NCBI RefSeq assembly: GCF_030814715.1
Contig: NZ_JAUSVO010000002.1
Coordinates: 186,001-250,000 of the forward strand
Reading direction: 5' to 3'
Source: Kaistia dalseonensis
GTDB lineage: Bacteria > Pseudomonadota > Alphaproteobacteria > Rhizobiales > Kaistiaceae
DNA: 64,000 nt
Below, piece after piece: positions 1 to 64,000 of this stretch. A program made the translations under genes and the position numbers. The notes below the pieces were generated by a model. It did not search any database and was not told the origin of the DNA. It saw only the letters and a list, made by a program, of their open reading frames with translations. The stretch's first letter is position 1, and every line of letters begins with the position of its first letter.

Positions 1-441
1 CTCTCGGTCACCACCATGCCCGGCGGCGACGTCACGCATCCTGTGCCGGACAATACCGGCTACATCACCGAGGGGCAGTTCTATCTTCGCGGTGGCCGCA
101 TCGACCCGTTCGGCTCGCTGTCGCGCCTGAAGCAGCACGTGATCGGCAAGGAAACGCGCGACGACCACAGCGCCGTCATGAACACGATGATCCGCCTCTA
201 TTCCGGAGCGCGGGATGCGCAACGCAAGCAGGCCATGGCGTTCGAGCTCTCCGATCTCGATCATCGCTCGCTCAAGTTCGGCCAATTGTTCGAGGCGCGC
301 TTCATGGATCTCGCCGTTTCCATGCCGCTCGACGAGGCGCTGGATCTCGGCTGGAAGACCATGGCCGAGTGTTTCCCGGCCGAAGAACTGCTGATCCGCC
401 AGGCGCTGATCGACAAATACTATCCGGCAAAGGCCTCCTGA
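1..441 (+). CDS. V-type ATP synthase subunit B, C-terminal fragment (cut by window start)
   Basis: The frame is open from base 1 and encodes the last 146 residues of the non-catalytic B subunit of a V/A-type rotary ATPase. The fragment begins [14 protein letters not shown] and continues with TGYITEGQ, a block typical of V-type B subunits near the nucleotide-facing interface. The rest is the helical C-terminal domain. The stop lies 2 bases before subunit D, so the genes are co-transcribed. The N-terminal part lies outside the window, so it cannot be checked. The gene is upstream of D-I-K-E-C-A, an unusual place relative to A, which is at the far end of the operon. Confidence 0.93.
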
Positions 442-443
442 TC

Positions 444-1049
444 ATGGCCCGCGTGCCGCTCAGCAAGTCTCAATTGCGCAAGGAAAAGGAGAACCTCGTC
501 TCCTATCGGCGCTATCTGCCGGCGCTCGATCTGAAGCGCCAGCAATTGATGGGCGAGCGCGCCCATGCGGTCCGTGCGATCCGCGAGGCGGAGGACAAGG
601 TCGCCGGCGCAGCGGCAAAAGCCGGGGCGGCGCTGCCCATGCTTGCCGACAGCCGCATCGACGTCGCGGGCCTCGTCACGCTCGGCAAGGTCGAACTGGG
701 CACGCAGAATGTCGCGGGCGTCAGCCTGCCCGTGCTTCAAGCGGTCGAGATCATCCGCGCCCCCTATGGAAGGATGGTGCGGCCGCATTGGGTCGATGCC
801 GTGGTCGAGCGGCTGGAAGCCGCCATCCGGCTGCGCATCGAGGTCGATGTCGCACGCCAGCGCCTCGCCAAGCTGGAAAAGGCGGTCGCGACCACGACGC
901 AGCGCGTCAATCTCTTCGACAAGGTGCTGATCCCGGAGGCCGAGGCCAATATCCGCCGCATCATGGTCTATCTCGGCGACGCCGAGCGGGCGGCCGTCGT
1001 CGGTGGCAAGATCGCCAAGCGCCAGCGCGCGGCGGGAGGTGCCACATGA
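444..1049 (+). CDS. V-type ATP synthase subunit D (central stalk)
   Basis: A 201-residue protein matching the D subunit of V/A-type ATPases, the coiled-coil rotor shaft that runs through the A3B3 head. It starts MARVPLSKSQLRKEKENL and has long amphipathic helices at both ends (about residues 10-60 and 135-185) with an alanine-rich middle, as expected of this family. I use the ATG at 444, 2 bases after the B stop. An in-frame start further upstream would lie inside B. The stop overlaps the start of subunit I (ATGA), indicating translational coupling. Confidence 0.93.
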   Translation: MARVPLSKSQLRKEKENLVSYRRYLPALDLKRQQLMGERAHAVRAIREAEDKVAGAAAKAGAALPMLADSRIDVAGLVTLGKVELGTQNVAGVSLPVLQAVEIIRAPYGRMVRPHWVDAVVERLEAAIRLRIEVDVARQRLAKLEKAVATTTQRVNLFDKVLIPEAEANIRRIMVYLGDAERAAVVGGKIAKRQRAAGGAT

Positions 1050-2839
1050 GCATCGTCGCCATGCAGAAAGTGGCCGTCTGCGGCCCGCTCCCCGAAAAAG
1101 ACGCCGTGATCGAAGCTCTGCAGCGCCTCGGCGTCCTGCATCTGATCCCGCTCACCACGGCCGATCCGCTCGCCCCGACGGATGCGGCCGAGCGAAACCT
1201 GGCGCGGACGGCCTTCCGCCATCTGACGGAATCGCCAGAGCAACGCCGCCTCTATCGTCCCGGAACCGCCTTCGATTTGACGGCGATCGTCAGAGAGATC
1301 ACCGAAAACCGCCGCAGGCTTCGCCGTCTGTCGGACCGGCGCGACGAGCTGATCCAACGCATCGGCGATGTTTCCATCTGGGGCGACATCGAATTGCCTC
1401 CCATCGACGCGCTCGGCGGGGAGCGGTTCTGGTTCTATGTTCTGCCGATCAAGGAACGGGCGGCGCTCGACAGGCTCCAGCTTCCCTGGGCGATCGTCGG
1501 CAAGGACACGACGCATATCTTCATCGTGGTCGTGACGCCGGAGGAACCCGCTGCCGACCTGCTGCCGGTGCCGCGCACGCATTTCGGGGCCCGGCCGCTG
1601 CACGAACTGACGGCGGAACTCGACGAGCTCGAGATCGACCTCGACAAGGCAAGGGCGGAGCGCGGTGAACTGACCCGGTGGCGATTGCTGCTCGGCGCCG
1701 AACTCGCCGGAGCGGAGGATGCCGACGAGCGGCGCGACGTCGCGAGCAAGACGCTGGACACGGACGGCCTGTTCGCCCTCCAGGGTTGGGCGCCCGCCGA
1801 GAGCGTCACGGCGATCGAGCAACTCGCCCTCGACCAGCACCTCGCCGTGCTCGCGGAGTCTCCGACGGCGGACGACAAGCCGCCGACCCTGCTGCGCCCG
1901 CACGATGCCCGCCTCGGCGGCGGCGCCGATCTGACCAATTTCTACACGACCCCGGCCTATGGCGCCTGGGATCCGAGCTTTATCGTCTTCACCTCCTTCG
2001 CGATCTTCTTCGCCATGATCCTCGCCGATGCGGGCTATGCCGCGCTGATCGGCCTGATCGTCGTCTGGTACTGGTCGCGCATGGGCAAGACGGAGAGCGG
2101 CCAGCGGATGCGCGTCATGCTGACCGTGATCGCCGGCGCGTCCTTCATCTATGGCGTGCTCGCGGGCTCCTATTTCGGCGTCGCGCCGCCCAAGGGCGGT
2201 TTGCTGGCGAAGCTCGCGATCATCGACGTGACCAATTTCGACGAGATGATGAAGCTCTCCGTCGTGATCGGAGCCGTCCATATCGGCATCGCGCTCGCGG
2301 CGACCGCCTGGCTCGGACGCCACTCCCTCAAGGTGCTCGTGCCGATCGGCTGGCTTGCGGTGATCGCGGGCGGGCTGTTGATCTGGCTCGGCGGCGGCGC
2401 CTTCGCCATTGGTGGCCCGGCCATCCTCATCGCCGGCTTCGTTTCCGTGTTCATTGGCGCCGCCTCCGGCCGCGTCATCCGGACGAAAGCCGACTGGCTG
2501 CTGCGGTTCAGCGACGGCTTCATGGGGCTGACCGGCATCACCAAGCTGTTCGGCGACATATTGAGCTATCTGCGCCTGTTCGCCCTCGGCCTCGCCAGCG
2601 CCTCGCTGGCGACCACCTTCAACGGCATGGCCGCCGGGCTCCAGATCTCGCGCCCTGGCCTCGGCCTGCTCGCCTCGATCCTGATCCTGCTGTTCGGGCA
2701 CGCGATCAACTTCGTCATCGGCATCATGGGCGGCGTCGTCCATGGCTTGAGGCTCAACTACATCGAATTCTTCGGCTGGGGCCTCTCGGAAGAGGGCTAT
2801 CCGTTCCGCGCATTCGCCAAGAGGGAGATCCCCGAATGA
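1046..2839 (+). CDS. V-type ATP synthase subunit I (membrane stator)
   Basis: A 597-residue protein of the V-ATPase 116-kDa/subunit I family. The N-terminal half (to about residue 310) is soluble and partly coiled, beginning MSIVAMQKVAVCGP. The C-terminal half has about seven hydrophobic segments, including a segment near LSYLRLFALGLASASLA that carries the arginine expected to face the proteolipid ring during ion translocation. The start at 1046 overlaps the D stop by four bases and the stop overlaps subunit K in the same way. An upstream in-frame extension overlaps D and is rejected. Confidence 0.92.
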   Translation: MSIVAMQKVAVCGPLPEKDAVIEALQRLGVLHLIPLTTADPLAPTDAAERNLARTAFRHLTESPEQRRLYRPGTAFDLTAIVREITENRRRLRRLSDRRDELIQRIGDVSIWGDIELPPIDALGGERFWFYVLPIKERAALDRLQLPWAIVGKDTTHIFIVVVTPEEPAADLLPVPRTHFGARPLHELTAELDELEIDLDKARAERGELTRWRLLLGAELAGAEDADERRDVASKTLDTDGLFALQGWAPAESVTAIEQLALDQHLAVLAESPTADDKPPTLLRPHDARLGGGADLTNFYTTPAYGAWDPSFIVFTSFAIFFAMILADAGYAALIGLIVVWYWSRMGKTESGQRMRVMLTVIAGASFIYGVLAGSYFGVAPPKGGLLAKLAIIDVTNFDEMMKLSVVIGAVHIGIALAATAWLGRHSLKVLVPIGWLAVIAGGLLIWLGGGAFAIGGPAILIAGFVSVFIGAASGRVIRTKADWLLRFSDGFMGLTGITKLFGDILSYLRLFALGLASASLATTFNGMAAGLQISRPGLGLLASILILLFGHAINFVIGIMGGVVHGLRLNYIEFFGWGLSEEGYPFRAFAKREIPE

Positions 2840-3282
2840 ACGAGCTCATGGTCATACTCGGCTGGCTTGGCGTCTTCGCGCCAGTCGGTCTCGGCGCGAT
2901 CGGCAGCGCCATCGGCGTCACCATCGCCGGACAGGCCGCGATCGGGGCAATGCTGGAAACCGACAGCGGCTATGGCCGCTTTGTCGGCGTCGCGGCGATC
3001 CCCTCGTCGACCGTGATCTATGGCATCGTCGTCATGTTCTCGCTGCAGCGGACCATCACGCCGGAAAACGGGGCCGGCCTGTTCGGCATCGGCATCCTGA
3101 CGGGCATCGCGCTCGCCTATGCCTCGGTCTGGCAGGGCAAGGCCTGCGCCAGCGCGATCGCCGCGTCGAAATCAAAGCCCGAGATCTTCGGCCTTTCGCT
3201 GGCGCCGGCCGCGATCGTGGAAGGCTTCGCGGTCTTCACCTTCGTGTTCGCGCTCGTCCTCGCCGGCAATATCAAGGGCTGA
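2836..3282 (+). CDS. V-type ATP synthase subunit K (proteolipid ring)
   Basis: A 148-residue, four-helix proteolipid made of two related hairpins, the size of duplicated V-type c subunits. The likely ion-binding carboxylate is Glu129 in the last helix (LAPAAIVEGFAVF). The equivalent place in helix 2 (about AAIPSSTVIYG) has no acid, so there is one carboxylate per duplicated protein, as in Enterococcus-type NtpK. Whether H+ or Na+ is carried cannot be decided by eye. The gene overlaps the stop of subunit I by four bases and is followed 11 bases later by subunit E. Confidence 0.92.
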   Translation: MNELMVILGWLGVFAPVGLGAIGSAIGVTIAGQAAIGAMLETDSGYGRFVGVAAIPSSTVIYGIVVMFSLQRTITPENGAGLFGIGILTGIALAYASVWQGKACASAIAASKSKPEIFGLSLAPAAIVEGFAVFTFVFALVLAGNIKG

Positions 3283-3293
3283 GGAAAACCATC

Positions 3294-3986
3294 ATGGCCG
3301 CGCAGATCCAAGCCCAGAAGACGGAATCCGGCGTCGAGACACTCATCGCACGGTTGCGCGATCAGGGCGTCGCCGCCGGGCGCAGCGAGGCCGAACGCCT
3401 CAAGGCGGAGGCCGAGGCCGCGGCGCGCGCCATTATCGACGGCGCCGAGAAGGAAGCGCAGGCAAAGATCGAGGCCGCCCGGAAGGAGGCCGAGGCCTTC
3501 CGCCGCGCGGGCGAGGATGCGCTGAAGCAGGCAGCCCGCGACATCGCGCTCGAACTGAAGGAGCGGCTGGCCCGCCGCTTCGCCGACGATGTCGGCAAGG
3601 CGGTCTCGGATGCGATGCGCGACGAGGACATGCTGAAACGGATGATCCTCGCCCTGGTCGGTCGCGTCCGCACGGAGAGCGGCGCCGACCAGTCCGCCGA
3701 TATCGAGCTGCTGCTGCCGCGCGCCGTCATTGGTCTCGACGACCTCCGCCGCAAGCCGGAGGAACTGCGCGAGGGCCCGCTCACCCGTCTGGTAGCGGCC
3801 TTCACGGGCGAGATGCTGCGGGAAGGGGTGCGCTACGGCCGCGCCGAAGACGGCACTGGCGGCATCACGATCGTGCTCGCCGATCGCGGCGTCTCGATCG
3901 ACGTCACAGACAAGGCCGTGGCCGACGCGCTCCTCGCCCATATGCAGCCGCGGTTCCGGGCGATCCTCGAAGGGGTGGTGTCATGA
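3294..3986 (+). CDS. V-type ATP synthase subunit E (peripheral stalk)
   Basis: A 230-residue protein with a long charged, alanine-rich coiled coil (about residues 20-100, with repeated EAERLKAEAEAAAR-type stretches) followed by a compact C-terminal domain, the architecture of peripheral stalk subunit E. A GAGGAAAA ribosome-binding site precedes the ATG. It follows the proteolipid gene, where many bacterial V-type operons would end, and is followed by the C-like subunit with an ATGA overlap. In common bacterial V-type operons E is the first gene, so its position here marks the permutation point. Confidence 0.86.
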   Translation: MAAQIQAQKTESGVETLIARLRDQGVAAGRSEAERLKAEAEAAARAIIDGAEKEAQAKIEAARKEAEAFRRAGEDALKQAARDIALELKERLARRFADDVGKAVSDAMRDEDMLKRMILALVGRVRTESGADQSADIELLLPRAVIGLDDLRRKPEELREGPLTRLVAAFTGEMLREGVRYGRAEDGTGGITIVLADRGVSIDVTDKAVADALLAHMQPRFRAILEGVVS

Positions 3987-4672
3987 TCCCGCGCACCGAG
4001 CGCTATGTGATGCTGATGGCGAGCCTGCCCTCGATCCGGCTGCTCGGCGAAAAGGCGCTGCCCATCAACCCGGCCCGCCTCACCGAGCGGATGAAGCTGT
4101 TGGAGCCGGAAGATCGCGACGAGCTCATGACCATCGCCTCGATCCTCTCATGGAACCGCATCGACACGGGCGACGACGATGCCGCCTATGTGGCGCGCGC
4201 CGAGCGCATCCTTTCCGCGATCCGCAGCGCGACGCTGCGCGAGGCGGCGCTCGAAAGGCTGGAGATCCGCACGCTCATCGCCGCGCTGCGCCGCCGCCAT
4301 GCCGGCGAGGAAGCACCGGCCGCCGGCACGGTCTGGGGCATTGGCCGTCACGTCGAAACGATCCGCCGGAACTGGACGCAGCCCGATCTGGGCATGGCGC
4401 GCTTCTACCGCTGGGTCGGCCCCGCGCGCGAAAAGCTCGAAGCGGGCGACAGCGTCGGGCTGGAAAGGCTGATCCTCGACGTCACATGGCAGGCCGCCGC
4501 CCGACATGAATTCGGCCATGAATTCGATTTCGAGGCCGTCGTTTTCTACCTGATGCGCTGGCAGCTCGCCGATCGCTGGGCGCGCTACGACGCCGACGCG
4601 GCCGCGATCCGTTTCGCCGAACTGCTCGATGCCGCCCTTCCCCCCATGGCATCCCTCGAGGTGGCGGCATGA
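3983..4672 (+). CDS. V-type ATPase-associated DUF2764-like protein (C-subunit equivalent)
   Basis: A 229-residue, mostly helical soluble protein beginning MIPRTERYVMLMASLPS. Its size, the PSIRLLGEKALPINPARLTERM segment and its place between E and A match the DUF2764 proteins of Chlamydia/spirochaete-type V-ATPase operons, thought to stand in for subunit C, which links the rotor shaft to the ring. That functional assignment is family knowledge plus context; no catalytic motif is visible. Both ends overlap neighbouring genes by ATGA, showing that it belongs to the operon. Confidence 0.78.
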   Translation: MIPRTERYVMLMASLPSIRLLGEKALPINPARLTERMKLLEPEDRDELMTIASILSWNRIDTGDDDAAYVARAERILSAIRSATLREAALERLEIRTLIAALRRRHAGEEAPAAGTVWGIGRHVETIRRNWTQPDLGMARFYRWVGPAREKLEAGDSVGLERLILDVTWQAAARHEFGHEFDFEAVVFYLMRWQLADRWARYDADAAAIRFAELLDAALPPMASLEVAA

Positions 4673-6465
4673 CTGAATCTCCCACCGCCAGCATCACAGC
4701 CGTGCAGGAGGACATTGTCCGCCTGCGGCTCGACGATGCCGCCACCGGTCGTCTCGTCAAGAACGAGGTGATCTATATCCTCCCCGCCCGCGAGCCGGAG
4801 CAGCGGCTGAAGGCCGAGATCCTGCGCATCGACGGCGACCAGGCCGACGCGCAGGTGTTCGAGAGCACGGGCGGCGTCGGTCTCGGCGATGCCGTCGAGC
4901 AATCGGGCCGGCTTCTCTCGGTCAGGCTCGGCCCCGGGCTGCTGGGGCGCGTCTATGACGGGCTGCAGAACCCGCTCGAGGCGCTCGCCATCGGCCACGG
5001 CGTCTTCCTGCCGCGCGGCGTCGAGGCCCCCGGCCTCGACCCGGAGGCCAAATGGTCATTCACCGCCACGCGCCGTTCGGGCGACAAGGTGCGCGGCGGC
5101 GATGCGATCGGCACGGTTCCCGAAGGCCCGATCACCCACAAGATCATGGTCCCCTTCGACCTCGACGAGACGCTGGAGATCACCTGGATCCGCGATGGCA
5201 GCGTGACGGTGAACGAACCGGTCGCGCGGTTGAAGGCCGCCTCCGGCGCCGAGCGCGAGATAACGCTCGCCCAGGACTGGCCGGTGCGCGAGCCGCTGCC
5301 GCGCCGCATCGTCACCGCCGGCTATTCGAGCCGCCTCTATCCCGATCAGCCGATGATCACGACGCAGCGCATCATCGACGTGTTCTTCCCGATCGCGCAG
5401 GGTGGGGCCGCGTGCATCCCCGGCCCGTTCGGCGCCGGCAAGACCGTCCTGCTCAACCTGATCGCCCGTCACTCCGACGTCGACATCGTCATCCTCGTCG
5501 CGTGCGGCGAGCGCGCCGGCGAGGTGGTCGAGACCATCTCGGAATTTCCGCGCCTCAAGGACCCGCGTACCGGCGGTTCGCTGATGGACCGGACCGTGAT
5601 CGTCTGCAACACCTCGTCCATGCCCGTCGCCTCGCGCGAGGCCTCGATCTATACCGGCATCGCGATCGGCGAATACTACCGGCAGATGGGCCTGCGCGCC
5701 CTCGTCATCGCCGACTCGACCTCGCGCTGGGCGCAGGCCATGCGCGAGACCTCCGGACGGCTCGAGGAAATCCCCGGCGAGGAGGCATTTCCCGCCTATC
5801 TCGACAGCGCGGTGAAGAGCGTCTACGAGCGCGCCGGCGTGGTGAAGACCAATGATGGCTCGGTCGGCGCGCTCACCATCATCGGCTCCGTATCGCCGGC
5901 GGGCGGCAATTTCGAGGAGCCGGTGACGCAGTCGACACTCGCCGCGGTGAAGTGCTTCCTCGGCCTCTCCTATGACCGCGCCTATCGCCGCTTCTATCCG
6001 GCGATCGATCCGCTGATTTCCTGGTCGCGCTATCGCGGCCAGCTCGCCGCCTGGTCAGCGCAAAACCTCGCGCCGGACTGGAGCGAGAAGGTGGAGGCCA
6101 TGACGGCGCTGCTCGCGCGCGGCGACGAGGTCTCGCGCATGGAGCAGGTCACGGGCGAAGAAGGCATCAGCCTGGAGGATTTCGTCGCCGCCGAGGCCGC
6201 CCGCTTCCTCGACATGGTTTTCCTGCAGCAGGACGCATTCGACGCGGTCGACTCCTCCTCGCCGATCGCGCGCCAGCAGGCCCTGTTCGACATGGTGCAC
6301 CGGCTCACGACGCGCCGCTACGCCTTTGCCGACAAGGAAGCAGCCCGACAGCACTTCACCAAGCTCATGGGATTGTTCAAGAATCTCAATTATGCCGCCA
6401 CGGGATCGAGCGAGGCGCAAAGACTCGCGACCGAGATCGAGACGCTCGACAAGACGGCGACATAG
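4669..6465 (+). CDS. V-type ATP synthase subunit A (catalytic)
   Basis: The 598-residue catalytic subunit of a V/A-type ATPase, which couples ATP hydrolysis or synthesis to rotation. Visible features are the N-terminal beta-barrel, the family-specific insertion (about residues 115-190), the Walker A motif GPFGAGKT near residue 250, and the Walker B/ADS-box region LVIADSTSRWAQAMRE near residues 345-360. The length is normal for the family. It is the last gene of the operon: the next gene, an HPP protein, starts 111 bases later and no B subunit follows, although A and B are normally adjacent in that order. Confidence 0.95.
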   Translation: MTESPTASITAVQEDIVRLRLDDAATGRLVKNEVIYILPAREPEQRLKAEILRIDGDQADAQVFESTGGVGLGDAVEQSGRLLSVRLGPGLLGRVYDGLQNPLEALAIGHGVFLPRGVEAPGLDPEAKWSFTATRRSGDKVRGGDAIGTVPEGPITHKIMVPFDLDETLEITWIRDGSVTVNEPVARLKAASGAEREITLAQDWPVREPLPRRIVTAGYSSRLYPDQPMITTQRIIDVFFPIAQGGAACIPGPFGAGKTVLLNLIARHSDVDIVILVACGERAGEVVETISEFPRLKDPRTGGSLMDRTVIVCNTSSMPVASREASIYTGIAIGEYYRQMGLRALVIADSTSRWAQAMRETSGRLEEIPGEEAFPAYLDSAVKSVYERAGVVKTNDGSVGALTIIGSVSPAGGNFEEPVTQSTLAAVKCFLGLSYDRAYRRFYPAIDPLISWSRYRGQLAAWSAQNLAPDWSEKVEAMTALLARGDEVSRMEQVTGEEGISLEDFVAAEAARFLDMVFLQQDAFDAVDSSSPIARQQALFDMVHRLTTRRYAFADKEAARQHFTKLMGLFKNLNYAATGSSEAQRLATEIETLDKTAT

Positions 6466-6537
6466 CAGCGGGGCCCGAAAGTCGCATCGGCCGGCGAGGG
6501 CCTTGAGGCGGCGGCACTTGCACAAGCGAATGCGTTA

Positions 6538-6573
6538 TTGTACCAATCGGTCAACTCAATAACGATAGGTACA
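6538..6573. promoter_or_regulatory. Two facing copies of a candidate TetR/LmrA-type operator upstream of HPP-tetR
   Basis: The plus strand from 6539 reads TGTACCAATCGGTCAA. The minus strand from 6573 reads TGTACCTATCGTTATT, identical at 12 of the first 15 positions. The two copies face each other, so the block also contains the inverted pairs TGTACC/GGTACA (6539-6544, 6568-6573) and CGTTATTG/CAATAACG (6533-6540, 6557-6564). The ACC-N4-GGT core resembles operators of LmrA/YxaF-like TetR proteins, the subfamily of the regulator encoded two genes downstream. Autoregulation is an inference. Confidence 0.5.
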
Positions 6574-6576
6574 GTC

Positions 6577-7065
6577 ATGCGGACTTTCTTCGCCCGCCAC
6601 CAGCCGCGCCAGCCCTTGCATCACGCCGTCATGGCCGGGCTCGGAGGCGTGATCGCTATCGGCTCGATCGGCCTCTTCACCATCTATGCGCACAAGCCGC
6701 TCGTCATGGCGCCCTTCGGCGCGAGCTGCGTGCTGCTGTTTTCGGTACCGGGCAGCCCCCTGTCGCAGCCAATGAACGTCATCGGAGGGCATGTCGTCGC
6801 GACCCTTGTCGGCCTCGTGCTGCGCTTGCTGCTGCCGAACGAATGGTGGGCCGTGGCACTGGCGGTCGGCCTCGCCATCGCGCTGATGTCCGCGCTACGC
6901 GTCACGCATCCGCCGGCGGGGGCCGATCCGCTGGTGGTGTTCGCCGCCGATCCCGGCTTCGGCTTCCTGATCCTGCCCGTCCTGTCGGGCGCGGCGGTGC
7001 TGGTGGCCCTGGCGACGCTGTTCCACCGGGCGAGCGGCACGGCCTATCCGGCGGGAAAAGCCTGA
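6577..7065 (+). CDS. HPP family integral membrane protein
   Basis: A 162-residue protein with about five hydrophobic segments and the defining HPP motif in VTHPPAGADP (residues about 107-116). Members of the HPP family are small membrane proteins, some linked to nitrite transport; the substrate here is unknown. I use the ATG at 6577 because an in-frame start 39 bases upstream falls inside the inverted-repeat operator. The stop overlaps the tetR start by one base, so the two genes form an operon probably controlled by the repeats at 6538-6573. Confidence 0.8.
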   Translation: MRTFFARHQPRQPLHHAVMAGLGGVIAIGSIGLFTIYAHKPLVMAPFGASCVLLFSVPGSPLSQPMNVIGGHVVATLVGLVLRLLLPNEWWAVALAVGLAIALMSALRVTHPPAGADPLVVFAADPGFGFLILPVLSGAAVLVALATLFHRASGTAYPAGKA

Positions 7066-7622
7066 TGGCCCGCCTGATCGCCGAGCGCTCCGATGTCGTG
7101 CCCGTGCTCGCGGAGATCTTCCGCCGCTACGGTTTCGAGGGGACGAGCCTCGCCCGCATAACCGAGCAGACCAGGCTCGGAAAGGGCAGCCTCTATCACT
7201 TCTTTCCGGGCGGGAAGGAGGAGATGGCCGAAGCCGTGCTCGCCCATATCCGCGACTGGTTCGAGGCCGAGATCTTTCGCCCGCTGGAAGAGGACCCTCC
7301 AGACGAGGCGATCGAGCACATGTTCGCGAGCGTCGACGACTATTTCCGCTCGGGCCGCCGCATCTGCCTCGTCGGCGCCTTCGCGCTCGAGGAAACCCGC
7401 GATCGCTTTGCGGCAGCCGTGGGCAACTATTTCGAACGCTGGCTCGCGACACTGTCGACCGCGCATCAGCGCGGCGGAATGGACAAGGAAACCGCCGACC
7501 GCCTGGCGCGCGATACGGTGGCGGGCATCCAGGGCGCGATCGTGCTGGCCCGCGCCCTGAACGATGAAACGCACTTCACCGCCGTCCTGAAGACATTGCG
7601 CCGGGCGACGAACGAGGCATAG
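7065..7622 (+). CDS. TetR/AcrR family transcriptional regulator (LmrA/YxaF-like)
   Basis: A 185-residue TetR-family repressor. The N-terminal helix-turn-helix spans about residues 20-50, with the signature TSLARITEQTRLGKGSLYHF followed by PGGKEEM, the form seen in LmrA/YxaF-like members. The C-terminal region is a helical ligand-binding domain with two cysteines or fewer and no recognisable ligand motif. It overlaps the HPP gene by one base. The facing repeats upstream of the pair are the obvious operator, so it probably represses its own operon and responds to an unidentified small molecule. Confidence 0.85.
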   Translation: MARLIAERSDVVPVLAEIFRRYGFEGTSLARITEQTRLGKGSLYHFFPGGKEEMAEAVLAHIRDWFEAEIFRPLEEDPPDEAIEHMFASVDDYFRSGRRICLVGAFALEETRDRFAAAVGNYFERWLATLSTAHQRGGMDKETADRLARDTVAGIQGAIVLARALNDETHFTAVLKTLRRATNEA

Positions 7623-7647
7623 TTGCCCAAGGCGAATCCGCCCTGGC

Positions 7648-7670
7648 GGGCGCCGGCAACACCGGCGTCC
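7648..7670. terminator. Candidate terminator hairpin between convergent tetR and ahpD-like genes
   Basis: GGGCGCCGG (7648-7656), a five-base loop and CCGGCGTCC (7662-7670) form a nine-pair GC-rich stem with one G-T pair, in the short gap between two convergent genes. No clear T tract follows, so termination efficiency is uncertain. Confidence 0.45.
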
Positions 7671-7701
7671 CAAGCCCAATCGGGCGGCCGATCGTCCCTC
7701 T

Positions 7702-8058
7702 TCAGGCAGCCGGCGGAGCGGGGGCGAATTGATCGAAGGCTTCGAGCGCCTTGGCGGCATACATGACGCTGGGACCGGCTCCCATGTAGATCGCCACCGC
7801 CATGGTCTCCAGGATCTCCTCCCGCGACGCGCCTTGTTTCACGGCGGCTTCGGCATGGAAGGCGATGCAGGGATCACAGCGGACCGCAACAGCAACGCCG
7901 AGCGCCAGCAACTCCTTGGTCTTCGTGTCCAGCGCGTTCCCCTTCAGGGAAGCCTGGGCGACAGCCGAAAAGCCTTTCATGACATCGGGAATGCCGCCGC
8001 GCACGTCTCGCAGTTTCGCCGAATATTCGCGCGTCATGGCAACCCAATCATTCAACAT
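7702..8058 (-). CDS. AhpD-like carboxymuconolactone decarboxylase family protein
   Basis: A 118-residue all-helical protein of the CMD/AhpD family. The redox signature RCDPCIAFHAEAAVKQG carries Cys61, Cys64 and His68, the CxxC-xxx-H arrangement used by AhpD-like alkylhydroperoxidases, so a thiol peroxidase or disulfide-reductase role is more likely than decarboxylation. The ATG at 8058 is preferred because the longer open frame upstream runs into non-conserved sequence. It lies 119 bases downstream of the SQR-like flavoprotein on the same strand, and a partnership in sulfur or peroxide detoxification is possible. Confidence 0.82.
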   Translation of the reverse strand: MLNDWVAMTREYSAKLRDVRGGIPDVMKGFSAVAQASLKGNALDTKTKELLALGVAVAVRCDPCIAFHAEAAVKQGASREEILETMAVAIYMGAGPSVMYAAKALEAFDQFAPAPPAA

Positions 8059-8177
8059 CTCATAGTCCTTCCCATTGCGAGGGGCGGCAGGGGCGTCGCG
8101 GCCTCGATCACGATATTCGACGGCAGCCGCCGCATAGGCGATCCGCCGCACGCATGCGGCAGACCTGACGGTGCAGC

Positions 8178-9458
8178 TCAGTCGGCCGTCTCCTTCAATT
8201 TCCGGATGCCCAGCCGCTCCATGACGAGCCGTTCGTAAAACGGCTCGCTCTCGCCCTTCTTCACCTTGTGAATGAAGTATTTCTCGAAGCCGGCCTTGGC
8301 GGTGTGAACCCACTTCCCCTTGGCCGACCAGTTGACGTTGCGAGGTGGAATCTGCGGCTCGGCGACGAAGGCGATGCCGGTATCCCCGAAATCGGCGAGG
8401 CAGACCGCGTTCCACGTCGCCTCGGTCTTGGGCTGACCGCCGCGCAGCAGCGCGCCGATATTGCGCGCCGTCGCCGTCACCATGGATTCGATCATGAATC
8501 CGGTCTTGGGAACTCCGACAGGAACCGGCGTCGGCCCGATCGGCGGAATGGCGACGCAGACGCCGATCGCGAAGATGTTCGGAAAGGCCGGATTGCGCTG
8601 GTGCTTGTCGATCAGGACAAATCCACGCGGATTGGTCAGCCCCTCGATACCGCGCACTGCCGCAACACCACGAAAGGCCGGCAGCATCATCGAAAAGGAG
8701 AAGGGAAGATCATGCGTCCTTGCGACCACGCCGCCGTCCGCCATTTCCTCGACCTTCATCGCGCCAGCGGCGACGGACGCGACCTTTGCATTGGTGATCC
8801 ATTTGATATGACGGTTGCGGAATTCGCTTTCGAGCAGCCCTTTCGTGTCACCGACGCCGTCGAGACCGAGATGGCCAATATAGGGCTCGGCCGTGACAAA
8901 GGTCATCGGGACCTTGTCGCGAAGCTTGCGGCGCCGAAGCTCCGTGTCGAGGATCAACGCGAATTCATAGGCGGGTCCGAAACACGAGGCGCCCTGAACG
9001 GCACCGACGATGATCGGGCCGGGCTTCGCAGCCAGCGCCTCGAACGCCTCATGGGTCTTCACCGCATGGGAAACATGGCAGATCGAATTGGTCTCGCCCT
9101 CCGGTCCCAATCCGGGAATTTCGTCGAAGGCGAGCTCCGGACCGGTCGCGACCACCAGATAGTCATAGGTCACGTCCTCCCCCGTATTCATCTCGATCCG
9201 ATTGTCCTGCGGATGAACACGCTTCGCGCCCTGGTCCAGAAAGCGGACATTGCGCCTGGCGAGAACGGGCGCGAGGTCAATCTCGATCTGCTCGCGTTCG
9301 CGCCAGCCGATGGCGACCCAGGGATTGGAGGGAACGAAATGGAAGCGGGCTTCCTGGCCGATCAAGGTCAGGCGGTCATCGGGCCCGAGCTGATCGATCA
9401 GCTCGTAAGCCATGATCGTGCCGCCAAGGCCGGCCCCCAGAACGACGATATCAGCCAT
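8178..9458 (-). CDS. FAD-dependent sulfide:quinone oxidoreductase-like protein
   Basis: A 426-residue flavoprotein of the pyridine nucleotide-disulfide oxidoreductase superfamily, SQR-like branch. The FAD-binding GAGLGG motif is at residues 8-13, the second Rossmann-associated ATG motif in YLVVATGP at about 100-107, and a C-terminal FAD motif in FAIGVC near 300. Cysteines occur in GASCFGPAYE (about residue 160) and IGVCVAIPP, the places of the two essential cysteines of SQR enzymes. Such enzymes oxidise sulfide and pass electrons to quinone at the membrane. The upstream palindrome fits sulfide-responsive control. Confidence 0.8.
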   Translation of the reverse strand: MADIVVLGAGLGGTIMAYELIDQLGPDDRLTLIGQEARFHFVPSNPWVAIGWREREQIEIDLAPVLARRNVRFLDQGAKRVHPQDNRIEMNTGEDVTYDYLVVATGPELAFDEIPGLGPEGETNSICHVSHAVKTHEAFEALAAKPGPIIVGAVQGASCFGPAYEFALILDTELRRRKLRDKVPMTFVTAEPYIGHLGLDGVGDTKGLLESEFRNRHIKWITNAKVASVAAGAMKVEEMADGGVVARTHDLPFSFSMMLPAFRGVAAVRGIEGLTNPRGFVLIDKHQRNPAFPNIFAIGVCVAIPPIGPTPVPVGVPKTGFMIESMVTATARNIGALLRGGQPKTEATWNAVCLADFGDTGIAFVAEPQIPPRNVNWSAKGKWVHTAKAGFEKYFIHKVKKGESEPFYERLVMERLGIRKLKETAD

Positions 9459-9510
9459 AGCGATTCCTCCTCGCTGGCGCGCTCAGGCGTCGCGCCTTGT
9501 CCTCCCTTCC

Positions 9511-9545
9511 TATATATTCGAATATTCGTAGATACGCAAATATGA
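9511..9545. promoter_or_regulatory. AT-rich BigR/SqrR-like operator upstream of the SQR gene
   Basis: In otherwise GC-rich DNA, 9514-9525 is the perfect palindrome ATATTCGAATAT, followed by a second imperfect ATATTCG/CGCAAATAT repeat up to 9545. It lies about 55 bases upstream of the SQR-like start. ArsR-family sulfide sensors (BigR/SqrR) bind similar ATTC-rich palindromes in front of sulfide-oxidation genes. No ArsR gene is in the window, so the cognate regulator is inferred. Confidence 0.5.
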
Positions 9546-10041
9546 AATCGACGGCGCATGGATGAAGGCTGCCGCATGTGCAGCAACCAGTCGGCTGAAG
9601 GCGTGTCCTGGCGCGGGCTCTCGGCTGACGGTCGGATCCCGAGGGATCGGCAAGCCGCCGCAGCGGGTCTGTTCGGCGATCGATCCTTGGGGAACGCGCT
9701 GGCCAAAAAGGCTTGGCCCGTCTTTCCCGACGACGCAAGATGCTTGCAGAAGTCGAAGCGACCGGGGTCACGAAGCGAATTGATGCTGGATTGGGTGAGG
9801 CCGCGCCTCAGTGGTGCGCGAGAGGATGGGAGGAAGCCTCTCGCGCGGCAGCGCTCGATCGAGCGCGCTGTCCAGCGACTGTGGATCACGATCTGCTGCC
9901 GTGTTCAGCAGAACACGTGCCTATGGATCGCTGTCGTCTTGGAGGAGATCGGGCCGCCGGTCGGTCGGACCGCAAACGGCTTTCTGGATCGAGAGGCCGG
10001 GCATGAAGTCGATCCGCGCTTCAAGAACCCGGCCTTGCTGG
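9546..10041. other. Intergenic region with no recognisable gene
   Basis: About 500 bases between the SQR promoter and the stop of the RraA-like gene. Several open frames cross it on both strands, but their translations are arginine- and serine-rich, overlap each other and show no family motif. A GC-rich region near 9806-9860 can fold (GCCGCGCC...GCGCGGC). I see no tRNA, repeat array or transposase remnant. Confidence 0.5.
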
Positions 10042-10713
10042 TCAGATCCTGCCGAATTCGGCCAGAAGATCCTCGACCGTCTTGCCCTGCTTGACCCAGG
10101 CCCGGGTTGCCTCCTCGCGATCGGCCTGCTCCTTCGCAAGGCGGACGACCTCGGCGGCGCGCGCGAGCGGCACGACGACAACGCCCATGAGATCGGCGAC
10201 GATGAAATCGCCCGGGTTCACGACGACCCCGCCACAAGCGATCGGAACATTGATGGAGAGCTCCTCCTTGCGGCCGGAAAACATGGTGTGGGTACCGCGC
10301 GCCGTGATCGCGCGCGTCCAGATCGGCCAGCCTATATCCTGGAGTTCGTCCGTATCGCGCCCAGCGCCATCCACGATCATCGCACGGATGCCGCGATTGA
10401 GCGCCAGACCGCCCATCAGGCCGCCGCAGACGGATGTGTTCTCGTCGCCACCCGCGTCGACGACGATCACGTCGCCGGGCTGCCCCATCTCGAGAGCTCG
10501 CAACGGATCGACGAGGTCGCCCTTGGACAGTTGCACGGTGATCGCCTGCCCCGTGACCTTGGCGCGGAAGGCGGGCTTGATGCCGCTATCCATGACGCCC
10601 GTGCGATATTGGACGTCGGCAAAGATCGCCGCCGCCGAATAGCTCCCGATCACCGCATCGAACTGGGCCAGGAGATCGGGGCGACGCTCGAAATCGTTGA
10701 ATTCCTTAAGCAT
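10042..10713 (-). CDS. RraA-like / 4-hydroxy-4-methyl-2-oxoglutarate aldolase family protein
   Basis: A 223-residue protein of the RraA/HMG-aldolase family. Key positions are GDVIVVDAGG (about residues 79-88), the metal and substrate motif GGLMGGLALNRGIRAMIVDGAGRD (about 97-120) and PIACGGVVVNPGDFIVADLMGVVVVP near 157-182. Family members are Mg-dependent retro-aldolases or oxaloacetate decarboxylases, while E. coli RraA itself inhibits RNase E. In a sugar-acid operon the aldolase role is preferred: splitting a 4-hydroxy-2-oxo acid to pyruvate or glyoxylate-type products. It is the last gene of an eight-gene operon, overlapping the dehydrogenase stop by 8 bases. Confidence 0.83.
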   Translation of the reverse strand: MLKEFNDFERRPDLLAQFDAVIGSYSAAAIFADVQYRTGVMDSGIKPAFRAKVTGQAITVQLSKGDLVDPLRALEMGQPGDVIVVDAGGDENTSVCGGLMGGLALNRGIRAMIVDGAGRDTDELQDIGWPIWTRAITARGTHTMFSGRKEELSINVPIACGGVVVNPGDFIVADLMGVVVVPLARAAEVVRLAKEQADREEATRAWVKQGKTVEDLLAEFGRI

Positions 10714-11722
10714 AGGCTTTTCCTTCCGGCGCCAGCAGCGCGGCAGCGTTAACGGGATTTCGTGGCGCCTGGCCCGTCAGCACCCGCGCCACCTCGCTCG
10801 CGGCGATTTCCCGGGCGGAGCGGATGGATTCCTCCGAGTAGTAGGCAACGTGCGGCGTCACGACCACATTGGGCAAAGTGAAGATCGGATTGCCGGCGGG
10901 CGACCAGTCGGCCAGCTTCGCCGGCTCTTCTTCCGGATCGTCGAGCCCGGCGCCGGCGATCCTTCCCTCGACCAGGGCGCGATAGAGCGCCTTGTTGTCG
11001 ATGGTCGGACCGCGACCGGTATTGACGACAAGAGCGCCGGGCTTCATGGCCGCGAACTCCGCCTCTCCCAGGAAGTGACGGGTTTCCGCGGTCATCGGGA
11101 CCTGCATCATCAGCACGTCCGCCTCGGCCAGCAGCGTGGCCTTGTCTACCTGCCGGACGCCCAGAGACTGGGCCACATCCGGCGAGAGGTACGGGTCATA
11201 GACGATGAGGTCGACGCCGAAGGGCCGCGCACGGCTGGCAATCGCCTGACCGATCTTTCCAAACGACACGATGCCGACGGTGCGCCCGCGCAGGCGATGG
11301 ATCGGACTGCCCGACTGCCACCGCCAGATGCCCTGATGGGTCGCCCGATCATAGTCGAACAGACGCCGCGCGAGGGCGAGCCAAAGGCTGATGGCGTGGT
11401 CCGCCACCTCGTCCGTGCAATAATCCCGCACATTGGTGACGAGAATGCCCTTGGCCGAGGCTGCCGCGACATCGACGATGTCGACTCCCACCCCGTAGCG
11501 GGCGATGACACGGCATCGCTCCATCACGGCAATGGTCCGCGCGCCGACGCGCGCATACTGGTTCATGATGGCGTCGCAGTCGCGAGCTTCCTCGAAGAGG
11601 TCGTCCTCGCGCTTGGCCTGCAGCGCCACGACCTCCGCGCCGGCGGCCTCGAGAATGTGCCGCTCAATGTCGACGTCGCCATAGTCATAGTCGGTGATCA
11701 CGACCTTCGGCTTGCGATTCAT
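10706..11722 (-). CDS. D-2-hydroxyacid dehydrogenase (CtBP/phosphoglycerate dehydrogenase-like)
   Basis: A 338-residue NAD-dependent D-2-hydroxyacid dehydrogenase. The Rossmann motif is VGIVSFGKIG, in which a serine replaces the first glycine of the usual GxGxxG. The following acidic residue is in LIVYDPY, and the catalytic residues are seen as Arg in VNTGRGP, Glu in DDPEEEP and His in TPHVAYYS. I place the start at ATG 11722, which has a well-spaced AGAGGA; ATG 11755 is also possible and would overlap the VOC gene. Likely reaction: reversible oxidation of a sugar-derived 2-hydroxy acid to the 2-oxo acid, feeding the RraA-like aldolase. Confidence 0.85.
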   Translation of the reverse strand: MNRKPKVVITDYDYGDVDIERHILEAAGAEVVALQAKREDDLFEEARDCDAIMNQYARVGARTIAVMERCRVIARYGVGVDIVDVAAASAKGILVTNVRDYCTDEVADHAISLWLALARRLFDYDRATHQGIWRWQSGSPIHRLRGRTVGIVSFGKIGQAIASRARPFGVDLIVYDPYLSPDVAQSLGVRQVDKATLLAEADVLMMQVPMTAETRHFLGEAEFAAMKPGALVVNTGRGPTIDNKALYRALVEGRIAGAGLDDPEEEPAKLADWSPAGNPIFTLPNVVVTPHVAYYSEESIRSAREIAASEVARVLTGQAPRNPVNAAALLAPEGKAYA

Positions 11723-11747
11723 CGCCGATGTCCTCTTCGCTGGATGA

Positions 11748-12242
11748 TCAGACATAGGCTCCGGCCGAATAGGTCAGCTCGTAGGAATGGCTGTAGAGCT
11801 CGAAGACATTGCCGAAGGGGTCCTCGACATAGACCATCCGATACGGCTTCTCGCCGGGGTAGTAGTGGCGCACCTGCTGCATGCGCTGACGGCCACCCAT
11901 GGATTCGATCAGCTTGACGCGTTCCTCGAGCTTCTCGTCCTGCAGGCAGAAATGAAACAGTCCCCGACGCCAGTATTCGAAGGGCCGCTCTTCAGCGACG
12001 GTCTGCGGGAATTCGAAGAGTTCGATGCCGATACCATCGCCGGTCGAAAGATGGGCGATGCGAAAGCTGCCCCAGCCGGCGCCGAAGACGTCATCGCACA
12101 TCTGCCCGATCGCGCTATCGTCCTGATGGACCGTGGTGGGCGGCATGATCACGTAGAAATCGAAGCATTTGGAATAGAACTCGACCGCCCGGTCGAGGTC
12201 AGGGACGGTGATACCGATATGGGAGAAGGTAACGGCGGCCAT
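11748..12242 (-). CDS. VOC family (glyoxalase/dioxygenase fold) protein
   Basis: A 164-residue two-module vicinal oxygen chelate protein. It begins with HIGITVPDLDRAVEFYSKCF (His8 as first metal ligand), has GLFHFCLQD in the second module and ends with a glutamate ligand in DPFGNVFELYSHSYE. VOC enzymes include glyoxalase I, epimerases and extradiol dioxygenases, and the substrate cannot be told from sequence. Its location between an SDR and a hydroxyacid dehydrogenase suggests an isomerase or lactoylglutathione lyase-like step on the same carbohydrate-derived intermediate. Confidence 0.8.
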   Translation of the reverse strand: MAAVTFSHIGITVPDLDRAVEFYSKCFDFYVIMPPTTVHQDDSAIGQMCDDVFGAGWGSFRIAHLSTGDGIGIELFEFPQTVAEERPFEYWRRGLFHFCLQDEKLEERVKLIESMGGRQRMQQVRHYYPGEKPYRMVYVEDPFGNVFELYSHSYELTYSAGAYV

Positions 12243-12259
12243 GGGTCGCTCCTTTCAAG

Positions 12260-13048
12260 TCAGAGAATGCTGCGGATGATGCCGCCTTCGATGCGGTAGG
12301 CGGCGCCGTTGGAGGCGGGCGACGAGGCGACGAAGGCGATCATGCGCGCCACCTCGTCGGGCTTGACGAAACGTTGGATCAGCGAGGTCGGCTCGTCCTG
12401 GCGGAAGTAGCTTTCGATGACGCCGTCCATCGGCAGGGACTTCGCTGCCGCGAGGCCGCGAAAATAGGCCTCGACGCCGTCGGTCCATGTCGGACCCGGC
12501 AGAACGGCGTTGACCGTCACCGCCGTGCCCTTGGTCAGCTCGGCAAGGCCGCGCGTGAGGCCGATCATGGCCGTCTTGGTCACGGAATAGTGCACCATCT
12601 GGGGCAGCGGCTTCACCCCGGCTTCCGAGGCGAGATTGACGACGGCGCCCGTGCCGCGCTCCAGCATCGCCGGAAGGATCGCGCGGGTCATTCGAACGGC
12701 GGTCAGCACGTTGACATTGAAGTAGTGCAGCCAATCCGCGTCGGTGATCTCCTCGAACGGCTTGACGGAGAATATGCCGACATTGTTGACGAGGACATCG
12801 ACGGCGCCATCACGCTTCGCGAAGTCGAGCAGCGCGTTGGCCCCTTCCGCGGTCGCAATATCCGCCGCCAGGCCGCTGACCGCGCCATGGGGCGAGAGCG
12901 ACGCGATGGCGGCTGCGACCTCGGTCTCGGTGAGGCCGTTGATGACGACCTCGGCGCCTTCGCGAAGAAAGACCTCCGCCGTCGCCCGCCCGATTCCGGT
13001 GGCCGACCCGGTGACGACCACGCGCTTTCCCTGAAGATTGAGATCCAT
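12260..13048 (-). CDS. Short-chain dehydrogenase/reductase
   Basis: A 262-residue classical SDR. It has the NAD(P)-binding TGSATGIG motif (residues 14-21), NNVG near 90, the catalytic serine in VVNLASEAG and the YxxxK pair in VHYSVTKTAM. The ATG at 13048 begins MDLNLQGKRVVVTG, the normal SDR N-terminus; a longer frame upstream overlaps the permease gene and is rejected. It is 4 bases downstream of the permease stop. As part of the lactonase/hydroxyacid operon it probably oxidises a hydroxyl of a sugar acid; the exact substrate is unknown. Confidence 0.87.
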   Translation of the reverse strand: MDLNLQGKRVVVTGSATGIGRATAEVFLREGAEVVINGLTETEVAAAIASLSPHGAVSGLAADIATAEGANALLDFAKRDGAVDVLVNNVGIFSVKPFEEITDADWLHYFNVNVLTAVRMTRAILPAMLERGTGAVVNLASEAGVKPLPQMVHYSVTKTAMIGLTRGLAELTKGTAVTVNAVLPGPTWTDGVEAYFRGLAAAKSLPMDGVIESYFRQDEPTSLIQRFVKPDEVARMIAFVASSPASNGAAYRIEGGIIRSIL

Positions 13049-13052
13049 CTGT

Positions 13053-14111
13053 CTACTTTCCTGCCACTGCCTTGCCGGTCGTCGTATTGCCGGTCGTGGT
13101 CTTGCCTGAGGAGGACGGCCCGGGCTGCGTCGCACCAGCCGCGCGCTTGCCCAGCCCCGAAAGCCGGCGGATCGATCGGGCAATCTCGGTGCGCCACATG
13201 TCCACGCCCACGGCGATCAGGATGATGAGCCCGAGAACGACGTTCTGGACCGCCGAAGGCACGGCGTGGAGGTTGAGCCCGTTCTGCACGATGACGATGG
13301 TCAAAGCGCCCACCAGCGTGGACAGGATGTTGCCCCGGCCGCCAATGAGACTGGCACCACCGACCACCGCGGCCGCGATCGCCTGCAGCTCGAAGGTCTG
13401 GCCATAGTTCGGCGAGCCAGAGTTGAGGCGGGACGCCATCAGGATGGAACCGACGGCCGTCATCAAACCCGCGATCGTGAAGGCATAGGTCTGCACGCGG
13501 CGCACATTGATGCCCGAGAGCTTCGCCGCAGCCGGATTTCCGCCGACCGCATAGATCTCGCGGCCGAGGCGGGTATTGTTCATCATCACCGTCGCGGCGC
13601 CGTAGAGGACCACGAGATAGAAGAACGGCAGCGGGATCCCGAACAGCCTGCCGTAGAACACCGGCTCGAAATTGGGATCGAGGGAGAAGATCGGCGATCC
13701 ATTGTTGAACATCAGCGCAAGGCCGCGAAACGCGATCAACCCGGCGAGCGTCACGATGAAGGATGGAATGCGGAGGAAGGCCGTCAGCACCCCGTTCAGC
13801 GCACCCAGCGCCGCCCCGATGAGCAGCACGCCGGCCAGAGTGGGCCAGAGCGGATACCCGAACGTCTTCACCACGGTGGCCAGGATCATCGTCAGCAGCG
13901 CCACCATCGAGCCGGAACTGAGGTCGATCCCTCCGGCGAAGATGACGACCGTTGCCCCGATCGCGATCAGCGACACGATGGAGACCTGCAGCGCCAGATT
14001 GGCGAGGTTGCCGGGATCGAGGAACCGATCCGTCGTCATCGCCACGACGAGAGCCACCAGCAGCATTGCCGCGAGGGGACCCACCAACTGCGCATCGAAG
14101 ATGCGTCTCAT
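13053..14111 (-). CDS. Ribose-type sugar ABC transporter permease (importer 1)
   Basis: A 352-residue inner-membrane permease of the RbsC/XylH family with about nine or ten hydrophobic helices. Diagnostic stretches are GGIDLSSGSMVAL (about residues 60-72) and the cytoplasmic coupling loop around GREIYAVGGNPAAAKLSGI (residues about 184-202), which contacts the ATPase. The C-terminal tail is Thr/Gly/Lys-rich with repeated TTGNTTTGK-like units and is probably disordered. The start overlaps the ATPase stop (ATGA). It works with the ATPase and periplasmic protein encoded upstream. Confidence 0.92.
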   Translation of the reverse strand: MRRIFDAQLVGPLAAMLLVALVVAMTTDRFLDPGNLANLALQVSIVSLIAIGATVVIFAGGIDLSSGSMVALLTMILATVVKTFGYPLWPTLAGVLLIGAALGALNGVLTAFLRIPSFIVTLAGLIAFRGLALMFNNGSPIFSLDPNFEPVFYGRLFGIPLPFFYLVVLYGAATVMMNNTRLGREIYAVGGNPAAAKLSGINVRRVQTYAFTIAGLMTAVGSILMASRLNSGSPNYGQTFELQAIAAAVVGGASLIGGRGNILSTLVGALTIVIVQNGLNLHAVPSAVQNVVLGLIILIAVGVDMWRTEIARSIRRLSGLGKRAAGATQPGPSSSGKTTTGNTTTGKAVAGK

Positions 14112-15631
14112 GCGACTTTCCTTCCCTGAATTGTGTCTTCGCCCGTCGCAGCCCTCACCAGATCGGCGTGGCTCAACTCGTTGGGGGCGCGTATGTCCGT
14201 GACGGATCCTTGCCGGATCACCGCGATCCGGTCGCTCATCGCCAGAAGCTCATCATGGTCGGAGCTGATCAGCAGGATGGCGCAGCCCTGGGCCGTCAGC
14301 TGGTTGATCAGCCGATAGACAGCCAGCTTGGCGCCGATATCGATGCCTTGCGTCGGCTCGTCGAGGATCAGCACGCGCGTCTCGGAGAGAAGCCAGCGGG
14401 CGAGCACGACCTTCTGCTGGTTGCCGCCGGACAGATGCCTGACGGACTTGTCCTCGGCTCCACGCGACAATTCGAGAAGTTGGGCGAGCCTGGCGGATTC
14501 CCGCTCCTCCCGCTTCAGATCCAGGAAGCCGAAATGCGAGAAACGTGACAGGCTGGCGCTCGAAATGTTCGAGCGTCCGTCGAAGTTGAAGAAGAGTCCG
14601 TCCGTCTTCCGGTTCTCCGTGACCAGCGCGAGACCAGCGGCGATCGCATCGGCGGGGCTGCGTGCCTGCAGGCGGCGGCCACGGACCACAACCGTTCCGG
14701 CGACGATGGGATCGAGCCCGAACAAGGCGCGCGCAATCTCGGTGCGCCCGGAACCCAGAACACCGCCGAGCCCGAGAACCTCGCCCTTGTGCAGGGTGAA
14801 GGACACATCGCGCGCGCCTTTCGCGCTCGACATTCCGCTGACGTCCAGCACGACCTCGGAGGTGACGTTGCATATCTTGGGATAGTGCTCCCTGACGTCG
14901 CCGCCGATCATGGCGCTGACGATGGCATCGACCTGGACGGCCGTGTTGCCGGCGGCGCTGACCACACGGCCTCCCCGCATGATCGTCACTTCGTCGACCA
15001 GCGCCGTCACCTCGTCGAGGCGATGCGACACGTAGAGAATGGCATGGCCCTTGTCGCGCATGCGCCTGAGGAGCGCATGGAGCTGGGCTATCTCGTCGAG
15101 CCCGAGAGCGGTGGTCGGCTCGTCGAGGATGATGAGCTGCGCCTCAGCGGCGACCGCCTTGGCGATCTCGATCAATTGTTGCTGCGCGACCGACAGGGTC
15201 GAGGTCACGGCCTCCGGGTCCAGCTCGATATCGAGCTCGGCGAGAACGTCGCGCGACCGGCTGTTCATCGTGTCCCAATCGATCAGGCCGAAGGCCCGAC
15301 GCGGCCAGCGCCCCAGAAAGACGTTCTCCGCAACCGTGAGACTGGGGACGATCGAGAACTCCTGGAACACCGTGGCGACGCCGAGCGCACGGGCCTCGGT
15401 CGGGCTGGCCATGCTAACGGCGCGACCCTTCAGGCGGATCTCGCCGGAATCCGGACGATCAACTCCGGACAGCAGGCGGATCAGGGTCGATTTTCCCGAC
15501 CCGTTCTCGCCGAGAAGTCCGTGGATGCGGCCGGGCATGAGCTGGATCGACACCCGGTCGTTGGCCTGAACCCCCGGATAGGCCTTCGAAACGGCATCGA
15601 TGTCCCATAGGGGCTGATCGGAGACGTGCAT
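14108..15631 (-). CDS. Ribose-type sugar ABC transporter ATP-binding protein (importer 1)
   Basis: A 507-residue protein with two fused nucleotide-binding domains (RbsA/XylG family). Domain 1 has Walker A GENGSGKST near residue 40, signature LSVAQQQ near 145 and Walker B LIILDEPT near 165. Domain 2 has the degenerate P-loop GLGGVLGSGRTE and a strong LSGGNQQKV signature with ILDEPTQGID. One such protein serves both ATP sites of the importer. It lies 89 bases downstream of the periplasmic protein gene; that gap contains a hairpin (15655-15682). Confidence 0.93.
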   Translation of the reverse strand: MHVSDQPLWDIDAVSKAYPGVQANDRVSIQLMPGRIHGLLGENGSGKSTLIRLLSGVDRPDSGEIRLKGRAVSMASPTEARALGVATVFQEFSIVPSLTVAENVFLGRWPRRAFGLIDWDTMNSRSRDVLAELDIELDPEAVTSTLSVAQQQLIEIAKAVAAEAQLIILDEPTTALGLDEIAQLHALLRRMRDKGHAILYVSHRLDEVTALVDEVTIMRGGRVVSAAGNTAVQVDAIVSAMIGGDVREHYPKICNVTSEVVLDVSGMSSAKGARDVSFTLHKGEVLGLGGVLGSGRTEIARALFGLDPIVAGTVVVRGRRLQARSPADAIAAGLALVTENRKTDGLFFNFDGRSNISSASLSRFSHFGFLDLKREERESARLAQLLELSRGAEDKSVRHLSGGNQQKVVLARWLLSETRVLILDEPTQGIDIGAKLAVYRLINQLTAQGCAILLISSDHDELLAMSDRIAVIRQGSVTDIRAPNELSHADLVRAATGEDTIQGRKVA

Positions 15632-15654
15632 CGGTTCAATCCTGTTGGAGATGC

Positions 15655-15682
15655 TGGCCGCCCACCTCCTGGGGGGCGGCCA
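15655..15682 (-). terminator. Intra-operon hairpin between periplasmic protein and ATPase genes
   Basis: TGGCCGCCC (15655-15663) and GGGCGGCCA (15674-15682) are perfect complements around a 10-base loop. The stem lies downstream of the periplasmic protein gene and upstream of the ATPase gene, with no T tract. It may attenuate readthrough or protect the 3' end of the upstream message, giving more binding protein than membrane components. Confidence 0.45.
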
Positions 15683-15720
15683 AGCTCGAAGGCACGGCCG
15701 TGCCGGCCCTCGTGGAAGTC

Positions 15721-16755
15721 TCAGTAGGACTTGGAAGGCTTCGGATAGAGCTTCTCGGGCTTCTGGAGCACCGAGACGACATTCGTGCCATCGACGATTT
15801 CGGTCGGGATCTCGACCCAGCCGCCCGGGAACTTGTGATCGAGCGCATCGAGCGTCGCATGCATCGCCGCCTGCCCCATCAGGAACGGCACGGTGTTCAC
15901 CGTGGCCGTGACGGTACCGGCCGCGATCTCCTCGAGGCCCGAGGTGTCGCCGTCATTTCCGAGGATGATGAGATCCTTGCGGTCCAGCGCCTTGGCGGCA
16001 TAGGACGCGCCGATCGCCATGTAATCGTTCGCGGCGAAGATCAGATTGACCTCGGGATGGGCCTGCAGAAGGTCCATGGCGGCCGTGTTCCCGCCCTCGA
16101 CGTTCCACTTGCCATCGATCGAGGCCACGACCTCGAAGTTGGGAGCGCCCTTGATGCCGTCGAGGAACCCGCCGACGCGTTCGGTCGAATGATAGCCCGG
16201 CTGCCCCTCGATCACGCCGACCTTCACGGGAGCGCCCGCGAACTTTGCGATCGCCCAGTCGGCGATCTTGTGGGTTCCCTTGCGTTGCGCATAGCCGACC
16301 ACGCCATGGATGGGCGTCGGGAAGTTCGGGATGTCGGAGTTGATCATCACGACGGCGACACCCTTGTCGACCGCCTGCTTCAGAAGCGGTGCGGCCGCGC
16401 CCTCGTCATGGGTGCCGAAGATGATGGCGTCGACATTCTGCGTGAGAACGTCCTGGATCATGCCCATCTGGCCGTTGATGTCGGCGCCGCTCTGCGGAGC
16501 CAGCATGAACACATCGACGTTCTTGTTGGCAGCCACGGATTTGATGCCTTCGCCGATCGCGATGTAGTAGTTGAACTCGGTCGCGGGCGGCATGTAGGCG
16601 ATGCGCAGCCGGCCATCGGCCTTGTGGATCGCGTCGATCGGCGCTTGCGCGCCTTGGGCGAGCGGCACGGGCGCGGGATAGTCCTGCGCGATGGCGAGCG
16701 ATCCCGGCGCCGCCGTCAAGGCGAGCGCGAATGCCGCCAGGGCAATATGTTTCAT
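15721..16755 (-). CDS. Sugar ABC transporter periplasmic substrate-binding protein (importer 1)
   Basis: A 344-residue Peripla_BP_4-type binding protein for pentoses/hexoses or related sugars. It has a Sec signal peptide (Met-Lys-His, hydrophobic core, likely cleavage after about residue 23, ...SLAIAQ). The mature part shows the two-lobe pattern with QNVDAIIFGTHDE near 105, GVAVVMINSDIP near 130, LIFAANDYMAIGAS near 235 and LIILGNDGD near 262. The ATG at 16755 is supported by a strong GGGAGG. It is the second gene of the operon, after the lactonase. Confidence 0.9.
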   Translation of the reverse strand: MKHIALAAFALALTAAPGSLAIAQDYPAPVPLAQGAQAPIDAIHKADGRLRIAYMPPATEFNYYIAIGEGIKSVAANKNVDVFMLAPQSGADINGQMGMIQDVLTQNVDAIIFGTHDEGAAAPLLKQAVDKGVAVVMINSDIPNFPTPIHGVVGYAQRKGTHKIADWAIAKFAGAPVKVGVIEGQPGYHSTERVGGFLDGIKGAPNFEVVASIDGKWNVEGGNTAAMDLLQAHPEVNLIFAANDYMAIGASYAAKALDRKDLIILGNDGDTSGLEEIAAGTVTATVNTVPFLMGQAAMHATLDALDHKFPGGWVEIPTEIVDGTNVVSVLQKPEKLYPKPSKSY

Positions 16756-16784
16756 GATAGTCCTCCCTTGGTTATTGCAGTCAA

Positions 16785-17648
16785 TCAGCCGGCGAACGGA
16801 GTGTCGGCGACCCCTCGAACGCCCGGACGGATGGCGAAGAGCGAGCCCGACAGCGGGGCCCGTTCGAGATCTTCGGCGCCCGACATCAGGCGCGACGTAG
16901 TGATGAAGAGGGTGGCGAGATCGTCGCCCCCGAAGGCGCAACAGGTCGCTTTCGGCACGGGAAGCGTGACCCGGTGCGTGATGCGCCCGTCGAGGCCGTA
17001 GCGGACGACCTGTCCGCCCTCCCATTCGGCGTTCCAGACCCCGCCCTCGATATCCACGCAGGATCCGTCCGGCAGCCCCGGCTCGGCCGACATCTCCGCG
17101 AAGACACGGGCGGGACCGAGCCCATCCTGCCGATAAGCGTAGGCACGGATGCGGCGTTCCGGCGTATCGGCGAAGTACATCACCGAGCCGTCCGGCGAAA
17201 AGCACGTCGAATTCGCACAGGCGACGCCATCGATCAGCGTTTCGACGCCCAGATCCGCATTCACCCGGATGACGGAGCTGTCGGGATCACCGGAGGCTTC
17301 GTTCATCCCGCCCACGACGAACCGCCCCTGACGATCCGTGCGGCCGTCATTCAAGCGCGTATCGGCGTTCCCGGGCTCGAATGCAAAGAGCCTCTGCGCC
17401 TCGAGCAAGTCACCCGACCAGAGCTCCACGCCGTCGGCAAAGGCCATGATCCACCCGCCGCGACTGCGCGGAGCAAAGGCGCAGAGACGGCGGGGAAGCT
17501 CGATCCGCCCGCTCCTCTCGGATGCCGGCTCGTACCACCACAGCGCCTGGCCATGGATGTCCGTCCACCAAACCCGCCGATCGAGCGGATTCCACAGGAC
17601 ACCCTCGCCATGCCTGTTGCGGCAGTCGACAGCAAGTCTCGCCTCCAC
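16785..17648 (-). CDS. SMP-30/gluconolactonase/LRE family lactonase
   Basis: A 287-residue six-bladed propeller lactonase of the SMP-30 family. Metal-binding positions are recognisable: Glu in NRHGEGVLWNP near the N-terminus, Asn in VACANSTCFSPDG and Asp in LPDGSCVDIEGG. Such enzymes hydrolyse sugar lactones (glucono-, arabino-, rhamnonolactone-like) in the cytoplasm. I use the GTG at 17648, preceded by GGGAGGG. The ATG at 17711 would place the start inside the operator and promoter, so it is rejected. It is the first gene of the importer-1 operon. Confidence 0.84.
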   Translation of the reverse strand: MEARLAVDCRNRHGEGVLWNPLDRRVWWTDIHGQALWWYEPASERSGRIELPRRLCAFAPRSRGGWIMAFADGVELWSGDLLEAQRLFAFEPGNADTRLNDGRTDRQGRFVVGGMNEASGDPDSSVIRVNADLGVETLIDGVACANSTCFSPDGSVMYFADTPERRIRAYAYRQDGLGPARVFAEMSAEPGLPDGSCVDIEGGVWNAEWEGGQVVRYGLDGRITHRVTLPVPKATCCAFGGDDLATLFITTSRLMSGAEDLERAPLSGSLFAIRPGVRGVADTPFAG

Positions 17649-17693
17649 GTCGCGCCCTCCCCGGTCACGTCTGTGGGATGGAAGATATCTGCC

Positions 17694-17713
17694 ATCTGAT
17701 ATACCAGTCAAGA
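17694..17713 (-). promoter_or_regulatory. FCD-GntR operator copy 1 with -35 element, upstream of the lactonase operon
   Basis: Read on the minus strand the site is TTGACTGGTATATCAGAT. The core CTGGTATATCAGAT is shared with copies near 24010 and 24331, and the site starts with a -35-like TTGACT. A protein bound here would cover the promoter spacer. It faces the divergent regulator gene at 17870. Confidence 0.6.
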
Positions 17714-17813
17714 GGGTGATTGCGCTGTCGTGGCTGATCGTTCACAGGCGACGGGCTATCTGGCCCAGACGAGCCCGCTCAGCGAAATATCGCAACGGAC
17801 CGCCAGCTCGACT

Positions 17814-17838
17814 TTGACATCTGGTGCACCAAATACCA
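17814..17838 (+). promoter_or_regulatory. FCD-GntR operator copy 2 with -35 TTGACA, upstream of the regulator gene
   Basis: TTGACA (17814-17819) is followed by CTGGTGCACCAAATACCA (17821-17838), which matches the copy at 24010-24027 (read on the minus strand) at 13 of 18 positions and keeps the outer TGGT/ACCA arms. It lies 32 bases before the regulator ATG, so negative autoregulation is likely. Confidence 0.5.
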
Positions 17839-17869
17839 TAGTAGAATGAAATTTACAGGAGTCGATATA

Positions 17870-18532
17870 ATGGAACTGGAGCGCCCCTTGTCCCTGACCG
17901 CCCTCGTCACGGACCGCATCCGGTCCATGATCGTGGACGGGGATCTTCCGCTCGGCTCGTCCATATCCGAACGGGGCATTTCCGCTGATCTCAAGGTTTC
18001 CAAGACGCCCGTGCGCGAAGCACTGGCCCAGCTCAAGCATGAGGGCCTGGTGACCGTCGTGCCCCAGTCTGGCGCACGGGTGTTCACGCTCAGCGCGCGC
18101 GAGGTGCGCGAGATCTGCGCTTTTCGACGGGCGCTCGAGAAGGCAGCACTGCAGATAGCCATGGCTGAGAACCCGGCGCCGCTGCTTCGTGATCTCGAGG
18201 CCATCGAAGCGAAGATGAAGAAGGCGCTGGGGAAGGGCGACACCCGCAAATATCTGGAACTAGATACGGATTTTCACCTGGCGTTCTTTGCCAATTGCGG
18301 GAACTCCTATCTCAAGAACGCCTATGGCATCTATTCCGGCAAGATCTCGGCGCTACGAACGCATCTGGCCCAGAAGCCGCAGCACACCAACCTTTCGCTC
18401 AAGGAGCATGGCGAGATTGTCGATGCCGTTCGCAGGCGCGATATCGACGCGCTGCTCGACGTTCTCGATCGCCACATCGGACGGACGCAGGAGACCTACG
18501 AGATCGGCATAGAGGACATCTCGGTCGCCTGA
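17870..18532 (+). CDS. GntR family transcriptional regulator, FCD subfamily
   Basis: A 220-residue FadR-like regulator. The N-terminal winged helix spans residues about 8-75 (SISERGISADLKVSKTPVREALAQLKHEGL). The C-terminal FCD helical domain has the metal/ligand residues Asp and His in DTDFHLAFF, His in SLKEHGEIVDAV and His in LDRHIGRT, suggesting a metal-chelated carboxylate effector. ATG 17870 has AGGAG at good spacing, better than the in-frame ATG at 17846. It is divergent from the lactonase operon; four copies of a shared motif suggest it controls both sugar importers and the cupin-SDR pair. Confidence 0.9.
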   Translation: MELERPLSLTALVTDRIRSMIVDGDLPLGSSISERGISADLKVSKTPVREALAQLKHEGLVTVVPQSGARVFTLSAREVREICAFRRALEKAALQIAMAENPAPLLRDLEAIEAKMKKALGKGDTRKYLELDTDFHLAFFANCGNSYLKNAYGIYSGKISALRTHLAQKPQHTNLSLKEHGEIVDAVRRRDIDALLDVLDRHIGRTQETYEIGIEDISVA

Positions 18533-18542
18533 TCGGCGACCG

Positions 18543-19541
18543 TCAGTCGTCGGCCAACCCAATCCGTTGGCGAAGCTCGGCCGCCGCTCCCCGCAGGAGC
18601 AGGCAGTCGGTTTCCAGAACGCCGCGGCCCGCGGGCGTTCGGTGCCCGTAGAGTTCGAGTTCGCCATAAGCGCCGAAGCGGCCCGAATCATAGAACAGGG
18701 CAGCCGCCTGCCCGGTCGCGGCGCGATCGAGAGGCAAGGTTTCGGGGTAGGCTGACGCAACGGCCAGGACCGGCTGGCAGAGCACGGCAAAGGCCGTGTT
18801 TGCACCGAACGCCTTGAGATAGCCCATGTCGCCGCGACCGATCGCGTCCCGATGGCAGGCGACCTTGTAGAAGCCAGGCCCCGACATATCGACCTGCCAG
18901 TGGCCGTCGCGCGCCTTCAGCGCCGAACGGGGCGGGTCGCCAAATATCGCGGTTGTCGTGCCGCCATCGGAGGCGGAGGCGAACGCCATGCCGCCCGGCG
19001 CGACCTGACGGATGATCCAGGGCACGAGCGGCAGCGTTTCGCCGCCCGTCTGCCGAACCTCGACCCGCTGCCGATAGCCGGCGACGGCACGCGCCCCGAC
19101 TGCTGCATTCGTCGCAAAGGGCTCGATCGTTCGACTGATCCGCACCCCGATGGAGCCCGTGCCGGAAGCGAGTGCGACATCCGCATCCAGAGAGAGAAGA
19201 CAGCCCGCGCCTCGCCTCTCCAACCGCCATGACCCGGGATCGAGAGACGGATCAACCCGATAGGTCTCGATGACGTGGTTCGGGTCGGTGAAATTGAACA
19301 GCCCCTCAGGGGCGAGCCAGACGCGTTCTCCGCCGATATTCCATTGATGCTCGCGAAGCATCCGCGCAAATTCCGGCCGGTCCGGGCACCAGCCGAGCGG
19401 ATCGTTGCCATCCATGAACGGACCAAAGACACGCCCGCCACTGGCGCTGACCACCAGCGAGGCGCCTTGTCCCAGTTCCAGCCGGAGAAAGCCGCGCTCC
19501 TCCTGCTCGATATCCTCCAGTAGCTGTCGCTCCGCGTCCAT
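18543..19541 (-). CDS. Hypothetical protein, beta-rich, GGERVWLAPE motif
   Basis: A 332-residue cytoplasmic-looking protein that I cannot place firmly. It is rich in predicted beta strands and carries HQWNIGGERVWLAPEG (about residues 66-81), followed by a segment naming mixed aromatic and acidic residues; such proteins in sugar operons can be mutarotase-like beta-sandwiches, but this is only a suggestion. The ATG at 19541 lies 2 bases after the epimerase stop and is favoured over upstream starts that overlap that gene. It is the last gene of the importer-2 operon and ends 10 bases from the convergent gntR. Confidence 0.6.
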   Translation of the reverse strand: MDAERQLLEDIEQEERGFLRLELGQGASLVVSASGGRVFGPFMDGNDPLGWCPDRPEFARMLREHQWNIGGERVWLAPEGLFNFTDPNHVIETYRVDPSLDPGSWRLERRGAGCLLSLDADVALASGTGSIGVRISRTIEPFATNAAVGARAVAGYRQRVEVRQTGGETLPLVPWIIRQVAPGGMAFASASDGGTTTAIFGDPPRSALKARDGHWQVDMSGPGFYKVACHRDAIGRGDMGYLKAFGANTAFAVLCQPVLAVASAYPETLPLDRAATGQAAALFYDSGRFGAYGELELYGHRTPAGRGVLETDCLLLRGAAAELRQRIGLADD

Positions 19542-19543
19542 CG

Positions 19544-20365
19544 CTACCAGTCCGAGCCGGTCAACCGGGCCGTCAGGCGCGGAATGCCGACCTTGGCCAC
19601 CCACGCGCCCCATTCGGTCAGCCGAACGCGGAAAGGCAACACGGCCGCCGCGCCATCCTGGGGAGAGAACCCGAGAACGGCGCGCGTCTCGTCGAGCGAC
19701 CAACGCATCCCGGGATTGTCGGACATCAGGTTGACGATAGCGAAGCCTTCATGCGCCACTGTCGCGGCGGCCGTTGTCCCATCGAGGAAATCACGGTCGC
19801 TCAGCCACATCTGCTGGCCCCATCGGCCCATCGCCATGTGTGGGCCGGGCCGGTTGCCATGTGTCCACTGGGTCCAGCCGATGCGCAGGCAGATCACGCT
19901 GAGCCCATGCGCGGCAGAAAAATGGGCGCCGATCCGCTCGCCGGCCAGTTTTGACATGCCGTAGGGATTGACCGGATCGGGTACGGTGTCGGCGCCCAGT
20001 CGATCCTTGCGGAAGCGATAGCCGCCGAGAACCCAATTCGAGCTGGCGAACACCACGCGCGGCACCCCCGCCCGACGCGCCGCCTCGAACAGGTTGAGCA
20101 CGGCATCGATATTGTGGGGCACCGCCGTCTTCCAGCCGGCATCGGGCGAGCGATCGGCAGCCAGATGCACGATGGCATCCTGCCCCTCCAGATGCCGTGC
20201 CCATCCATCATCGGCGCGCGACAGGTCGGCCGCGTGAATCGGCACGGGCCCCGACGCCGCGATCCGGTCGAGCCCCGTTACGCGGTGCCCTTCCTGCTGG
20301 AGATGCAAAGCCAGCTTTGCACCGAGATGGCCGGCCGCGCCGGTAACAACGATATTCTTGACCAT
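19544..20365 (-). CDS. NAD-dependent epimerase/dehydratase family protein (uronate dehydrogenase-like)
   Basis: A 273-residue extended SDR. It has the NAD motif TGAAGHLG (residues 8-15), IVHLAADRSPDAGW near 65-78, the catalytic serine in VVFASSNWVLGG and the YxxxK pair in NPYGMSKLAGE (about 136-146). The overall pattern resembles uronate dehydrogenases, which oxidise hexuronic acids to lactones, consistent with the lactonase in the co-regulated operon. The ATG at 20365 has GAAGAA upstream; a TTG start 15 bases earlier is possible. It is downstream of the importer-2 binding protein on the same strand. Confidence 0.8.
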   Translation of the reverse strand: MVKNIVVTGAAGHLGAKLALHLQQEGHRVTGLDRIAASGPVPIHAADLSRADDGWARHLEGQDAIVHLAADRSPDAGWKTAVPHNIDAVLNLFEAARRAGVPRVVFASSNWVLGGYRFRKDRLGADTVPDPVNPYGMSKLAGERIGAHFSAAHGLSVICLRIGWTQWTHGNRPGPHMAMGRWGQQMWLSDRDFLDGTTAAATVAHEGFAIVNLMSDNPGMRWSLDETRAVLGFSPQDGAAAVLPFRVRLTEWGAWVAKVGIPRLTARLTGSDW

Positions 20366-20430
20366 CGGCCCATTCTTCAACGACGGACCGCCGGCCCATC
20401 CGGGTCGACGGCCCTGTCCTTCGTCAGGAC

Positions 20431-21432
20431 TCAGGCTGACATGAACTCGGCCACATTGGCCTTGGTTACGCGCATCACGCCCGTGGACACCGTATCTGGC
20501 AGGGGATTGATCCCGGCCTTGGCGCTGTCCTTCACGATCTGGATCTTGTTCTCGTGCAGCCAGTGCAGAAGGTGGACCGCCAGATAGCTCTCCAGCCAGC
20601 TCTTCTGCGCGACGGCACCATCAATGGTTCCGTCGGCGATGTAGGGCAGCATGTCCGAATTGCGATCCATGGCGACGATCTTGACGGCACCGACCTTGCC
20701 GAGTTCGACCACGGCCAGAGCAGCCCCCTTGCCGCTGTCGCCATCCGTGCCGCCGATGCCGACGACATCGGGATGGGCCTGAAGCGCCTGGGAATAGGCC
20801 GTCGGCGCGTAGGATGGATCGGCCTTGTCGTTCACGACATCGACGACCTCGATTTCGGGATATTTCTCCGCGAAGACGTCCTTGTAGCCCCTCACGCGGT
20901 CGAGCGTTGACGGGGCCGGGAACGTTCCCAGCAGAACCTTGCCCTTGCCGCCGACCGCCTCCGCCAGCATCTCGCCGCCGACCCGGCCGGCGTCATAGTT
21001 CGATATGCCGAGGAAGGCCGTGCGCTTGGATTCAGGCACGTCGCCAATGATGCAGGCAACCGGAATGCCGGCTTCGATGGCGCGGTCGATGCCGGGCGCC
21101 AATGCGGCGGCATCACCCGGAAAAATCAGCAGTCCGGCCGGCCGGCGGGCGATCAGCTCGTCGAGCTGGCGTGCCTGGCCCGCCGTGTCGAAATCGAGCG
21201 GTCCGGTAAAGGTGGTCTTGACGCCGAGATCGGCCGCCGCGGCGTCGAGACCCGCGCGATGATCGACCCAGAAGGGCACCTGCGTCACGATCGACAGGAA
21301 CACATATTCGGCGTCGCTCGCCTCGGCGGCGGCGGCGGTGGCCGAGCCAGCGGCCAGCGGCACGGCGGCTCCGACGCCGGCAGCCGCGATGGCGGCCAAC
21401 AGGCCACGACGGTTCAGTTCAGCTTTTTCCAT
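20431..21432 (-). CDS. Sugar ABC transporter periplasmic substrate-binding protein (importer 2)
   Basis: A 333-residue Peripla_BP_4-type protein. The N-terminus LNRRGLLAAIAAAGVG followed by a hydrophobic, alanine-rich stretch suggests a twin-arginine signal, unusual for this class, with cleavage near residue 35. Ligand-lobe motifs include RPAGLLIFPGDAAALAPGID near 95-115 and VVGIGGTDGDSGKG near 222-235. A strong GAGGAGG precedes the ATG. It is encoded last among the three importer genes (ATPase, permease, binding protein), 31 bases after the permease. Confidence 0.88.
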   Translation of the reverse strand: MEKAELNRRGLLAAIAAAGVGAAVPLAAGSATAAAAEASDAEYVFLSIVTQVPFWVDHRAGLDAAAADLGVKTTFTGPLDFDTAGQARQLDELIARRPAGLLIFPGDAAALAPGIDRAIEAGIPVACIIGDVPESKRTAFLGISNYDAGRVGGEMLAEAVGGKGKVLLGTFPAPSTLDRVRGYKDVFAEKYPEIEVVDVVNDKADPSYAPTAYSQALQAHPDVVGIGGTDGDSGKGAALAVVELGKVGAVKIVAMDRNSDMLPYIADGTIDGAVAQKSWLESYLAVHLLHWLHENKIQIVKDSAKAGINPLPDTVSTGVMRVTKANVAEFMSA

Positions 21433-21463
21433 TGCGTTTTCCTCCTCTTGAAAGCAGCAGTCT

Positions 21464-22438
21464 TCAACTCTTTCGCCGGGTCAGCATGTCGACCGCCACG
21501 GCGATGACGAGAACGAGCCCCGTCACGATCATCTGCCAGTACATCGACACGGCCAGCATGGTCATCGCATTGGAAATGAGCGCCACGAACACGACGCCGA
21601 GGACGGCGCCGAAGATCGTTCCCTCTCCGCCCCGCAGGCTCGCGCCGCCGATCACAGCTGCCGCCAGAGCCTGCAGCTCCAGCCCGTTGCCGGCGGTCGG
21701 CGTTCCACTCATCAACCGTGACGCGAGCAGCACGCCCGCGACGGACGCCAGCAGGCCCGAGACCACGAAGCACACGATGCGGACACGATTGACGGCGATT
21801 CCGGAGAGGGCGGCGGCCTTCTCGCTCCCGCCGATGAAATAGACCTGACGCAGGAAGCGGGTCCGACGCAGAGCCACGTCGCCGGCAATCACGATGGCCA
21901 CCATGATCCAGGCCATCAAAGGCAGGCCCAGAATCTGGGTCTTGCCGAAGACCCCGAAAGCGGGCGGCAGGCTCGACAGCGAAAACCCCTCGGTAAAGAC
22001 AAGCGCCGCGCCACGCGCGATCGACATCGTGCCCAGCGTCGCGATGAGAGGGTTGACGCCGAGCATCGTCACGATCAGGCCGTTCGCCAGACCGAATCCG
22101 ACGCCGACGAGCAAGGCCGCAAGAATGGCGAGCGGTATCGGCACTTTGGCGAGCAGCAGAAGCGCGACGACCGTGCTCGAAAGCGCCAGGACAGATCCGA
22201 CCGAGAGATCGAACGAGCCCGAAACCAGCAGGATCGTCATGCCCACGACGATGATCGCCGTCGGCACCATGCCGACGACGATGGCCTGGAAGTTTGCCGG
22301 CGTCAGGAAATAGGGCGACAGGATGCTCATGCCGGCGATCAGCGCCGCGATCATGAGGAGAAGCGCCAGTTCGCGCAGGCTTCCGAGATGGCGGAGTCTG
22401 GACGATGTCGGCGCGGGATGGTCAATGGTTGCGGTCAC
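21464..22438 (-). CDS. Ribose-type sugar ABC transporter permease (importer 2)
   Basis: A 324-residue RbsC-like permease with about nine hydrophobic helices. It contains SGSFDLSVGSVLAL (about residues 73-86) and the coupling loop FLRQVYFIGGSEKAAALSGIAVNRV (about 195-220). The likely start is the GTG at 22438, which has GAGGA nine bases upstream and begins before the first helix; no ATG gives an equally complete protein. It is 19 bases downstream of the ATPase stop and works with the ATPase and the Tat-like binding protein. Confidence 0.9.
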   Translation of the reverse strand: MTATIDHPAPTSSRLRHLGSLRELALLLMIAALIAGMSILSPYFLTPANFQAIVVGMVPTAIIVVGMTILLVSGSFDLSVGSVLALSSTVVALLLLAKVPIPLAILAALLVGVGFGLANGLIVTMLGVNPLIATLGTMSIARGAALVFTEGFSLSSLPPAFGVFGKTQILGLPLMAWIMVAIVIAGDVALRRTRFLRQVYFIGGSEKAAALSGIAVNRVRIVCFVVSGLLASVAGVLLASRLMSGTPTAGNGLELQALAAAVIGGASLRGGEGTIFGAVLGVVFVALISNAMTMLAVSMYWQMIVTGLVLVIAVAVDMLTRRKS

Positions 22439-22457
22439 GATCGAATGTCCTCGTGGG

Positions 22458-23975
22458 TCATGCAGCTCTGGGTGTTGCGCCGGCAGCCAGCGTCATCACC
22501 ATCTCTTCGGTTGCCGTCGGACCGTCGACGATCCCGGCAATACGCCCGCGATGCAGAACCGCGATCCGATCGGAGAGCTCCAGCAGTTCGGGCAGGTCCG
22601 ACGAGACCACCAGAACGGCGGCCCCCGCCCTCGCATGGGCGACGAGCTGATCGTGAATGTCGCGCTTGGCGCCGATATCCACGCCCTTTGTCGGCTCCTC
22701 GACCACCAGGATGGCAGGGTCGCGCCGAAGCCATTTGCCGAAGAGAACCTTCTGCTGATTGCCGCCGGAGAGCGCGCTCACGGCACGGCGGGGGCTGTCC
22801 GCCTTCACGCCATGACGCTTCATGACGCCGGCACCCGCGAGACGGATCGCATCGGCATTCATGAGGCCCAACCGCGACACGCTGGAAAGCCCGGCCGCCA
22901 CGGCGTTTTCGGCAATCGGCATGTCGAGGAACAGGCCGAGCGTCTTGCGGTCATCCGGCACGTAGCCGAGCCCCAGAGCCATGGCGGCCCGCAGCGAGCC
23001 GGGATGATCGCGGCCCGCGAGGACGATCCGTCCCGAGGTCGACCGTTCGATCCCGGCGAGCAGCCTCGCCACGCTCTCGCGCCCCGAACCGTCCAGGCCC
23101 GCCACGCCCAGGATCTCGCCCCGGCGCAGCGAGAACGAGACGCCTTCGATCCGGCCGCGCGCGCCGACATCTTCAAACCGCGCGATCTCGTCACCGGCAC
23201 TCACTCGTGACCTAACGGCGCGCTGCACGTCGCGCCCCACCATGGCGCGAACCATGGTGTCGCTGTCCATGCCGGCTGCCGGCCTGGTCCAGACCGTCGC
23301 CCCGTCCCGAAGCACGGTGATGCGGTCGGCGAGCGCGAGAACCTCATCAAGGTGATGGCTGATATAGATGATGGCGACGCCTTGGCTGCGCAGCGCACGC
23401 ACCGCCCGGAACAGCGCCGATTTCTCATCGGGATTCAGTGCCGAGGTCGGCTCATCCAGGATCAGAACCCGCGCCCGGCCTTCGGTCCCCGCTGTAGCAG
23501 AGATCTGATCGAGCGCCTTGGCCACCTCGACCAGCTGCCGCTGGCTGGCCAGCAGGCGTCCGACCGTCATTTCCGGCTGAAGCTGGACCCCAAGCATGCG
23601 CAGGGCCTCGACCGAACGCGCCCACTGGCTGCGCCGATCGATCAGGCCGAACCGGCTCGGCGGGCGACCGGCGCAGATGTTCTCGGCGATGCTCAGGCCA
23701 TCGACGAGGCTGAGTTCCTGAAAGACCGTGGCGATGCCGGCCGACTTCGCGTCGTGCGTCGTCTGGAAATCCCGGCGAACCCCGTCGACGACGAGCCGCC
23801 CGCTATCGGGACGAACCACGCCTGCAAGGACATTGATGAGGGTGGATTTGCCCGCGCCATTCTCGCCGACCAGGGCATGGACCTCACCTTCGGCGAGATC
23901 GAATGAAACCCCGTCGAGCGCACGCGTGGCGCCGAACGACTTCCGCACGTCCTCAAGTGAGACGACCGCACGCAT
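22458..23975 (-). CDS. Ribose-type sugar ABC transporter ATP-binding protein (importer 2)
   Basis: A 505-residue double nucleotide-binding-domain protein. Domain 1 has Walker A GENGAGKST (about 36-44) and Walker B VLILDEPTSALNPDE, but its signature region reads LLASQRQLVEVAKAL rather than LSVGQQQ. Domain 2 has GLDGSGRES and a canonical LSGGNQQKVLFGKWL, followed by VVEEPTKGVDIG, where the usual Asp of Walker B is replaced by Glu. It is the first gene of the importer-2 operon, whose promoter carries operator copy 3. Confidence 0.92.
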   Translation of the reverse strand: MRAVVSLEDVRKSFGATRALDGVSFDLAEGEVHALVGENGAGKSTLINVLAGVVRPDSGRLVVDGVRRDFQTTHDAKSAGIATVFQELSLVDGLSIAENICAGRPPSRFGLIDRRSQWARSVEALRMLGVQLQPEMTVGRLLASQRQLVEVAKALDQISATAGTEGRARVLILDEPTSALNPDEKSALFRAVRALRSQGVAIIYISHHLDEVLALADRITVLRDGATVWTRPAAGMDSDTMVRAMVGRDVQRAVRSRVSAGDEIARFEDVGARGRIEGVSFSLRRGEILGVAGLDGSGRESVARLLAGIERSTSGRIVLAGRDHPGSLRAAMALGLGYVPDDRKTLGLFLDMPIAENAVAAGLSSVSRLGLMNADAIRLAGAGVMKRHGVKADSPRRAVSALSGGNQQKVLFGKWLRRDPAILVVEEPTKGVDIGAKRDIHDQLVAHARAGAAVLVVSSDLPELLELSDRIAVLHRGRIAGIVDGPTATEEMVMTLAAGATPRAA

Positions 23976-24009
23976 CCAACCCCTCCCCGGTCGACCGCTA
24001 CTGATATTT

Positions 24010-24038
24010 GGTATCTGACATACCAGTTGACTGTCAAG
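24010..24038 (-). promoter_or_regulatory. FCD-GntR operator copy 3, upstream of importer 2
   Basis: Read on the minus strand it is CTGGTATGTCAGATACCAA, an inverted repeat GGTAT-N5-ATACC. A perfect -35 TTGACA lies just upstream (24033-24038 as TGTCAA on the plus strand), so the operator sits in the promoter spacer. It is the best palindrome of the four copies. Confidence 0.62.
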
Positions 24039-24327
24039 AGCGCGGCGATCGGCTTAGGGCTTCGTCCCGATCGGGGGCGGTCAGCCTACCTGTAGACCCA
24101 GCGGATCGGGCGAGATCGGCCGCGATCTTTGTGCCCGGGAGGCGGAGGCGATCACGCCGGACAGCCCCCGGAACGCTCGCGCCCAATTCATGTCAACGTC
24201 CTGCCGCGTGGCGCGAAGGCCCAATGCCTGCCTCGTCGCCTCTCTCGGAACGGGCCCGGCACGGGGGCCCGCAAGCGCGTCGGAGATGCTCCGCCGACAT
24301 GGCAATCCACATTCAGTGAATTGCCAT

Positions 24328-24348
24328 TTGAACTGGTATATCAGATAT
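24328..24348 (+). promoter_or_regulatory. FCD-GntR operator copy 4, upstream of cupin-SDR
   Basis: TTTGAACTGGTATATCAGATA contains a -35-like TTGAAC and the core CTGGTATATCAGAT, identical over 14 bases to copy 1. It lies about 210 bases before the cupin start. Confidence 0.58.
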
Positions 24349-24555
24349 GATATCGCGGTATCGAAGAAGAGGATGGGCGCGGATCGGCCGGGCCATGCCC
24401 CGTCGGCGGCGCGTCATCGGTCCCATCCGACGCTCTCCAGCGGCAACAGCAATGCGCCCACCCCCGCCATCGCCGATAGAGCGGACGAAATTGCCGCCGG
24501 CCGCCCCACCAAAAGCCCGCATCGCCAACTTGCGCAACAGGCCAGGAACCTAGCC

Positions 24556-25083
24556 ATGCCTCCCATGAAGACCGACCCGAACCCGCGGATGCCCTATCAG
24601 CATCCCAACCCCAAGGAGGCACTCCCCGATATCGTGATCGCCGAGGCGATACCGATGGACGAGCGCATCTGGGTGCCGCAAGGCGAGAATGTCTGGTTCC
24701 GCCCGCTCTGCCTCAACCGATCGCAGGGCTATTGGATGAACCTGCTGCGGGTCAGGAAGTCTGGCGTCCTTTCGCGCCATCGCCACCCACAGGCAGTGCA
24801 TGGCCTCGTGCTGAAAGGCCGGTGGTTCTACCTGGAACATGACTGGATCGCGGAGGAAGGCGGTTACGTATTCGAGCCGCCGGGCGAGACGCACACGCTC
24901 GTCGTGCCGGACGATGTGGAAGAGATGATCACCTTCTTCCAGGTGAACGGCATCATGTATTACGTCGATGCCTTTGGTGAGCCGCTCGGCTTCGAGGACG
25001 TGTTCACCAAGATCGACATGTGCCGCGCGCATTACGCCAAAGTCGGACTGGGCGAAGATTATGTCGACCAATTCATCCGCTGA
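24556..25083 (+). CDS. Cupin-domain protein (dihydroxyacetophenone dioxygenase-like)
   Basis: A 175-residue single-domain cupin. The first cupin motif contains SRHRHPQAVHGLVLKGRW (His residues near 75-82) and the second contains PPGETHTLVV (near 115-124), giving the expected metal ligands. The pattern is like the cupins annotated as 2,4'-dihydroxyacetophenone dioxygenases, but in a sugar-acid regulon an isomerase or binding role is equally possible. ATG 24556 has AGGA eight bases upstream. It is four bases ahead of the SDR gene. Confidence 0.76.
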   Translation: MPPMKTDPNPRMPYQHPNPKEALPDIVIAEAIPMDERIWVPQGENVWFRPLCLNRSQGYWMNLLRVRKSGVLSRHRHPQAVHGLVLKGRWFYLEHDWIAEEGGYVFEPPGETHTLVVPDDVEEMITFFQVNGIMYYVDAFGEPLGFEDVFTKIDMCRAHYAKVGLGEDYVDQFIR

Positions 25084-25087
25084 CCGC

Positions 25088-25840
25088 ATGGTCGACGTTG
25101 CGGCCTGTCTGAGGCCGGATCTGTTTTCCGGCCGGCAAGTTCTGGTCACCGGGGGAACCTCCGGCATCGGCGCCGCCATCAGCGCCGCCTTCCTGGCGCT
25201 TGGTGCCGACGTGCTTGCAACCGGCGTCACTAAGGGAGAGGTCGAGGCCGCGCGGCAGGCTCCGGAGCTGGCGCGTGCGCATATCGAGCAACTCAATGTT
25301 CGCGAACCGGCCAGTGTGACCGCGCTGATCGATGCGCTGCCGCGCCTTGATCATGTCGTGAACTGCGCCGGAGTCATCCGGCGCGGCGACGAGTTGGACC
25401 CGGCCGTGTTCGATGAGGTGGTGGACATCAACCTGAACGGCACGATGCGGGTTTGCGCCGCTGCGCGGGCGCGTCTCGCCGAACGCGGCGGGACGATCGT
25501 CAACACCGCCTCGATGCTGGCCTTTTTCGGCGGCGGCCTCGTTCCCGCCTATTCGGCCTCGAAGGGCGGGATAGCCCAGCTCACCAAGTCTCTCGCGATC
25601 GCCTATGCCGCGGAGGGAATCCGCGTCAACGCCATCGCTCCGGGCTGGATCGCCACGCCGCTGACCAAGGCGATCCGCGAGGATCCCGCGCGCGATGCGC
25701 AGATCACGGGCCGCACGGCGCTGAAACGTTGGGGCGAACCTTCGGAACTGGCGGGCGGCGTGCTGTTTCTTTCCTCTGCGCTCGCGAGCTTCGTTACCGG
25801 CTCCGTGCTCGTCATCGACGGCGGCTATCTGATCACGTGA
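25088..25840 (+). CDS. Short-chain dehydrogenase/reductase
   Basis: A 250-residue classical SDR with TGGTSGIG (residues about 20-27), NCAG near 86, the catalytic serine in IVNTASMLAFF, and YSASKGG with the catalytic Tyr and Lys near 150-154, followed by APGWIATPL. It is typical of sugar or polyol dehydrogenases. It follows the cupin after four bases and shares its promoter, which carries operator copy 4, so it is probably induced with the two importers. Confidence 0.86.
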   Translation: MVDVAACLRPDLFSGRQVLVTGGTSGIGAAISAAFLALGADVLATGVTKGEVEAARQAPELARAHIEQLNVREPASVTALIDALPRLDHVVNCAGVIRRGDELDPAVFDEVVDINLNGTMRVCAAARARLAERGGTIVNTASMLAFFGGGLVPAYSASKGGIAQLTKSLAIAYAAEGIRVNAIAPGWIATPLTKAIREDPARDAQITGRTALKRWGEPSELAGGVLFLSSALASFVTGSVLVIDGGYLIT

Positions 25841-26034
25841 TCGCCCATTGATCGCTCATGGGGCGGTCATCGTCGCCAAGACGAAACCAGACCTGAGCGT
25901 CCGGCGCGACCGCCGAGACCGTGACGAAAATAGCCTGGCCCCGGAGGCAGCGCTCGGATTGGAGCGCTGCCCGAGGGCAAATCGAGACCTCGGAAGCAAC
26001 GAACTCACCTTCCGCTGCCGCCCGAACCGGCCCC
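25841..26034. other. Short convergent intergenic region
   Basis: 194 bases between the SDR and the convergent cysteine hydrolase. No gene, strong hairpin or repeat seen. Confidence 0.4.
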
Positions 26035-26703
26035 TCAGCCTTGCCGCGCCGCAAGATGGGCATAGACGTCCGCCACCGGCAGCACGTCCGCATATTTCTT
26101 CATCATGTCGTAGAGATTGGCGAAGTGCGGGCTCTCATGCAGGTCGGCGACGCATTCCTCGGGCACGATGGTGCGATAGCCGCGCGAAAGCGCATCGACG
26201 ACGGTTGCCCGCACACAGCCTGATGTGGAGCCGCCGGTGACGATCACCGTATCGCAGCGGTGCCAGACGGCGAGCGATTGCAGCGGCGTCTCATGGAATG
26301 CCGATGGCATCTTCTTGTTGTAGATGATGTCGCGGCCATGCTCGATGACGAGGCGGTCGTCGAACTCGGCACGGGCCTCCCCGAGCTTGACGTTCTTCAG
26401 CGCGTCCGGCCCCTCGCCTGTCGAACCGAACACGCCGCAATCCTCGCCCGACGCGACATAGCCGACATAGGTCCACACCACGGGCAGGCCCTGCTCCCGA
26501 AACATCGCCGCGAGACGGTTCACATGATCAATCTGGTGCGGGTCGGTCTCATAGGCAGTCGCGAACTGGCCGACCGCCGTATAGGCCTTCTGAAAATCGA
26601 CATTCACGAGAATCGGCTTCTCGCCGAAGCCGAAGGGCGGATGGACGGGATTGGCCTTCAGCGCCTCGTACATCTCCCTGGCGGTCATGCTGGACGTCTG
26701 CAT
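26035..26703 (-). CDS. Isochorismatase-like cysteine hydrolase (N-carbamoyl amidohydrolase-like)
   Basis: A 222-residue cysteine hydrolase of the isochorismatase superfamily. The catalytic triad is visible: Asp36 in LVNVDFQKAY, Lys130 in NKKMPSAF and Cys163 in GGSTSGCVRAT with the usual cis-peptide before it. The form resembles N-carbamoylsarcosine amidase and ureidoacrylate hydrolase (RutB) relatives, which hydrolyse carbamoyl amides to amine, CO2 and ammonia. I use ATG 26703 (GAGGG upstream); an earlier start would run into the operator. It could supply the RutB-like step missing from the rutFA operon. Confidence 0.84.
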   Translation of the reverse strand: MQTSSMTAREMYEALKANPVHPPFGFGEKPILVNVDFQKAYTAVGQFATAYETDPHQIDHVNRLAAMFREQGLPVVWTYVGYVASGEDCGVFGSTGEGPDALKNVKLGEARAEFDDRLVIEHGRDIIYNKKMPSAFHETPLQSLAVWHRCDTVIVTGGSTSGCVRATVVDALSRGYRTIVPEECVADLHESPHFANLYDMMKKYADVLPVADVYAHLAARQG

Positions 26704-26734
26704 CGAATCCCTCGCATCTGGCCGAATTTCCATA

Positions 26735-26750
26735 TTAAGTCCGATCTTTC
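26735..26750. promoter_or_regulatory. Operator-like element upstream of the cysteine hydrolase
   Basis: TTAAGTCCGATCTTTC matches 14 of 16 bases of the element at 26813-26828, in front of the divergent amidase. It lies 32 bases from the hydrolase ATG. Confidence 0.5.
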
Positions 26751-26812
26751 AATCGGCCCTCATGGCGTCAATCGACAGCTAAAATCACGATTTTCTGTAT
26801 CGATTTGTTTAC

Positions 26813-26828
26813 ATAAGTCCGGTCTTTC
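26813..26828. promoter_or_regulatory. Operator-like element upstream of the amidase
   Basis: ATAAGTCCGGTCTTTC. Its reverse complement contains CCGGACTTAT, also present at 30871-30878 before the importer-3 operon. A TTTACA (26808-26813) and TACCAT pair 18 bases apart flank it as a plausible promoter. Confidence 0.5.
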
Positions 26829-26887
26829 TTCTACCATATTTTCTCATTCATTTTCTCATAGCAAGCTCGATGCCACAGGAGAGAGCG

Positions 26888-28204
26888 ATGCCGACGACGA
26901 CCCCATCCGAAGGGCTGCATCGCCTGACGGCCACCGCCGCAGCCGCGGCGATCGCAGCCGGCGAGCTGACGTCGGAGGCGCTCGCCCGAGCGCTGCTCGA
27001 CCGGATCGCCGCACGCGATCCCGCGCTGAAGGCCTGGAGCTTCGTCGATCGCGACGCGGTGCTGCGGACCGCGCGCGAGCTGGACCGTTCGCCGTCCAAG
27101 GGACCTCTGCATGGTGTGCCGATCGGCATCAAGGACATGATCGATACCGCCGACATGCCGACACAGCACAACTCGCCGATCTATGTCGCCCATCAGCCGT
27201 CGCTGGATGCGGCCTGTGTCGAGACATTGCGCGCCGCTGGCGCGCTGATCATCGGCAAGACCGAGACGCTCGAATTCGCCGCCGCCGGCCGCTATGCGCC
27301 GACGGGCAACCCGCATGATCTCAGCCGCTCGCCCGGCGGCTCGTCGAGCGGTTCGGCCGCCGCCGTCGCCGATTTCCAGGTGCCGCTGGCGCTCGGAACG
27401 CAGACGGGTGGATCGACCATCCGTCCGGCCTCGTTCTGCGGCGCCTTCGCGCTGAAGCCAACCTGGGGCGCCGTCAGCCGCGAAGGCGCCAAGTTCTATT
27501 CGGTCACCTTCGACACGATCGGCTGGTACGCCCGCAGCGTCGAGGACCTCGATCTGCTGGCCGAAGTCTATGGCATTGTCGACGATGCACCGCCGCGCAC
27601 GGGCCCGCTTGCCGGCCGCCGCATCGGCTATTGCCTGCCCTTCCCGGACGCGACCAGCGCCGACAGCCGCGAGGCCGTCCTGGCGGCGGTCCGCCACATG
27701 CGCGCCGAAGGCGCGGAAGTGGTCGAGATCGCCCTGCCATCGGTGTTCGCGACATTGAACGATGTCCATAGGGTCATCCTGTTCAGCGAGGGCCGCAGCG
27801 CCTTCCTGAATCTCTACCGGGCGCATTTCGGCGCACTGCACGAGGATTTCCGTCATCGCACCGAGAACCGCGATGGTTTTTCGCGGGCCGATCTCGTCCG
27901 CGCCTATGATACGGCCGCTTCGTGCCGGGTCGCGTTCGAGGAGATCGCATCGAGCTTCGATGCCATTCTCGCCCCGAGCGCGCCGGGCGTGGCCCCGCCC
28001 GGTCGTTGGCACGGCGATCCCGGGCAGAACCAGATCTGGACGCTGCTGCATGCGCCGGTCGTCAACGTGCCCGGCTTCTTCGGCGCGAACGGCCTGCCCG
28101 TCGGCGTCAGCCTGACCGGGCCGCGCTTCTTCGACCGGCAGGTGCTGGCCGTGGCGGCGGCGCTCGCCTCGAGCCTGCCCGAGACGGTGCGCGAGCCGGC
28201 CTGA
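26888..28204 (+). CDS. Amidase-signature family hydrolase (amidase 1)
   Basis: A 438-residue amidase-signature enzyme using a Ser-cisSer-Lys triad: Lys82 in GVPIGIKDMID, the cis-Ser in SPGGSSSGSAA (about residue 153) and nucleophile Ser176 in GTQTGGSTIRP. These enzymes hydrolyse linear amides, ureas or carbamoyl groups in the cytoplasm. The ATG at 26888 has AGGAGAG four bases upstream and is preferred to the ATG at 26870. The gene is divergent from the cysteine hydrolase, both behind near-identical 16-base elements, so they are likely co-induced. Confidence 0.88.
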   Translation: MPTTTPSEGLHRLTATAAAAAIAAGELTSEALARALLDRIAARDPALKAWSFVDRDAVLRTARELDRSPSKGPLHGVPIGIKDMIDTADMPTQHNSPIYVAHQPSLDAACVETLRAAGALIIGKTETLEFAAAGRYAPTGNPHDLSRSPGGSSSGSAAAVADFQVPLALGTQTGGSTIRPASFCGAFALKPTWGAVSREGAKFYSVTFDTIGWYARSVEDLDLLAEVYGIVDDAPPRTGPLAGRRIGYCLPFPDATSADSREAVLAAVRHMRAEGAEVVEIALPSVFATLNDVHRVILFSEGRSAFLNLYRAHFGALHEDFRHRTENRDGFSRADLVRAYDTAASCRVAFEEIASSFDAILAPSAPGVAPPGRWHGDPGQNQIWTLLHAPVVNVPGFFGANGLPVGVSLTGPRFFDRQVLAVAAALASSLPETVREPA

Positions 28205-28213
28205 GCCGGCACC

Positions 28214-28228
28214 GGCCGATTATCGGCC
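28214..28228. terminator. Candidate hairpin between convergent amidase 1 and MFS genes
   Basis: GGCCGAT (28214-28220), one base, then ATCGGCC (28222-28228) form a perfect palindrome 10 bases after the amidase stop, in a 113-base convergent gap. The one-base loop would open to about three, and no T tract follows. Confidence 0.35.
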
Positions 28229-28317
28229 GTGCGCAGTGCGCGCCGGCGCCCGGCTAGACCATTTGATTTATCGCGCTTCCTTCACGCGAACCGGTGCCCA
28301 CTTCGCTCGGAAGCGCT

Positions 28318-29574
28318 TTAGTGCCGGTGCGGAACCTTGAAATGGGCGATGGCGGCAACCACCGTTCCGGCGAGCGCCAGCACGCCGAAGAACGAGAAGG
28401 TAAGCGTATAGGATTGCGTGCCGCCATAGATCAGCGCGTAGGTCGACGGGCCGACCATCACGCCGATGAAGGTGTAAGTCAGCACTTCGCCCGTCAGCGT
28501 CCCGGCCGCGCCGGGGCTCAACTTCGCCGTCTCGGCCAGCAGGACGCCGTTCCAGCCGATCGAGCAGCCGCCAAGGATGCAGAGCACGATCAGCGTCACC
28601 AATTGGGCGGTGCCGGTCGCGAAATAGAGGAAGAAGCAGCACGCGGCCGTAACCGCGCCCAGGAACGAAAGCACCGCGAAGCCTGACTTGATCCAGTCAG
28701 CGACGAGGCCCCAGACGATGCGGCCGACGGCGCCGCAGGCTTGCACGCCAGCCACCATGGTTCCCGCGGCGATCGGCGTCCAGCCGAACTCGTCGACGAG
28801 CATGGCCACCGTGAAGGTGGAAACACAGAGCTGGATGGCGGAATAGAACAGTCCGAGCAGCGCGAGCGCGCGCAATCCCGGCATAGACCAGACGATCTTC
28901 TGGCCCTTCCAGATGCTGCCCACGACCGCAGCTGTCGGGTCGCGATCCGTATCCCAGACCTTCCGACGCGGATAAAAGGCCGCGCCGAGCGCGAGCGTCG
29001 CGAAGGCGAAGACCAGCAGCGCGACGCGCCAACCCGTCACCGCGCTCAAGGGCGGCATCACCAGCGCGGCGAGGATGCCGCCTACGGGAACGCCGGCCTG
29101 CTTGATCGAATAGACGAGATTGCGCTGTCGCGCCGGCGTGACGCGCTTCAAAATATGCGAGGAAGCCGGATTGTTGAACGCATAGCCGATGCCGATCAGC
29201 ATCGACGCCAGCACCATCACCGGCAGGATCCCGCTCGCCAGGCCGATCAGACCAATGCCGGCGCAATAGAGCGCGAGCTGGGCGATGTGCGCCGAGCCGT
29301 AGCGCTTCACCATGCCGCCAGCGAGCGCCGAAGCGATGATGCCGGCGCAATAGATCAGGCTCACCTGGAAGCCGATCAGATGCGCCGATATGCCAAGATC
29401 GACCGATACGATCGTCGCGACCGTCGCCAGGGCCAACACGGAGGCCGTTGCCAGAACCTGCGACGCCGTGCAGATGGCAAGCGTGCCGGCAAGCTCGGGT
29501 TCCCGGGTGGCAACACCGTGGTTCGGAGCGAGCGGGACGTCGAAAGCGTCCGGTCGGATGTCACGTGAAGTCAT
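28318..29574 (-). CDS. MFS transporter
   Basis: A 418-residue major facilitator superfamily protein with about twelve hydrophobic segments in two halves, separated by a polar stretch around FYPRRKVWDTDRDPTAAVVG (residues about 203-222). The N-terminal cytoplasmic tail is about 35 residues. Sequence does not identify the substrate; context (amidases, hydantoinase, RutA) suggests a nitrogen heterocycle, a cyclic ureide or its carboxylate product. A 14-base palindromic element at 29599-29612 lies 25 bases before the ATG. Confidence 0.88.
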   Translation of the reverse strand: MTSRDIRPDAFDVPLAPNHGVATREPELAGTLAICTASQVLATASVLALATVATIVSVDLGISAHLIGFQVSLIYCAGIIASALAGGMVKRYGSAHIAQLALYCAGIGLIGLASGILPVMVLASMLIGIGYAFNNPASSHILKRVTPARQRNLVYSIKQAGVPVGGILAALVMPPLSAVTGWRVALLVFAFATLALGAAFYPRRKVWDTDRDPTAAVVGSIWKGQKIVWSMPGLRALALLGLFYSAIQLCVSTFTVAMLVDEFGWTPIAAGTMVAGVQACGAVGRIVWGLVADWIKSGFAVLSFLGAVTAACCFFLYFATGTAQLVTLIVLCILGGCSIGWNGVLLAETAKLSPGAAGTLTGEVLTYTFIGVMVGPSTYALIYGGTQSYTLTFSFFGVLALAGTVVAAIAHFKVPHRH

Positions 29575-29598
29575 GTGCAGCGCGGCTGGTCCCGTTCA

Positions 29599-29612
29599 TA
29601 TGTACGAACATA
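29599..29612. promoter_or_regulatory. UTRA-GntR operator-like palindrome upstream of the MFS gene
   Basis: TATGTACGAACATA (reverse complement TATGTTCGTACATA): arms TATGT/ACATA around four bases. It fits the consensus TWTGTYCGKACAWA seen at 30792, 44015 and 44262. Confidence 0.52.
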
Positions 29613-29674
29613 GACCAGAACTCGACGCGCCTTGCAACAGGTCTCGGAGCCCCGCCGCCAGTCGGCGGAAGGGG

Positions 29675-30574
29675 TCAGTTCCGCGTGATCGCCACCGAAT
29701 AGAAGAAGCGATCCGCCGGCATGGTGTTGATCGCAACCTCGACGAGGCGCCGCCCGGTGCTGTAATAGCGCCGCGTGATCTGCAATGCCGGCGACCCCAC
29801 CGGCGCATCGAGGCGCTTGGCCATGGCCTCGTCGATGAGGGTCGCGCGAATCTCCTGCTGGATATCGGAGAAGATCTCGCCGGTCTGCTTCTCGACCATG
29901 GCAAACAACGCCGAGCGCATGGTGCGCGGCAACTTCAAATTCTGGCTCACGCGTCCGTCGAGATAGACCTCGACCCAGGACATCGGCCGGCTTTCGCCGT
30001 CGACCGTGCGCGAACAATCAAGCCGGAGCCAGCGATGACCGGAGCGGCAGCCGAGTTCGGTCGCGAGCGCGCCACGGGCCGTCACCATCTCGCTCGAATG
30101 GATCACGACCTCCCAGTCATGCGCGATCTCGATCAGGTCGGAAACGGATGAGGCGGAATAGGTGAATTGGCGCCGGCTGCCCGAAGCCTCGACCCGCGTA
30201 CCCACGCCCTTGCGGGCGGAAAGCTGGCCTTGCTGGCGCAAGACGCCGATCGCCTGGCGCACAGTCTGGCGGCTGACGCTATAGAGCGTCGCGAGTTCGA
30301 CCTCGGTCGGCAGGAGCGATCCAACCGGATAGGTACCCGCGCGAATGGCGTCCTGAAGCGCGCGGGCGAGTGTCAGATAGCGCGGCGTCGAACCGGCCTT
30401 GCGGGTCGAATCGCCCGCCTCCGTGTCGACCAGACGCAGATCAGGCGCCACGACAGACGCTGGGGCCGATACCAGCTCTTCCAGCGATTCCGCTGCACCG
30501 GCTTCGATGGTCGCCGCATCTGCATTCTTCGCCGTGCTCGTCTTGCGTGTCTTCAATGCCGCTCCGACTGTCAT
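29675..30574 (-). CDS. GntR family transcriptional regulator, HutC/UTRA subfamily
   Basis: A 299-residue regulator. A Lys/Thr/Ala-rich N-terminal extension of about 70 residues precedes the winged helix (about 75-140: GSLLPTEVELATLYSVSRQTVRQAIGVLRQQGQLSARKGVGTRV). The C-terminal UTRA domain has RCGHRWLRLD-like and SWVEVYLDGRVSQNLKL stretches and ends AINTMPADRFFYSVAITRN. I use ATG 30574 with GGAGG ten bases upstream. HutC-type proteins bind TGT-N4-ACA palindromes; such elements occur before its neighbours and before rutF, suggesting it controls this 18-kb module. Confidence 0.88.
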   Translation of the reverse strand: MTVGAALKTRKTSTAKNADAATIEAGAAESLEELVSAPASVVAPDLRLVDTEAGDSTRKAGSTPRYLTLARALQDAIRAGTYPVGSLLPTEVELATLYSVSRQTVRQAIGVLRQQGQLSARKGVGTRVEASGSRRQFTYSASSVSDLIEIAHDWEVVIHSSEMVTARGALATELGCRSGHRWLRLDCSRTVDGESRPMSWVEVYLDGRVSQNLKLPRTMRSALFAMVEKQTGEIFSDIQQEIRATLIDEAMAKRLDAPVGSPALQITRRYYSTGRRLVEVAINTMPADRFFYSVAITRN

Positions 30575-30791
30575 CGCCGCCATTCCTCCCGGTTCCGCCC
30601 GCTTTTTTCCGGATCTTCGGCTTTGGACGGATTTATCTGCTGTCCAATCATAGCCCGGCCGCAGCGCTTCCGCCACCCGCCGGGCTGGCATCGACCAGAC
30701 CAGAGCACTCACGGCGCGAGCCGTTGCGCCCAATTTGTGCAGCGCGGCAAGTCGTTGCGCAATTTGGCCTCAAATCGCCGCACCGCATGCT

Positions 30792-30805
30792 TTTGTCCGG
30801 ACAAA
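30792..30805. promoter_or_regulatory. UTRA-GntR operator-like perfect palindrome
   Basis: TTTGTCCGGACAAA is a perfect 14-base palindrome between the divergent regulator and importer genes. It matches the consensus TWTGTYCGKACAWA shared with the MFS and flavin-reductase promoters, so it is the best-formed member of the set. Confidence 0.6.
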
Positions 30806-30863
30806 CTACGGCCTGATTGCACCCTCCGGAAGTTGGTACGGCGCTTGCTTTGAAGTCTCGCGT

Positions 30864-30879
30864 CTAGTCCGGACTTATG
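30864..30879. promoter_or_regulatory. Second operator-like element before importer 3
   Basis: CTAGTCCGGACTTATG includes the palindrome AGTCCGGACT and shares CCGGACTTAT with the reverse complement of the element at 26813. It lies about 60 bases before the binding-protein start. Confidence 0.48.
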
Positions 30880-30939
30880 TCGGCGCCGCCGCATCCCGCC
30901 CATGGCGCCTGTCTTGGCCGCAGAGGGAGACTTCTGACT

Positions 30940-32076
30940 ATGGTGCACATCGCTTCCGTCCGCGTGCCGGCATTGGCCGGCATCGCCGCCCTAATGGTTG
31001 CGGCTGCCGGCTCGCTGGCCGCCGTTTCGCCGGCCGCCGCCGCCGGACCCGACCTTGCCGCTGCGCAGGCCATCGTCGACGCGCATAGCAAGATCCCGGA
31101 TTTCGTCCCGCCCGGCCCGCCGTTCGACGCCAAGGCCTGCATGGCCGGCAAGAAGCTGCTCTCCATCCCGGTCTCGAGCTCGATACCCTTCGTCGACGGC
31201 ATCGAAAGCTCGATGGCCGGCGTCGCCAAGGAAATCGGCTTCGAGTTCCAGCAGTGGAAGAACCAGGGCCAGCCGACCCAATGGGTCCAGGGCATGGAGT
31301 TCGGCACGAATAACGGCTTTACCGCGATCGACCTGATGGGCGGCATCATCCCGTCCTCGCTCGGCCCGCAGGTTGCCGCCGCGAAGGCGGCCGGCGTGCA
31401 TGTCTTCGCCTCGCACTATGCCGACACGACGCAGCCGCGAGACCCGGCCGCCGAGGTCAATCTCGCGCTGCCGTTCAACGAGGTCGGCAAGACGATCGCC
31501 GCGTGGATCACGGTGAAAACCGGCGGCAAGGCCAACGTGCTGATCATCGGCTCGGAAGACGTGCTGCCGACCGATCCCTACCGCAAGAAGATCGAATCGA
31601 CGCTGGACGAGCTCTGCGGCGACGGCTGCAAGCACAGCTACGTCAACGTGACGATTCCGAACTGGTCAACCAAGATCCAGACCACCGTGCAGTCGGCACT
31701 GATCGCCGATCCGACGATCAACTACATCGTTCCAGTCTACGACAGCATGTCGCAATTCGTTCTGCCGGCGCTGACGATCACCGGACGGAAGGACGTCAAG
31801 ATCGCGACCTTCAACGGTACGCCGTTCATCATCGACATGATCCAGAAGGGCGATGTCGAGATGGATGTCGGCGAGAGCCTCGGCTGGATCGCACGCTCGA
31901 CGCTCGACGGCTACATGCGCAAGCTCTGCGGCCTCGAGACCTACGACACGCTGAACGTGCCACTCTACATCTTCTCGGCCGAGAATGCGAAGGATGCCGG
32001 CGTGCCGGCCGATTTCGACAAGGGCTATGGCGACAAGCATGTGGATGGCTTCGCCAAGCTGTGGGGGCTGAAGTGA
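30940..32076 (+). CDS. ABC transporter periplasmic substrate-binding protein, ribose-like (importer 3)
   Basis: A 378-residue Peripla_BP_4-type protein with a signal peptide (about 35 residues, cleavage likely after AAAAG-like stretch). Ligand-lobe motifs include FTAIDLMGGIIPSSLG near 125, AAGVHVFASHYADTT near 150 and INYIVPVYDSMSQFVLPAL near 265. Two cysteine pairs are visible in the mature part (around 68 and in ELCGDGCKH near 225-233). The ATG at 30940 has GAGGGAGA upstream. Ligand unknown; the regulon suggests a heterocycle or nucleobase-related compound rather than ribose. Confidence 0.86.
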   Translation: MVHIASVRVPALAGIAALMVAAAGSLAAVSPAAAAGPDLAAAQAIVDAHSKIPDFVPPGPPFDAKACMAGKKLLSIPVSSSIPFVDGIESSMAGVAKEIGFEFQQWKNQGQPTQWVQGMEFGTNNGFTAIDLMGGIIPSSLGPQVAAAKAAGVHVFASHYADTTQPRDPAAEVNLALPFNEVGKTIAAWITVKTGGKANVLIIGSEDVLPTDPYRKKIESTLDELCGDGCKHSYVNVTIPNWSTKIQTTVQSALIADPTINYIVPVYDSMSQFVLPALTITGRKDVKIATFNGTPFIIDMIQKGDVEMDVGESLGWIARSTLDGYMRKLCGLETYDTLNVPLYIFSAENAKDAGVPADFDKGYGDKHVDGFAKLWGLK

Positions 32077-33671
32077 TCGCCGATCCGAGGCAGGACGACC
32101 TGCCTCGGAAAGTGCCGGGGGAAGCCCCGGCACTTTCCATCCGGCATCTGTCCAAGCGCTTCGGCAGTTCACTGGTGCTGAACGACGTCGCGCTCGACGT
32201 CATGCCGGGCGAAGTGCACGGCCTGCTCGGCCAGAATGGTTCCGGCAAGTCGACGCTGATCAAGGTGCTCGCCGGCTTTCATGACCCGGAGCCGGGCGCG
32301 GAACTTTCAATGTATGGCGAGGCCGCCGAACTGCCGATGCCGGCCGGCGCGGCGCGGCGCCTTGGCATCGCCTTCGTGCACCAGCATCTCGGCCTGATCC
32401 CGTCGCTGTCGGTGCTCGAAAACCTCTTGCTCGGAGATCTCGCGGCCGCCAATCTCTGGCGGATCGACTGGCGGCGCGAGGCGGCCAAGGCACGCGAAAC
32501 CTTCGCCCGCTTCGGGCTCGATATCGACCCCCGCGCACGGATCGGCGACCTGCCGCAGGTTTCGCGCGCACTGGTCGCAATCGTTCGCGCCTTCGAGGAT
32601 GTGCGCCAGCATTCGGCCGGCGGACGCGGCTTGCTCATTCTCGACGAGCCGACGCCCTTCCTGCCGAAGGCCGGTGTCGACCAGTTGTTCGGGCTCGTGC
32701 GCGGCATCGTCAAGGCTGGCGCCAGCGTCATCTTCGTCTCGCACGATATCGATGAAATTCGTGAGATCACCGACCGGGCGACGATCCTGCGCGACGGCAA
32801 TCTCGCCGGCACGGTCGTGTCGAAGACGGCCGACCACGACCAGTTCATCGAGCTGATCGTCGGCCGCCGCGTTTCGCTCTATCAAGCCGAGAAGCCTGAA
32901 TTCTCCGGCCGGCCCGTGGCAGCCACGATCCGTAATGCCGGCGGAGGACTCGTCGACAACGTCTCCTTCGATGTGCGGAAGGGCGAGATCGTCGGGCTGA
33001 CCGGGTTGATCGGATCCGGCTCCGATGCACTGCCCTATCTGCTCTATGGCGCAAAGCCGGCCACTTCGGGCACGATCGAAATCGCTGGAAACAAGCCATT
33101 GCCGCTTGCTGGGCTAAAACCCGGCAATGCGATGGCGGCAAAGATCGCGTTCCTCCCGGCTGATCGTCTCGGCGCGGCCGGCGTCGGCAACCTCACTATT
33201 GCCGACAACATGTCGCTTCCCGTCCTGACCGAATTCCGCAACTGGAGCGGGCTCGACTGGGGCGCGATAACCGAACGCGCGCGCCAGCTCGGCCAGCGCT
33301 ACGACGTCCGCCCCAATCGGCCGGAGCTCAATCTATCAGCGCTCAGCGGCGGCAACGCCCAGAAGGTGCTGATGGCGAAATGGCTCCAGACCGAGCCGGC
33401 GCTGCTGATGCTCGACGAGCCGACGCAAGGCGTCGATGTCGGCGCGCGCCAGCACCTGTTCGCTGCCCTCGATTCCGCAGCCGAAAAGGGAACATCGATC
33501 CTGGTCGCGAGCACCGATTCCGAGCAGCTCGCCCAGATCTGCCACCGCGTTCTCGTCTTCGCCCGCGGCCGCATCGTCAAGGAACTGACGGGCGCTGAGA
33601 TCACGAAGGACAGGATCGCCGAGGAGTGCCTGAGGAGCATGAGTTCCGCAACCCTATCGGAGGCCGCATGA
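32073..33671 (+). CDS. ABC transporter ATP-binding protein, ribose-type double NBD (importer 3)
   Basis: A 532-residue double-ATPase protein. It starts at GTG 32073, overlapping the binding-protein stop (GTGA). Domain 1 has Walker A GQNGSGKST (about 53-61) and Walker B LLILDEPTPF, but its signature region reads LPQVSRALVAIVRAF with no LSxGQ motif. Domain 2 has the degenerate P-loop GLIGSGSDALPYL and a good signature LSGGNAQKVLMAKWL with LMLDEPTQGVDVG. The sequence diverges clearly from importers 1 and 2. Confidence 0.9.
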   Translation: MIADPRQDDLPRKVPGEAPALSIRHLSKRFGSSLVLNDVALDVMPGEVHGLLGQNGSGKSTLIKVLAGFHDPEPGAELSMYGEAAELPMPAGAARRLGIAFVHQHLGLIPSLSVLENLLLGDLAAANLWRIDWRREAAKARETFARFGLDIDPRARIGDLPQVSRALVAIVRAFEDVRQHSAGGRGLLILDEPTPFLPKAGVDQLFGLVRGIVKAGASVIFVSHDIDEIREITDRATILRDGNLAGTVVSKTADHDQFIELIVGRRVSLYQAEKPEFSGRPVAATIRNAGGGLVDNVSFDVRKGEIVGLTGLIGSGSDALPYLLYGAKPATSGTIEIAGNKPLPLAGLKPGNAMAAKIAFLPADRLGAAGVGNLTIADNMSLPVLTEFRNWSGLDWGAITERARQLGQRYDVRPNRPELNLSALSGGNAQKVLMAKWLQTEPALLMLDEPTQGVDVGARQHLFAALDSAAEKGTSILVASTDSEQLAQICHRVLVFARGRIVKELTGAEITKDRIAEECLRSMSSATLSEAA

Positions 33672-34693
33672 GCCAGGTTCACACTGAGAGCAGCCCTACC
33701 CGGATGGCGCCCCGTGGCGGCGCATCCCGTGCGCCGTTCCAATGGGCGCGCTTTGCCGAATCCTTCGCGCTGGTCGGCGCGTTGCTGATCCTGTTCGCGA
33801 TCTTCGGCATATTGAAGCCGCAGGCCTTCCTGTCCTGGGCCAACATCTCAACCATGCTCGGCTCACAGGCCGTGCTGGTTCTGCTGACGCTCGCCCTGAT
33901 CATCCCGCTGACCGCGGGTGATTTCGACCTTTCCATTGCCGCGACGCTCACCATGTCGGCGATGACCATCGCGGTCCTCAATGCGCAGATGGGCATTCCG
34001 CTCGCTGGCGCCGTGGCCGTCGCAATCGCGATTGGCGCAATCATCGGCTGCGTCAATGCAGGCTTCATCCTGTATTTCCGCATCCCCTCGCTGATCGTCA
34101 CGCTCGGCACGGGCACCTTCATCAATGGTCTCGTGCTCTGGATCAGCAATTCCAACACGATCAGCGGTATCGATCCCTTCCTGGTCACCTATGTCGTGGT
34201 GACGCGTGTCTTCGGCATCCCGCTCGCCTTCTACTACGCGCTCGGGCTCTGCATCCTGCTCTGGTACTTCTTCGGGTTCACGGCCGCCGGCCGGCGCCTG
34301 CTGTTCGTGGGGCGTGGACGCGAGGTGGCGCGTCTTTCGGGCATCCCCGTCGACAGGGTGCGGTTTGCTGCCCTGGTCTGCTCCGGCGTGCTCAGCGCGA
34401 TCACGGGCATGATGTATGCCGGCACGATCGGCGCGGCGGATCCGAACTCGGGCAACACCTTCCTCCTGCCGGCCTTCGCCGCCGCCTTCCTCGGCGCGAC
34501 GAGCATAACGCCGGGACGCTTCAACGCCTGGGGATCGCTGGTCGCGGTGTATTTCCTGGTCATCGGCATTACGGGGCTGACGATGCTCGGCATCGATACC
34601 TTCGTGCAGAACCTGTTTTATGGTGGCGCGCTGGTGCTGGCCGTGGCGTTGTCGCAGCTCGTACGCAAGCGCGAAGCGCAGGACTTCAGCTAA
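33668..34693 (+). CDS. ABC transporter permease, ribose-type (importer 3)
   Basis: A 341-residue RbsC-like permease with about nine or ten hydrophobic helices after a polar, Ser/Pro/Arg-rich N-terminal tail of about 30 residues. It contains LTAGDFDLSIAATLTMSAM near 88-106 and the coupling loop RRLLFVGRGREVARLSGIPVDRVRFA near 210-236. The ATG overlaps the ATPase stop (ATGA). With the two upstream genes it forms a complete importer. Confidence 0.9.
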   Translation: MSQVHTESSPTRMAPRGGASRAPFQWARFAESFALVGALLILFAIFGILKPQAFLSWANISTMLGSQAVLVLLTLALIIPLTAGDFDLSIAATLTMSAMTIAVLNAQMGIPLAGAVAVAIAIGAIIGCVNAGFILYFRIPSLIVTLGTGTFINGLVLWISNSNTISGIDPFLVTYVVVTRVFGIPLAFYYALGLCILLWYFFGFTAAGRRLLFVGRGREVARLSGIPVDRVRFAALVCSGVLSAITGMMYAGTIGAADPNSGNTFLLPAFAAAFLGATSITPGRFNAWGSLVAVYFLVIGITGLTMLGIDTFVQNLFYGGALVLAVALSQLVRKREAQDFS

Positions 34694-35007
34694 CCGAAGG
34701 ATTGCGCGCGACGGACACGCCGCCGCACCAAATCAATATCCTGCAAAGGCGCCCGGTCACCCGGGCGTCACGCATGCCCGAGACCCGCCTCGGCGACTGC
34801 CTTGGAAGCGCTCCCTTAGGGCTCGACGTCGTCCCGCAGGTGTCTCCGCCTCCAATGGCTTCAAGGGGACGTCCGCTCGGAGCGGGAACAATATTCCTGA
34901 ATCCCGAACACTCCAAATCCTGAACATCAAAGGTTGTTTTACGTCAATATTGCCGTTTGACGCGAAGCCGCTAGTATTCCGCCGAATTCTCTCAGGGAGT
35001 GTCGGCG
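34694..35007. other. Intergenic region after importer 3
   Basis: 314 bases without a gene. A perfect seven-pair hairpin CGCCCGG-TCAC-CCGGGCG (34750-34767) lies 57 bases after the permease and could terminate the importer transcript, though no T tract follows. The last 120 bases are AT-rich relative to the window (CAATATT, GTTTTACGTCAATATT) and probably hold the promoter of the next gene. Confidence 0.5.
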
Positions 35008-36528
35008 ATGAAGATGTTAGGCGGAAGATGGGCGGCCCTTGGCGCTTTGGCGCTTATGGGCAGCGTGATGGTGGCGCATGCCGAGCCGAAATATTCAGCC
35101 GATGTGCCCGAAAAGATCACTACGCCCGAGAGTGTCGACACGCGGATCGGTACGTTAAAATTCAAGAATGGCGCGCCCGATGCGGCCACGTCGTCGCTGG
35201 TCTATGACAATCTGGACCACATGCGCGGGGTGCAGGCTTTTCTGCGCGGCATGTCCGCCACCTCGGTGCGCGCGCTCTGCAACGGGCTCGAGAGCGTGGG
35301 CGTGAAGGCTAATCGTACCTTCGGCATTACCGAAGACCTGATGGACGCACGGAGCCTGTTCCTCACGCCGAACACCACGACGGTCTATGTGTTTACCTGC
35401 CTGGACCTGTCGGACGGCCCGATCGTGATGGAGGTGCCGACGGGCGTATTGGGGCCTGTGGACGACGCCGATTTCCGCTGGGTCACCGATATCGGCCTGA
35501 CAGGACCGGATGCCGGCAAGGGCGGCCAATACCTGTTCGTGCCGCCAGGATACAAGGACGCCCTGCCGACCGAGGGCTATTTCCAGGCGAAGCCCAGCAC
35601 CAACACCCTGCTCGTGTTCTTCCGAGCCTTCGTGAAGAACGGCGATATCGCCGGCGCGGTCCAGCACGTGAAGACGGGCGCGAAGCTCTATCCGCTCCAC
35701 GCCACGACCGAGAACGGCGAGCCGCCGGAGACCGAGTGGGTGAATACGTCGGGCCTGAAGTTCAACACGATCAGCGCCAACGATTTCAGCTTCTATGATG
35801 AGCTGAACCAGGTCGTGCAAAAGGAACCGGCGGACTTCGTCGATCCCGACGTCGTGGGCCTCTACGCCTCGATCGGCATCCGGAAGGGCCAACCCTTCGC
35901 GCCCGACGAGCGCATGAAGAAGATCCTGACCGATGCCGTGGCGGTGGGCAACGCAACCGCACGCACCATCGTCTTCGACAGTCGCGACCCCGGGACCAAG
36001 TTCTATCCCGATCGTGCGTGGATGACCCCCTTCGTGGGCGGCAGCTACCAGTTCCTCGATGGAGCCGCGCGTCTTCTCAATGCGCGCACCATGTTCTTCT
36101 ACTTCGCGACCGGCATAACCCCCGCCATGTCCATGGCCAAGGTTGGCTCAGGCTCGGCCTATGCAGGGGCAGTAAAGGATTCGAACGGCGCCTATCTGGA
36201 TGGCGGGAAGACCTACAAGGTCACGCTGCCGGGGCCGATTCCGGCCAAGGACTTCTGGTCCTTCGTCGTCTATGACAATGAAACGCGCTCGCTGCTGGAG
36301 ACCGATCAGAAGTTCGCCGGCGTCGACAGCAACGATCCGAAGCTGAAGCTGGCAGCGGACGGTTCGGCGACGGTCTGGTTCGGACCGAAAGCGCCCGAGG
36401 GGCAGGAGAGCAACTGGGTGCAGACCACGCCGGGCAAAGGCTGGAACGTGCTGCTGCGTCTCTATGGTCCGCTCGAGCCCTGGTTCGACAAGAGCTGGAA
36501 GCCAGGCGACATCGAACTGGTGAAGTGA
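35008..36528 (+). CDS. Secreted DUF1254/DUF1214 domain protein
   Basis: A 506-residue protein with an N-terminal signal peptide (MKMLGGRWAALGALALMGS...AHA) and the two-domain DUF1254-DUF1214 architecture: an N-terminal region with NTTTVYVFTCLDLSDGPIVMEVP (about 125-147) and a C-terminal part with YKVTLPGPIPAKDFWSFVVYDNETRS (about 405-430) and GWNVLLRLYGPLEPWFDKSWKPGDIE at the end. The function of this widespread family is unknown. ATG 35008 with GGGAG eight bases upstream is preferred to GTG 34999. It stands alone, convergent with the hydantoinase operon. Confidence 0.85.
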   Translation: MKMLGGRWAALGALALMGSVMVAHAEPKYSADVPEKITTPESVDTRIGTLKFKNGAPDAATSSLVYDNLDHMRGVQAFLRGMSATSVRALCNGLESVGVKANRTFGITEDLMDARSLFLTPNTTTVYVFTCLDLSDGPIVMEVPTGVLGPVDDADFRWVTDIGLTGPDAGKGGQYLFVPPGYKDALPTEGYFQAKPSTNTLLVFFRAFVKNGDIAGAVQHVKTGAKLYPLHATTENGEPPETEWVNTSGLKFNTISANDFSFYDELNQVVQKEPADFVDPDVVGLYASIGIRKGQPFAPDERMKKILTDAVAVGNATARTIVFDSRDPGTKFYPDRAWMTPFVGGSYQFLDGAARLLNARTMFFYFATGITPAMSMAKVGSGSAYAGAVKDSNGAYLDGGKTYKVTLPGPIPAKDFWSFVVYDNETRSLLETDQKFAGVDSNDPKLKLAADGSATVWFGPKAPEGQESNWVQTTPGKGWNVLLRLYGPLEPWFDKSWKPGDIELVK

Positions 36529-36604
36529 TCACCACGCGACAAGATGGAACGGGTCGCCGCAATGGCGGCCCGGACAGCCTGGAGATGGGCGTCCTTGCTA
36601 CGCT

Positions 36605-36781
36605 TCAGCGGCGGCGGAGATGAAGATCGAGCACAGGGGCGGGCTCGGCGAATTCGTCGAGCGTCCGCTTCGTGTTGGCGACATTCGAGCGCACGATCTT
36701 CGCGATCTCGCGCATCCGCGCCAGCGCCTCCGGCGTGAAATCGGCCGGCAGGCGAACGTCGGCGAAATTGTCGTCTGACAT
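36605..36781 (-). CDS. Small protein downstream of amidase 2 (possible GatC/AtzG-like amidase partner)
   Basis: A 58-residue protein starting MSDDNFADVRLPADF and ending EPAPVLDLHLRRR, encoded 9 bases after the amidase 2 stop with a good GAGGGG ribosome-binding site. A helix (about 16-45) followed by an acidic, proline-containing tail resembles the layout of small GatC/AtzG-type subunits that wrap around amidase-signature enzymes. The likeness is by size, position and tail, not by a firm motif. Short length makes it easy to miss; coding potential is supported by the ribosome-binding site and operon spacing. Confidence 0.6.
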   Translation of the reverse strand: MSDDNFADVRLPADFTPEALARMREIAKIVRSNVANTKRTLDEFAEPAPVLDLHLRRR

Positions 36782-36790
36782 CGAAGCCCC

Positions 36791-38209
36791 TCAGAATGTC
36801 GGGAAGTGCGAGCGCCACGGCGTCGCGGTCTCATAGGCATGGCCGACGCGCAGGACCATCGCCTCGTCGAACCATCGACCGACGATCTGCGCACTCGTCG
36901 GCAGGCCTTCGCTATCGAAACCGGTGCAGATCGACAGCGCCGGATGGCCCGACATGCTGAAGGGCGTTGCGGCCGTATCGCCGATGAACGCACCGAGGCC
37001 GGCGGCGTCCGTGAAGGCAGGCGCCACATGGAAAGCCGAGGGCAACAGCAGCGCATCGAAGCCCGAGAGCAAGGCGTCGGTCATTTCGGCGAGCGTCCGC
37101 CGCTCGCGCAGCGCGGCGAGATAATCGACGGCCGAGATTTGAAGCCCAGCCGTCATCTTGTCGCGCAGCGCCTGGCCCATGAGATGCCAGCCCGACTGGA
37201 AATCGGCCTCGTGGATCGAATAGGACTCAGCCCAGTTGATGATCGACGCGGCCGAGCGATAGCGCAGCACCGGCGCGGGAAGCTCCGTTTCCACGAGGAT
37301 CGCGCCGGCCGCCTGCAGAACCCGCGCGGCCTCGGCGAGATTGGCGAGAACGTCCGGATCGGGATGCACGCCGCCACAATCCATGTCGCGGATCACGCCG
37401 ATGCGAAGCCCGGCCACACCCTTGTTCAGATCGGAGCGGAAATCGGCGGGCTTGTCGACGCTGATCGGGTCCGAAGGATCGAAACCCGAGAGCGCCTCAG
37501 CGACGATCGCGCAATCTTCGACATTCCAGCAGAGCGGGCCAGCGACGTCGAAGGCCCAGCAATTGGGAAAGATGCCGTGCCGGCTGATGCGTCCGGTCGT
37601 GGATTTGAGGCCCTGCAGGCCGCAGGCGGCGGCCGGGAGGCGGACCGATCCGCCGGTATCGCTGCCGAGCGCGAACAGCGCAGTGCGCCCGGCGACCGAT
37701 GCACCCGCCCCCGTCGACGAACCGCCCGTGTAGCGATCGAGGTTCCAGGGGTTGCGAGCATAGGGAAACGGCAGGTCGTCATAGAAGGGGCCCATGCCCG
37801 TGCCATATTCCCAGGTGTTGAGCTTGCCGAGCAGGATCGCGCCGGCCTCCCTCAGCCTCACGATCGCCGTGGCGTCAAAATCCGGCACGGCATCGAGCCG
37901 AAGCCGCGAATTTGCCGTCGTGCGCACGCCCTTCGTGAAGTAATTGTCCTTCACGGCATAGGGCAGCCCATGCAGCGGGCCGCGATACTCTCCCGCCGCG
38001 ATCTCCGCCTCGGCCTGAGAGGCTGCCGCGCGCGCCTCGTCGGCCAGCACTGTGATATAGCTGCGCAGGCGGCCATCCACGGTCTCGATGCGATCGAGAT
38101 AGGCATCGACGAGTTCGACGGGCGAGAGAGCGCGGGCGGCGATGGCGTCCGATGCCTGGCGCAGCGTCAGCCCGAGGATCGCTTCGGGCTTTGTCCTGTC
38201 GATCACCAT
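36791..38209 (-). CDS. Amidase-signature family hydrolase (amidase 2)
   Basis: A 472-residue amidase-signature protein. The triad is Lys87 in GLPYAVKDNYF, cis-Ser at 164-165 in YTGGSSTGAGASV and nucleophile Ser188 in GSDTGGSVRLP. The layout matches GatA/AtzE/allophanate-hydrolase-type enzymes acting on carbamoyl amides. ATG 38209 begins one base after the hydantoinase stop; a longer upstream frame starting at GTG 38296 would overlap that gene by about 85 bases and is rejected. It is followed by a small gene that may encode its partner subunit. Confidence 0.88.
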   Translation of the reverse strand: MVIDRTKPEAILGLTLRQASDAIAARALSPVELVDAYLDRIETVDGRLRSYITVLADEARAAASQAEAEIAAGEYRGPLHGLPYAVKDNYFTKGVRTTANSRLRLDAVPDFDATAIVRLREAGAILLGKLNTWEYGTGMGPFYDDLPFPYARNPWNLDRYTGGSSTGAGASVAGRTALFALGSDTGGSVRLPAAACGLQGLKSTTGRISRHGIFPNCWAFDVAGPLCWNVEDCAIVAEALSGFDPSDPISVDKPADFRSDLNKGVAGLRIGVIRDMDCGGVHPDPDVLANLAEAARVLQAAGAILVETELPAPVLRYRSAASIINWAESYSIHEADFQSGWHLMGQALRDKMTAGLQISAVDYLAALRERRTLAEMTDALLSGFDALLLPSAFHVAPAFTDAAGLGAFIGDTAATPFSMSGHPALSICTGFDSEGLPTSAQIVGRWFDEAMVLRVGHAYETATPWRSHFPTF

Positions 38210-38210
38210 C

Positions 38211-39638
38211 TCAGACGGCCGGGCCGGAGCGGATGTCGTCGGCAATCTTGCGCGGGATGAAGGCGCCGTCAGTGAGTTCGCCATTGAACTGGCCACCTTC
38301 GACCACGACCTTGCCGCGCAACATGGTCAGGCTCGGCCAGACCGAGACATCCCAGCCATCCCATGGAGAATAATCGGCGGAGTGCAATGCCGAGCCGTCG
38401 ATCGTGTGGGCGAGGTTCGGATCGAGCAGCACGACATCGGCGTCGGAACCGACCGCGAGCACGCCCTTGCGCGGATAAAGCCCCATGATCCGCGCTGCCT
38501 TGGTCGAGACGAGGTCGACGAACTCATTCAGGCTGAAGCCACGCTTGCCGACCATTTCCGTATACATCAACGCAACGCGCGGTTCGCAGCCGGAATTCCC
38601 CCCGGTCGTGTCGTCGATGCGCTTGCCCACCAGCTTGACCTCGAGCGGGCAGCAGACCTCGTCGGTCGCGACGCAGCTGAGAACGCCGTCCTTCATGCCG
38701 CGCCAGAGCGCCGCCTGGTCGTCCGGATATTTGAGCGAGGGATAGGTATGGTAGATCTGCCCGTTCGGGCGCTTGTAGTCCTCGACATTGAACAGCGCAT
38801 ATTGATGCAGCGTCTCGCCATAAATGGGGAAGCCCTTCGCCCGTGAGGCGGCGATCGCGTCGACGCCGGTGCGCGCGCTCGTATGGACCATGTACATAGC
38901 CGCGCCCTCGACATTTTGCGCCAGCGCGATAACCCGGTTGAAGGCGAGTTCCTCCGACAGGACGGTATGCGCTTCGGCGAGATGCTCGAAGCCAACGCGA
39001 TCCTCGGCAATCAGCTTCTCATACATGTGCATGACGAGGTCATTGTCCTCGGCATGGATCAGCGCCAGCCCGCCGGACTTGGCGAGTTGCTTCAGCATCT
39101 CCCAGATCTCGCCATGGTTGGTGAGATGAGCGAGGCGGCCCGGCGTGATGTCGGTCGTGAACATCTTGACGGTCGGATAGCCGGCTTGCACCAACTCCGG
39201 CACCTCACCGATGATGGACGGGCCCATCGGGCTCTCGACCGCCATGTGCAGCGTGTAATCGCTATAGCAGGCGTCGGTCCAGCTCTCGTGCCGCTTCTCG
39301 ACGGTCTGCTGCAGCGTGCCGCTGCCCTGCCAGAACGCGAAATCGCACATCGTCGTCGTGCCGCCAAATAACGCGGCCTTGCTGACCTCGGCCGGTGTCG
39401 CGCCGGTGACGGACGTGCCGTTCGGGCCGGGCATGGTCAACCCGCAATGGATATGCGGATCGATGCCGCCTGGAATGACGATCTGGTCCGTCGCGTCGAC
39501 CACCCGCTCGGCGCCGATGGCGCCCAGCGTCTTCGGAGCTGCGATGGCAACGATCTTGCCTCCCTTGACGCCGATATCGACGCGTTCGGGGCCCGTGGGC
39601 AGCACGGCGAGGCCATTGGCGATAACAACGTCGAACAT
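38211..39638 (-). CDS. D-hydantoinase/dihydropyrimidinase family cyclic amidohydrolase
   Basis: A 475-residue amidohydrolase that opens cyclic imides or ureides by hydrolysing the ring amide. The binuclear metal site is complete: His62 and His64 in DPHIHCG, the carbamylated Lys158 in YPTVKMFTTD, His195 in LIHAEDND, His252 in MVHTSAR and Asp326 in VATDEVCCP. The stereochemistry loop after Lys158 (TTDITPG) differs from the FMAYK form common in characterised hydantoinases, so the substrate may not be hydantoin or dihydrouracil. It overlaps the cobW stop by one base. Confidence 0.9.
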   Translation of the reverse strand: MFDVVIANGLAVLPTGPERVDIGVKGGKIVAIAAPKTLGAIGAERVVDATDQIVIPGGIDPHIHCGLTMPGPNGTSVTGATPAEVSKAALFGGTTTMCDFAFWQGSGTLQQTVEKRHESWTDACYSDYTLHMAVESPMGPSIIGEVPELVQAGYPTVKMFTTDITPGRLAHLTNHGEIWEMLKQLAKSGGLALIHAEDNDLVMHMYEKLIAEDRVGFEHLAEAHTVLSEELAFNRVIALAQNVEGAAMYMVHTSARTGVDAIAASRAKGFPIYGETLHQYALFNVEDYKRPNGQIYHTYPSLKYPDDQAALWRGMKDGVLSCVATDEVCCPLEVKLVGKRIDDTTGGNSGCEPRVALMYTEMVGKRGFSLNEFVDLVSTKAARIMGLYPRKGVLAVGSDADVVLLDPNLAHTIDGSALHSADYSPWDGWDVSVWPSLTMLRGKVVVEGGQFNGELTDGAFIPRKIADDIRSGPAV

Positions 39639-40690
39639 CAGGCGTCTCCAGGCAAAGCGGAAAGGGAAGCGAGCGGGACAGGCGGAGCGTCGCAGGCGAA
39701 GCCCGGCGGCAGCTTCTGCCAGGGCCTCGGATCGGCAAAGGCGAAGCGGGCGAGGATGTCGTCGAGGCCGACGCCGCGGACGATGAAGACGAGCCTGCTG
39801 CGCTCGTCTTCATCCGGCCAGCGATCCAGCCACTGCGGCCGATAGAGCGTGTGCTGGACCGCATGCATGACGCCGACGAAACCGGGCCGATCGGCGAATT
39901 CGACCAACCCCTTCACGCGCAGGAGATCTTCTCCGCGTTCCGAGGCGAGGCGGCCAAGAGCCATGGCGAAGGCGAGGCGCGTCGGAGCGGAGCGCAGCGT
40001 GATCGAAAAGGTCTCGATGCCGAAGCTGTGGGCGGGCTTCGGTAGGGCCGCCGGCATGCGCTCGAGGAAACCGGAAAGCCCGACGTCGAACAGGAGCTTT
40101 GCCAGCGCACCATCGGTGGGCAGCGTGATCTGCGGCGCCCAGGGGTTCAGTGCGGCGAGACGGGCCAGAAGATCTGGCGACGGCGCGCGGAGATCGGTCT
40201 TGCTGAGCAGCAGCCGATCGGCCACGGCGACCTGAGCCGCCGCCTCGGGATGGCGTTCCAGGGATCCCCCTCCCGCGACCGCATCGACCAGCGTCACCAC
40301 GGCACTGAAGGCGAGCCGGTGGCCGAGCATCGGATCGACGGCAAGCGTGTAGAGGATCGGCGCGGGATCGGCGAGACCGCTCGTCTCGATGACGATGCGG
40401 TCGAAGGGCTGGATCGTGCCGTCATCGCGCCGCTCGAGCAGCGAGCGCACGGTGGTCACGATATCGAGCCGGCGCACGCAGCAGAGACAGCCGCTCGGCA
40501 GGGCGTAGATCGCCTCGTCGACCGTCTCGACGAGGAGGTGATCGAGACTGGCGTCGCCAGCCTCGTTGATGATGACCGCCGTGCCGGCCATGTCCGGGGC
40601 AGCCAGGATCGCCTTCAGGAGGGTGGTCTTGCCGCTGCCGAGAAAGCCCGTCAGCAATGCAATCGGGATCTTGGGGACTGCGGACGTCAT
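39638..40690 (-). CDS. CobW/COG0523 family GTP-dependent metallochaperone
   Basis: A 350-residue P-loop GTPase of the CobW/P47K family: Walker A GFLGSGKTT (residues about 15-23), the metal-binding GCLCC motif near 67-71, the SKTD guanine-specificity element near 162 and a C-terminal CobW_C domain ending in Pro/Ala-rich sequence. These proteins insert metals, often Zn, into client enzymes. Placement between amidase 3 and the metal-dependent hydantoinase (overlapping the latter by one base) suggests that the hydantoinase is the client. Confidence 0.9.
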   Translation of the reverse strand: MTSAVPKIPIALLTGFLGSGKTTLLKAILAAPDMAGTAVIINEAGDASLDHLLVETVDEAIYALPSGCLCCVRRLDIVTTVRSLLERRDDGTIQPFDRIVIETSGLADPAPILYTLAVDPMLGHRLAFSAVVTLVDAVAGGGSLERHPEAAAQVAVADRLLLSKTDLRAPSPDLLARLAALNPWAPQITLPTDGALAKLLFDVGLSGFLERMPAALPKPAHSFGIETFSITLRSAPTRLAFAMALGRLASERGEDLLRVKGLVEFADRPGFVGVMHAVQHTLYRPQWLDRWPDEDERSRLVFIVRGVGLDDILARFAFADPRPWQKLPPGFACDAPPVPLASLSALPGDA

Positions 40691-40717
40691 TTCCCTCCCC
40701 TTCAGGTAGGCTCTGGA

Positions 40718-42280
40718 TCAGTCGATCGGATCCGGCGGGGCGTTCCGGTGATGGTCGGTCAGTTGCTGGAAGGCAGCGCCGACCGAAAGGCAGAGCGCAT
40801 CGTCATAGAGCTTGCCGACGATCTGGATCGCGACCGGCAGGCCATTCGCGCCAAGGCCGGAAGGCAGCATCAGCGCCGGCTGGCCCGTATAGTCGAACAC
40901 CATGGTGTTGCGCGGGATGACATTGTGGAACGGCTGGCGCTTGCCATCGACGGAAGCTGCCAGATCGTCCAGGAAGCCAGCCTCGCTGCCGAGGCCCGGT
41001 GTCACGACCACGTCGACATCGGCCATCGCGGCGAGGATGCGCGACTGCACGACGGGTCGCAGGCGAAGCGCGCGCAGATACTGCGTCGCCGAGCGAGCAA
41101 GCCCTTGCTCGAGCCTGCCGCGGGTGCCGGCATCATAGAGTTCCATCGAGCCGAGGCTCGGCTCCTGCAGCGTAGCGAGCTCGCAGAACAGGATCGTGTA
41201 GCCATCTTCGACAACGCTGCCGATCTCGCCGAGATCGACGGGGACCAGCGTTGCGCCGGCCTCTTCCATCACGCCGAGCGCCGCGCGCCATGCCGCGAGC
41301 ACCGAGGCATCCTGCATCTCGACGAACCAGCCGCCCGGCACGCCGATCCTGAGACCGGCGAAGCCATTGCGCCAGCGCGAGCCGTCATAAGCGCCGGCAG
41401 ACGTGAAATCCTCGCCATCGGCACCGGCGATCTGCGGCATGACCAATGCGAGATCGGCGGCGCTGCGCCCCATCGGGCCGATATGATCGAGCGTCCATGA
41501 CAGCGGCGCCACGCCCGTGCGGGGGACGAGCCCGCGCGTCGGCTTCAGGCCGGTCGTGCCGCACCAGGCGGAGGGCACGCGGATCGAACCGCCAGTGTCG
41601 GTGCCAAGCGCCAGTGGGAACAGCCGCGCCGCGAGCCCGGCGCCGGAGCCGGTTGACGATCCGCCGGTCCAGCGTTCGGAGTCCCATGGATTGCGCACAG
41701 GCCCATAGCGCGCATTGAGCGCCGAACCACAGGCGAACTCGGTTGTCGCGGTCATCACGAAGGGAATCGCACCCGCCGCCTTCAGCCGCGCCACAACGGC
41801 GGAATCGGCTGGTGCAACCCTGTCGCCAGTCTGCAGCGAGCCGCAGGTGACGCGGGCCCCGGCCGCATCAATGATATCCTTGACGCCGAAGGGGATGCCC
41901 TCGAGTGGGCGCATGCGGCGCTCGCGAATGCGCAGTGCGCTCTCCTCCGCCAGCGCGTCTGCGCCGGGAATGGGTGCGAGAATGGCATCGAGACCCGAGC
42001 GATAGCGAGCAATCCGCGCTCGCAGCGCGGCCAGCACGCCGACCGGATCGAGATTGCCCGTCTCATAGGCCGCAAGCAGCCCGGCGACGCCGAGTTGATG
42101 CGGCTCGCCGGTGACATCGACAGCGACCGCAGGCGAAGGCGATGGCCGGACCTCGGCCACCTCCGCCGCCATGCGCCGTTCGAACCAGAGCGGCTCAGGT
42201 GCAAGCCCGCTCGCCGCTTCCGGGAACGAGCTCGACGGCGCAACCGCCGTCGGCCTCAACTCGACCACTGGGGCGCTCAC
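40718..42280 (-). CDS. Amidase-signature family hydrolase (amidase 3)
   Basis: A 520-residue amidase with an N-terminal extension of about 60 residues. The triad is Lys134 in PFGVKDIID, cis-Ser at 208-209 in [12 protein letters not shown] and nucleophile Ser232 in [11 protein letters not shown]. The start is the GTG at 42280, which overlaps the rutA stop (GTGA) and has GGAGG four bases upstream. Coupling to rutA suggests it hydrolyses the ureido-acid that RutA releases, in place of RutB; this is inference. It diverges from amidases 1 and 2 in the loop sequences. Confidence 0.88.
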
Positions 42281-43359
42281 GCCGCCTCCGCGAGCCGTTC
42301 GGCGCGGCTCTGCATCAAGGGCTGGATGTGCTCGCCGAACTTCTCGATGCCGGTCAGGAAGTCATCGAAGGTCATCATAATGCCCTTCGTCCCGGGAACC
42401 GCCGCGACCTCGTCGAGCATCCGCGCGACGGTCGCATAGGAGCCCACCAGGGTGCCCATGTTGAAGTTCACGGCGCCTTCGGGGAGGTTGATGTGACGGG
42501 CCGTCGAATTGCTGTCGGCCGTCTGGTCCTTGCTGCCCTGGTCCGCCATCCAGGCGAGCGCGTCGACATCCGCGCCTTCGCGATATTTCAGCCACTTCGC
42601 CTGTGCTTCCTCGTCCGTCTCTTCGGCGATCACCATGAAGAGGACGTAGGTGCCGACGTCACGGCCAGCCTTCTTCGCCGCCTCGACCATGCGCTCGTTG
42701 AACGGCGCGAACTTGGTCGGCGTGTTGATGCCGGAGCCCATGGCGAAGGTGTAGTCGCAAAGATTGGCCGAGAACTCGATGCCCGTCGGGCTCTGGCCCG
42801 CCGCGACGATCTTGATCGGCGTCGACGGGGTCGGCTTCATCATGCAGCCGTCCATGGTGAAATGCTTGCCCTTGAAGTCGGAATTGCCCGTTGCCCAGAG
42901 CTCCTTCATCACCGAGACGTATTCGGTCGCGTATTCGTAGCGGTATGCGAAATATTCGTCGCCCGGCCAGAGGCCCATCTGCGTGTATTCGGCCGACTGC
43001 CAGCCCGACACGATGTTGACGCCGAAGCGACCGCCCGAGATCGAATCGATCGTGGTCGCCATGCGTGCGACGATGGCCGGAGGGAGCGTCAGGATGGCGG
43101 TCGAGGCGAAGAGCTTGATCTTGGTCGTCACGGCGGCGAGGCCCGCCATCAGCGTGAACGACTCCATGCCGTAATCCCAGAACTCGGTCTTCCCGCCGAA
43201 GCCGTGCAGCTTGATCATCGACAGCGCGAAGTCGAAATCATAGCGCTCGGCAAGCTGGACGATCTGCTTGTTCAGCTCGAAGCTCGGCATGTATTGCGGC
43301 GCTGCCGTCGAGATCAGCCAGCCATTGTTGTTGATCGGAATGAAAACGCCGATATCCAT
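42277..43359 (-). CDS. rutA: RutA pyrimidine monooxygenase (bacterial luciferase-like flavoenzyme)
   Basis: A 360-residue luciferase-like flavin monooxygenase recognisable as RutA. Characteristic stretches are [20 protein letters not shown] at the start, [20 protein letters not shown] near 36-55, [31 protein letters not shown] near 92-122 and [22 protein letters not shown] near 227-248. E. coli RutA uses reduced FMN and O2 to cleave the uracil ring amide, giving a ureidoacrylate product. Ribosome-binding site AGGAG. It follows rutF, which would supply the reduced flavin. Confidence 0.94.
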
Positions 43360-43400
43360 CGTGAGATCTCCTTGAACAGCTTCAAAAGAACGGGACGGCC

Positions 43401-43934
43401 TCAGCCAGCGGAAAGTCCGTGATAGCGACGGGCGAAATAGACGAGCCCATCGCGAGCATGATCGATTTCAATCGAAAGGACGTTGCAGAACAGGACATCA
43501 TGCGTGCCGCTCTCGACCACCTTGGTGACGCGGCAATCAAACGCCACGACCGATCCGTCGAGCACCGGCGCGCCGGTCTCGCGCGTGCTCCAGCCGGCGG
43601 AAGCGAAGCGCTCCGCCATCGGCGTCTTGCCGCCGAACAAGCGCGAAATCGCCTCGTGATCGCGCGCGAGCGTATTCACGCAGAGCACGCCGTTGCGCTT
43701 GAACGTGTCGTAGACGGAGGCCTGACGGTTCAGGCAGACGAGCAGCGTCGGCGGCGTATCGCTCACGCTGCAGACGGCCGATGCGGTGAAACCGGCGCGT
43801 CCCGCCGGCCCGTCCGTCGTCACGATGTTCACGGCCGCACCGAGGCGCGCCATGCCCTCGCGAAACAGCAACCGTACATCCGGAATCGACGCCGAAGGCG
43901 CAGGCGGTGTCGTGGTGACCGTTTCGACCTGCAT
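43401..43934 (-). CDS. rutF: RutF-type NADH:FMN reductase
   Basis: A 177-residue flavin reductase-like protein closely resembling Rut[43 protein letters not shown] (about 26-67), then [26 protein letters not shown] and [17 protein letters not shown]. It reduces FMN with NADH for RutA. The ATG at 43934 begins MQVETVTTT; an upstream in-frame start reaches into the promoter element. It is the first gene of the minus-strand operon with rutA, amidase 3, cobW, hydantoinase, amidase 2 and the small ORF. Confidence 0.93.
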
Positions 43935-44014
43935 GCTCGTGGTCCTTTCTTCAGCGAGTGCCGTCTGGAACTCCGCGAGGCTCCAACGGCAGATCCGCGT
44001 CAATGCTCTATTGG

Positions 44015-44028
44015 TATGTCCGTACACA
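44015..44028. promoter_or_regulatory. UTRA-GntR operator-like element upstream of rutF
   Basis: TATGTCCGTACACA fits TWTGTYCGKACAWA at all but one position. It lies 80 bases upstream of the rutF start. Confidence 0.5.
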
Positions 44029-44261
44029 TACATCGATATTGCGATGCACTCATGCCTATATTGGCAGCACGGATGGTCGGATTATTTGCAGGTGCACCCA
44101 GAATTGGTGGAGCGGAAGCTCTGTGAGCTTTCGGCAAAAATGCCAACACGGCTGTCAACCGCGATCGCCGTGACCGCACAAGGAGGTGCCCTGTCCGACC
44201 TAACAGCACAAAATTCGGGCCAAGCCGGATTTGCCGCTCAAGCAGCGGTCGATTATTGTCA

Positions 44262-44275
44262 CTTGTCCGTACATT
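44262..44275. promoter_or_regulatory. UTRA-GntR operator-like element upstream of the second flavin reductase
   Basis: CTTGTCCGTACATT shares TTGTCCGTACA with the element at 44015, and matches the consensus core TGTCCGTACA. It lies about 130 bases before the reductase ATG. Confidence 0.5.
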
Positions 44276-44279
44276 AATA

Positions 44280-44291
44280 TGATCTAGATCA
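44280..44291. promoter_or_regulatory. FNR/FixK-like palindrome
   Basis: TGATCTAGATCA is a perfect 12-base palindrome with half-sites TGAT/ATCA spaced by four bases, as in FNR/FixK boxes (TTGAT-N4-ATCAA), though the outer bases differ. An oxygen-responsive input would suit an O2-dependent enzyme system; it is only a candidate. Confidence 0.35.
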
Positions 44292-44403
44292 GATGCCGTG
44301 TGGCCGGTCCGCAGTGTCGTGCGGGGGCCAACACCTGTCTCGCTCTTGCCTGGACCGCCAGACCGCGACGTTGCCTCAGCCGTTCCCGAAATGGAGAAAT
44401 CCG

Positions 44404-44922
44404 ATGACCGATGCGTCCGCCCCTGCCGTGATCGACATGAAGACTTTCTGGCGCACGCTCGGACAGAGGGCGACGGGCATGACGATCGTTACCGCCGACA
44501 GCGATGACGGCCCGACCGGCTTCCTGGGGCTCTCGGCCGCCCATGTCACCGCCGACCCCGCGACGATGCTGGTCTCGATCGACCGCAAGACCCACGCGCT
44601 TGCCGGCGTGCTCTCGCGCCGTCATTTCGCAATCAACTATCTACCGGCTGAAGCCGGCCCGATCGCCGATATCTTCGGCGGCAAGACGGGCATTTCCGGC
44701 GCCGCGCGCTTTGCGGATGGCGAATGGACGACGCTCGCCAGCGGCGCACCGATCCTAAAGTCGGCACTCGGCGCCTTCGATTGCGCCGTCGAAGACGTGA
44801 TCGAGCGTGGCAACATCGTCATCGTGATCGGCAGCGTGCTCGCGGCGCATTCAAGCGCCGAAGGTGAACCGCTGATCTTCTTCCACGGCAAGAGCTGGCG
44901 CGGCGTCGGCACGCCGGCCTGA
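44404..44922 (+). CDS. Flavin reductase family protein (second RutF-like)
   Basis: A 172-residue flavin reductase-like protein: FWRTLGQRATGMTIVTADSDDGPTGFLGLSAAHVTADPATMLVSID (about 15-60), GGKTGISGAARFADGEW near 95-111 and a C-terminal HGKSWRG. It has the same FMN-reductase fold as RutF but is divergent. It probably supplies FMNH2 to a flavin monooxygenase. ATG 44404 has GGAG seven bases upstream; an earlier in-frame start would overlap the palindromic region. Confidence 0.85.
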   Translation: MTDASAPAVIDMKTFWRTLGQRATGMTIVTADSDDGPTGFLGLSAAHVTADPATMLVSIDRKTHALAGVLSRRHFAINYLPAEAGPIADIFGGKTGISGAARFADGEWTTLASGAPILKSALGAFDCAVEDVIERGNIVIVIGSVLAAHSSAEGEPLIFFHGKSWRGVGTPA

Positions 44923-45059
44923 TGGCAGAGGCAACGTTCCCGCGCTGTCAGCACCACCTGCTCTCGCTGCCATCCAGAGCCAGCTGGCCGAGAACCGTGT
45001 GCCGCGACCTCGACAAAGGTTGGCGACGACCTCGTCGAGCCGCTGGTGTTTGCCGCGTC
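44923..45059. other. Short convergent intergenic region
   Basis: 137 bases between the flavin reductase and the convergent araC-like gene. No gene or strong hairpin seen. Confidence 0.4.
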
Positions 45060-45905
45060 CTACCAGCCCTTGTCCGCCCGAAACCGGCTCGGGCTGCTGC
45101 CGATGAGGCGGCGGAAATCACGGCTGAAATGGTAGGGGTCCGTGTAGCCGCAGCGCCGTCCGACTTCTGCCACACTCAGTGAGCGGTCTGCCAGCAGCCG
45201 GCACGCGCGACTGATGCGCTCGTGCCTCAGCCAGGTGATCGGCGAACTGCCGAAGTGCTGCTTGAACAGCCGGTGATATTGCGAGGGACTGAGGGTTGCC
45301 AGCCGCGCCATGTCGGCAATAGTCCATGGCCAGTCTATGTCGGCCCGGATCCGCTCCAGAGCGCTGCCAAGACGACCGCCGAATTGCTCGGTGCCGAACA
45401 GCCCCTGTCGGCGGGCCCTCCGTCCGAGCGCCTCGGCAATGATGTCGCCGACCGCCGCGCTGATCACCGCCGGTGATATCGGACCCGAGAGCCGGAGCGC
45501 GTGGATGCCGCGTTCGAACATGGCGACGACCTCCGGCTCCAATGCACCGATGAAAACAGGCTCCTCGGCCGCCCGTGCCATCTGATAGGCCGCATCGAGC
45601 CCGGGGCCTGCTCCGACGCCCATCCACAGATAGCTCCAGCCGGCGGCGCCCGGCGCGCATCCATGCGCATAGCGGATCGATGTGTTGAGCCAGACCATGT
45701 CGCCGGGCTCAGCCAGGCGCACCGCGTCGCCGACCTCCACCTGCCCGCGCCCCTCCATCGAAAGTATGAAGGCGTGCTCATGAAAACGCGTCGTGATCGG
45801 CGCCGCGCCCGGCGCGGCAGTGCGCTGCCCGCCTCCGACCACCTGATAGGCGACGGCAGCATCCAGCGGATGCGGTGCGCGCAGACAAAGCCGTTCTTCC
45901 AGCAT
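45060..45905 (-). CDS. AraC family transcriptional regulator
   Basis: A 281-residue regulator with an N-terminal cupin-like ligand domain (about residues 15-110: FHEHAFILSMEGRGQVEVGD) and a C-terminal double helix-turn-helix (about 185-281: WTIADMARLATLSPSQYHRLFKQHFGSSPITWLRHERISRACRLL...GYTDPYHFSRDFRRLIGSSPSRFR). It is divergent from the P450 gene and probably controls that operon. A perfect inverted repeat GACAAAAC/GTTTTGTC lies in the leader right before its ATG, suggesting autoregulation. Confidence 0.88.
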   Translation of the reverse strand: MLEERLCLRAPHPLDAAVAYQVVGGGQRTAAPGAAPITTRFHEHAFILSMEGRGQVEVGDAVRLAEPGDMVWLNTSIRYAHGCAPGAAGWSYLWMGVGAGPGLDAAYQMARAAEEPVFIGALEPEVVAMFERGIHALRLSGPISPAVISAAVGDIIAEALGRRARRQGLFGTEQFGGRLGSALERIRADIDWPWTIADMARLATLSPSQYHRLFKQHFGSSPITWLRHERISRACRLLADRSLSVAEVGRRCGYTDPYHFSRDFRRLIGSSPSRFRADKGW

Positions 45906-45910
45906 CTCGC

Positions 45911-45939
45911 GACAAAACCATGACGATGCGAGTTTTGTC
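45911..45939. promoter_or_regulatory. Inverted repeat GACAAAAC-N13-GTTTTGTC, candidate AraC operator
   Basis: Perfect 8-base arms at 45911-45918 and 45932-45939, centres 21 bases apart (two helical turns), located between the divergent araC and P450 genes and ending 5 bases from the araC start codon, so protein binding would also block araC translation or transcription initiation. Confidence 0.5.
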
Positions 45940-46020
45940 CATCTCGATAACAGCGCCGTGCATTTTCTTTGGCTCGCCGGGGCCTAGAGTTCGGGTCAAC
46001 CACTTCAAGGATCCCGCGTG

Positions 46021-47256
46021 ATGACGGCTCCAACCACACCTTTCCGCTTCGATCCCCTTTCGGAGGAATTCGCGGCGGACCCCTATGCCGTCTATGCCCG
46101 GATGCGGGCGTTTCCGGGCCTGTTCCCGTTCCCCGAGCTGGACATGCTGCTCGTCACACGGCAGCGCGACGTGGCGGCCATCGTCGCCGACAAGCGCCTG
46201 CCGCGCATGCCCCTGGGCATTCTCGACGATACCGAACTTGATCGTCGCCAGCGCCAGGACAACTTCCACGACATGCCCAACCATGCGCGGTTTGTTCAGT
46301 TCTCGATGCTGAACAGCGACGGCGAGGTCCACGACCGCCTGCGTCGGCAGGTCTATCGCATGTTCACGCCGGCGCTGATCGCCGGGCAGCGCGCGGCGAT
46401 CGAGGACTATGTCACCCGGCTGGTTTCAGGGCTCGTCGGCGCGGGCGAGGTCGATTTCGTCGCCGAACTGGCGGTCCATGTGCCGGGGCATGTGATCGGT
46501 CATCTGCTCGGCGTGCCCGAAGCCGATTGCCCTATGTTGCGCCGTTGGTCGGAGAATATCGTCCAGTATTTCGACGTCGATCGGTCCGAGGCGCGCAAGG
46601 CTCTGGCCGAGTCGACGGCGGCCGAGTTCGCTTCCTATCTGCGCGAACTCAAGGCAGAGCGCCTTCGCGCACCCAAGGACGATCTGGTCACGCGTCTTGT
46701 CGAGGCGGAACGGTCCGGCGCGATGAGCGAGGATGAGTTCATTTCAACCGCCATGCTCATTCTGATGGCCGGGCACGGATCGACCATCGACGTGCTGGGC
46801 AGCGGCATGCATGCGCTGCTGCGCTTCCCCGACGAGATGCAGCGGCTCAAATTGGACCCCTCGCTGATGGCCACGGCGGTGCAGGAGATGTTCCGCTTCG
46901 AATCCCCGCTCCCCTTCTTCGATCGCTACGCCGCTGAGGAGGTCGAAATCGGCGGCACGGTCTATCCGCGCGGCACCCGTTTCGGCCTGCTCTATGGCGC
47001 TGCCAATCGGGACCCGGAGCAGTTCGACGAGCCGGACAGCTTCGATGTCGGCCGAACGCCCAATCGCCACCTCGCTTTCGGCGGCGGAGCCCATTTCTGC
47101 CTCGGCAATCACCTCGCACGGCTCGACATGGACGTGATCTTCACCACCCTGTTCGAGACCTTCCGCTCCATCGAACTGGCTGAAACGCCGGAATACAAGC
47201 GCAGTCTCTCCGTGCGCGGTCCCAGGGCGCTGCGCCTCAAGCTGGAGGCAGCCTGA
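46021..47256 (+). CDS. Cytochrome P450
   Basis: A 411-residue soluble bacterial P450. Landmarks are the ExxR of the K-helix in VQEMFRFESPLPFF, the heme-binding FGGGAHFCLGNHLAR with Cys360, and the I-helix AGHGSTID (250-257). In most P450s the I-helix carries an acid-alcohol pair (AGxET or AGxDT); here residue 253 is Gly and 254 Ser, so the proton relay is unusual. Electron supply is probably the ferredoxin encoded next; no ferredoxin reductase is nearby. ATG 46021 is preferred to the adjacent GTG at 46018. Confidence 0.92.
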   Translation: MTAPTTPFRFDPLSEEFAADPYAVYARMRAFPGLFPFPELDMLLVTRQRDVAAIVADKRLPRMPLGILDDTELDRRQRQDNFHDMPNHARFVQFSMLNSDGEVHDRLRRQVYRMFTPALIAGQRAAIEDYVTRLVSGLVGAGEVDFVAELAVHVPGHVIGHLLGVPEADCPMLRRWSENIVQYFDVDRSEARKALAESTAAEFASYLRELKAERLRAPKDDLVTRLVEAERSGAMSEDEFISTAMLILMAGHGSTIDVLGSGMHALLRFPDEMQRLKLDPSLMATAVQEMFRFESPLPFFDRYAAEEVEIGGTVYPRGTRFGLLYGAANRDPEQFDEPDSFDVGRTPNRHLAFGGGAHFCLGNHLARLDMDVIFTTLFETFRSIELAETPEYKRSLSVRGPRALRLKLEAA

Positions 47257-47576
47257 TGCCGCGCGTCACATTCATTGCGGCCGACGGAACGGTCACCGAG
47301 GCCGAGGGTGATATCGGCCAGTCCGTCATGTCCATTGCGGTCAATGCCGGCATCGAGGTGATCCTCGCCGAATGCGGCGGCGCCTGCGCCTGCGGCACCT
47401 GCCACTGCTACGTCGATGCCGACTGGGTCGAACGCCTTGCTCCACCCTCCGAGAGCGAAGCGGCGATGATCGAGTGCGTCATCGCGCCCAAGCCGGAAAG
47501 CCGGCTCACCTGCCAGTTGAGGCTCAGCAGCGAACTCGATGGTCTCGTGCTCCATCTCCCGGCAGCGCAGTATTGA
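47256..47576 (+). CDS. [2Fe-2S] ferredoxin (adrenodoxin/putidaredoxin type)
   Basis: A 106-residue ferredoxin with the cluster cysteines in CGGACACGTCHCY (Cys39, Cys45, Cys48) and a fourth in SRLTCQLRL (Cys86). It overlaps the P450 stop by one base, so it is the dedicated electron donor. It would receive electrons from a reductase encoded elsewhere. Confidence 0.92.
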   Translation: MPRVTFIAADGTVTEAEGDIGQSVMSIAVNAGIEVILAECGGACACGTCHCYVDADWVERLAPPSESEAAMIECVIAPKPESRLTCQLRLSSELDGLVLHLPAAQY

Positions 47577-47583
47577 GGCCCCG

Positions 47584-48423
47584 ATGCACAGGCTGATCGT
47601 GCTGCAATCACTCTGGACCTTCGAGGATCTCGCCGAGCAGCCCTGTGCCGCAACGCTGGAAGCGCGGCTGGATCTCATCAAGACATCCGGCTTCGATGGA
47701 GCCGGCACGCTTTGGCTCGAACGCGGCCAGGCCGAGATGGCGGCACGTCTCGCCAGCGAGCGCGGATTGCTGCTCGAAGGCCTCGCCCTGCCCGATAGCG
47801 TCGACGCCCTCAAGCCCGCGCTCGAATGGGGCACCGCCTTCGGGCTGCATCATCTCAACGTGCAGCCCGATATCCGCACGGCCAGTGTCAGCGAGGGCGC
47901 GGCCGTCCTGGAAGGCTGGCAACGGCTCGCCGAGCAGGTCGACTTTCCGGTCTATATCGAGACGCATCGCGGCCGGCTCACCAACGACCTGCTCTTCACG
48001 CTCGAACTGCTCAAGGCCTGCCCCTGGCTGAAGCTCACCGCCGACCTCTCGCACTATGTCGTGGGCGGCGAGATCATGCTGCCGGTCGCCGAGGAGACGG
48101 ACCGTCGCATCACGCGGGTCCTTGAAAACGCCGCTGCATTCCATGGCCGCATCGCCACGAGCGAGCAGATCCAGGCCGAGATCGGCTTTGTCCAGCATGC
48201 CCCCTGGATCGAGCAGTTCGCGCGCTGGTGGCAGCGCGGTTTCGAGATCTGGCGGGCCAAGGCGCCAGCCGGAGCGTCGCTCAGCTTCCTCTGCGAACTG
48301 GGCGCACGGCCCTACGCCATTACCGGACCCGACGGTCGCGACCTCTCCGATCGCTGGGCCGATTCCCTCGTCCTCAAAGATCTCGCGCGCCGTATATGGT
48401 CCGTGAGCGGACCGACAGCATGA
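47584..48423 (+). CDS. Xylose isomerase-like TIM-barrel protein (sugar phosphate isomerase/epimerase family)
   Basis: A 279-residue AP endonuclease 2/xylose isomerase-like TIM barrel. Likely metal ligands are Glu in VYIETHRGRL, Asp in LTADLSHYVV and Glu in SFLCELGARPY. Members epimerise or isomerise ketoses and related metabolites. The ATG at 47584 begins 7 bases after the ferredoxin stop. As the third gene of the P450 operon it could rearrange the sugar released by the nucleoside hydrolase, or a purine-derived intermediate; that is inference. Confidence 0.74.
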   Translation: MHRLIVLQSLWTFEDLAEQPCAATLEARLDLIKTSGFDGAGTLWLERGQAEMAARLASERGLLLEGLALPDSVDALKPALEWGTAFGLHHLNVQPDIRTASVSEGAAVLEGWQRLAEQVDFPVYIETHRGRLTNDLLFTLELLKACPWLKLTADLSHYVVGGEIMLPVAEETDRRITRVLENAAAFHGRIATSEQIQAEIGFVQHAPWIEQFARWWQRGFEIWRAKAPAGASLSFLCELGARPYAITGPDGRDLSDRWADSLVLKDLARRIWSVSGPTA

Positions 48424-49793
48424 CCACGACGCTCCTGCACGCGGACCACGTCCTCACCCTTGATATCGACAACCGTGTGATCGCCGACGGCGCTGTGGTG
48501 GTCCAGGACGATCGGATCGCAGCGGTCGGCCCTGCCGCGGACTTGCGTATGCGCTATCCCGGCGTGCCGGTTCGTCGCCTTTCGAACCGTCTGCTGATGC
48601 CGGGCCTGGTCAATGCGCACCTCCATTCTGGCCTGCTGCGCGGCACGGCAGAAGGCCTGCCGGTCTGGGACTGGCTGCGCATGTTCATCGATCCGATGCA
48701 CAGGGTTCTCAGTCCTGAGGATGCCGAGGCGGCAAGCTTTCTCTGCTACGCCGAGGCAGTGCTGTCCGGGACGACCACCGTGGTCGACATGTGGCGCTAC
48801 ATGGATGGCAGCGCCCATGCCGCGCAGCAGATCGGCAATCGCACCGTCATGGTGCCCTATGTCGGCGAGCATCCCGACTACGACTATTTCGACCATCTCG
48901 ACGATACCGAGCGCCTGCTCGAGAACTGGCACGGCGGAGCCGATGGGCGGGTCGAGGTCTGGGTCGGGCTGGAGCACGCCTTCTACGCCACCGAGCCGGC
49001 GCATGCGCGGGCGATCGCGCTGGCGCGGAAGTTCGGCACCGGCTTTCACACCCATTCGAACGAGGCCGAGGTGGAGCTCCGCGAGATGCACCGCCGCTAT
49101 GGCTGCCGCTCTATCCCCGCGCTCGAGAAGCTGGGCCTGCTCGATGCGCCGCGCACCCTGCTCGCCCATTGCGTCTGGCTGGATGACGCCGAGATCGAGC
49201 TGATGGCCAGGCGCGGGATCGCGGTCGCGCACAATCCGGCCAGCAATATGAAGCTCGCCAGCGGCGCCGCGCCAGTCGAGAAGCTCCGCCGCGCCGGGGT
49301 CGCCGTCGGGATCGGCACCGATGGCGAGAAGGAAAACAACAATCTCGACATGTTCGAGGAGATGAAGTTCACCTCGCTGCTCGCCAAATTCGCCAGCCTC
49401 GATGCGGCCGCGATGCCGGCCTGGGATGTGCTGCGCATGGCCACGATCGAGGGCGCCCGCGCCATCGGCAAGAGCCACGAGATCGGCTCGCTCGAAGCCG
49501 GCAAGAAGGCCGACCTGATCGCCGTTCGCACCAATACGCCCCGACTGACGCCGCTCATCGGCGGCAGCAACGGGAACCTGCACCACAATCTGGTCCATGC
49601 CGTGCGCGGCGGCGATGTCGACCTCACCATGATCGACGGACGCATCGTGGTCGAGGATGGCGCGCTCAAGACGGCCGACATGGCCGAGCTGATCCAGCGG
49701 GTCAACGCGGTCGTGCCCGGTCTCTTCGCCCGACGCGCAGCATGGCTGGCCGGGCATGCCGACGGCGCAACGAGTCCAATCAGTCGAACCTGA
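48420..49793 (+). CDS. ATZ/TRZ family amidohydrolase (nucleobase-type deaminase)
   Basis: A 457-residue cytosine-deaminase-like amidohydrolase. Metal and catalytic residues appear in GLVNAHLHSGLLRG (about 63-76), FHTHSNEAEVEL near 205-216, LLAHCVWLDD near 240-249 and GIGTDGEKENNNLDMFEEMK near 298-317. These enzymes hydrolytically deaminate purine, pyrimidine or triazine rings (guanine/8-oxoguanine/SAH deaminases). The start overlaps the upstream isomerase (ATGA). The best reading is deamination of an aminopurine-type intermediate. Confidence 0.88.
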   Translation: MTTTLLHADHVLTLDIDNRVIADGAVVVQDDRIAAVGPAADLRMRYPGVPVRRLSNRLLMPGLVNAHLHSGLLRGTAEGLPVWDWLRMFIDPMHRVLSPEDAEAASFLCYAEAVLSGTTTVVDMWRYMDGSAHAAQQIGNRTVMVPYVGEHPDYDYFDHLDDTERLLENWHGGADGRVEVWVGLEHAFYATEPAHARAIALARKFGTGFHTHSNEAEVELREMHRRYGCRSIPALEKLGLLDAPRTLLAHCVWLDDAEIELMARRGIAVAHNPASNMKLASGAAPVEKLRRAGVAVGIGTDGEKENNNLDMFEEMKFTSLLAKFASLDAAAMPAWDVLRMATIEGARAIGKSHEIGSLEAGKKADLIAVRTNTPRLTPLIGGSNGNLHHNLVHAVRGGDVDLTMIDGRIVVEDGALKTADMAELIQRVNAVVPGLFARRAAWLAGHADGATSPISRT

Positions 49794-49832
49794 CCAAAAA
49801 GAACCTTCCAGGGACTACAGGAGCAAGACCAG

Positions 49833-50939
49833 ATGCCTCACCTGACCAGACGCCGATTCAATACCCTTCTTGTCGCCGGTGCCGCGATCGCTGCCGTAGG
49901 CGTGCCGGCCGCCCATGCCAGCGAGCCCAAGAAGATCGTGTTCCTCGTGAACGGCAATCTCGGCGACAAGTCCTATTTCGATCTCGGCGCGCTGGGCATG
50001 AACCAGATCAAGGCCAAATATGGCGATGCCGTCGAGACCAAGGTCATCGAAATGGGCACCGACCAGACGAAGTGGCTCGCCACCTTCCAGGATGCCTCGG
50101 AAGGCGACTGGGACGTCATCGTCGGCTGCACCTTCGAGATTTCCGACATCATGGTCGAGATCGCGCCGCAATATCCCGACAAGACCTACATCCTGATCGA
50201 CGGCGTGGTTCCGTTCGATGAAGGCAAGTTCGGCAATGTCTATTCGGTGACCTTCAAGCAGAATGAAGGCTCCTACCTCGCCGGCATTCTGGCGGCCGGG
50301 CTGATCGCAGACGGGACGATCCCGGCCGATTGGGGCAAATCCATCGGCTTCCTCGGTGGCATGGATATTCCGGTCATCAACGATTTCCTCGTCGGCTATA
50401 TCGAAGGCGCACGTTCGGTCACCCCCGACATCAAGGTCGCGATCGCCTATGCCGGCTCATTCAACGATGCCGCCAAGGGCAAGGAGTTGGCCCTCGCCCA
50501 GTATCGTGGCGGCACCGCGATCGGCTTCAACGTCGCCGGCCTCACCGGCCTCGGCCAGCTGGCCGCCGCCAAGGAAGCCGGGCGCCTCGCGCTTGGGGTC
50601 AACTCCGACCAGGAGGCGATCTTCAAGGACTCCGATCCCGAGATGGCGTCGAAGGTCGCGAGCTCCATGCTCAAGAAGGTCGACGTGACGCTGCTGCGCG
50701 CCTTCGATCTCTACATCGCCGGCACGCTGCCCGTGGGCCAGACGGAGTCGATCGGCCTCAAGGAGGATGCCGTTGGCCTCGTCGAGACCGGCAACATGGC
50801 GACACTCGCCAAGGACCCGCTCAAGGCCCGGATCGCGGCAGCCAAGGCGGGCATCGTCGACGGCTCGATCACGGTTTCGTCGGGCTTCGTCGTCAGCCAG
50901 GCCGATCTGAACACCCTGCGCGACAGCGTGCGTCCCTGA
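49833..50939 (+). CDS. BMP family ABC transporter substrate-binding protein (nucleoside importer)
   Basis: A 368-residue BMP/PnrA-type binding lipoprotein-fold protein. The N-terminus LTRRRFNTLLVAGAAIAAVG suggests a twin-arginine signal; no lipobox cysteine is present. The mature part contains GNLGDKSYFDLGALG (about 40-54) and VTFKQNEGSYLAGILAAGL near 140, typical of nucleoside-binding BMP proteins. It has AGGAG nine bases upstream and is 39 bases after the amidohydrolase. Nucleoside as ligand is supported by the nucleoside hydrolase at the end of the operon. Confidence 0.86.
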   Translation: MPHLTRRRFNTLLVAGAAIAAVGVPAAHASEPKKIVFLVNGNLGDKSYFDLGALGMNQIKAKYGDAVETKVIEMGTDQTKWLATFQDASEGDWDVIVGCTFEISDIMVEIAPQYPDKTYILIDGVVPFDEGKFGNVYSVTFKQNEGSYLAGILAAGLIADGTIPADWGKSIGFLGGMDIPVINDFLVGYIEGARSVTPDIKVAIAYAGSFNDAAKGKELALAQYRGGTAIGFNVAGLTGLGQLAAAKEAGRLALGVNSDQEAIFKDSDPEMASKVASSMLKKVDVTLLRAFDLYIAGTLPVGQTESIGLKEDAVGLVETGNMATLAKDPLKARIAAAKAGIVDGSITVSSGFVVSQADLNTLRDSVRP

Positions 50940-50942
50940 TCG

Positions 50943-52469
50943 ATGAGCCCGAGCAACCGTCCCTTGATCCGCTTCGAGCATGTTTCGAAGACCTATCCCA
51001 ACGGGACGGTTGCCCTGTCCGATGTCGGCTTCTCGGTCGCCGCCGGCACCATTCACGCGATCTGCGGCGAGAACGGTGCCGGCAAGTCGACCCTGATGAA
51101 GATCCTGTCCGGGCTGGAGCTGCCGAGCGCCGGCAGCATCTCCATCAATGGAGAGCCCGTCCGCCCGGATAGTCCACGCGCGGCGGCCGCCCTCGGTATC
51201 GGCATGGTGCATCAGCATTTCTCGCTGATCGGCAGCCTGACGGTGACCGAGAACATCCTGCTCGGGCAGGAACCGCGCCGGGGCCCCTTCGTCGATCGCG
51301 CCAAGGCCCGGGCGCGCGTGCTCGATCTCGCCGCCCGTTACAGCCTTGATGTCGACCCGGATGCGAAACTCGCCACGCTCTCGGTCGCGGCGCAGCAGAA
51401 GGTGGAGATCCTCAAGGCCCTCTCCCGCGACACCCGGATTCTCATTCTCGACGAGCCGACGGCGGTGCTCTCACCGCCCGAGACCGAGGAACTCTTCCGC
51501 CGCCTCGTCGCCCTGCGCGAAAGCGGGCTGACGATCCTGTTCATTTCCCACAAGCTCAAGGAAGTGCGCGCCCTGGCGCAGCAGGTTACGACGCTTCGTG
51601 CCGGACGCGTATCGGGCGATGCTCCGATGTCGGCGATATCCGATGACGAGATCGCGCGCCTCGTCATGGGCGAAGCCGGAACCTCCGCCATCGTCCGACC
51701 GGAACCCCAATCGGCCGAAGCCCGCATTACCGTTCGCGGCCTGACCTTGCGGGCACGCGACGCCAATGACCGCCTCGATGCGATCGACCTCGCAATTCGT
51801 CCGGGCGAGATCCTCGGTATCGCCGGCGTCGATGGATCCGGCCAGCGCGGCCTCGTCAAGGTGCTGACGGGTGCATGCCAGCCCGACGCCGGCATGATCG
51901 CGTGGGATGGGAAGAGCGTAGCCGGCGCGAACACCGGCGCCCTTCGCCGGCGCGGCCTCGCGCATTTGCCGGCCGACCGCTTCCGCGACGGCGGATCGCG
52001 CCGCCTGACGCTCACCGAGAACGCGCTGGCCGGCGCCCATCGCAACTATCGCTTCGGCCCGCTGCTGAAGCCCCGCGCCATGATCGAGACGACGCGCGGC
52101 ATCATCGACCGCTTCGCAGTGCGATGTCCGGGCCCGCTCGCGCCACTCGGCGCGCTCTCCGGCGGCAATGCGCAGAAGATCATCGCAGCGCGCGAATTCG
52201 GCTCGAACCCACGTTTCCTGATCGTCGACCAGCCAACGCGGGGCATCGACGTCGCCGCCGCCAATTTCATCCAGGACCAGATCGTCGCCCTCGCGCGCTC
52301 CGGCTGCGCGGTGCTGCTGCTCAGCGCCGACCTCGACGAACTGCTGCGTCTCTCCACCCGGATCGTCGTGCTTTATGCCGGGCGGATCGTCGCCAGCCTC
52401 CCCAACGATCCGGAGCTGACGCCGGCCCGGCTCGGCCCGTTCATGCTCGGGCTCGAGGTCGCCGCATGA
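50943..52469 (+). CDS. BMP-type nucleoside ABC transporter ATP-binding protein
   Basis: A 508-residue double-NBD ATPase of the YufO/NupO type. Domain 1 has Walker A GENGAGKST near 41-49, the segment GMVHQHFSLIGSLTVTENILLG typical of nucleoside importers, signature LSVAAQQKVEI and Walker B ILILDEPTAVL. Domain 2 has GVDGSGQRG, LSGGNAQKIIAAREF and LIVDQPTRGID, where Gln replaces the catalytic Glu of Walker B. It begins 4 bases after the binding protein and overlaps permease 1. Confidence 0.9.
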   Translation: MSPSNRPLIRFEHVSKTYPNGTVALSDVGFSVAAGTIHAICGENGAGKSTLMKILSGLELPSAGSISINGEPVRPDSPRAAAALGIGMVHQHFSLIGSLTVTENILLGQEPRRGPFVDRAKARARVLDLAARYSLDVDPDAKLATLSVAAQQKVEILKALSRDTRILILDEPTAVLSPPETEELFRRLVALRESGLTILFISHKLKEVRALAQQVTTLRAGRVSGDAPMSAISDDEIARLVMGEAGTSAIVRPEPQSAEARITVRGLTLRARDANDRLDAIDLAIRPGEILGIAGVDGSGQRGLVKVLTGACQPDAGMIAWDGKSVAGANTGALRRRGLAHLPADRFRDGGSRRLTLTENALAGAHRNYRFGPLLKPRAMIETTRGIIDRFAVRCPGPLAPLGALSGGNAQKIIAAREFGSNPRFLIVDQPTRGIDVAAANFIQDQIVALARSGCAVLLLSADLDELLRLSTRIVVLYAGRIVASLPNDPELTPARLGPFMLGLEVAA

Positions 52470-53521
52470 TCCGCAACGCTCTCGCAGAAACCGCACTCAC
52501 GCTCGCGATCGTTTTCGTCGTCGTGGCACTCGTTCTCGTGCCTCTTGCCATGACCCAGGCCGATCCGGTCGGTGTCGTGACGACCTTCCTGTTCGGCCCG
52601 TTCAAGAGCATCCGCCATATCGGCAACATCATCGAACTCGCCACGCCGTCCATGTTCTGCGGGCTCGCCGTGGCCTTGATCCTGCGAGCCGGCATGTTCA
52701 ACCTCGGCGTGGAGGGCGCGTTCTTCCTCGGCGGATTGGGCACGGTCGCCGCAGCACTGATCTTGCCGCTGCCCGGCCCCTGGCTCGCTCCGGCCGCTCT
52801 GCTCGCTGGCGCCGTCATCGGCTCCTCCGTATGCGTCGTCCCCGGCGTATTGCGCGCCCGCTACGGCGCGTCCGAACTCGTCTCCTCGCTCATGCTCAAT
52901 TTCGCTGCGCTGTTCATCGGGCTCTATGTGCTCAATGTCTGGCTGCGCGATCCGGCGGCGGGCGCCATGGTCTCATTCAAGATCCCGGCCGACGCGAGGC
53001 TCCCGCGCCTCATCGAGGGAACCCGCATCCATATCGGGGTGCTGCTCGCGCTCGCGGCCTGCGGTCTCGGCGCGCTCTACCTGTTCCGCACGGCCGGCGG
53101 CTTCGAGAGCCGGATCGCCGGTGCCAATCCGAGTTTCGCCGCGCATCTCGGGCTCGACGTGGCCCGGATCGGGCTGCGGGCGCAGATCCTGGGCGGGCTA
53201 ATCGCGGCCTTCGGTGGCGGAATCGAGATGCTCGGTCTCTACCAGCGCTTTTCATGGCAAGCCTTGCCGGGCAATGGCTGGACGGGCGTCACCGTCGCCA
53301 TCCTCGCGCGCGACCATCCTGCGCTGGTCATCCCCGCCGCGCTGTTTCTCGGCTGGCTGCAGGTCGGCGGCGACCTCGTGGCGCGGAACTTCGACATTCC
53401 CAACGAGGCCGTAGGCTTGATGCAAGCGCTGCTCCTCGTCACCGTGACGGCCGCCGCCCTGACGCGCAATCCACGCCTGCTGCGTGCCTTTGGCGCGCGC
53501 TCGCCGGGAGCCGCCCGATGA
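52466..53521 (+). CDS. BMP-type nucleoside ABC transporter permease 1
   Basis: A 351-residue inner-membrane permease of the NupP/YufP class with about eight to ten hydrophobic segments. It contains FNLGVEGAFFLGGLGTV near 75-91, and a long C-terminal helical bundle. The start overlaps the ATPase stop (ATGA) and the stop overlaps permease 2 in the same way. Pairs with permease 2 to form the transmembrane channel. Confidence 0.89.
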   Translation: MIRNALAETALTLAIVFVVVALVLVPLAMTQADPVGVVTTFLFGPFKSIRHIGNIIELATPSMFCGLAVALILRAGMFNLGVEGAFFLGGLGTVAAALILPLPGPWLAPAALLAGAVIGSSVCVVPGVLRARYGASELVSSLMLNFAALFIGLYVLNVWLRDPAAGAMVSFKIPADARLPRLIEGTRIHIGVLLALAACGLGALYLFRTAGGFESRIAGANPSFAAHLGLDVARIGLRAQILGGLIAAFGGGIEMLGLYQRFSWQALPGNGWTGVTVAILARDHPALVIPAALFLGWLQVGGDLVARNFDIPNEAVGLMQALLLVTVTAAALTRNPRLLRAFGARSPGAAR

Positions 53522-54414
53522 TCGACCTGCTCGGACTGGTCCCGGCCATATTACGCGTCTCGACACCGTTGATCCTGGCCGGGCTCGGCGTCCATGTCTC
53601 GTCGCGTGCCGGCGTGCTGAATATCGGCATCGAAGGCATGATGCTGGCGGGTGCCTTGGCGGGCGTGGTGATCTCCGCTCTGACCCAGAACGCCTGGCTC
53701 GGACTGGTCGCAGCGCTGCTCGCCGGCGCGGTGCTGGCGGCCCTGCTCTCGGTCGCCATCCATCTGCTGCGCGCCGATCTCGTGCTCTCGGGCATTGCCC
53801 TCAACATGGCCGCCCTGGCCGGCACCACGCTCGCGCTGTTCGCGCTGACGGGTGACAAGGGCATTTCCAGCTCGCTGCCGAGCCTGACCCTGCCCATGGT
53901 GAGGCTTCCCCTGATCGACGACATCCCGATCCTCGGCCCGCTGCTCTCGGGACATAATGTGTTGACCTATGCGGGCCTGCTCGCCGTGCCGCTTGTTGCC
54001 ATATTGGTCAACCGAACACCGCTTGGGCTCGCCATGCGGGCGGTCGGCGAGAACCCCGAGGCTGCGGCGGCAACCGGCGTGCCCGTGCTGCGCGTGCAGG
54101 TCACGGCGCTGCTCATCTCCGGCCTCTTCGCGGGTGCCGCGGGCGCGTTCCTGTCGATGGGCTATGTCAGCTGGTTCTCGCAGAACATGACGGCCGGGCG
54201 CGGCTTCATCGCGCTCGCGGCCGACGTGATGGGCTTCGGCTATGCCTGGGGAACGATGGCGGCCGCCCTGCTGCTCGGCACGACCGAGGCAATCACGCTG
54301 TCACTGCAGGGCTTCGGCGTCCCAAGCGAGTTGCTGCAGGCCATTCCCTATCTTGTTCCGGTGCTGGCCATGGTCATCCATGCCCGGCGCCGCAAACGCC
54401 GCGAGGCCCACTGA
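53518..54414 (+). CDS. BMP-type nucleoside ABC transporter permease 2
   Basis: A 298-residue permease of the NupQ/YufQ class: LNIGIEGMMLAGALAG near 34-49, then the coupling loop with NRTPLGLAMRAVGENPEAAAATGV near 163-187. About eight helices. Overlaps permease 1 by four bases and ends 2 bases before the nucleoside hydrolase gene. Confidence 0.89.
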   Translation: MIDLLGLVPAILRVSTPLILAGLGVHVSSRAGVLNIGIEGMMLAGALAGVVISALTQNAWLGLVAALLAGAVLAALLSVAIHLLRADLVLSGIALNMAALAGTTLALFALTGDKGISSSLPSLTLPMVRLPLIDDIPILGPLLSGHNVLTYAGLLAVPLVAILVNRTPLGLAMRAVGENPEAAAATGVPVLRVQVTALLISGLFAGAAGAFLSMGYVSWFSQNMTAGRGFIALAADVMGFGYAWGTMAAALLLGTTEAITLSLQGFGVPSELLQAIPYLVPVLAMVIHARRRKRREAH

Positions 54415-54416
54415 CC

Positions 54417-55379
54417 ATGCACAAGGTGATCTTCGACACCGATCCCGGCATCGACGACGCGATGGCCCTGCTGTTTCTCCACGCCTCCCCCGAGGTGGAT
54501 CTGCTGGCGATCACCACCACATTCGGCAATGGCACGATCGAGACGACGACGCGCAACGCGCTCTACCTCGCCGAGCGGTTCGGCATCGCGGCGCCGATTG
54601 GGCGCGGGGCCGGCGCGCCGCTGGTGGGCGCGGCAGGCGATCCCCCGGATTTCGTCCATGGCGGCAACGGCCTCGGCGACATTGATATACCCGCCGTCCT
54701 GACCCGTCAGCCCGACCCGCGTCCTGCGTATCGTCTGATCATCGATCTGGTGCGCACCCATCCCGGCGAAATCGAGATCGTCGCGGTCGGGCGCATGACC
54801 AACCTCGCGCTCGCGCTCCGCGAGGCGCCCGATATCGCGCCGTTGGTCAAGCAGGTGGTCATCATGGGCGGCGCCTTCGGGATCAACGGCGTGCTTGGAA
54901 ACGTCACCCCGGCCGCTGAGGCCAATATATGGGGCGACCCGCTCGCGGCCGATGAAGTCACTGGCGCGAACTGGCCGCTCACCATGGTCGGTCTGGACGT
55001 CACGCAGCAGACCCGGATGCCCACCCCGTTCCTGCGCGCACTGGCGAATGAGGCGGGCAAGGTCGGCCGCTTCATCTGGGAAATCTCCCGCTTCTATGAA
55101 GCCTTCCATCTGAAAGGCGGCGTCGACAGCATCTATGTCCATGACAGTTCGGCCGTTGCCTATCTGCTGGCCCCAGACCTGTTCGAAACCCGGCGTGGCA
55201 GCATCAGGGTCGTCAGCGAAGGTCTGGCCTTCGGCATGACCATCCAGAAGCCGGCCGACCAATCGGGCCCACCCAGCCCGTGGGATGGCCGGCCCGAACA
55301 CAGGATCTGCACCGGCGTCGATGCCGAAGGCCTCAGGCGGCTCTATCGCTCGACCCTGCAGCTCAGGTCTGGCCGCTGA
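54417..55379 (+). CDS. Nucleoside hydrolase
   Basis: A 320-residue Ca-dependent nucleoside hydrolase of the IUNH family. The signature FDTDPGIDDAMAL (residues 6-18) gives the calcium- and ribose-binding aspartates; MGGAFGINGVLGNVTPAAEANIWGDPLAA (about 150-178) has the family asparagine and aspartate residues; VHDSSAVAYLL near 241-251 supplies the last aspartate. It splits nucleosides to base and ribose. Being last in the P450-amidohydrolase-importer operon, it probably processes the imported nucleoside. Confidence 0.93.
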   Translation: MHKVIFDTDPGIDDAMALLFLHASPEVDLLAITTTFGNGTIETTTRNALYLAERFGIAAPIGRGAGAPLVGAAGDPPDFVHGGNGLGDIDIPAVLTRQPDPRPAYRLIIDLVRTHPGEIEIVAVGRMTNLALALREAPDIAPLVKQVVIMGGAFGINGVLGNVTPAAEANIWGDPLAADEVTGANWPLTMVGLDVTQQTRMPTPFLRALANEAGKVGRFIWEISRFYEAFHLKGGVDSIYVHDSSAVAYLLAPDLFETRRGSIRVVSEGLAFGMTIQKPADQSGPPSPWDGRPEHRICTGVDAEGLRRLYRSTLQLRSGR

Positions 55380-55393
55380 GGGTCAGGTCACCA

Positions 55394-55418
55394 AAGGCCG
55401 CCCGAGACGGGCTGCCTT
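55394..55418. terminator. Terminator-like hairpin between convergent nucleoside hydrolase and aldo/keto reductase
   Basis: AAGGCCGCCCG (55394-55404), loop AGA, CGGGCTGCCTT (55408-55418): ten pairs with one internal mismatch. Symmetric A/T ends suit a bidirectional terminator between convergent operons. Confidence 0.55.
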
Positions 55419-55493
55419 GGCCGTGCCGCGTCGTCATGGCCCAAGCAGCCCCGCCGGATCGCGGGACGGCATCGATGACGCCGGGGCCGGCAG

Positions 55494-56492
55494 CTACACC
55501 GTCTCGAGCTCAGCCCAGAATGCTTCCGGTATCGCCTGTCGATACCAGGCGAGATTCTGGCCGATGCGGTCTGGGCGGCTCATGCCGAGAACCGCCGCCG
55601 ACACCAGGGGATTGCGGAACGGGAACTGGATAGCTGCGGCCTGGAGCGGCACGTCATGGGTCGCGCAGACGGCCGCGATGCGCTGCGCCCGCGCAATCAC
55701 CGCCGCTGGCGGCGCGCCGTAATCATAGGTCGTGCCCACGGCATCCGGCCCCGCGGCGAGGATGCCGGAATTGAAGACGCCTGCAACGACGATCTCCGTT
55801 CCCTGCCGTGCCGCCTCTGGCAGAAGGTCGGCCTCGGCCTGCCGATCGAGCAGCGTGTAGCGACCCGCCATCATCACGGCATCGAACGTCGCCGCCTTCA
55901 GGAAGCGCGTCGCCACGTCGCTCTCGTTCACGCCGACGCCGATCGCCTTGACGTGCCCCGCCTTGCGAAGGTCGTCGAGGGCCCGGAAGCAACCCTCGAT
56001 CGCCTCGTTGAACCGCCGCTCATAGGCGTCGCCATGCGTGAAGCGGTCGACATCGTGGATATAGACGAGGTCGAAATCGGCGATGCCGAGTCGGTTGGCC
56101 GATTGCTCCAGCGCGCGCATGGTGCCGGCATAGCTGTAGTCGAAGACGGGCTTGAGCGGCAGCGGCCGCGCCCAGAGCCCGTAATCGACGGCCTCGCCAT
56201 AGGGCGGCACCAGATAGCGGCCGACTTTGGTCGATACCGTCAGCGTCTCGCGCGGCACGGTCCGCAGGAATCGTCCGACGCGCAATTCGCTCAAGCCGTG
56301 CCCATAGAGCGGCGCCGTATCGAAATAGCGGAGGCCGGCATCATAGGCCGCCGCCAATGTCTCGGCCGCCTGATCCTCCGAGACATTGCGGTAGAGCGTG
56401 CCGATGCCGCTCGCGCCGAAGCCGAGGCGCGAACGAAAGCCGATCTTGCCCGACGATGGCGCCAGGCCCGATGATGCTGCCAACTCTGTCAT
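55494..56492 (-). CDS. Aldo/keto reductase (D-threo-aldose/L-fucose dehydrogenase-like)
   Basis: A 332-residue AKR. The N-terminal LGFGASGIGTLYRNVSEDQAAETLAAAYDAGLRYFDTAPLYGHGLSELRVGRFL contains the catalytic Asp (DTAPLYG), Tyr of the tetrad and later Lys (STKVGRYL) and His (YIHDVDRF). It resembles NAD-dependent L-fucose/D-threo-aldose dehydrogenases that oxidise sugars to lactones. The ATG at 56492 is used; a longer upstream frame overlaps the next gene. It lies 10 bases after the amidohydrolase stop. Confidence 0.86.
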   Translation of the reverse strand: MTELAASSGLAPSSGKIGFRSRLGFGASGIGTLYRNVSEDQAAETLAAAYDAGLRYFDTAPLYGHGLSELRVGRFLRTVPRETLTVSTKVGRYLVPPYGEAVDYGLWARPLPLKPVFDYSYAGTMRALEQSANRLGIADFDLVYIHDVDRFTHGDAYERRFNEAIEGCFRALDDLRKAGHVKAIGVGVNESDVATRFLKAATFDAVMMAGRYTLLDRQAEADLLPEAARQGTEIVVAGVFNSGILAAGPDAVGTTYDYGAPPAAVIARAQRIAAVCATHDVPLQAAAIQFPFRNPLVSAAVLGMSRPDRIGQNLAWYRQAIPEAFWAELETV

Positions 56493-56502
56493 GGTGACGA
56501 TC

Positions 56503-57396
56503 CTATGGGGCCGCGCTGTAAAAGTCCGGCAGCCGGTAGGCCTCGATGGCCGATCGACTGAAGATCTGGTCCTGCTCGTCGCTGGAGAGATCGACGAGGC
56601 ATTCGCGCAGCGCATCCACAACGCGCGTATAGCTCGCAGCCACCAGGCAGACCGGCCAGTCCGTTCCGAACATGCAGCGCTCGACGCCGAAAATGTCCAG
56701 CACTTCAAGCACGTAGGGCTTGAGGTCGGCCGGCGTCCAGCTTTCCCAGTTCGCCTCGGTCACCATGCCGGACAGTTTGCACCAGACATGACCCCGCTCC
56801 GCGCGGAAGCCCCGCATCAGCGCTGCCCATTCGTCGAAGCCGCCATTGCGGATCTCGGGCTTTGCGATGTGATCGAGCACGAAGCGCTGCTCGGGCAACG
56901 CGGCCACTATCTGCACGCAGGAGGGAAGCTGCGGCAGGTTGGGCACGAGATCATAGGCGAGGCCCGCGGCGCCGCCGGCCCGAAGACCGCGCTTGACGTC
57001 GCCGCGCAACAGCCAGTTCGGGTCGTTCTCGGTCTGGATGAGATGCCTCACCCCGACGAGCCATTTTCCTTCCGGTGTTGCCTGCAGGGCCGCAATGGTC
57101 TCGCCGACATCGGGATCGGTCAGGTCGATCCAGCCGACGACGCCGGCGACGAAATCCGTCGCCGCCGCCGTACGGATGAAATCCCGGGTTTCGCCCAGAT
57201 CGTTCCATGTCTGCACCAGCACCGTTCCGTCGATGCCGTTCTGCAGCAGGGCCGGACGCAGATCGTCCGGCTCGAATGTGCGGTTGATCGGCGCGAATGG
57301 ACCGCTCAGCCAGCCATAATCGCCGCCGGAGGCGGGATCCCAGAAATGGTGATGAGCGTCGATGACGGGTGAAGAGCCGATGACAGGTGAAGACAT
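56503..57396 (-). CDS. Amidohydrolase 2 family protein (L-fuconolactonase-like)
   Basis: A 297-residue TIM-barrel amidohydrolase: VIDAHHHFWDP at residues 11-21 gives the paired histidines, RHLIQTENDPNWLLR near 117-131, VLDHIAKPEIR near 173-183 and FGTDWPVC near 240-247 hold the other metal/acid residues. The pattern is that of fuconolactonases and related lactonases that open 1,4- or 1,5-lactones, fitting the neighbouring aldose dehydrogenase-type AKR. It is 12 bases after the upstream AKR. Confidence 0.86.
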   Translation of the reverse strand: MSSPVIGSSPVIDAHHHFWDPASGGDYGWLSGPFAPINRTFEPDDLRPALLQNGIDGTVLVQTWNDLGETRDFIRTAAATDFVAGVVGWIDLTDPDVGETIAALQATPEGKWLVGVRHLIQTENDPNWLLRGDVKRGLRAGGAAGLAYDLVPNLPQLPSCVQIVAALPEQRFVLDHIAKPEIRNGGFDEWAALMRGFRAERGHVWCKLSGMVTEANWESWTPADLKPYVLEVLDIFGVERCMFGTDWPVCLVAASYTRVVDALRECLVDLSSDEQDQIFSRSAIEAYRLPDFYSAAP

Positions 57397-57408
57397 GGAA
57401 CTCTCCGA

Positions 57409-58395
57409 CTACCAGCGCTGATGCACGTAGGGCTTGATGAAGGACTCGTAGATCGCGCGGATCTCCTGCATCGCATCGTCGCTGAGCGGGGGAAGCTCCG
57501 CCGCCGCAGCATTCGAGCGTGCCTGGGCCGGATTGCGAGCACCGGGAATGGCGACGGTGACCGCGTCGAACATCAGGATCCAGCGCAGCGCGAACTGGGC
57601 CATGCTGGCATCGCCCGAGACCAGCGGGCGGACGCGCTCGACGGCCTCGAGGCCGATCTCATAGGGCACGCCCGAGAAGGTCTCGCCGACATCGAAAGCT
57701 TCGCCATTTCGATTGAACAGGCGATGGTCCGTCGCTGCGAACTGGGTGTCCTTGGTGAACTTTCCGGACAGCAGGCCGCTCGCCAGCGGCACGCGGGCGA
57801 TGATCGCGACATTCTTCTCCTGGGCGAGCTTGAAGAAATGTTCGATCGGGCGCTGACGGAACGCGTTGAAGATGATCTGGACGCTGACGACGCCCGGATA
57901 CTCAATCGCCTTCAGGGCTTCCTCGATCCGCTCGACGCTGACGCCGTAGTCGCGGATCTTGCCCTGCGCCTTGAGCTTGTCGAGGCTCTCGAAGATCTCC
58001 GGATGGTAATAGAGGTCCGTCGGCGGGCAATGCAGCTGCACGAGATCGAGCGTATCCATCTCGAGATTGGTGCGGCTGCGGTCGATATAGGCCGACAGGT
58101 TCTCGAACGTATAGCCGGCGACGGTCTGCGCCGGTAGTCGGCGGCCAGCCTTGGTGGCGATGAAAGGCCGCTCGCCGCCGCGCTCCCGCACGACCTTGGC
58201 GATCAGCTTCTCCGAATGTCCGTCGCCATAGACGTCGGCCGTGTCGATGAAGGTGACGCCGGTATCGAGCGCCGTGTGCAGGGCCGCCAGTCCCTCCTCG
58301 TCATTCACCTCGCCCCATGACGCGCCGATGGCCCATGCGCCGAAGCCGATCTCGCTCACCTTGCGGCCCGTCCGGCCAAAATCCCTCGATCTCAT
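57409..58395 (-). CDS. Aldo/keto reductase
   Basis: A 328-residue AKR of the YakC/Tas-like type. Visible tetrad: Asp in FIDTADVYGDG with its Tyr, Lys in FIATKAG and His in LVQLHCPPTDL. ATG 58395 has GAGGAG six bases upstream; the upstream in-frame ATG at 58413 has a poorer site. It is the first gene of the AKR-lactonase-AKR operon, divergent from the Liv importer with a shared palindrome. Substrate unknown, probably a sugar or aldehyde. Confidence 0.85.
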   Translation of the reverse strand: MRSRDFGRTGRKVSEIGFGAWAIGASWGEVNDEEGLAALHTALDTGVTFIDTADVYGDGHSEKLIAKVVRERGGERPFIATKAGRRLPAQTVAGYTFENLSAYIDRSRTNLEMDTLDLVQLHCPPTDLYYHPEIFESLDKLKAQGKIRDYGVSVERIEEALKAIEYPGVVSVQIIFNAFRQRPIEHFFKLAQEKNVAIIARVPLASGLLSGKFTKDTQFAATDHRLFNRNGEAFDVGETFSGVPYEIGLEAVERVRPLVSGDASMAQFALRWILMFDAVTVAIPGARNPAQARSNAAAAELPPLSDDAMQEIRAIYESFIKPYVHQRW

Positions 58396-58501
58396 CCCGA
58401 TCTCCTCGTTCATCTGCCGCCTGCCGCACTGTCGCGCCGGCCTGCCGGGAGTGTCCCTACGCTCGCTTGACATCCCCGGTCAATGCCACTAACAGAAAAT
58501 A

Positions 58502-58518
58502 GGGTTGTACGACAACCC
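58502..58518. promoter_or_regulatory. Perfect palindrome GGGTTGT-ACG-ACAACCC in the divergent AKR / Liv promoter
   Basis: Seven-base arms (58502-58508 and 58512-58518) around ACG. It lies 106 bases upstream of the AKR and 38 bases upstream of the Liv binding-protein start. The TTGTnnnACAA core is common for GntR-family operators; the cognate regulator is not in the window. Confidence 0.58.
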
Positions 58519-58556
58519 GGTAAGACTGCAAAAATTTGCTCTGGGAGGATCAGACC

Positions 58557-59771
58557 TTGCGCTCACTGCTATTGAGAGGCGCGTCCCTGGCGCTTTGCCT
58601 CGCCGCATCCGCATATCAGGCGGCCGCGCAGGACGCCGACACCATCAAGATCGGCGTCGTCGCCGCTGAGTCCGGCGCTTTCGTCTCGGCCGGCCACACC
58701 CTGCCTGCGGGCGTCGGCCTGGCGGTCAAGGAGATCAACGATGCCGGCGGCGTGAAGGTCGGCGACAAGACCTACAAGATCGAACTGCTGAAGCGCGACG
58801 ACCGCACCGACATCTCGACCGCGATCGCCGCAACGCAGGAACTGGTCCGCGACGACAAGGTCGCCGCGATCTTCGGTTCCGAATCACATGATTTCACGCT
58901 GGCCATGGCCAAGATCACCCAGCCCGCCAAGGTGATCCATTTTGCCGGTAACAGTACGCTGGCTAAGGTTCTCAATCCCCAGTCCGTCGCGCCCGGCGGC
59001 GAGGACCATTATCTGTTCCAGTCCGAACCGCAGGAATTCCAGCGCTCGGGCTCGACGGCGCGCGGCGTGCTGAGCCTGCTGACCCCGCTGGTCGGCCATC
59101 CGCTCAAGAAGTCGGTCGTCATCGTCGGCAATGACGCGACGGGCCAGTTCCTCACCTCCTATTACGTCAAGGCGCTGAAGGCCGAGGGCCAGGAGGTGCC
59201 GGAAGTCATCTCCTATCCGCCGGATACCACCGACTTCTCGCCCTTCCTGACGCGTGCGAAGAGCCTCAATCCCGACGTGGTCCACTTCTGGTATAATGGT
59301 GACTCGACGCTGACGGCCCTGCCGCAGGCGCTCGAACTGGGCGTGGCGCCGAGCTATTTCCTGTTCGGCGTCGATCCGGGTATCTGGAAGGAGCGCGGGC
59401 TCACCGCCGATGTTCCGGTGGCGATGAGCTGCGTGCCGATCTGCTGGGGCGAATCCTCGAACGCCAACGCGAAGGCCTATTTCACCAACTACTTCGCGGC
59501 CGGCGCACCCAAGGGCGTGACCTCCTCCGTCTCGCTGCTCTACTACGACTATGTCCACTTCCTCGCCGAAGCCTGGGAAAAGGCCGGATCGCTCGATCCG
59601 GACGCGACTGTGGCAGCACTCGAAACCCTGCACCACAAGGGCGTCGTCTCCGACGATCTCTCGTTCAACAGCTCGCATCAGGTGACGCATGCGACGGAGG
59701 TCTGCGCCGCCGCGCCGGGCGGTGCAATAACCTGCGCCATGCAGCAGCCGCCGGCTGACGCACCGAACTAG
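58557..59771 (+). CDS. Branched-chain amino acid-type ABC transporter substrate-binding protein
   Basis: A 404-residue Peripla_BP_6 (LivK-like) protein with a signal peptide (LRSLLLRGASLALCLAASAYQAAAQ, cleavage near residue 26). The mature part starts DADTIKIGVVAAESGAFVSAG and has the Rossmann-like lobes including KVAAIFGSESHDF near 103-115 and LNPDVVHFWYNGDS near 235-248. The start is TTG 58557, preceded by GGGAGG. A hairpin separates it from the permease. Ligand is probably a carboxylate or aliphatic acid rather than an amino acid, from the linked LarA homolog. Confidence 0.86.
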   Translation: MRSLLLRGASLALCLAASAYQAAAQDADTIKIGVVAAESGAFVSAGHTLPAGVGLAVKEINDAGGVKVGDKTYKIELLKRDDRTDISTAIAATQELVRDDKVAAIFGSESHDFTLAMAKITQPAKVIHFAGNSTLAKVLNPQSVAPGGEDHYLFQSEPQEFQRSGSTARGVLSLLTPLVGHPLKKSVVIVGNDATGQFLTSYYVKALKAEGQEVPEVISYPPDTTDFSPFLTRAKSLNPDVVHFWYNGDSTLTALPQALELGVAPSYFLFGVDPGIWKERGLTADVPVAMSCVPICWGESSNANAKAYFTNYFAAGAPKGVTSSVSLLYYDYVHFLAEAWEKAGSLDPDATVAALETLHHKGVVSDDLSFNSSHQVTHATEVCAAAPGGAITCAMQQPPADAPN

Positions 59772-59780
59772 CCCCAGGAA

Positions 59781-59822
59781 GATCGACGGACGGCGCAGCC
59801 TTCCTGGCGCCGTCCGTCGATC
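59781..59822 (+). terminator. 16-bp perfect hairpin between binding protein and Liv permease
   Basis: GATCGACGGACGGCGC (59781-59796), a 10-base loop, and its exact complement (59807-59822). It lies 9 bases after the binding-protein stop and 31 bases before the permease GTG. No T tract follows, so it is better read as an attenuator or 3'-protecting structure that boosts binding-protein mRNA relative to the membrane components. Confidence 0.6.
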
Positions 59823-59853
59823 CCGGCAGTTTCATTCACCGGCGGAGACCGAA

Positions 59854-60723
59854 GTGGATATCCTCATACAGCAGGTGCTGAACGGCCTCTCGATCGCGAG
59901 CGTCATCACGCTGATCGCCGTTGGCGTCACCCTCATCTTCGGCCTGACAGGCATCATCAACTTCGCCCATGGCGAGTTCCTGATGGTCGGCAGCATCGTG
60001 ACGTGGATCGCGGTGCAGCAGGGCATTCCGTTCCTCCCGGCCATGCTGATCGCGATCCTCGTCGTGGCGGTCATGGGTTTCGCGCTCGAGCGCGGCCTGT
60101 TCCAGTTCACCCTGACGCGACCGACCAACGGCTTCATCGTTTCGCTCGGCCTGATCATCGTCCTGCAGCACGTCGTCATCCTGTTCTTCGGCCCTAACCA
60201 GAAGAGCATTCCGCGGCCGCTTTCCGGCGTCTGGGATGTCTCGGGCGTTCGCATCGCCTCGGTCCGCGTGATGGTCATCCTCGTCACGATCGCGGTGGTC
60301 GCCATGACCTTCGTCATGATCACCCGCAGCCGTTATGGCCGCGCGCTGCGCGCCGCGGTCGAAGATCGCGATACCGCCGCGCTGATGGGCATTCCCGTCC
60401 GTCGCTATATCACCGGCGTCTTCGTGCTGGGCAGCGCCTTGGCCGGCCTCGGCGGCGCGCTGCTGATCGCGCTCTTCCCGGTCACGCCCTTTACCGGCGG
60501 CACCATGGTCATGAAGGGCTTCGCCGTCGCGCTGATGGGCGGTCTCGGCAATCTGACGGGCGCTGTCGTCGCAGGCCTCATCCTCGGCATCGTCGAGGGA
60601 TTCAGCGCCGGCTACGGCTTCTCCGAATGGACCGACGCCTATTCGTTCGGCCTCATGATCCTCGTTCTTCTCATCAAGCCCAATGGCCTCTTCGGGGGCA
60701 CAAGCGGCCCCAAGATGGCCTGA
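59854..60723 (+). CDS. Liv-type ABC transporter permease (LivH-like)
   Basis: A 289-residue permease with about eight hydrophobic helices, starting at GTG 59854 with GGAG. It includes the family motifs LTGIINFAHGEFLMVG near 30-45 and GRALRAAVEDRDTAALMGIPVRRY near 155-178, the loop that contacts the ATPases. It ends 6 bases before LivM. Confidence 0.9.
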   Translation: MDILIQQVLNGLSIASVITLIAVGVTLIFGLTGIINFAHGEFLMVGSIVTWIAVQQGIPFLPAMLIAILVVAVMGFALERGLFQFTLTRPTNGFIVSLGLIIVLQHVVILFFGPNQKSIPRPLSGVWDVSGVRIASVRVMVILVTIAVVAMTFVMITRSRYGRALRAAVEDRDTAALMGIPVRRYITGVFVLGSALAGLGGALLIALFPVTPFTGGTMVMKGFAVALMGGLGNLTGAVVAGLILGIVEGFSAGYGFSEWTDAYSFGLMILVLLIKPNGLFGGTSGPKMA

Positions 60724-60729
60724 GCGGCG

Positions 60730-61767
60730 ATGAAAGCGTCCCATACCATGAAAAACCGCGCCTCCCCGTTCGCTTCCCTCCTGCCGGCCCTGCTCGTGAT
60801 CGGCGTCCTGGTGCTGGTTCCGGCCCTCGGCCCCAGCAACCGCACGCTGTCGCTCGCAATATCCGCCGGCATCAACATCGTCGCGCTCTATGGCCTCGCC
60901 GTGCTGTTCGGCCAGACCGGCATCCTCTCCATGGGTCATGCCGCGCTGGTCGGCGTCGGTGCCTATGTCGCGGCGATCCTCGCCCGTGATGCGGGCATCG
61001 GCTTCTGGGTCGCCCTGCCGCTCGGGAGCCTCCTGGCGGCGGTGGCAGCGGCCATTGTCGGCGTGCCATCGCTGCGCGTCAGCGGCCACCATTTCGTCAT
61101 CATGACCTTCGCCTTCGGCCAGTTGCTGGCCATCGTGCTGACCAATGGCGGTGACTTCACGGGCGCCGCCACCGGCCTCGACCTGCAACTGCCGGTAACC
61201 TGGTTCGGCCGCGATGCGGGCGAGCTCGTGCCCTATTATTTCATCGTCGTCGCCTTCGTCGCGATCAGCGCGATCGCGAGCTGGGCCATCATCAACTCCT
61301 CCTATGGCCGCACGCTGCGGGCGATCCGCGAGAACGAGAAGCTCGCTGCCTCGCTCGGCATCAATGTCGGCCGGCACAAGATCGGCGCCTTTGTCGTCAG
61401 CGGCCTGTTCGCGGGAGTGTCGGGCGTGCTCCTCGCCTATTTCTTCCGCCATATCTCGCCGAACCAGTTCTCGTCCTTCCCCAGCATCTATCTTGCCCTG
61501 ATGGTGATGATCGGCGGCGCGCGGCTGCTGCTCGGCCCGATCGCGGGCGGCATTCTCGTCTCCTTCCTGCCGGAAATGCTGAACCTCGATCCAGTGGAAT
61601 CGCGCATTCTCTATGGCGTCTGCCTGATCGCGGTCATCCTGCTGCTGCCGAACGGGCTGATCGCCGGCCTGCTGCAGGGCCTGCAGGCGATCGTCAAGGC
61701 CGCCTTCGGCTCGCGCGCGGAGACGCCAGCGGCCGGCGCCAACAACGCATCCGGGGCAAGGCGATGA
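60730..61767 (+). CDS. Liv-type ABC transporter permease (LivM-like)
   Basis: A 345-residue permease with about ten hydrophobic segments: NIVALYGLAVLFGQTGILSMGHAALVGVGAYVAAILA near 48-84, and the coupling loop YGRTLRAIRENEKLAASLGINVGRHK near 195-220. The C-terminal tail is polar and Ala/Gly-rich. The stop overlaps LivG by four bases. Together with LivH it forms the translocation pore. Confidence 0.9.
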   Translation: MKASHTMKNRASPFASLLPALLVIGVLVLVPALGPSNRTLSLAISAGINIVALYGLAVLFGQTGILSMGHAALVGVGAYVAAILARDAGIGFWVALPLGSLLAAVAAAIVGVPSLRVSGHHFVIMTFAFGQLLAIVLTNGGDFTGAATGLDLQLPVTWFGRDAGELVPYYFIVVAFVAISAIASWAIINSSYGRTLRAIRENEKLAASLGINVGRHKIGAFVVSGLFAGVSGVLLAYFFRHISPNQFSSFPSIYLALMVMIGGARLLLGPIAGGILVSFLPEMLNLDPVESRILYGVCLIAVILLLPNGLIAGLLQGLQAIVKAAFGSRAETPAAGANNASGARR

Positions 61768-62486
61768 ACGCGATTCTGGAAATCAGGGGCCTGCGCAAGC
61801 AGTTCGGAGGCGTGACCGCCCTTTCGGGCGTGGACCTCTCCATCGACGAGGGCGAAATCCTCGGCGTTGTCGGGCCGAACGGTTCCGGCAAGACGACCTT
61901 GTTCAATGTCGTCACCGGCGTCTACAAGCCGACGGCCGGCGCCGTCACCTGGCACGGCCGCGACATTACGGGCCTCGTCGCCCATGAGGTATCGGGCGCG
62001 GGCATCGCCCACACCTTCCAGCAGGCGATGGCCTTTCCCGGCCTTCCCGTCTTCGAGAATGTGCAGATCGCCTGCGAGCACGCCCGCAAATCCGCCCGGC
62101 CCTATCCCTGGACCACGCCGGACGCGCTGCTCGACTTTGTCGGCCTGTCCGAACTCGCCCATGAGCGCGCCGGCATCCTGCCCTTCGGCAGCCTGCGCCT
62201 TCTCGGGATTGCGCTCGCCCTTGCGACACGACCTTCGCTCATCCTGCTCGACGAGCCGGCGGCGGGCTTGAACGACAGGGAGACGCAGACCCTCGTTGGT
62301 CTGGTCAAGCAGTTTCCGCAGCATGGAATCAGCGTCTGCGTGATCGACCACGACATGAAGCTGATGCAGATGCTCTGCCGTCGGCTGGTCGTGCTCGATT
62401 TCGGATCGAAGATCGCGGACGGCCTCATCCACGACGTCCTGAACGATCCGAAGGTTCTGGAAGTCTATCTCGGAGGCGTATTGTGA
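61764..62486 (+). CDS. Liv-type ABC transporter ATP-binding protein (LivG-like)
   Basis: A 240-residue ATPase with Walker A GPNGSGKTT near 37-45, signature LPFGSLRLLGIALAL in place of LSYGQQRRLEIARAL (the usual Gln-rich signature is reduced to FGSLRLL), Walker B LILLDEPAAGLND and the switch region VIDHDMKLMQML. Overlaps LivM and LivF by four bases each. Confidence 0.88.
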   Translation: MNAILEIRGLRKQFGGVTALSGVDLSIDEGEILGVVGPNGSGKTTLFNVVTGVYKPTAGAVTWHGRDITGLVAHEVSGAGIAHTFQQAMAFPGLPVFENVQIACEHARKSARPYPWTTPDALLDFVGLSELAHERAGILPFGSLRLLGIALALATRPSLILLDEPAAGLNDRETQTLVGLVKQFPQHGISVCVIDHDMKLMQMLCRRLVVLDFGSKIADGLIHDVLNDPKVLEVYLGGVL

Positions 62487-63214
62487 CGCTTCTCTCCATC
62501 AGCGATGTCACCACCGGCTATGGCCCGACCGTCGTCAACCGCAACGTCTCCCTGACGCTGCAGGAAAACGAGGTCATCACCATCCTCGGCCCGAACGGCG
62601 CTGGCAAGTCGACGCTGCTGCGCACGATCGTCGGCCTCGTCAAGCCACGGGGCGGAACCGTCATCTTCAATGGCGAGGACCTGACCGGCCGGACGCCCGA
62701 CATTCTCGCCAAGCGCGGCGTCGTGCTCGTGCCCGAGGGGCGGCGCATCTTTGCGGAGATGACGGTCGGCGAGAACCTGCGTCTCGGCGCCTATGCGCGG
62801 ACGGATACCGAAGCGATCGAGGCCGATGTCGGCACGATGGAGGCGTTCTTCCCGATCCTGGCGACGAAACGCCACCAGAAGGGCGGCTCACTCAGCGGCG
62901 GCCAGCAGCAGATGCTGGCGATCGCGCGCGGTCTGATGGCCCGCCCGCGCGTGCTGCTCCTCGACGAGCCGTCGCTCGGCCTCTCCCCCCTGCTCGTCAA
63001 GGAGATCCAGGCGATCATCCTCGGCATCGGCAAGCAGTTCGGCGCATCCGTCCTGCTTGTGGAACAAAACGCCGGTTTGGCCTTGTCCGTCGCCACCCGG
63101 GGCTATCTGATGCAGAATGGCCGCATCGTGACCTCCGGTCCCATCGCCGAACTCAAGGACATGTCGCTGATGCGCGAGCTCTATCTGGGTGGAATTACGG
63201 AACAGGCTTCATGA
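62483..63214 (+). CDS. Liv-type ABC transporter ATP-binding protein (LivF-like)
   Basis: A 243-residue ATPase. Walker A GPNGAGKST near 36-44, canonical signature LSGGQQQMLAIARGLM, Walker B VLLLDEPSLGLSP and LVEQNAGLAL, the LivF-specific switch. Start at GTG 62483 overlapping LivG (GTGA); the stop overlaps the LarA-like gene (ATGA), tying that enzyme to the importer. Confidence 0.91.
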   Translation: MTLLSISDVTTGYGPTVVNRNVSLTLQENEVITILGPNGAGKSTLLRTIVGLVKPRGGTVIFNGEDLTGRTPDILAKRGVVLVPEGRRIFAEMTVGENLRLGAYARTDTEAIEADVGTMEAFFPILATKRHQKGGSLSGGQQQMLAIARGLMARPRVLLLDEPSLGLSPLLVKEIQAIILGIGKQFGASVLLVEQNAGLALSVATRGYLMQNGRIVTSGPIAELKDMSLMRELYLGGITEQAS

Positions 63215-64000
63215 GTCATGATCCGATCGCCGTTTCCTATGGCCGCGGCCATCTGTCGGTAAGCCTGCCGCCGGATGCCGTCGCAACGCTCGTCCGCAAG
63301 CAGCCGCTGCCGAAGCTCGCGGACCCTGCTGGCGCGCTCCAGGCTGCGTTTTCGAAGCCGATCGCGGCCTTGCCGCTGGCCGAACTGGCCAAGGGCCGAA
63401 AGAGCGCCTGCATCCTCATCTGCGACATCACGCGGCCGGTCCCGAACGGGCTCTTTCTGCGCCCGATGATCGAAACCATGATGGCGGCGGGCATTCCGCT
63501 GCAACAGATATCGATCCTGGTCGCGACAGGGCTTCACCGGCCCAATCTCGGCGACGAGCTCGCCGAGCTGATCGGCGATCCCTGGGTGCTCGAGCATGTC
63601 CGGATTGAGAACCATTATGCGCGCGACGAGGCGGCCCATGTCGATCTCGGCCATACACCGACGCGCCACACGCCCGTCAAGCTCGACCGGCTGTTCGTCG
63701 AAGCCGATCTGAGGATCGCGACCGGCCTGGTCGAGCCGCATTTCATGGCCGGCTGGTCCGGCGGCCGCAAGGTCATCGCGCCCGGCGTCGCCCATCACGA
63801 GACGATCCGGACCTTCCATTCCGCGCGCTTCATGGAAGATCCGCTGGCGGTTCAGTGCAACCTCGTCGGCAACCCGCTCCATGAGGAACAGCTTCAGATC
63901 GTCCGCATGCTGGGCGAGGTCTATGCGCTCAACACGGTGCTGGACGAGGACCGCGATCTCGTCTGCATCACCTTTGGCGAGATCATTGCGAGCCACCAGG
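63211..64000 (+). CDS. LarA-family nickel-pincer racemase/epimerase (DUF2088), N-terminal part
   Basis: The first 263 residues of a LarA-like protein, cut by the window end. Motifs: CDITRPVPNG near 71-80; His109 in GLHRPN; His177 and Lys187 in EPHFMAGWSGGRKVIAPG; His203 in TFHSARFM. In Lactiplantibacillus LarA, residues His108, His174, Lys184 and His200 serve as catalytic bases and as the NPN cofactor attachment and nickel ligand; all four are conserved here with matching spacing. LarA homologs racemise or epimerise 2-hydroxy acids. It overlaps LivF by four bases. Confidence 0.88.
   Translation, partial: MSHDPIAVSYGRGHLSVSLPPDAVATLVRKQPLPKLADPAGALQAAFSKPIAALPLAELAKGRKSACILICDITRPVPNGLFLRPMIETMMAAGIPLQQISILVATGLHRPNLGDELAELIGDPWVLEHVRIENHYARDEAAHVDLGHTPTRHTPVKLDRLFVEADLRIATGLVEPHFMAGWSGGRKVIAPGVAHHETIRTFHSARFMEDPLAVQCNLVGNPLHEEQLQIVRMLGEVYALNTVLDEDRDLVCITFGEIIASHQ

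What the first reader, a model, noticed from the sequence alone, without database searches (positions are those of the whole stretch)
36605..43934. Hybrid operon of RutF-RutA with hydantoinase, two amidases, CobW and a small partner: candidate new ring-degradation route
rutF and rutA occur without rutB, C, D, E or G. Instead they are translationally coupled to amidase 3, then cobW, a D-hydantoinase-type enzyme, amidase 2 and a 58-residue protein. Known uracil catabolism uses either oxidative (Rut) or reductive (dihydropyrimidinase) ring opening; here both ring-opening enzyme types are in one operon. A substrate with two ring-amide bonds, such as a substituted or fused cyclic ureide, would need successive openings and amide hydrolyses. 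Import would be by importer 3 and/or the MFS protein.
Basis: partly seen in the sequence, partly recalled or inferred. Interest (0 to 1): 0.8.

Follow-up and report, generated by a model that had tools for sequence, protein, structure and literature searches.

The report
Amidase-type rut locus with added hydantoinase
A conserved set of bacterial genes combines an oxygen-using ring-opening enzyme with a water-using ring-opening enzyme, several amide-cutting enzymes and its own importer; it looks like an unusual way to feed on a uracil-like ring compound, but which compound is not known.

Summary
On the minus strand, 43934-36605, lie rutF, rutA, an amidase-signature (AS) amidase, cobW, a hydantoinase-family gene, a second AS amidase and a 58-codon gene. 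It is a real unit: in genome G076 the same set recurs with the same importer, GntR and MFS genes, and large parts of it recur in Acidisoma and a MAG; a shared palindrome sits in their promoters. The unit is larger than reported: a malonamidase-like amidase (26888-28204) and probably an isochorismatase-family hydrolase (26035-26703) belong with it. Rhizobium rhododendri and Palleronia plasmids carry rutA, amidases, the same importer type, MFS and GntR but no hydantoinase or CobW. So there is an amidase-type rut locus, and hydantoinase-CobW-amidase is a module added in four genomes. The host has a complete reductive uracil pathway elsewhere and no RutB, C or D over the cut-offs and no RutE match, so this hydantoinase is not its dihydropyrimidinase. 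Best reading: oxidative plus hydrolytic opening of pyrimidine-like cyclic ureides towards a malonyl C3 unit. Substrate and order of steps are not shown.

The parts
26035..26703 (-). IsoH: isochorismatase-family hydrolase (distant RutB relative)
   Evidence: PF00857; 25% to E. coli RutB and 66% to an isochorismatase directly after a rutA copy in genome G497; family members within 9 kb of rutA in G076, R. rhododendri, Palleronia and A. vitis, none found in the Acidisoma and MAG stretches
26888..28204 (+). Amd3: AS amidase, malonamidase-E2-like
   Evidence: PF01425; best solved relative malonamidase E2, 204 bits, shared GTQTGGSxIRPA motif; homologues of 45-62% in 9 of 24 non-canonical rutA stretches and 0 of 8 with RutB, C or D
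28318..29574 (-). MFS transporter
   Evidence: PF07690; relatives in 6 of the 8 loci of the table
29599..29612 (.). Palindrome TATGTACGAACATA, candidate GntR operator, upstream of the MFS gene
29675..30583 (-). GntR/UTRA-family regulator
   Evidence: PF00392 and PF07702; relatives in 6 of the 8 loci of the table
30792..30805 (.). Weaker palindrome (2 mismatches) between GntR and importer genes
30940..32076 (+). Importer, periplasmic binding protein (Peripla_BP_4)
   Evidence: 72-74% in the three sister clusters
32073..33671 (+). Importer, ABC ATPase (two ABC_tran stretches)
   Evidence: 69-72% in sister clusters
33704..34693 (+). Importer, permease
   Evidence: PF02653; 75-77% in sister clusters
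36605..36781 (-). 58-residue protein, putative non-catalytic partner of AmdB
   Evidence: no family; conserved next to AmdB in four genomes
36791..38209 (-). AmdB: AS amidase (start taken at ATG 38209; longest ORF begins at 38296)
   Evidence: PF01425; 63-67% in sister clusters; start codon context
38211..39638 (-). Hyd: hydantoinase/dihydropyrimidinase-superfamily cyclic amidohydrolase
   Evidence: PF01979; TIGR02033 300 bits, below cut-off; 74-77% in sister clusters, one clade at 100/100 support
39638..40690 (-). CobW-family GTPase, putative metallochaperone for Hyd
   Evidence: PF02492 and PF07683; a CobW relative lies in 24 of 28 fetched loci of this Hyd subfamily
40718..42280 (-). AmdA: AS amidase
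   Evidence: PF01425; best solved relative 'biuret hydrolase' 6c62, 187 bits
42277..43359 (-). RutA: FMN-dependent pyrimidine-type monooxygenase
   Evidence: TIGR03612 628.8 bits; 66% to E. coli RutA
43401..43934 (-). RutF: flavin reductase (longest ORF begins at 44033)
   Evidence: TIGR03615 255.6 bits; 62% to E. coli RutF over residues 57-207 of the longest ORF
44015..44028 (.). Palindrome TATGTCCGTACACA, candidate GntR operator, 81 nt upstream of the RutF start at 43934

Best explanation
This is a single catabolic regulon of an amidase-type rut locus, extended by a hydrolytic ring-opening module. A GntR regulator controls an ABC importer, an MFS transporter and the rutF-to-small operon (inferred from synteny and the shared palindrome). 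RutF supplies reduced FMN; RutA, whose oxygen pocket is conserved, oxidatively cleaves a ring amide of a uracil-like ring to a ureido acid (inferred from family). AS amidases and the isochorismatase-family hydrolase take over from RutB, RutC and RutD: IsoH and/or AmdA strip the ureido nitrogen, and Amd3 hydrolyses a malonamate-like C3 amide (inferred). Hyd, metallated with help of CobW, opens a second, saturated or 6-oxo cyclic ureide or imide, either a later intermediate or a related substrate, and AmdB with its small partner hydrolyses the product (inferred). The carbon ends as malonate or malonic semialdehyde, which the host could oxidise through a methylmalonate-semialdehyde dehydrogenase in its reductive pathway cluster; G076 and Palleronia carry RutE relatives instead. 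Shown by computation: gene content, conservation, promoter palindrome, conserved residues, separate reductive pathway. Inferred: substrate class, order of steps, product.
For: rutA-amdA-cobW-hyd-amdB-small plus importer, GntR, MFS and rutF in G076, a different family of the same order; large parts of it in Acidisoma cellulosilyticum and a Solirubrobacterales-labelled MAG, where rutA-GntR-MFS lie on another contig. The Hyds of the four clusters form one clade (100/100). Palindrome TATGTNCGNACATA: 7 sites with at most 1 mismatch in 3,757 nt of cluster intergenic DNA vs 0.06 expected from 6 in 365,679 control bases; 3 of the 7 were used to derive it and the control DNA is mostly coding. Host RutA keeps L65, V136, F224 and N134, with T105S (E. 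coli 382-aa numbering); the review PMC7662398 (passages) says these line the dioxygen pocket and that T105S keeps about 80% activity. Amd3 is closest to malonamidase E2 among solved structures; relatives of at least 45% lie in 9 of 24 non-canonical rutA stretches and in 0 of 8 with RutB, C or D. A CobW relative lies in 24 of 28 loci of the Hyd subfamily.
Against: The gene set is not uniform: Acidisoma lacks rutF and an AmdA orthologue (best 36%) in its stretch, the MAG lacks rutF in both stretches and has rutA on another contig, and IsoH is 35% to its G076 counterpart and not found in the Acidisoma and MAG stretches. 12 of 24 non-canonical rutA stretches have no Amd3 relative at all and 3 only weak ones; an Azospirillum Amd3 relative lies beside isochorismatase genes with no rutA seen. 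Host RutA is nearer to that of R. rhododendri, whose locus has no Hyd, than to those of the Hyd clusters, so RutA does not track Hyd. No family model names the substrate of Hyd or of any amidase. IsoH is only 25% identical to RutB. The small protein shows no detectable similarity to AtzG. A Hyd loop differs from ordinary hydantoinases (VKMFTTDITPG against KVFMAY), so its activity is uncertain.
Confidence: 0.5

Rival explanations
1. Two parallel activities under one regulator: RutA and the amidases degrade uracil, barbiturate or a similar pyrimidine, while Hyd-CobW-AmdB independently uses a hydantoin or cyclic imide taken up by the same importer. Both openers never act on one molecule.
For: Rut loci without Hyd/CobW exist with the same importer type, MFS and GntR (R. 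rhododendri, Palleronia). 23 of 28 fetched loci have Hyd and CobW relatives but no RutA hit in the stretch held. Host RutA is closest to the R. rhododendri copy.
Against: Hyd and AmdB lie in the same gene string as rutA in three genomes, and all four genomes with this Hyd clade also have a RutA of the amidase-type group.
Confidence: 0.33
2. A redundant uracil/thymine pathway: an ordinary Rut variant whose RutB, C and D are replaced by non-homologous amidases, with Hyd as a passenger.
For: RutA is 66% identical to E. coli RutA with a conserved oxygen pocket. RutE relatives lie in the G076 and Palleronia loci.
Against: The host already has a complete clustered reductive pathway with PreT-like protein, PreA, dihydropyrimidinase, carbamoylase-family amidase, aminotransferase and semialdehyde dehydrogenase. 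Three AS amidases and a CobW-linked Hyd are not needed for uracil.
Confidence: 0.15
3. The substrate is a sugar-linked pyrimidine or nucleoside-like compound, brought in by the ribose-type importer and freed by a nucleoside hydrolase.
For: The binding protein is of the Peripla_BP_4 class. A nucleoside hydrolase and a TRZ/ATZ-family amidohydrolase lie within about 12 kb of the operon in the window and within 9 kb of the MFS gene in G076. Epimerases 42-52% alike lie near rutA in G076 and directly before rutA in two further Acidisoma loci.
Against: The nucleoside hydrolases belong to different importer clusters in the two genomes and lie outside the conserved set; no epimerase was found in the window cluster.
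Confidence: 0.15
4. Chance neighbourhood of unrelated catabolic genes.
For: AS amidases and ABC importers are common; of 14 genus members only the host has a RutA over the cut-off.
Against: Synteny across families, one Hyd clade, and shared promoter palindromes.
Confidence: 0.03

Closest known systems
E. coli Rut pathway (rutABCDEFG)
   Same: RutA and RutF are members by curated models; RutE relatives recur in G076 and Palleronia loci.
   Different: No RutB, RutC or RutD over cut-off and no RutE match in the genome; AS amidases, a GntR regulator and an ABC importer instead; Hyd and CobW added.
Reductive pyrimidine pathway (PreAT, dihydropyrimidinase, beta-ureidopropionase)
   Same: Hyd is of the same superfamily as dihydropyrimidinase.
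   Different: Hyd falls below TIGR02033; the true pathway is a separate cluster on contig C8.
Cyanuric acid operon atzDGEHF of Pseudomonas sp. ADP
   Same: AS amidase with an adjacent small gene; AmdA's nearest solved relative is the biuret hydrolase 6c62 (that this is AtzE is recalled). [quoted passage not shown]
   Different: AmdA and AmdB are 32-35% to AtzE and below its family cut-off; no detectable AtzG homology; no AtzD seen.
Oxidative barbiturase/ureidomalonase pathway (recalled)
   Same: AS-type hydrolysis of a ureido acid to a malonyl product (recalled, no call).
   Different: No barbiturase among the proteins scanned, genome not searched for it; ring opening by RutA and Hyd instead.
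Malonamidase E2
   Same: Closest solved relative of Amd3, shared GTQTGGSxIRPA motif.
   Different: Part of a rut locus; activity untested.

Membership tests
Rut pathway | RutA | tested here: met
   TIGR03612 628.8 vs 498.3 bits; oxygen-pocket residues kept, T105S
Rut pathway | RutF | tested here: met
   TIGR03615 255.6 vs 254.75 bits, a narrow pass
Rut pathway | RutB | tested here: not met
   best in the genome 128 bits vs 377.95
Rut pathway | RutC and RutD | tested here: not met
   best 71 vs 169 bits and 78 vs 238.5 bits
Rut pathway | RutE | tested here: not met
   no match in the own genome at E 1e-5; the same E. coli protein finds one in G076 at 68%
Rut pathway | RutG transporter | tested here: inconclusive
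   none in the window; genome not searched
Dihydropyrimidinase (reductive pathway) | TIGR02033 over cut-off | tested here: not met
   300 vs 393 bits; another gene of the genome scores 576
Dihydropyrimidinase (reductive pathway) | linkage to PreA/PreT and beta-ureidopropionase | tested here: not met
   these are on contig C8, the window is on C2
Hydantoinase-type cyclic amidohydrolase | metal ligands HxH, carboxylated Lys, two His, Asp | tested here: met
   H62, H64, K158, H195, H252, D326 by motif position; the ligand roles are recalled
AtzE/AtzG-type amidase complex | AtzE family score | tested here: not met
   TIGR02715 226.5 (AmdA) and 242.6 (AmdB) vs 425.75 bits
AtzE/AtzG-type amidase complex | GatC/AtzG-like small subunit | tested here: inconclusive
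   adjacent conserved small gene, but no hhalign match to AtzG and a low-confidence model, pLDDT 67.5
Malonamidase | hydrolysis of malonamate | not testable with these tools
   sequence similarity only
Barbiturase pathway | barbiturase (AtzD-type fold) | not tested
   genome not searched for it

The most novel reading that the evidence does not exclude
A further kind of pyrimidine or cyclic-ureide catabolism in which RutA oxidatively opens one amide bond and a CobW-metallated hydantoinase hydrolytically opens another bond of the same substituted or fused heterocycle, with AS amidases and a malonamidase finishing to malonate.
Probability: 0.25. Interest if true: 0.8.

Novelty: new variant of a known kind. 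Interest (0 to 1): 0.62.

Why it matters
Genes annotated rutA are read as uracil use. In the rutA stretches compared here, those with RutB, C or D never had the malonamidase-like amidase, and nine others had it without RutB, C or D. If this amidase type degrades something other than uracil, the annotation of many rutA genes is misleading, and RutA's rare flavin-N5 chemistry would have a second natural substrate that can be sought with a defined regulon, importer and promoter motif. It also links a CobW GTPase to one hydantoinase subfamily, a testable chaperone-client pair.

Tried and rejected
Ordinary dihydropyrimidinase: rejected. Chance neighbourhood: rejected. AtzG homology of the 58-residue protein: sought with Pfam at E up to 10, a PDB profile search, hhalign and AlphaFold (mean pLDDT 67.5, one long and one short helix); no support, so a GatC/AtzG-like role is inference from position and size. 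Small genes beside amidases in R. rhododendri, Thioclava, Palleronia and another Acidisoma locus do not align convincingly with it. Substrate clues from neighbours of Hyd loci without rutA: mixed (RNB-domain protein, topoisomerase, S41 and M20 peptidases, molybdopterin oxidoreductase, acyl-CoA dehydrogenase, enolase-superfamily protein), no consistent hint. A first RutA tree showed the Hyd-cluster RutAs plus one Acidisoma copy as a clade (100/99); this does not stand once plasmid RutAs are added. I first took the search tool's '1 TAA' in one Acidisoma RutA for an internal stop; it is the gene's terminal stop at codon 353. Lumichrome idea: RutA with riboflavin and lumichrome listed five papers, unrelated by title and abstract. 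Print searches: RutA+RutF+hydantoinase+amidase none; two or more of pyrimidine monooxygenase, RutA, RutB, gene cluster: 716 papers, 20 listed; COG0523 with hydantoinase or dihydropyrimidinase none; malonamidase+Arg158 none; ureidomalonase+barbiturase+amidase one, listing only; three or more of RutA, isochorismatase, amidase, uracil: 10 papers listed, passages of two seen (PMC7662398; PMC12285263, a canonical plasmid rut operon); hydantoinase+CobW one paper, passages seen, whose hydantoinase-B and CobW genes lie apart on a fosmid with other catabolic clusters. The library is open-access only, so this does not show absence from print.
Full report
WHAT IS THERE. Seven genes on the minus strand between 43934 and 36605 were examined by profile searches: RutF, RutA, an AS amidase (AmdA), a CobW-family GTPase, a hydantoinase-superfamily protein (Hyd), a second AS amidase (AmdB) and a 58-residue protein. 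RutA is well over its curated cut-off, RutF just over, Hyd clearly under the dihydropyrimidinase cut-off. Gene ends overlap or lie within 41 nt, so an operon with translational coupling at RutA/AmdA, CobW/Hyd and probably Hyd/AmdB is a fair reading. The 58-residue gene has only weak chance hits in Pfam at E up to 10, but homologues in the same place exist in three other genomes, so it is very unlikely to be a spurious ORF.

IS IT MORE THAN CHANCE. In genome G076, of another family of the same order, rutA, amdA, cobW, hyd, amdB and the small gene follow in the same order, the first five with 61-77% protein identity to the window, next to the same importer (71-77%), GntR (59%) and MFS (56%) genes; rutF and a rutE relative lie divergently beside rutA. 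Acidisoma cellulosilyticum has rutA-cobW-hyd-amdB-small, importer, GntR, MFS, an Amd3 and a fourth amidase, but no rutF or AmdA orthologue in the 21 kb held. A MAG labelled Solirubrobacterales has amdA-cobW-hyd-amdB-small-importer on one contig and rutA-GntR-MFS on another, with no rutF in either stretch; its label may be wrong, because its cluster genes are about as close to the alphaproteobacterial ones as those are to each other. The four Hyds form one clade at 100/100. The cluster is rare: Hyd at 70% or more was found only in the host and G076 among 397 genomes of the order, in no other of 385 genomes of the class, and in two of 28 loci from the named genome collection. Of 14 genus members, the host included, only the host has a RutA over the cut-off, which fits gain by horizontal transfer.

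A SHARED PROMOTER SIGNAL. A palindrome search of cluster intergenic regions found TATGT-N4-ACATA in four loci, which suggested the pattern TATGTNCGNACATA. In the window it lies before the MFS gene (29599), weakly between GntR and importer (30792, two mismatches) and 81 nt before RutF (44015). Three matches with up to two mismatches in the window compare with 0.41 expected; 2 of 100 shuffles reached three. In the four Hyd clusters 7 sites with at most one mismatch in the ten palindrome letters fall in 3,757 nt of intergenic DNA, against 0.06 expected from 6 sites in 365,679 control bases; an eighth, in G076, straddles the called MFS start. Three of the seven were used to derive the motif, so only four are independent, and the control DNA is mostly coding, so the true expectation is somewhat higher. 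No site was found in the MAG's rutA-GntR-MFS contig or in the Thioclava and Novosphingobium stretches. The signal ties the rutF operon, the MFS gene and, more weakly, the importer into one regulon, probably of the GntR protein.

THE UNIT IS LARGER THAN REPORTED. Amd3 (26888-28204) is 62% and 60% identical to amidases in the G076 and Acidisoma clusters, is closest to malonamidase E2 among solved structures (204 bits) and shares the motif GTQTGGSxIRPA with it; 7 of 9 homologues from rutA loci, the window included, carry GTQTGGSxxRPA. IsoH (26035-26703) is an isochorismatase-family protein, 25% to RutB, 35% to the G076 counterpart, and 66% to one directly after a rutA copy in genome G497.

AN AMIDASE TYPE OF RUT LOCUS. 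The plasmid collection gave 64 records with a RutA relative, of which I opened six; a search with Amd3 gave five records, of which I opened two more. Rhizobium rhododendri (RutA 79% identical), Palleronia and Thioclava have rutA with GntR and AS amidases; the first two also have the same importer type, MFS and an IsoH relative. Novosphingobium and Allorhizobium ampelinum (vitis) S4 have rutA with amidases. None of these five has Hyd or CobW in the stretch held. The Azospirillum record has an Amd3 relative with isochorismatase genes and a second amidase but no rutA was seen. Over all 32 stretches of at least 7 kb with a RutA of 50% or more, 8 have RutB, C or D relatives and none of these has Amd3; of the other 24, 9 have Amd3 at 45-62%, 3 at 32-37% and 12 none. 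Several stretches were reached through Hyd or Amd3 themselves, so these ratios are descriptive. There are thus canonical loci, amidase-type loci and rutA genes with neither set. In the RutA tree with 25 rows the canonical ones group together (99/97); the window, the other Hyd-cluster copies, R. rhododendri, Thioclava, Novosphingobium, Palleronia and two further Acidisoma copies fall in one group with weak support (90/88), and the window's nearest row is R. rhododendri.

THE HOST'S OTHER PATHWAYS. On contig C8 lie a PreT-like protein, PreA (738 vs 335 bits), an aminotransferase AptA (776 vs 500), a methylmalonate-semialdehyde dehydrogenase (729 vs 448.5), a hydantoinase/carbamoylase-family amidase (390 vs 204) and dihydropyrimidinase (576 vs 393). 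The PreT-like protein stays below every NCBIfam cut-off shown but is 36% identical to E. coli PreT and lies directly before preA. The reductive pathway is thus complete by gene content, and separate. No RutB, C or D passes its cut-off and no RutE match is found.

HOW IT PROBABLY WORKS. Host RutA keeps L65, V136, F224 and N134, and has T105S (E. coli 382-aa numbering); the same T-to-S change is in the G076 and Acidisoma copies (position 86 there). The review PMC7662398 (passages only) states that these residues form the dioxygen pocket and that T105S keeps about 80% activity, so N5-type oxidative amide cleavage is likely retained. Hyd keeps the expected metal ligands by position, but its loop after the lysine differs from D-hydantoinases, so its substrate probably differs. 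A cobW relative lies in 24 of 28 loci of its subfamily, which suggests a dedicated metallochaperone. A malonamidase-like amidase with RutA and a RutB-superfamily hydrolase would fit an entering ring at barbiturate level (ring to ureidomalonate, to malonamate, to malonate); this chemistry is my inference. RutE relatives in the G076 and Palleronia loci fit malonic semialdehyde as an end product instead. Whether RutA and Hyd act on the same molecule is open: the rutA loci without Hyd argue for independence, the common gene string in three genomes for cooperation.

LIMITS. Genomes and loci were sampled and partly selected, several loci are cut by contig ends, ORFs in unannotated records come from a simple codon-usage caller that chose the wrong strand in places, and I know of no biochemical test of any gene of the locus.

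Noticed in passing
L053 (G032:C34:22000-41000), 7711-15780: Four tandem rutA-like genes, 53-56% to E. coli RutA, with a flavin reductase, an isochorismatase relative, an Amd3-like amidase and an asparaginase.
   Followed up: partly
L119 and L120 (G784, Acidisoma): Further rutA loci with a paralogous Peripla_BP_4 importer (L119) or another ABC importer and an AmdB-like amidase (L120), each with an epimerase directly before rutA and an SDR gene.
   Followed up: partly
G784, G785, G790, G497: Several RutA-like genes per genome (3 to 5 over the family cut-off in each of G784, G785, G790 and G497) against one in the host.
   Followed up: partly
window 44404-44922: A second flavin reductase, divergent from rutF, 48% to the flavin reductase in the G032 rutA array.
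   Followed up: partly
window 46021-55379: Cytochrome P450, TRZ/ATZ-family amidohydrolase, Bmp-type importer and nucleoside hydrolase just beyond the locus; an amidohydrolase and nucleoside hydrolase also lie near the G076 cluster.
   Followed up: partly
window 35056-36528: A DUF1254/DUF1214 protein between importer and operon; no relative showed up in the sister clusters.
   Followed up: no
L134 2548-3123 (Thioclava): A riboflavin-precursor gene (3,4-dihydroxy-2-butanone-4-phosphate synthase) near the rutA-amidase locus, perhaps for FMN supply.
   Followed up: no
L132 (Arthrobacter megaplasmid): A 43% relative of Hyd within 11 kb of an isochorismatase relative (33% to RutB) and an AS amidase in an actinobacterium.
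   Followed up: partly
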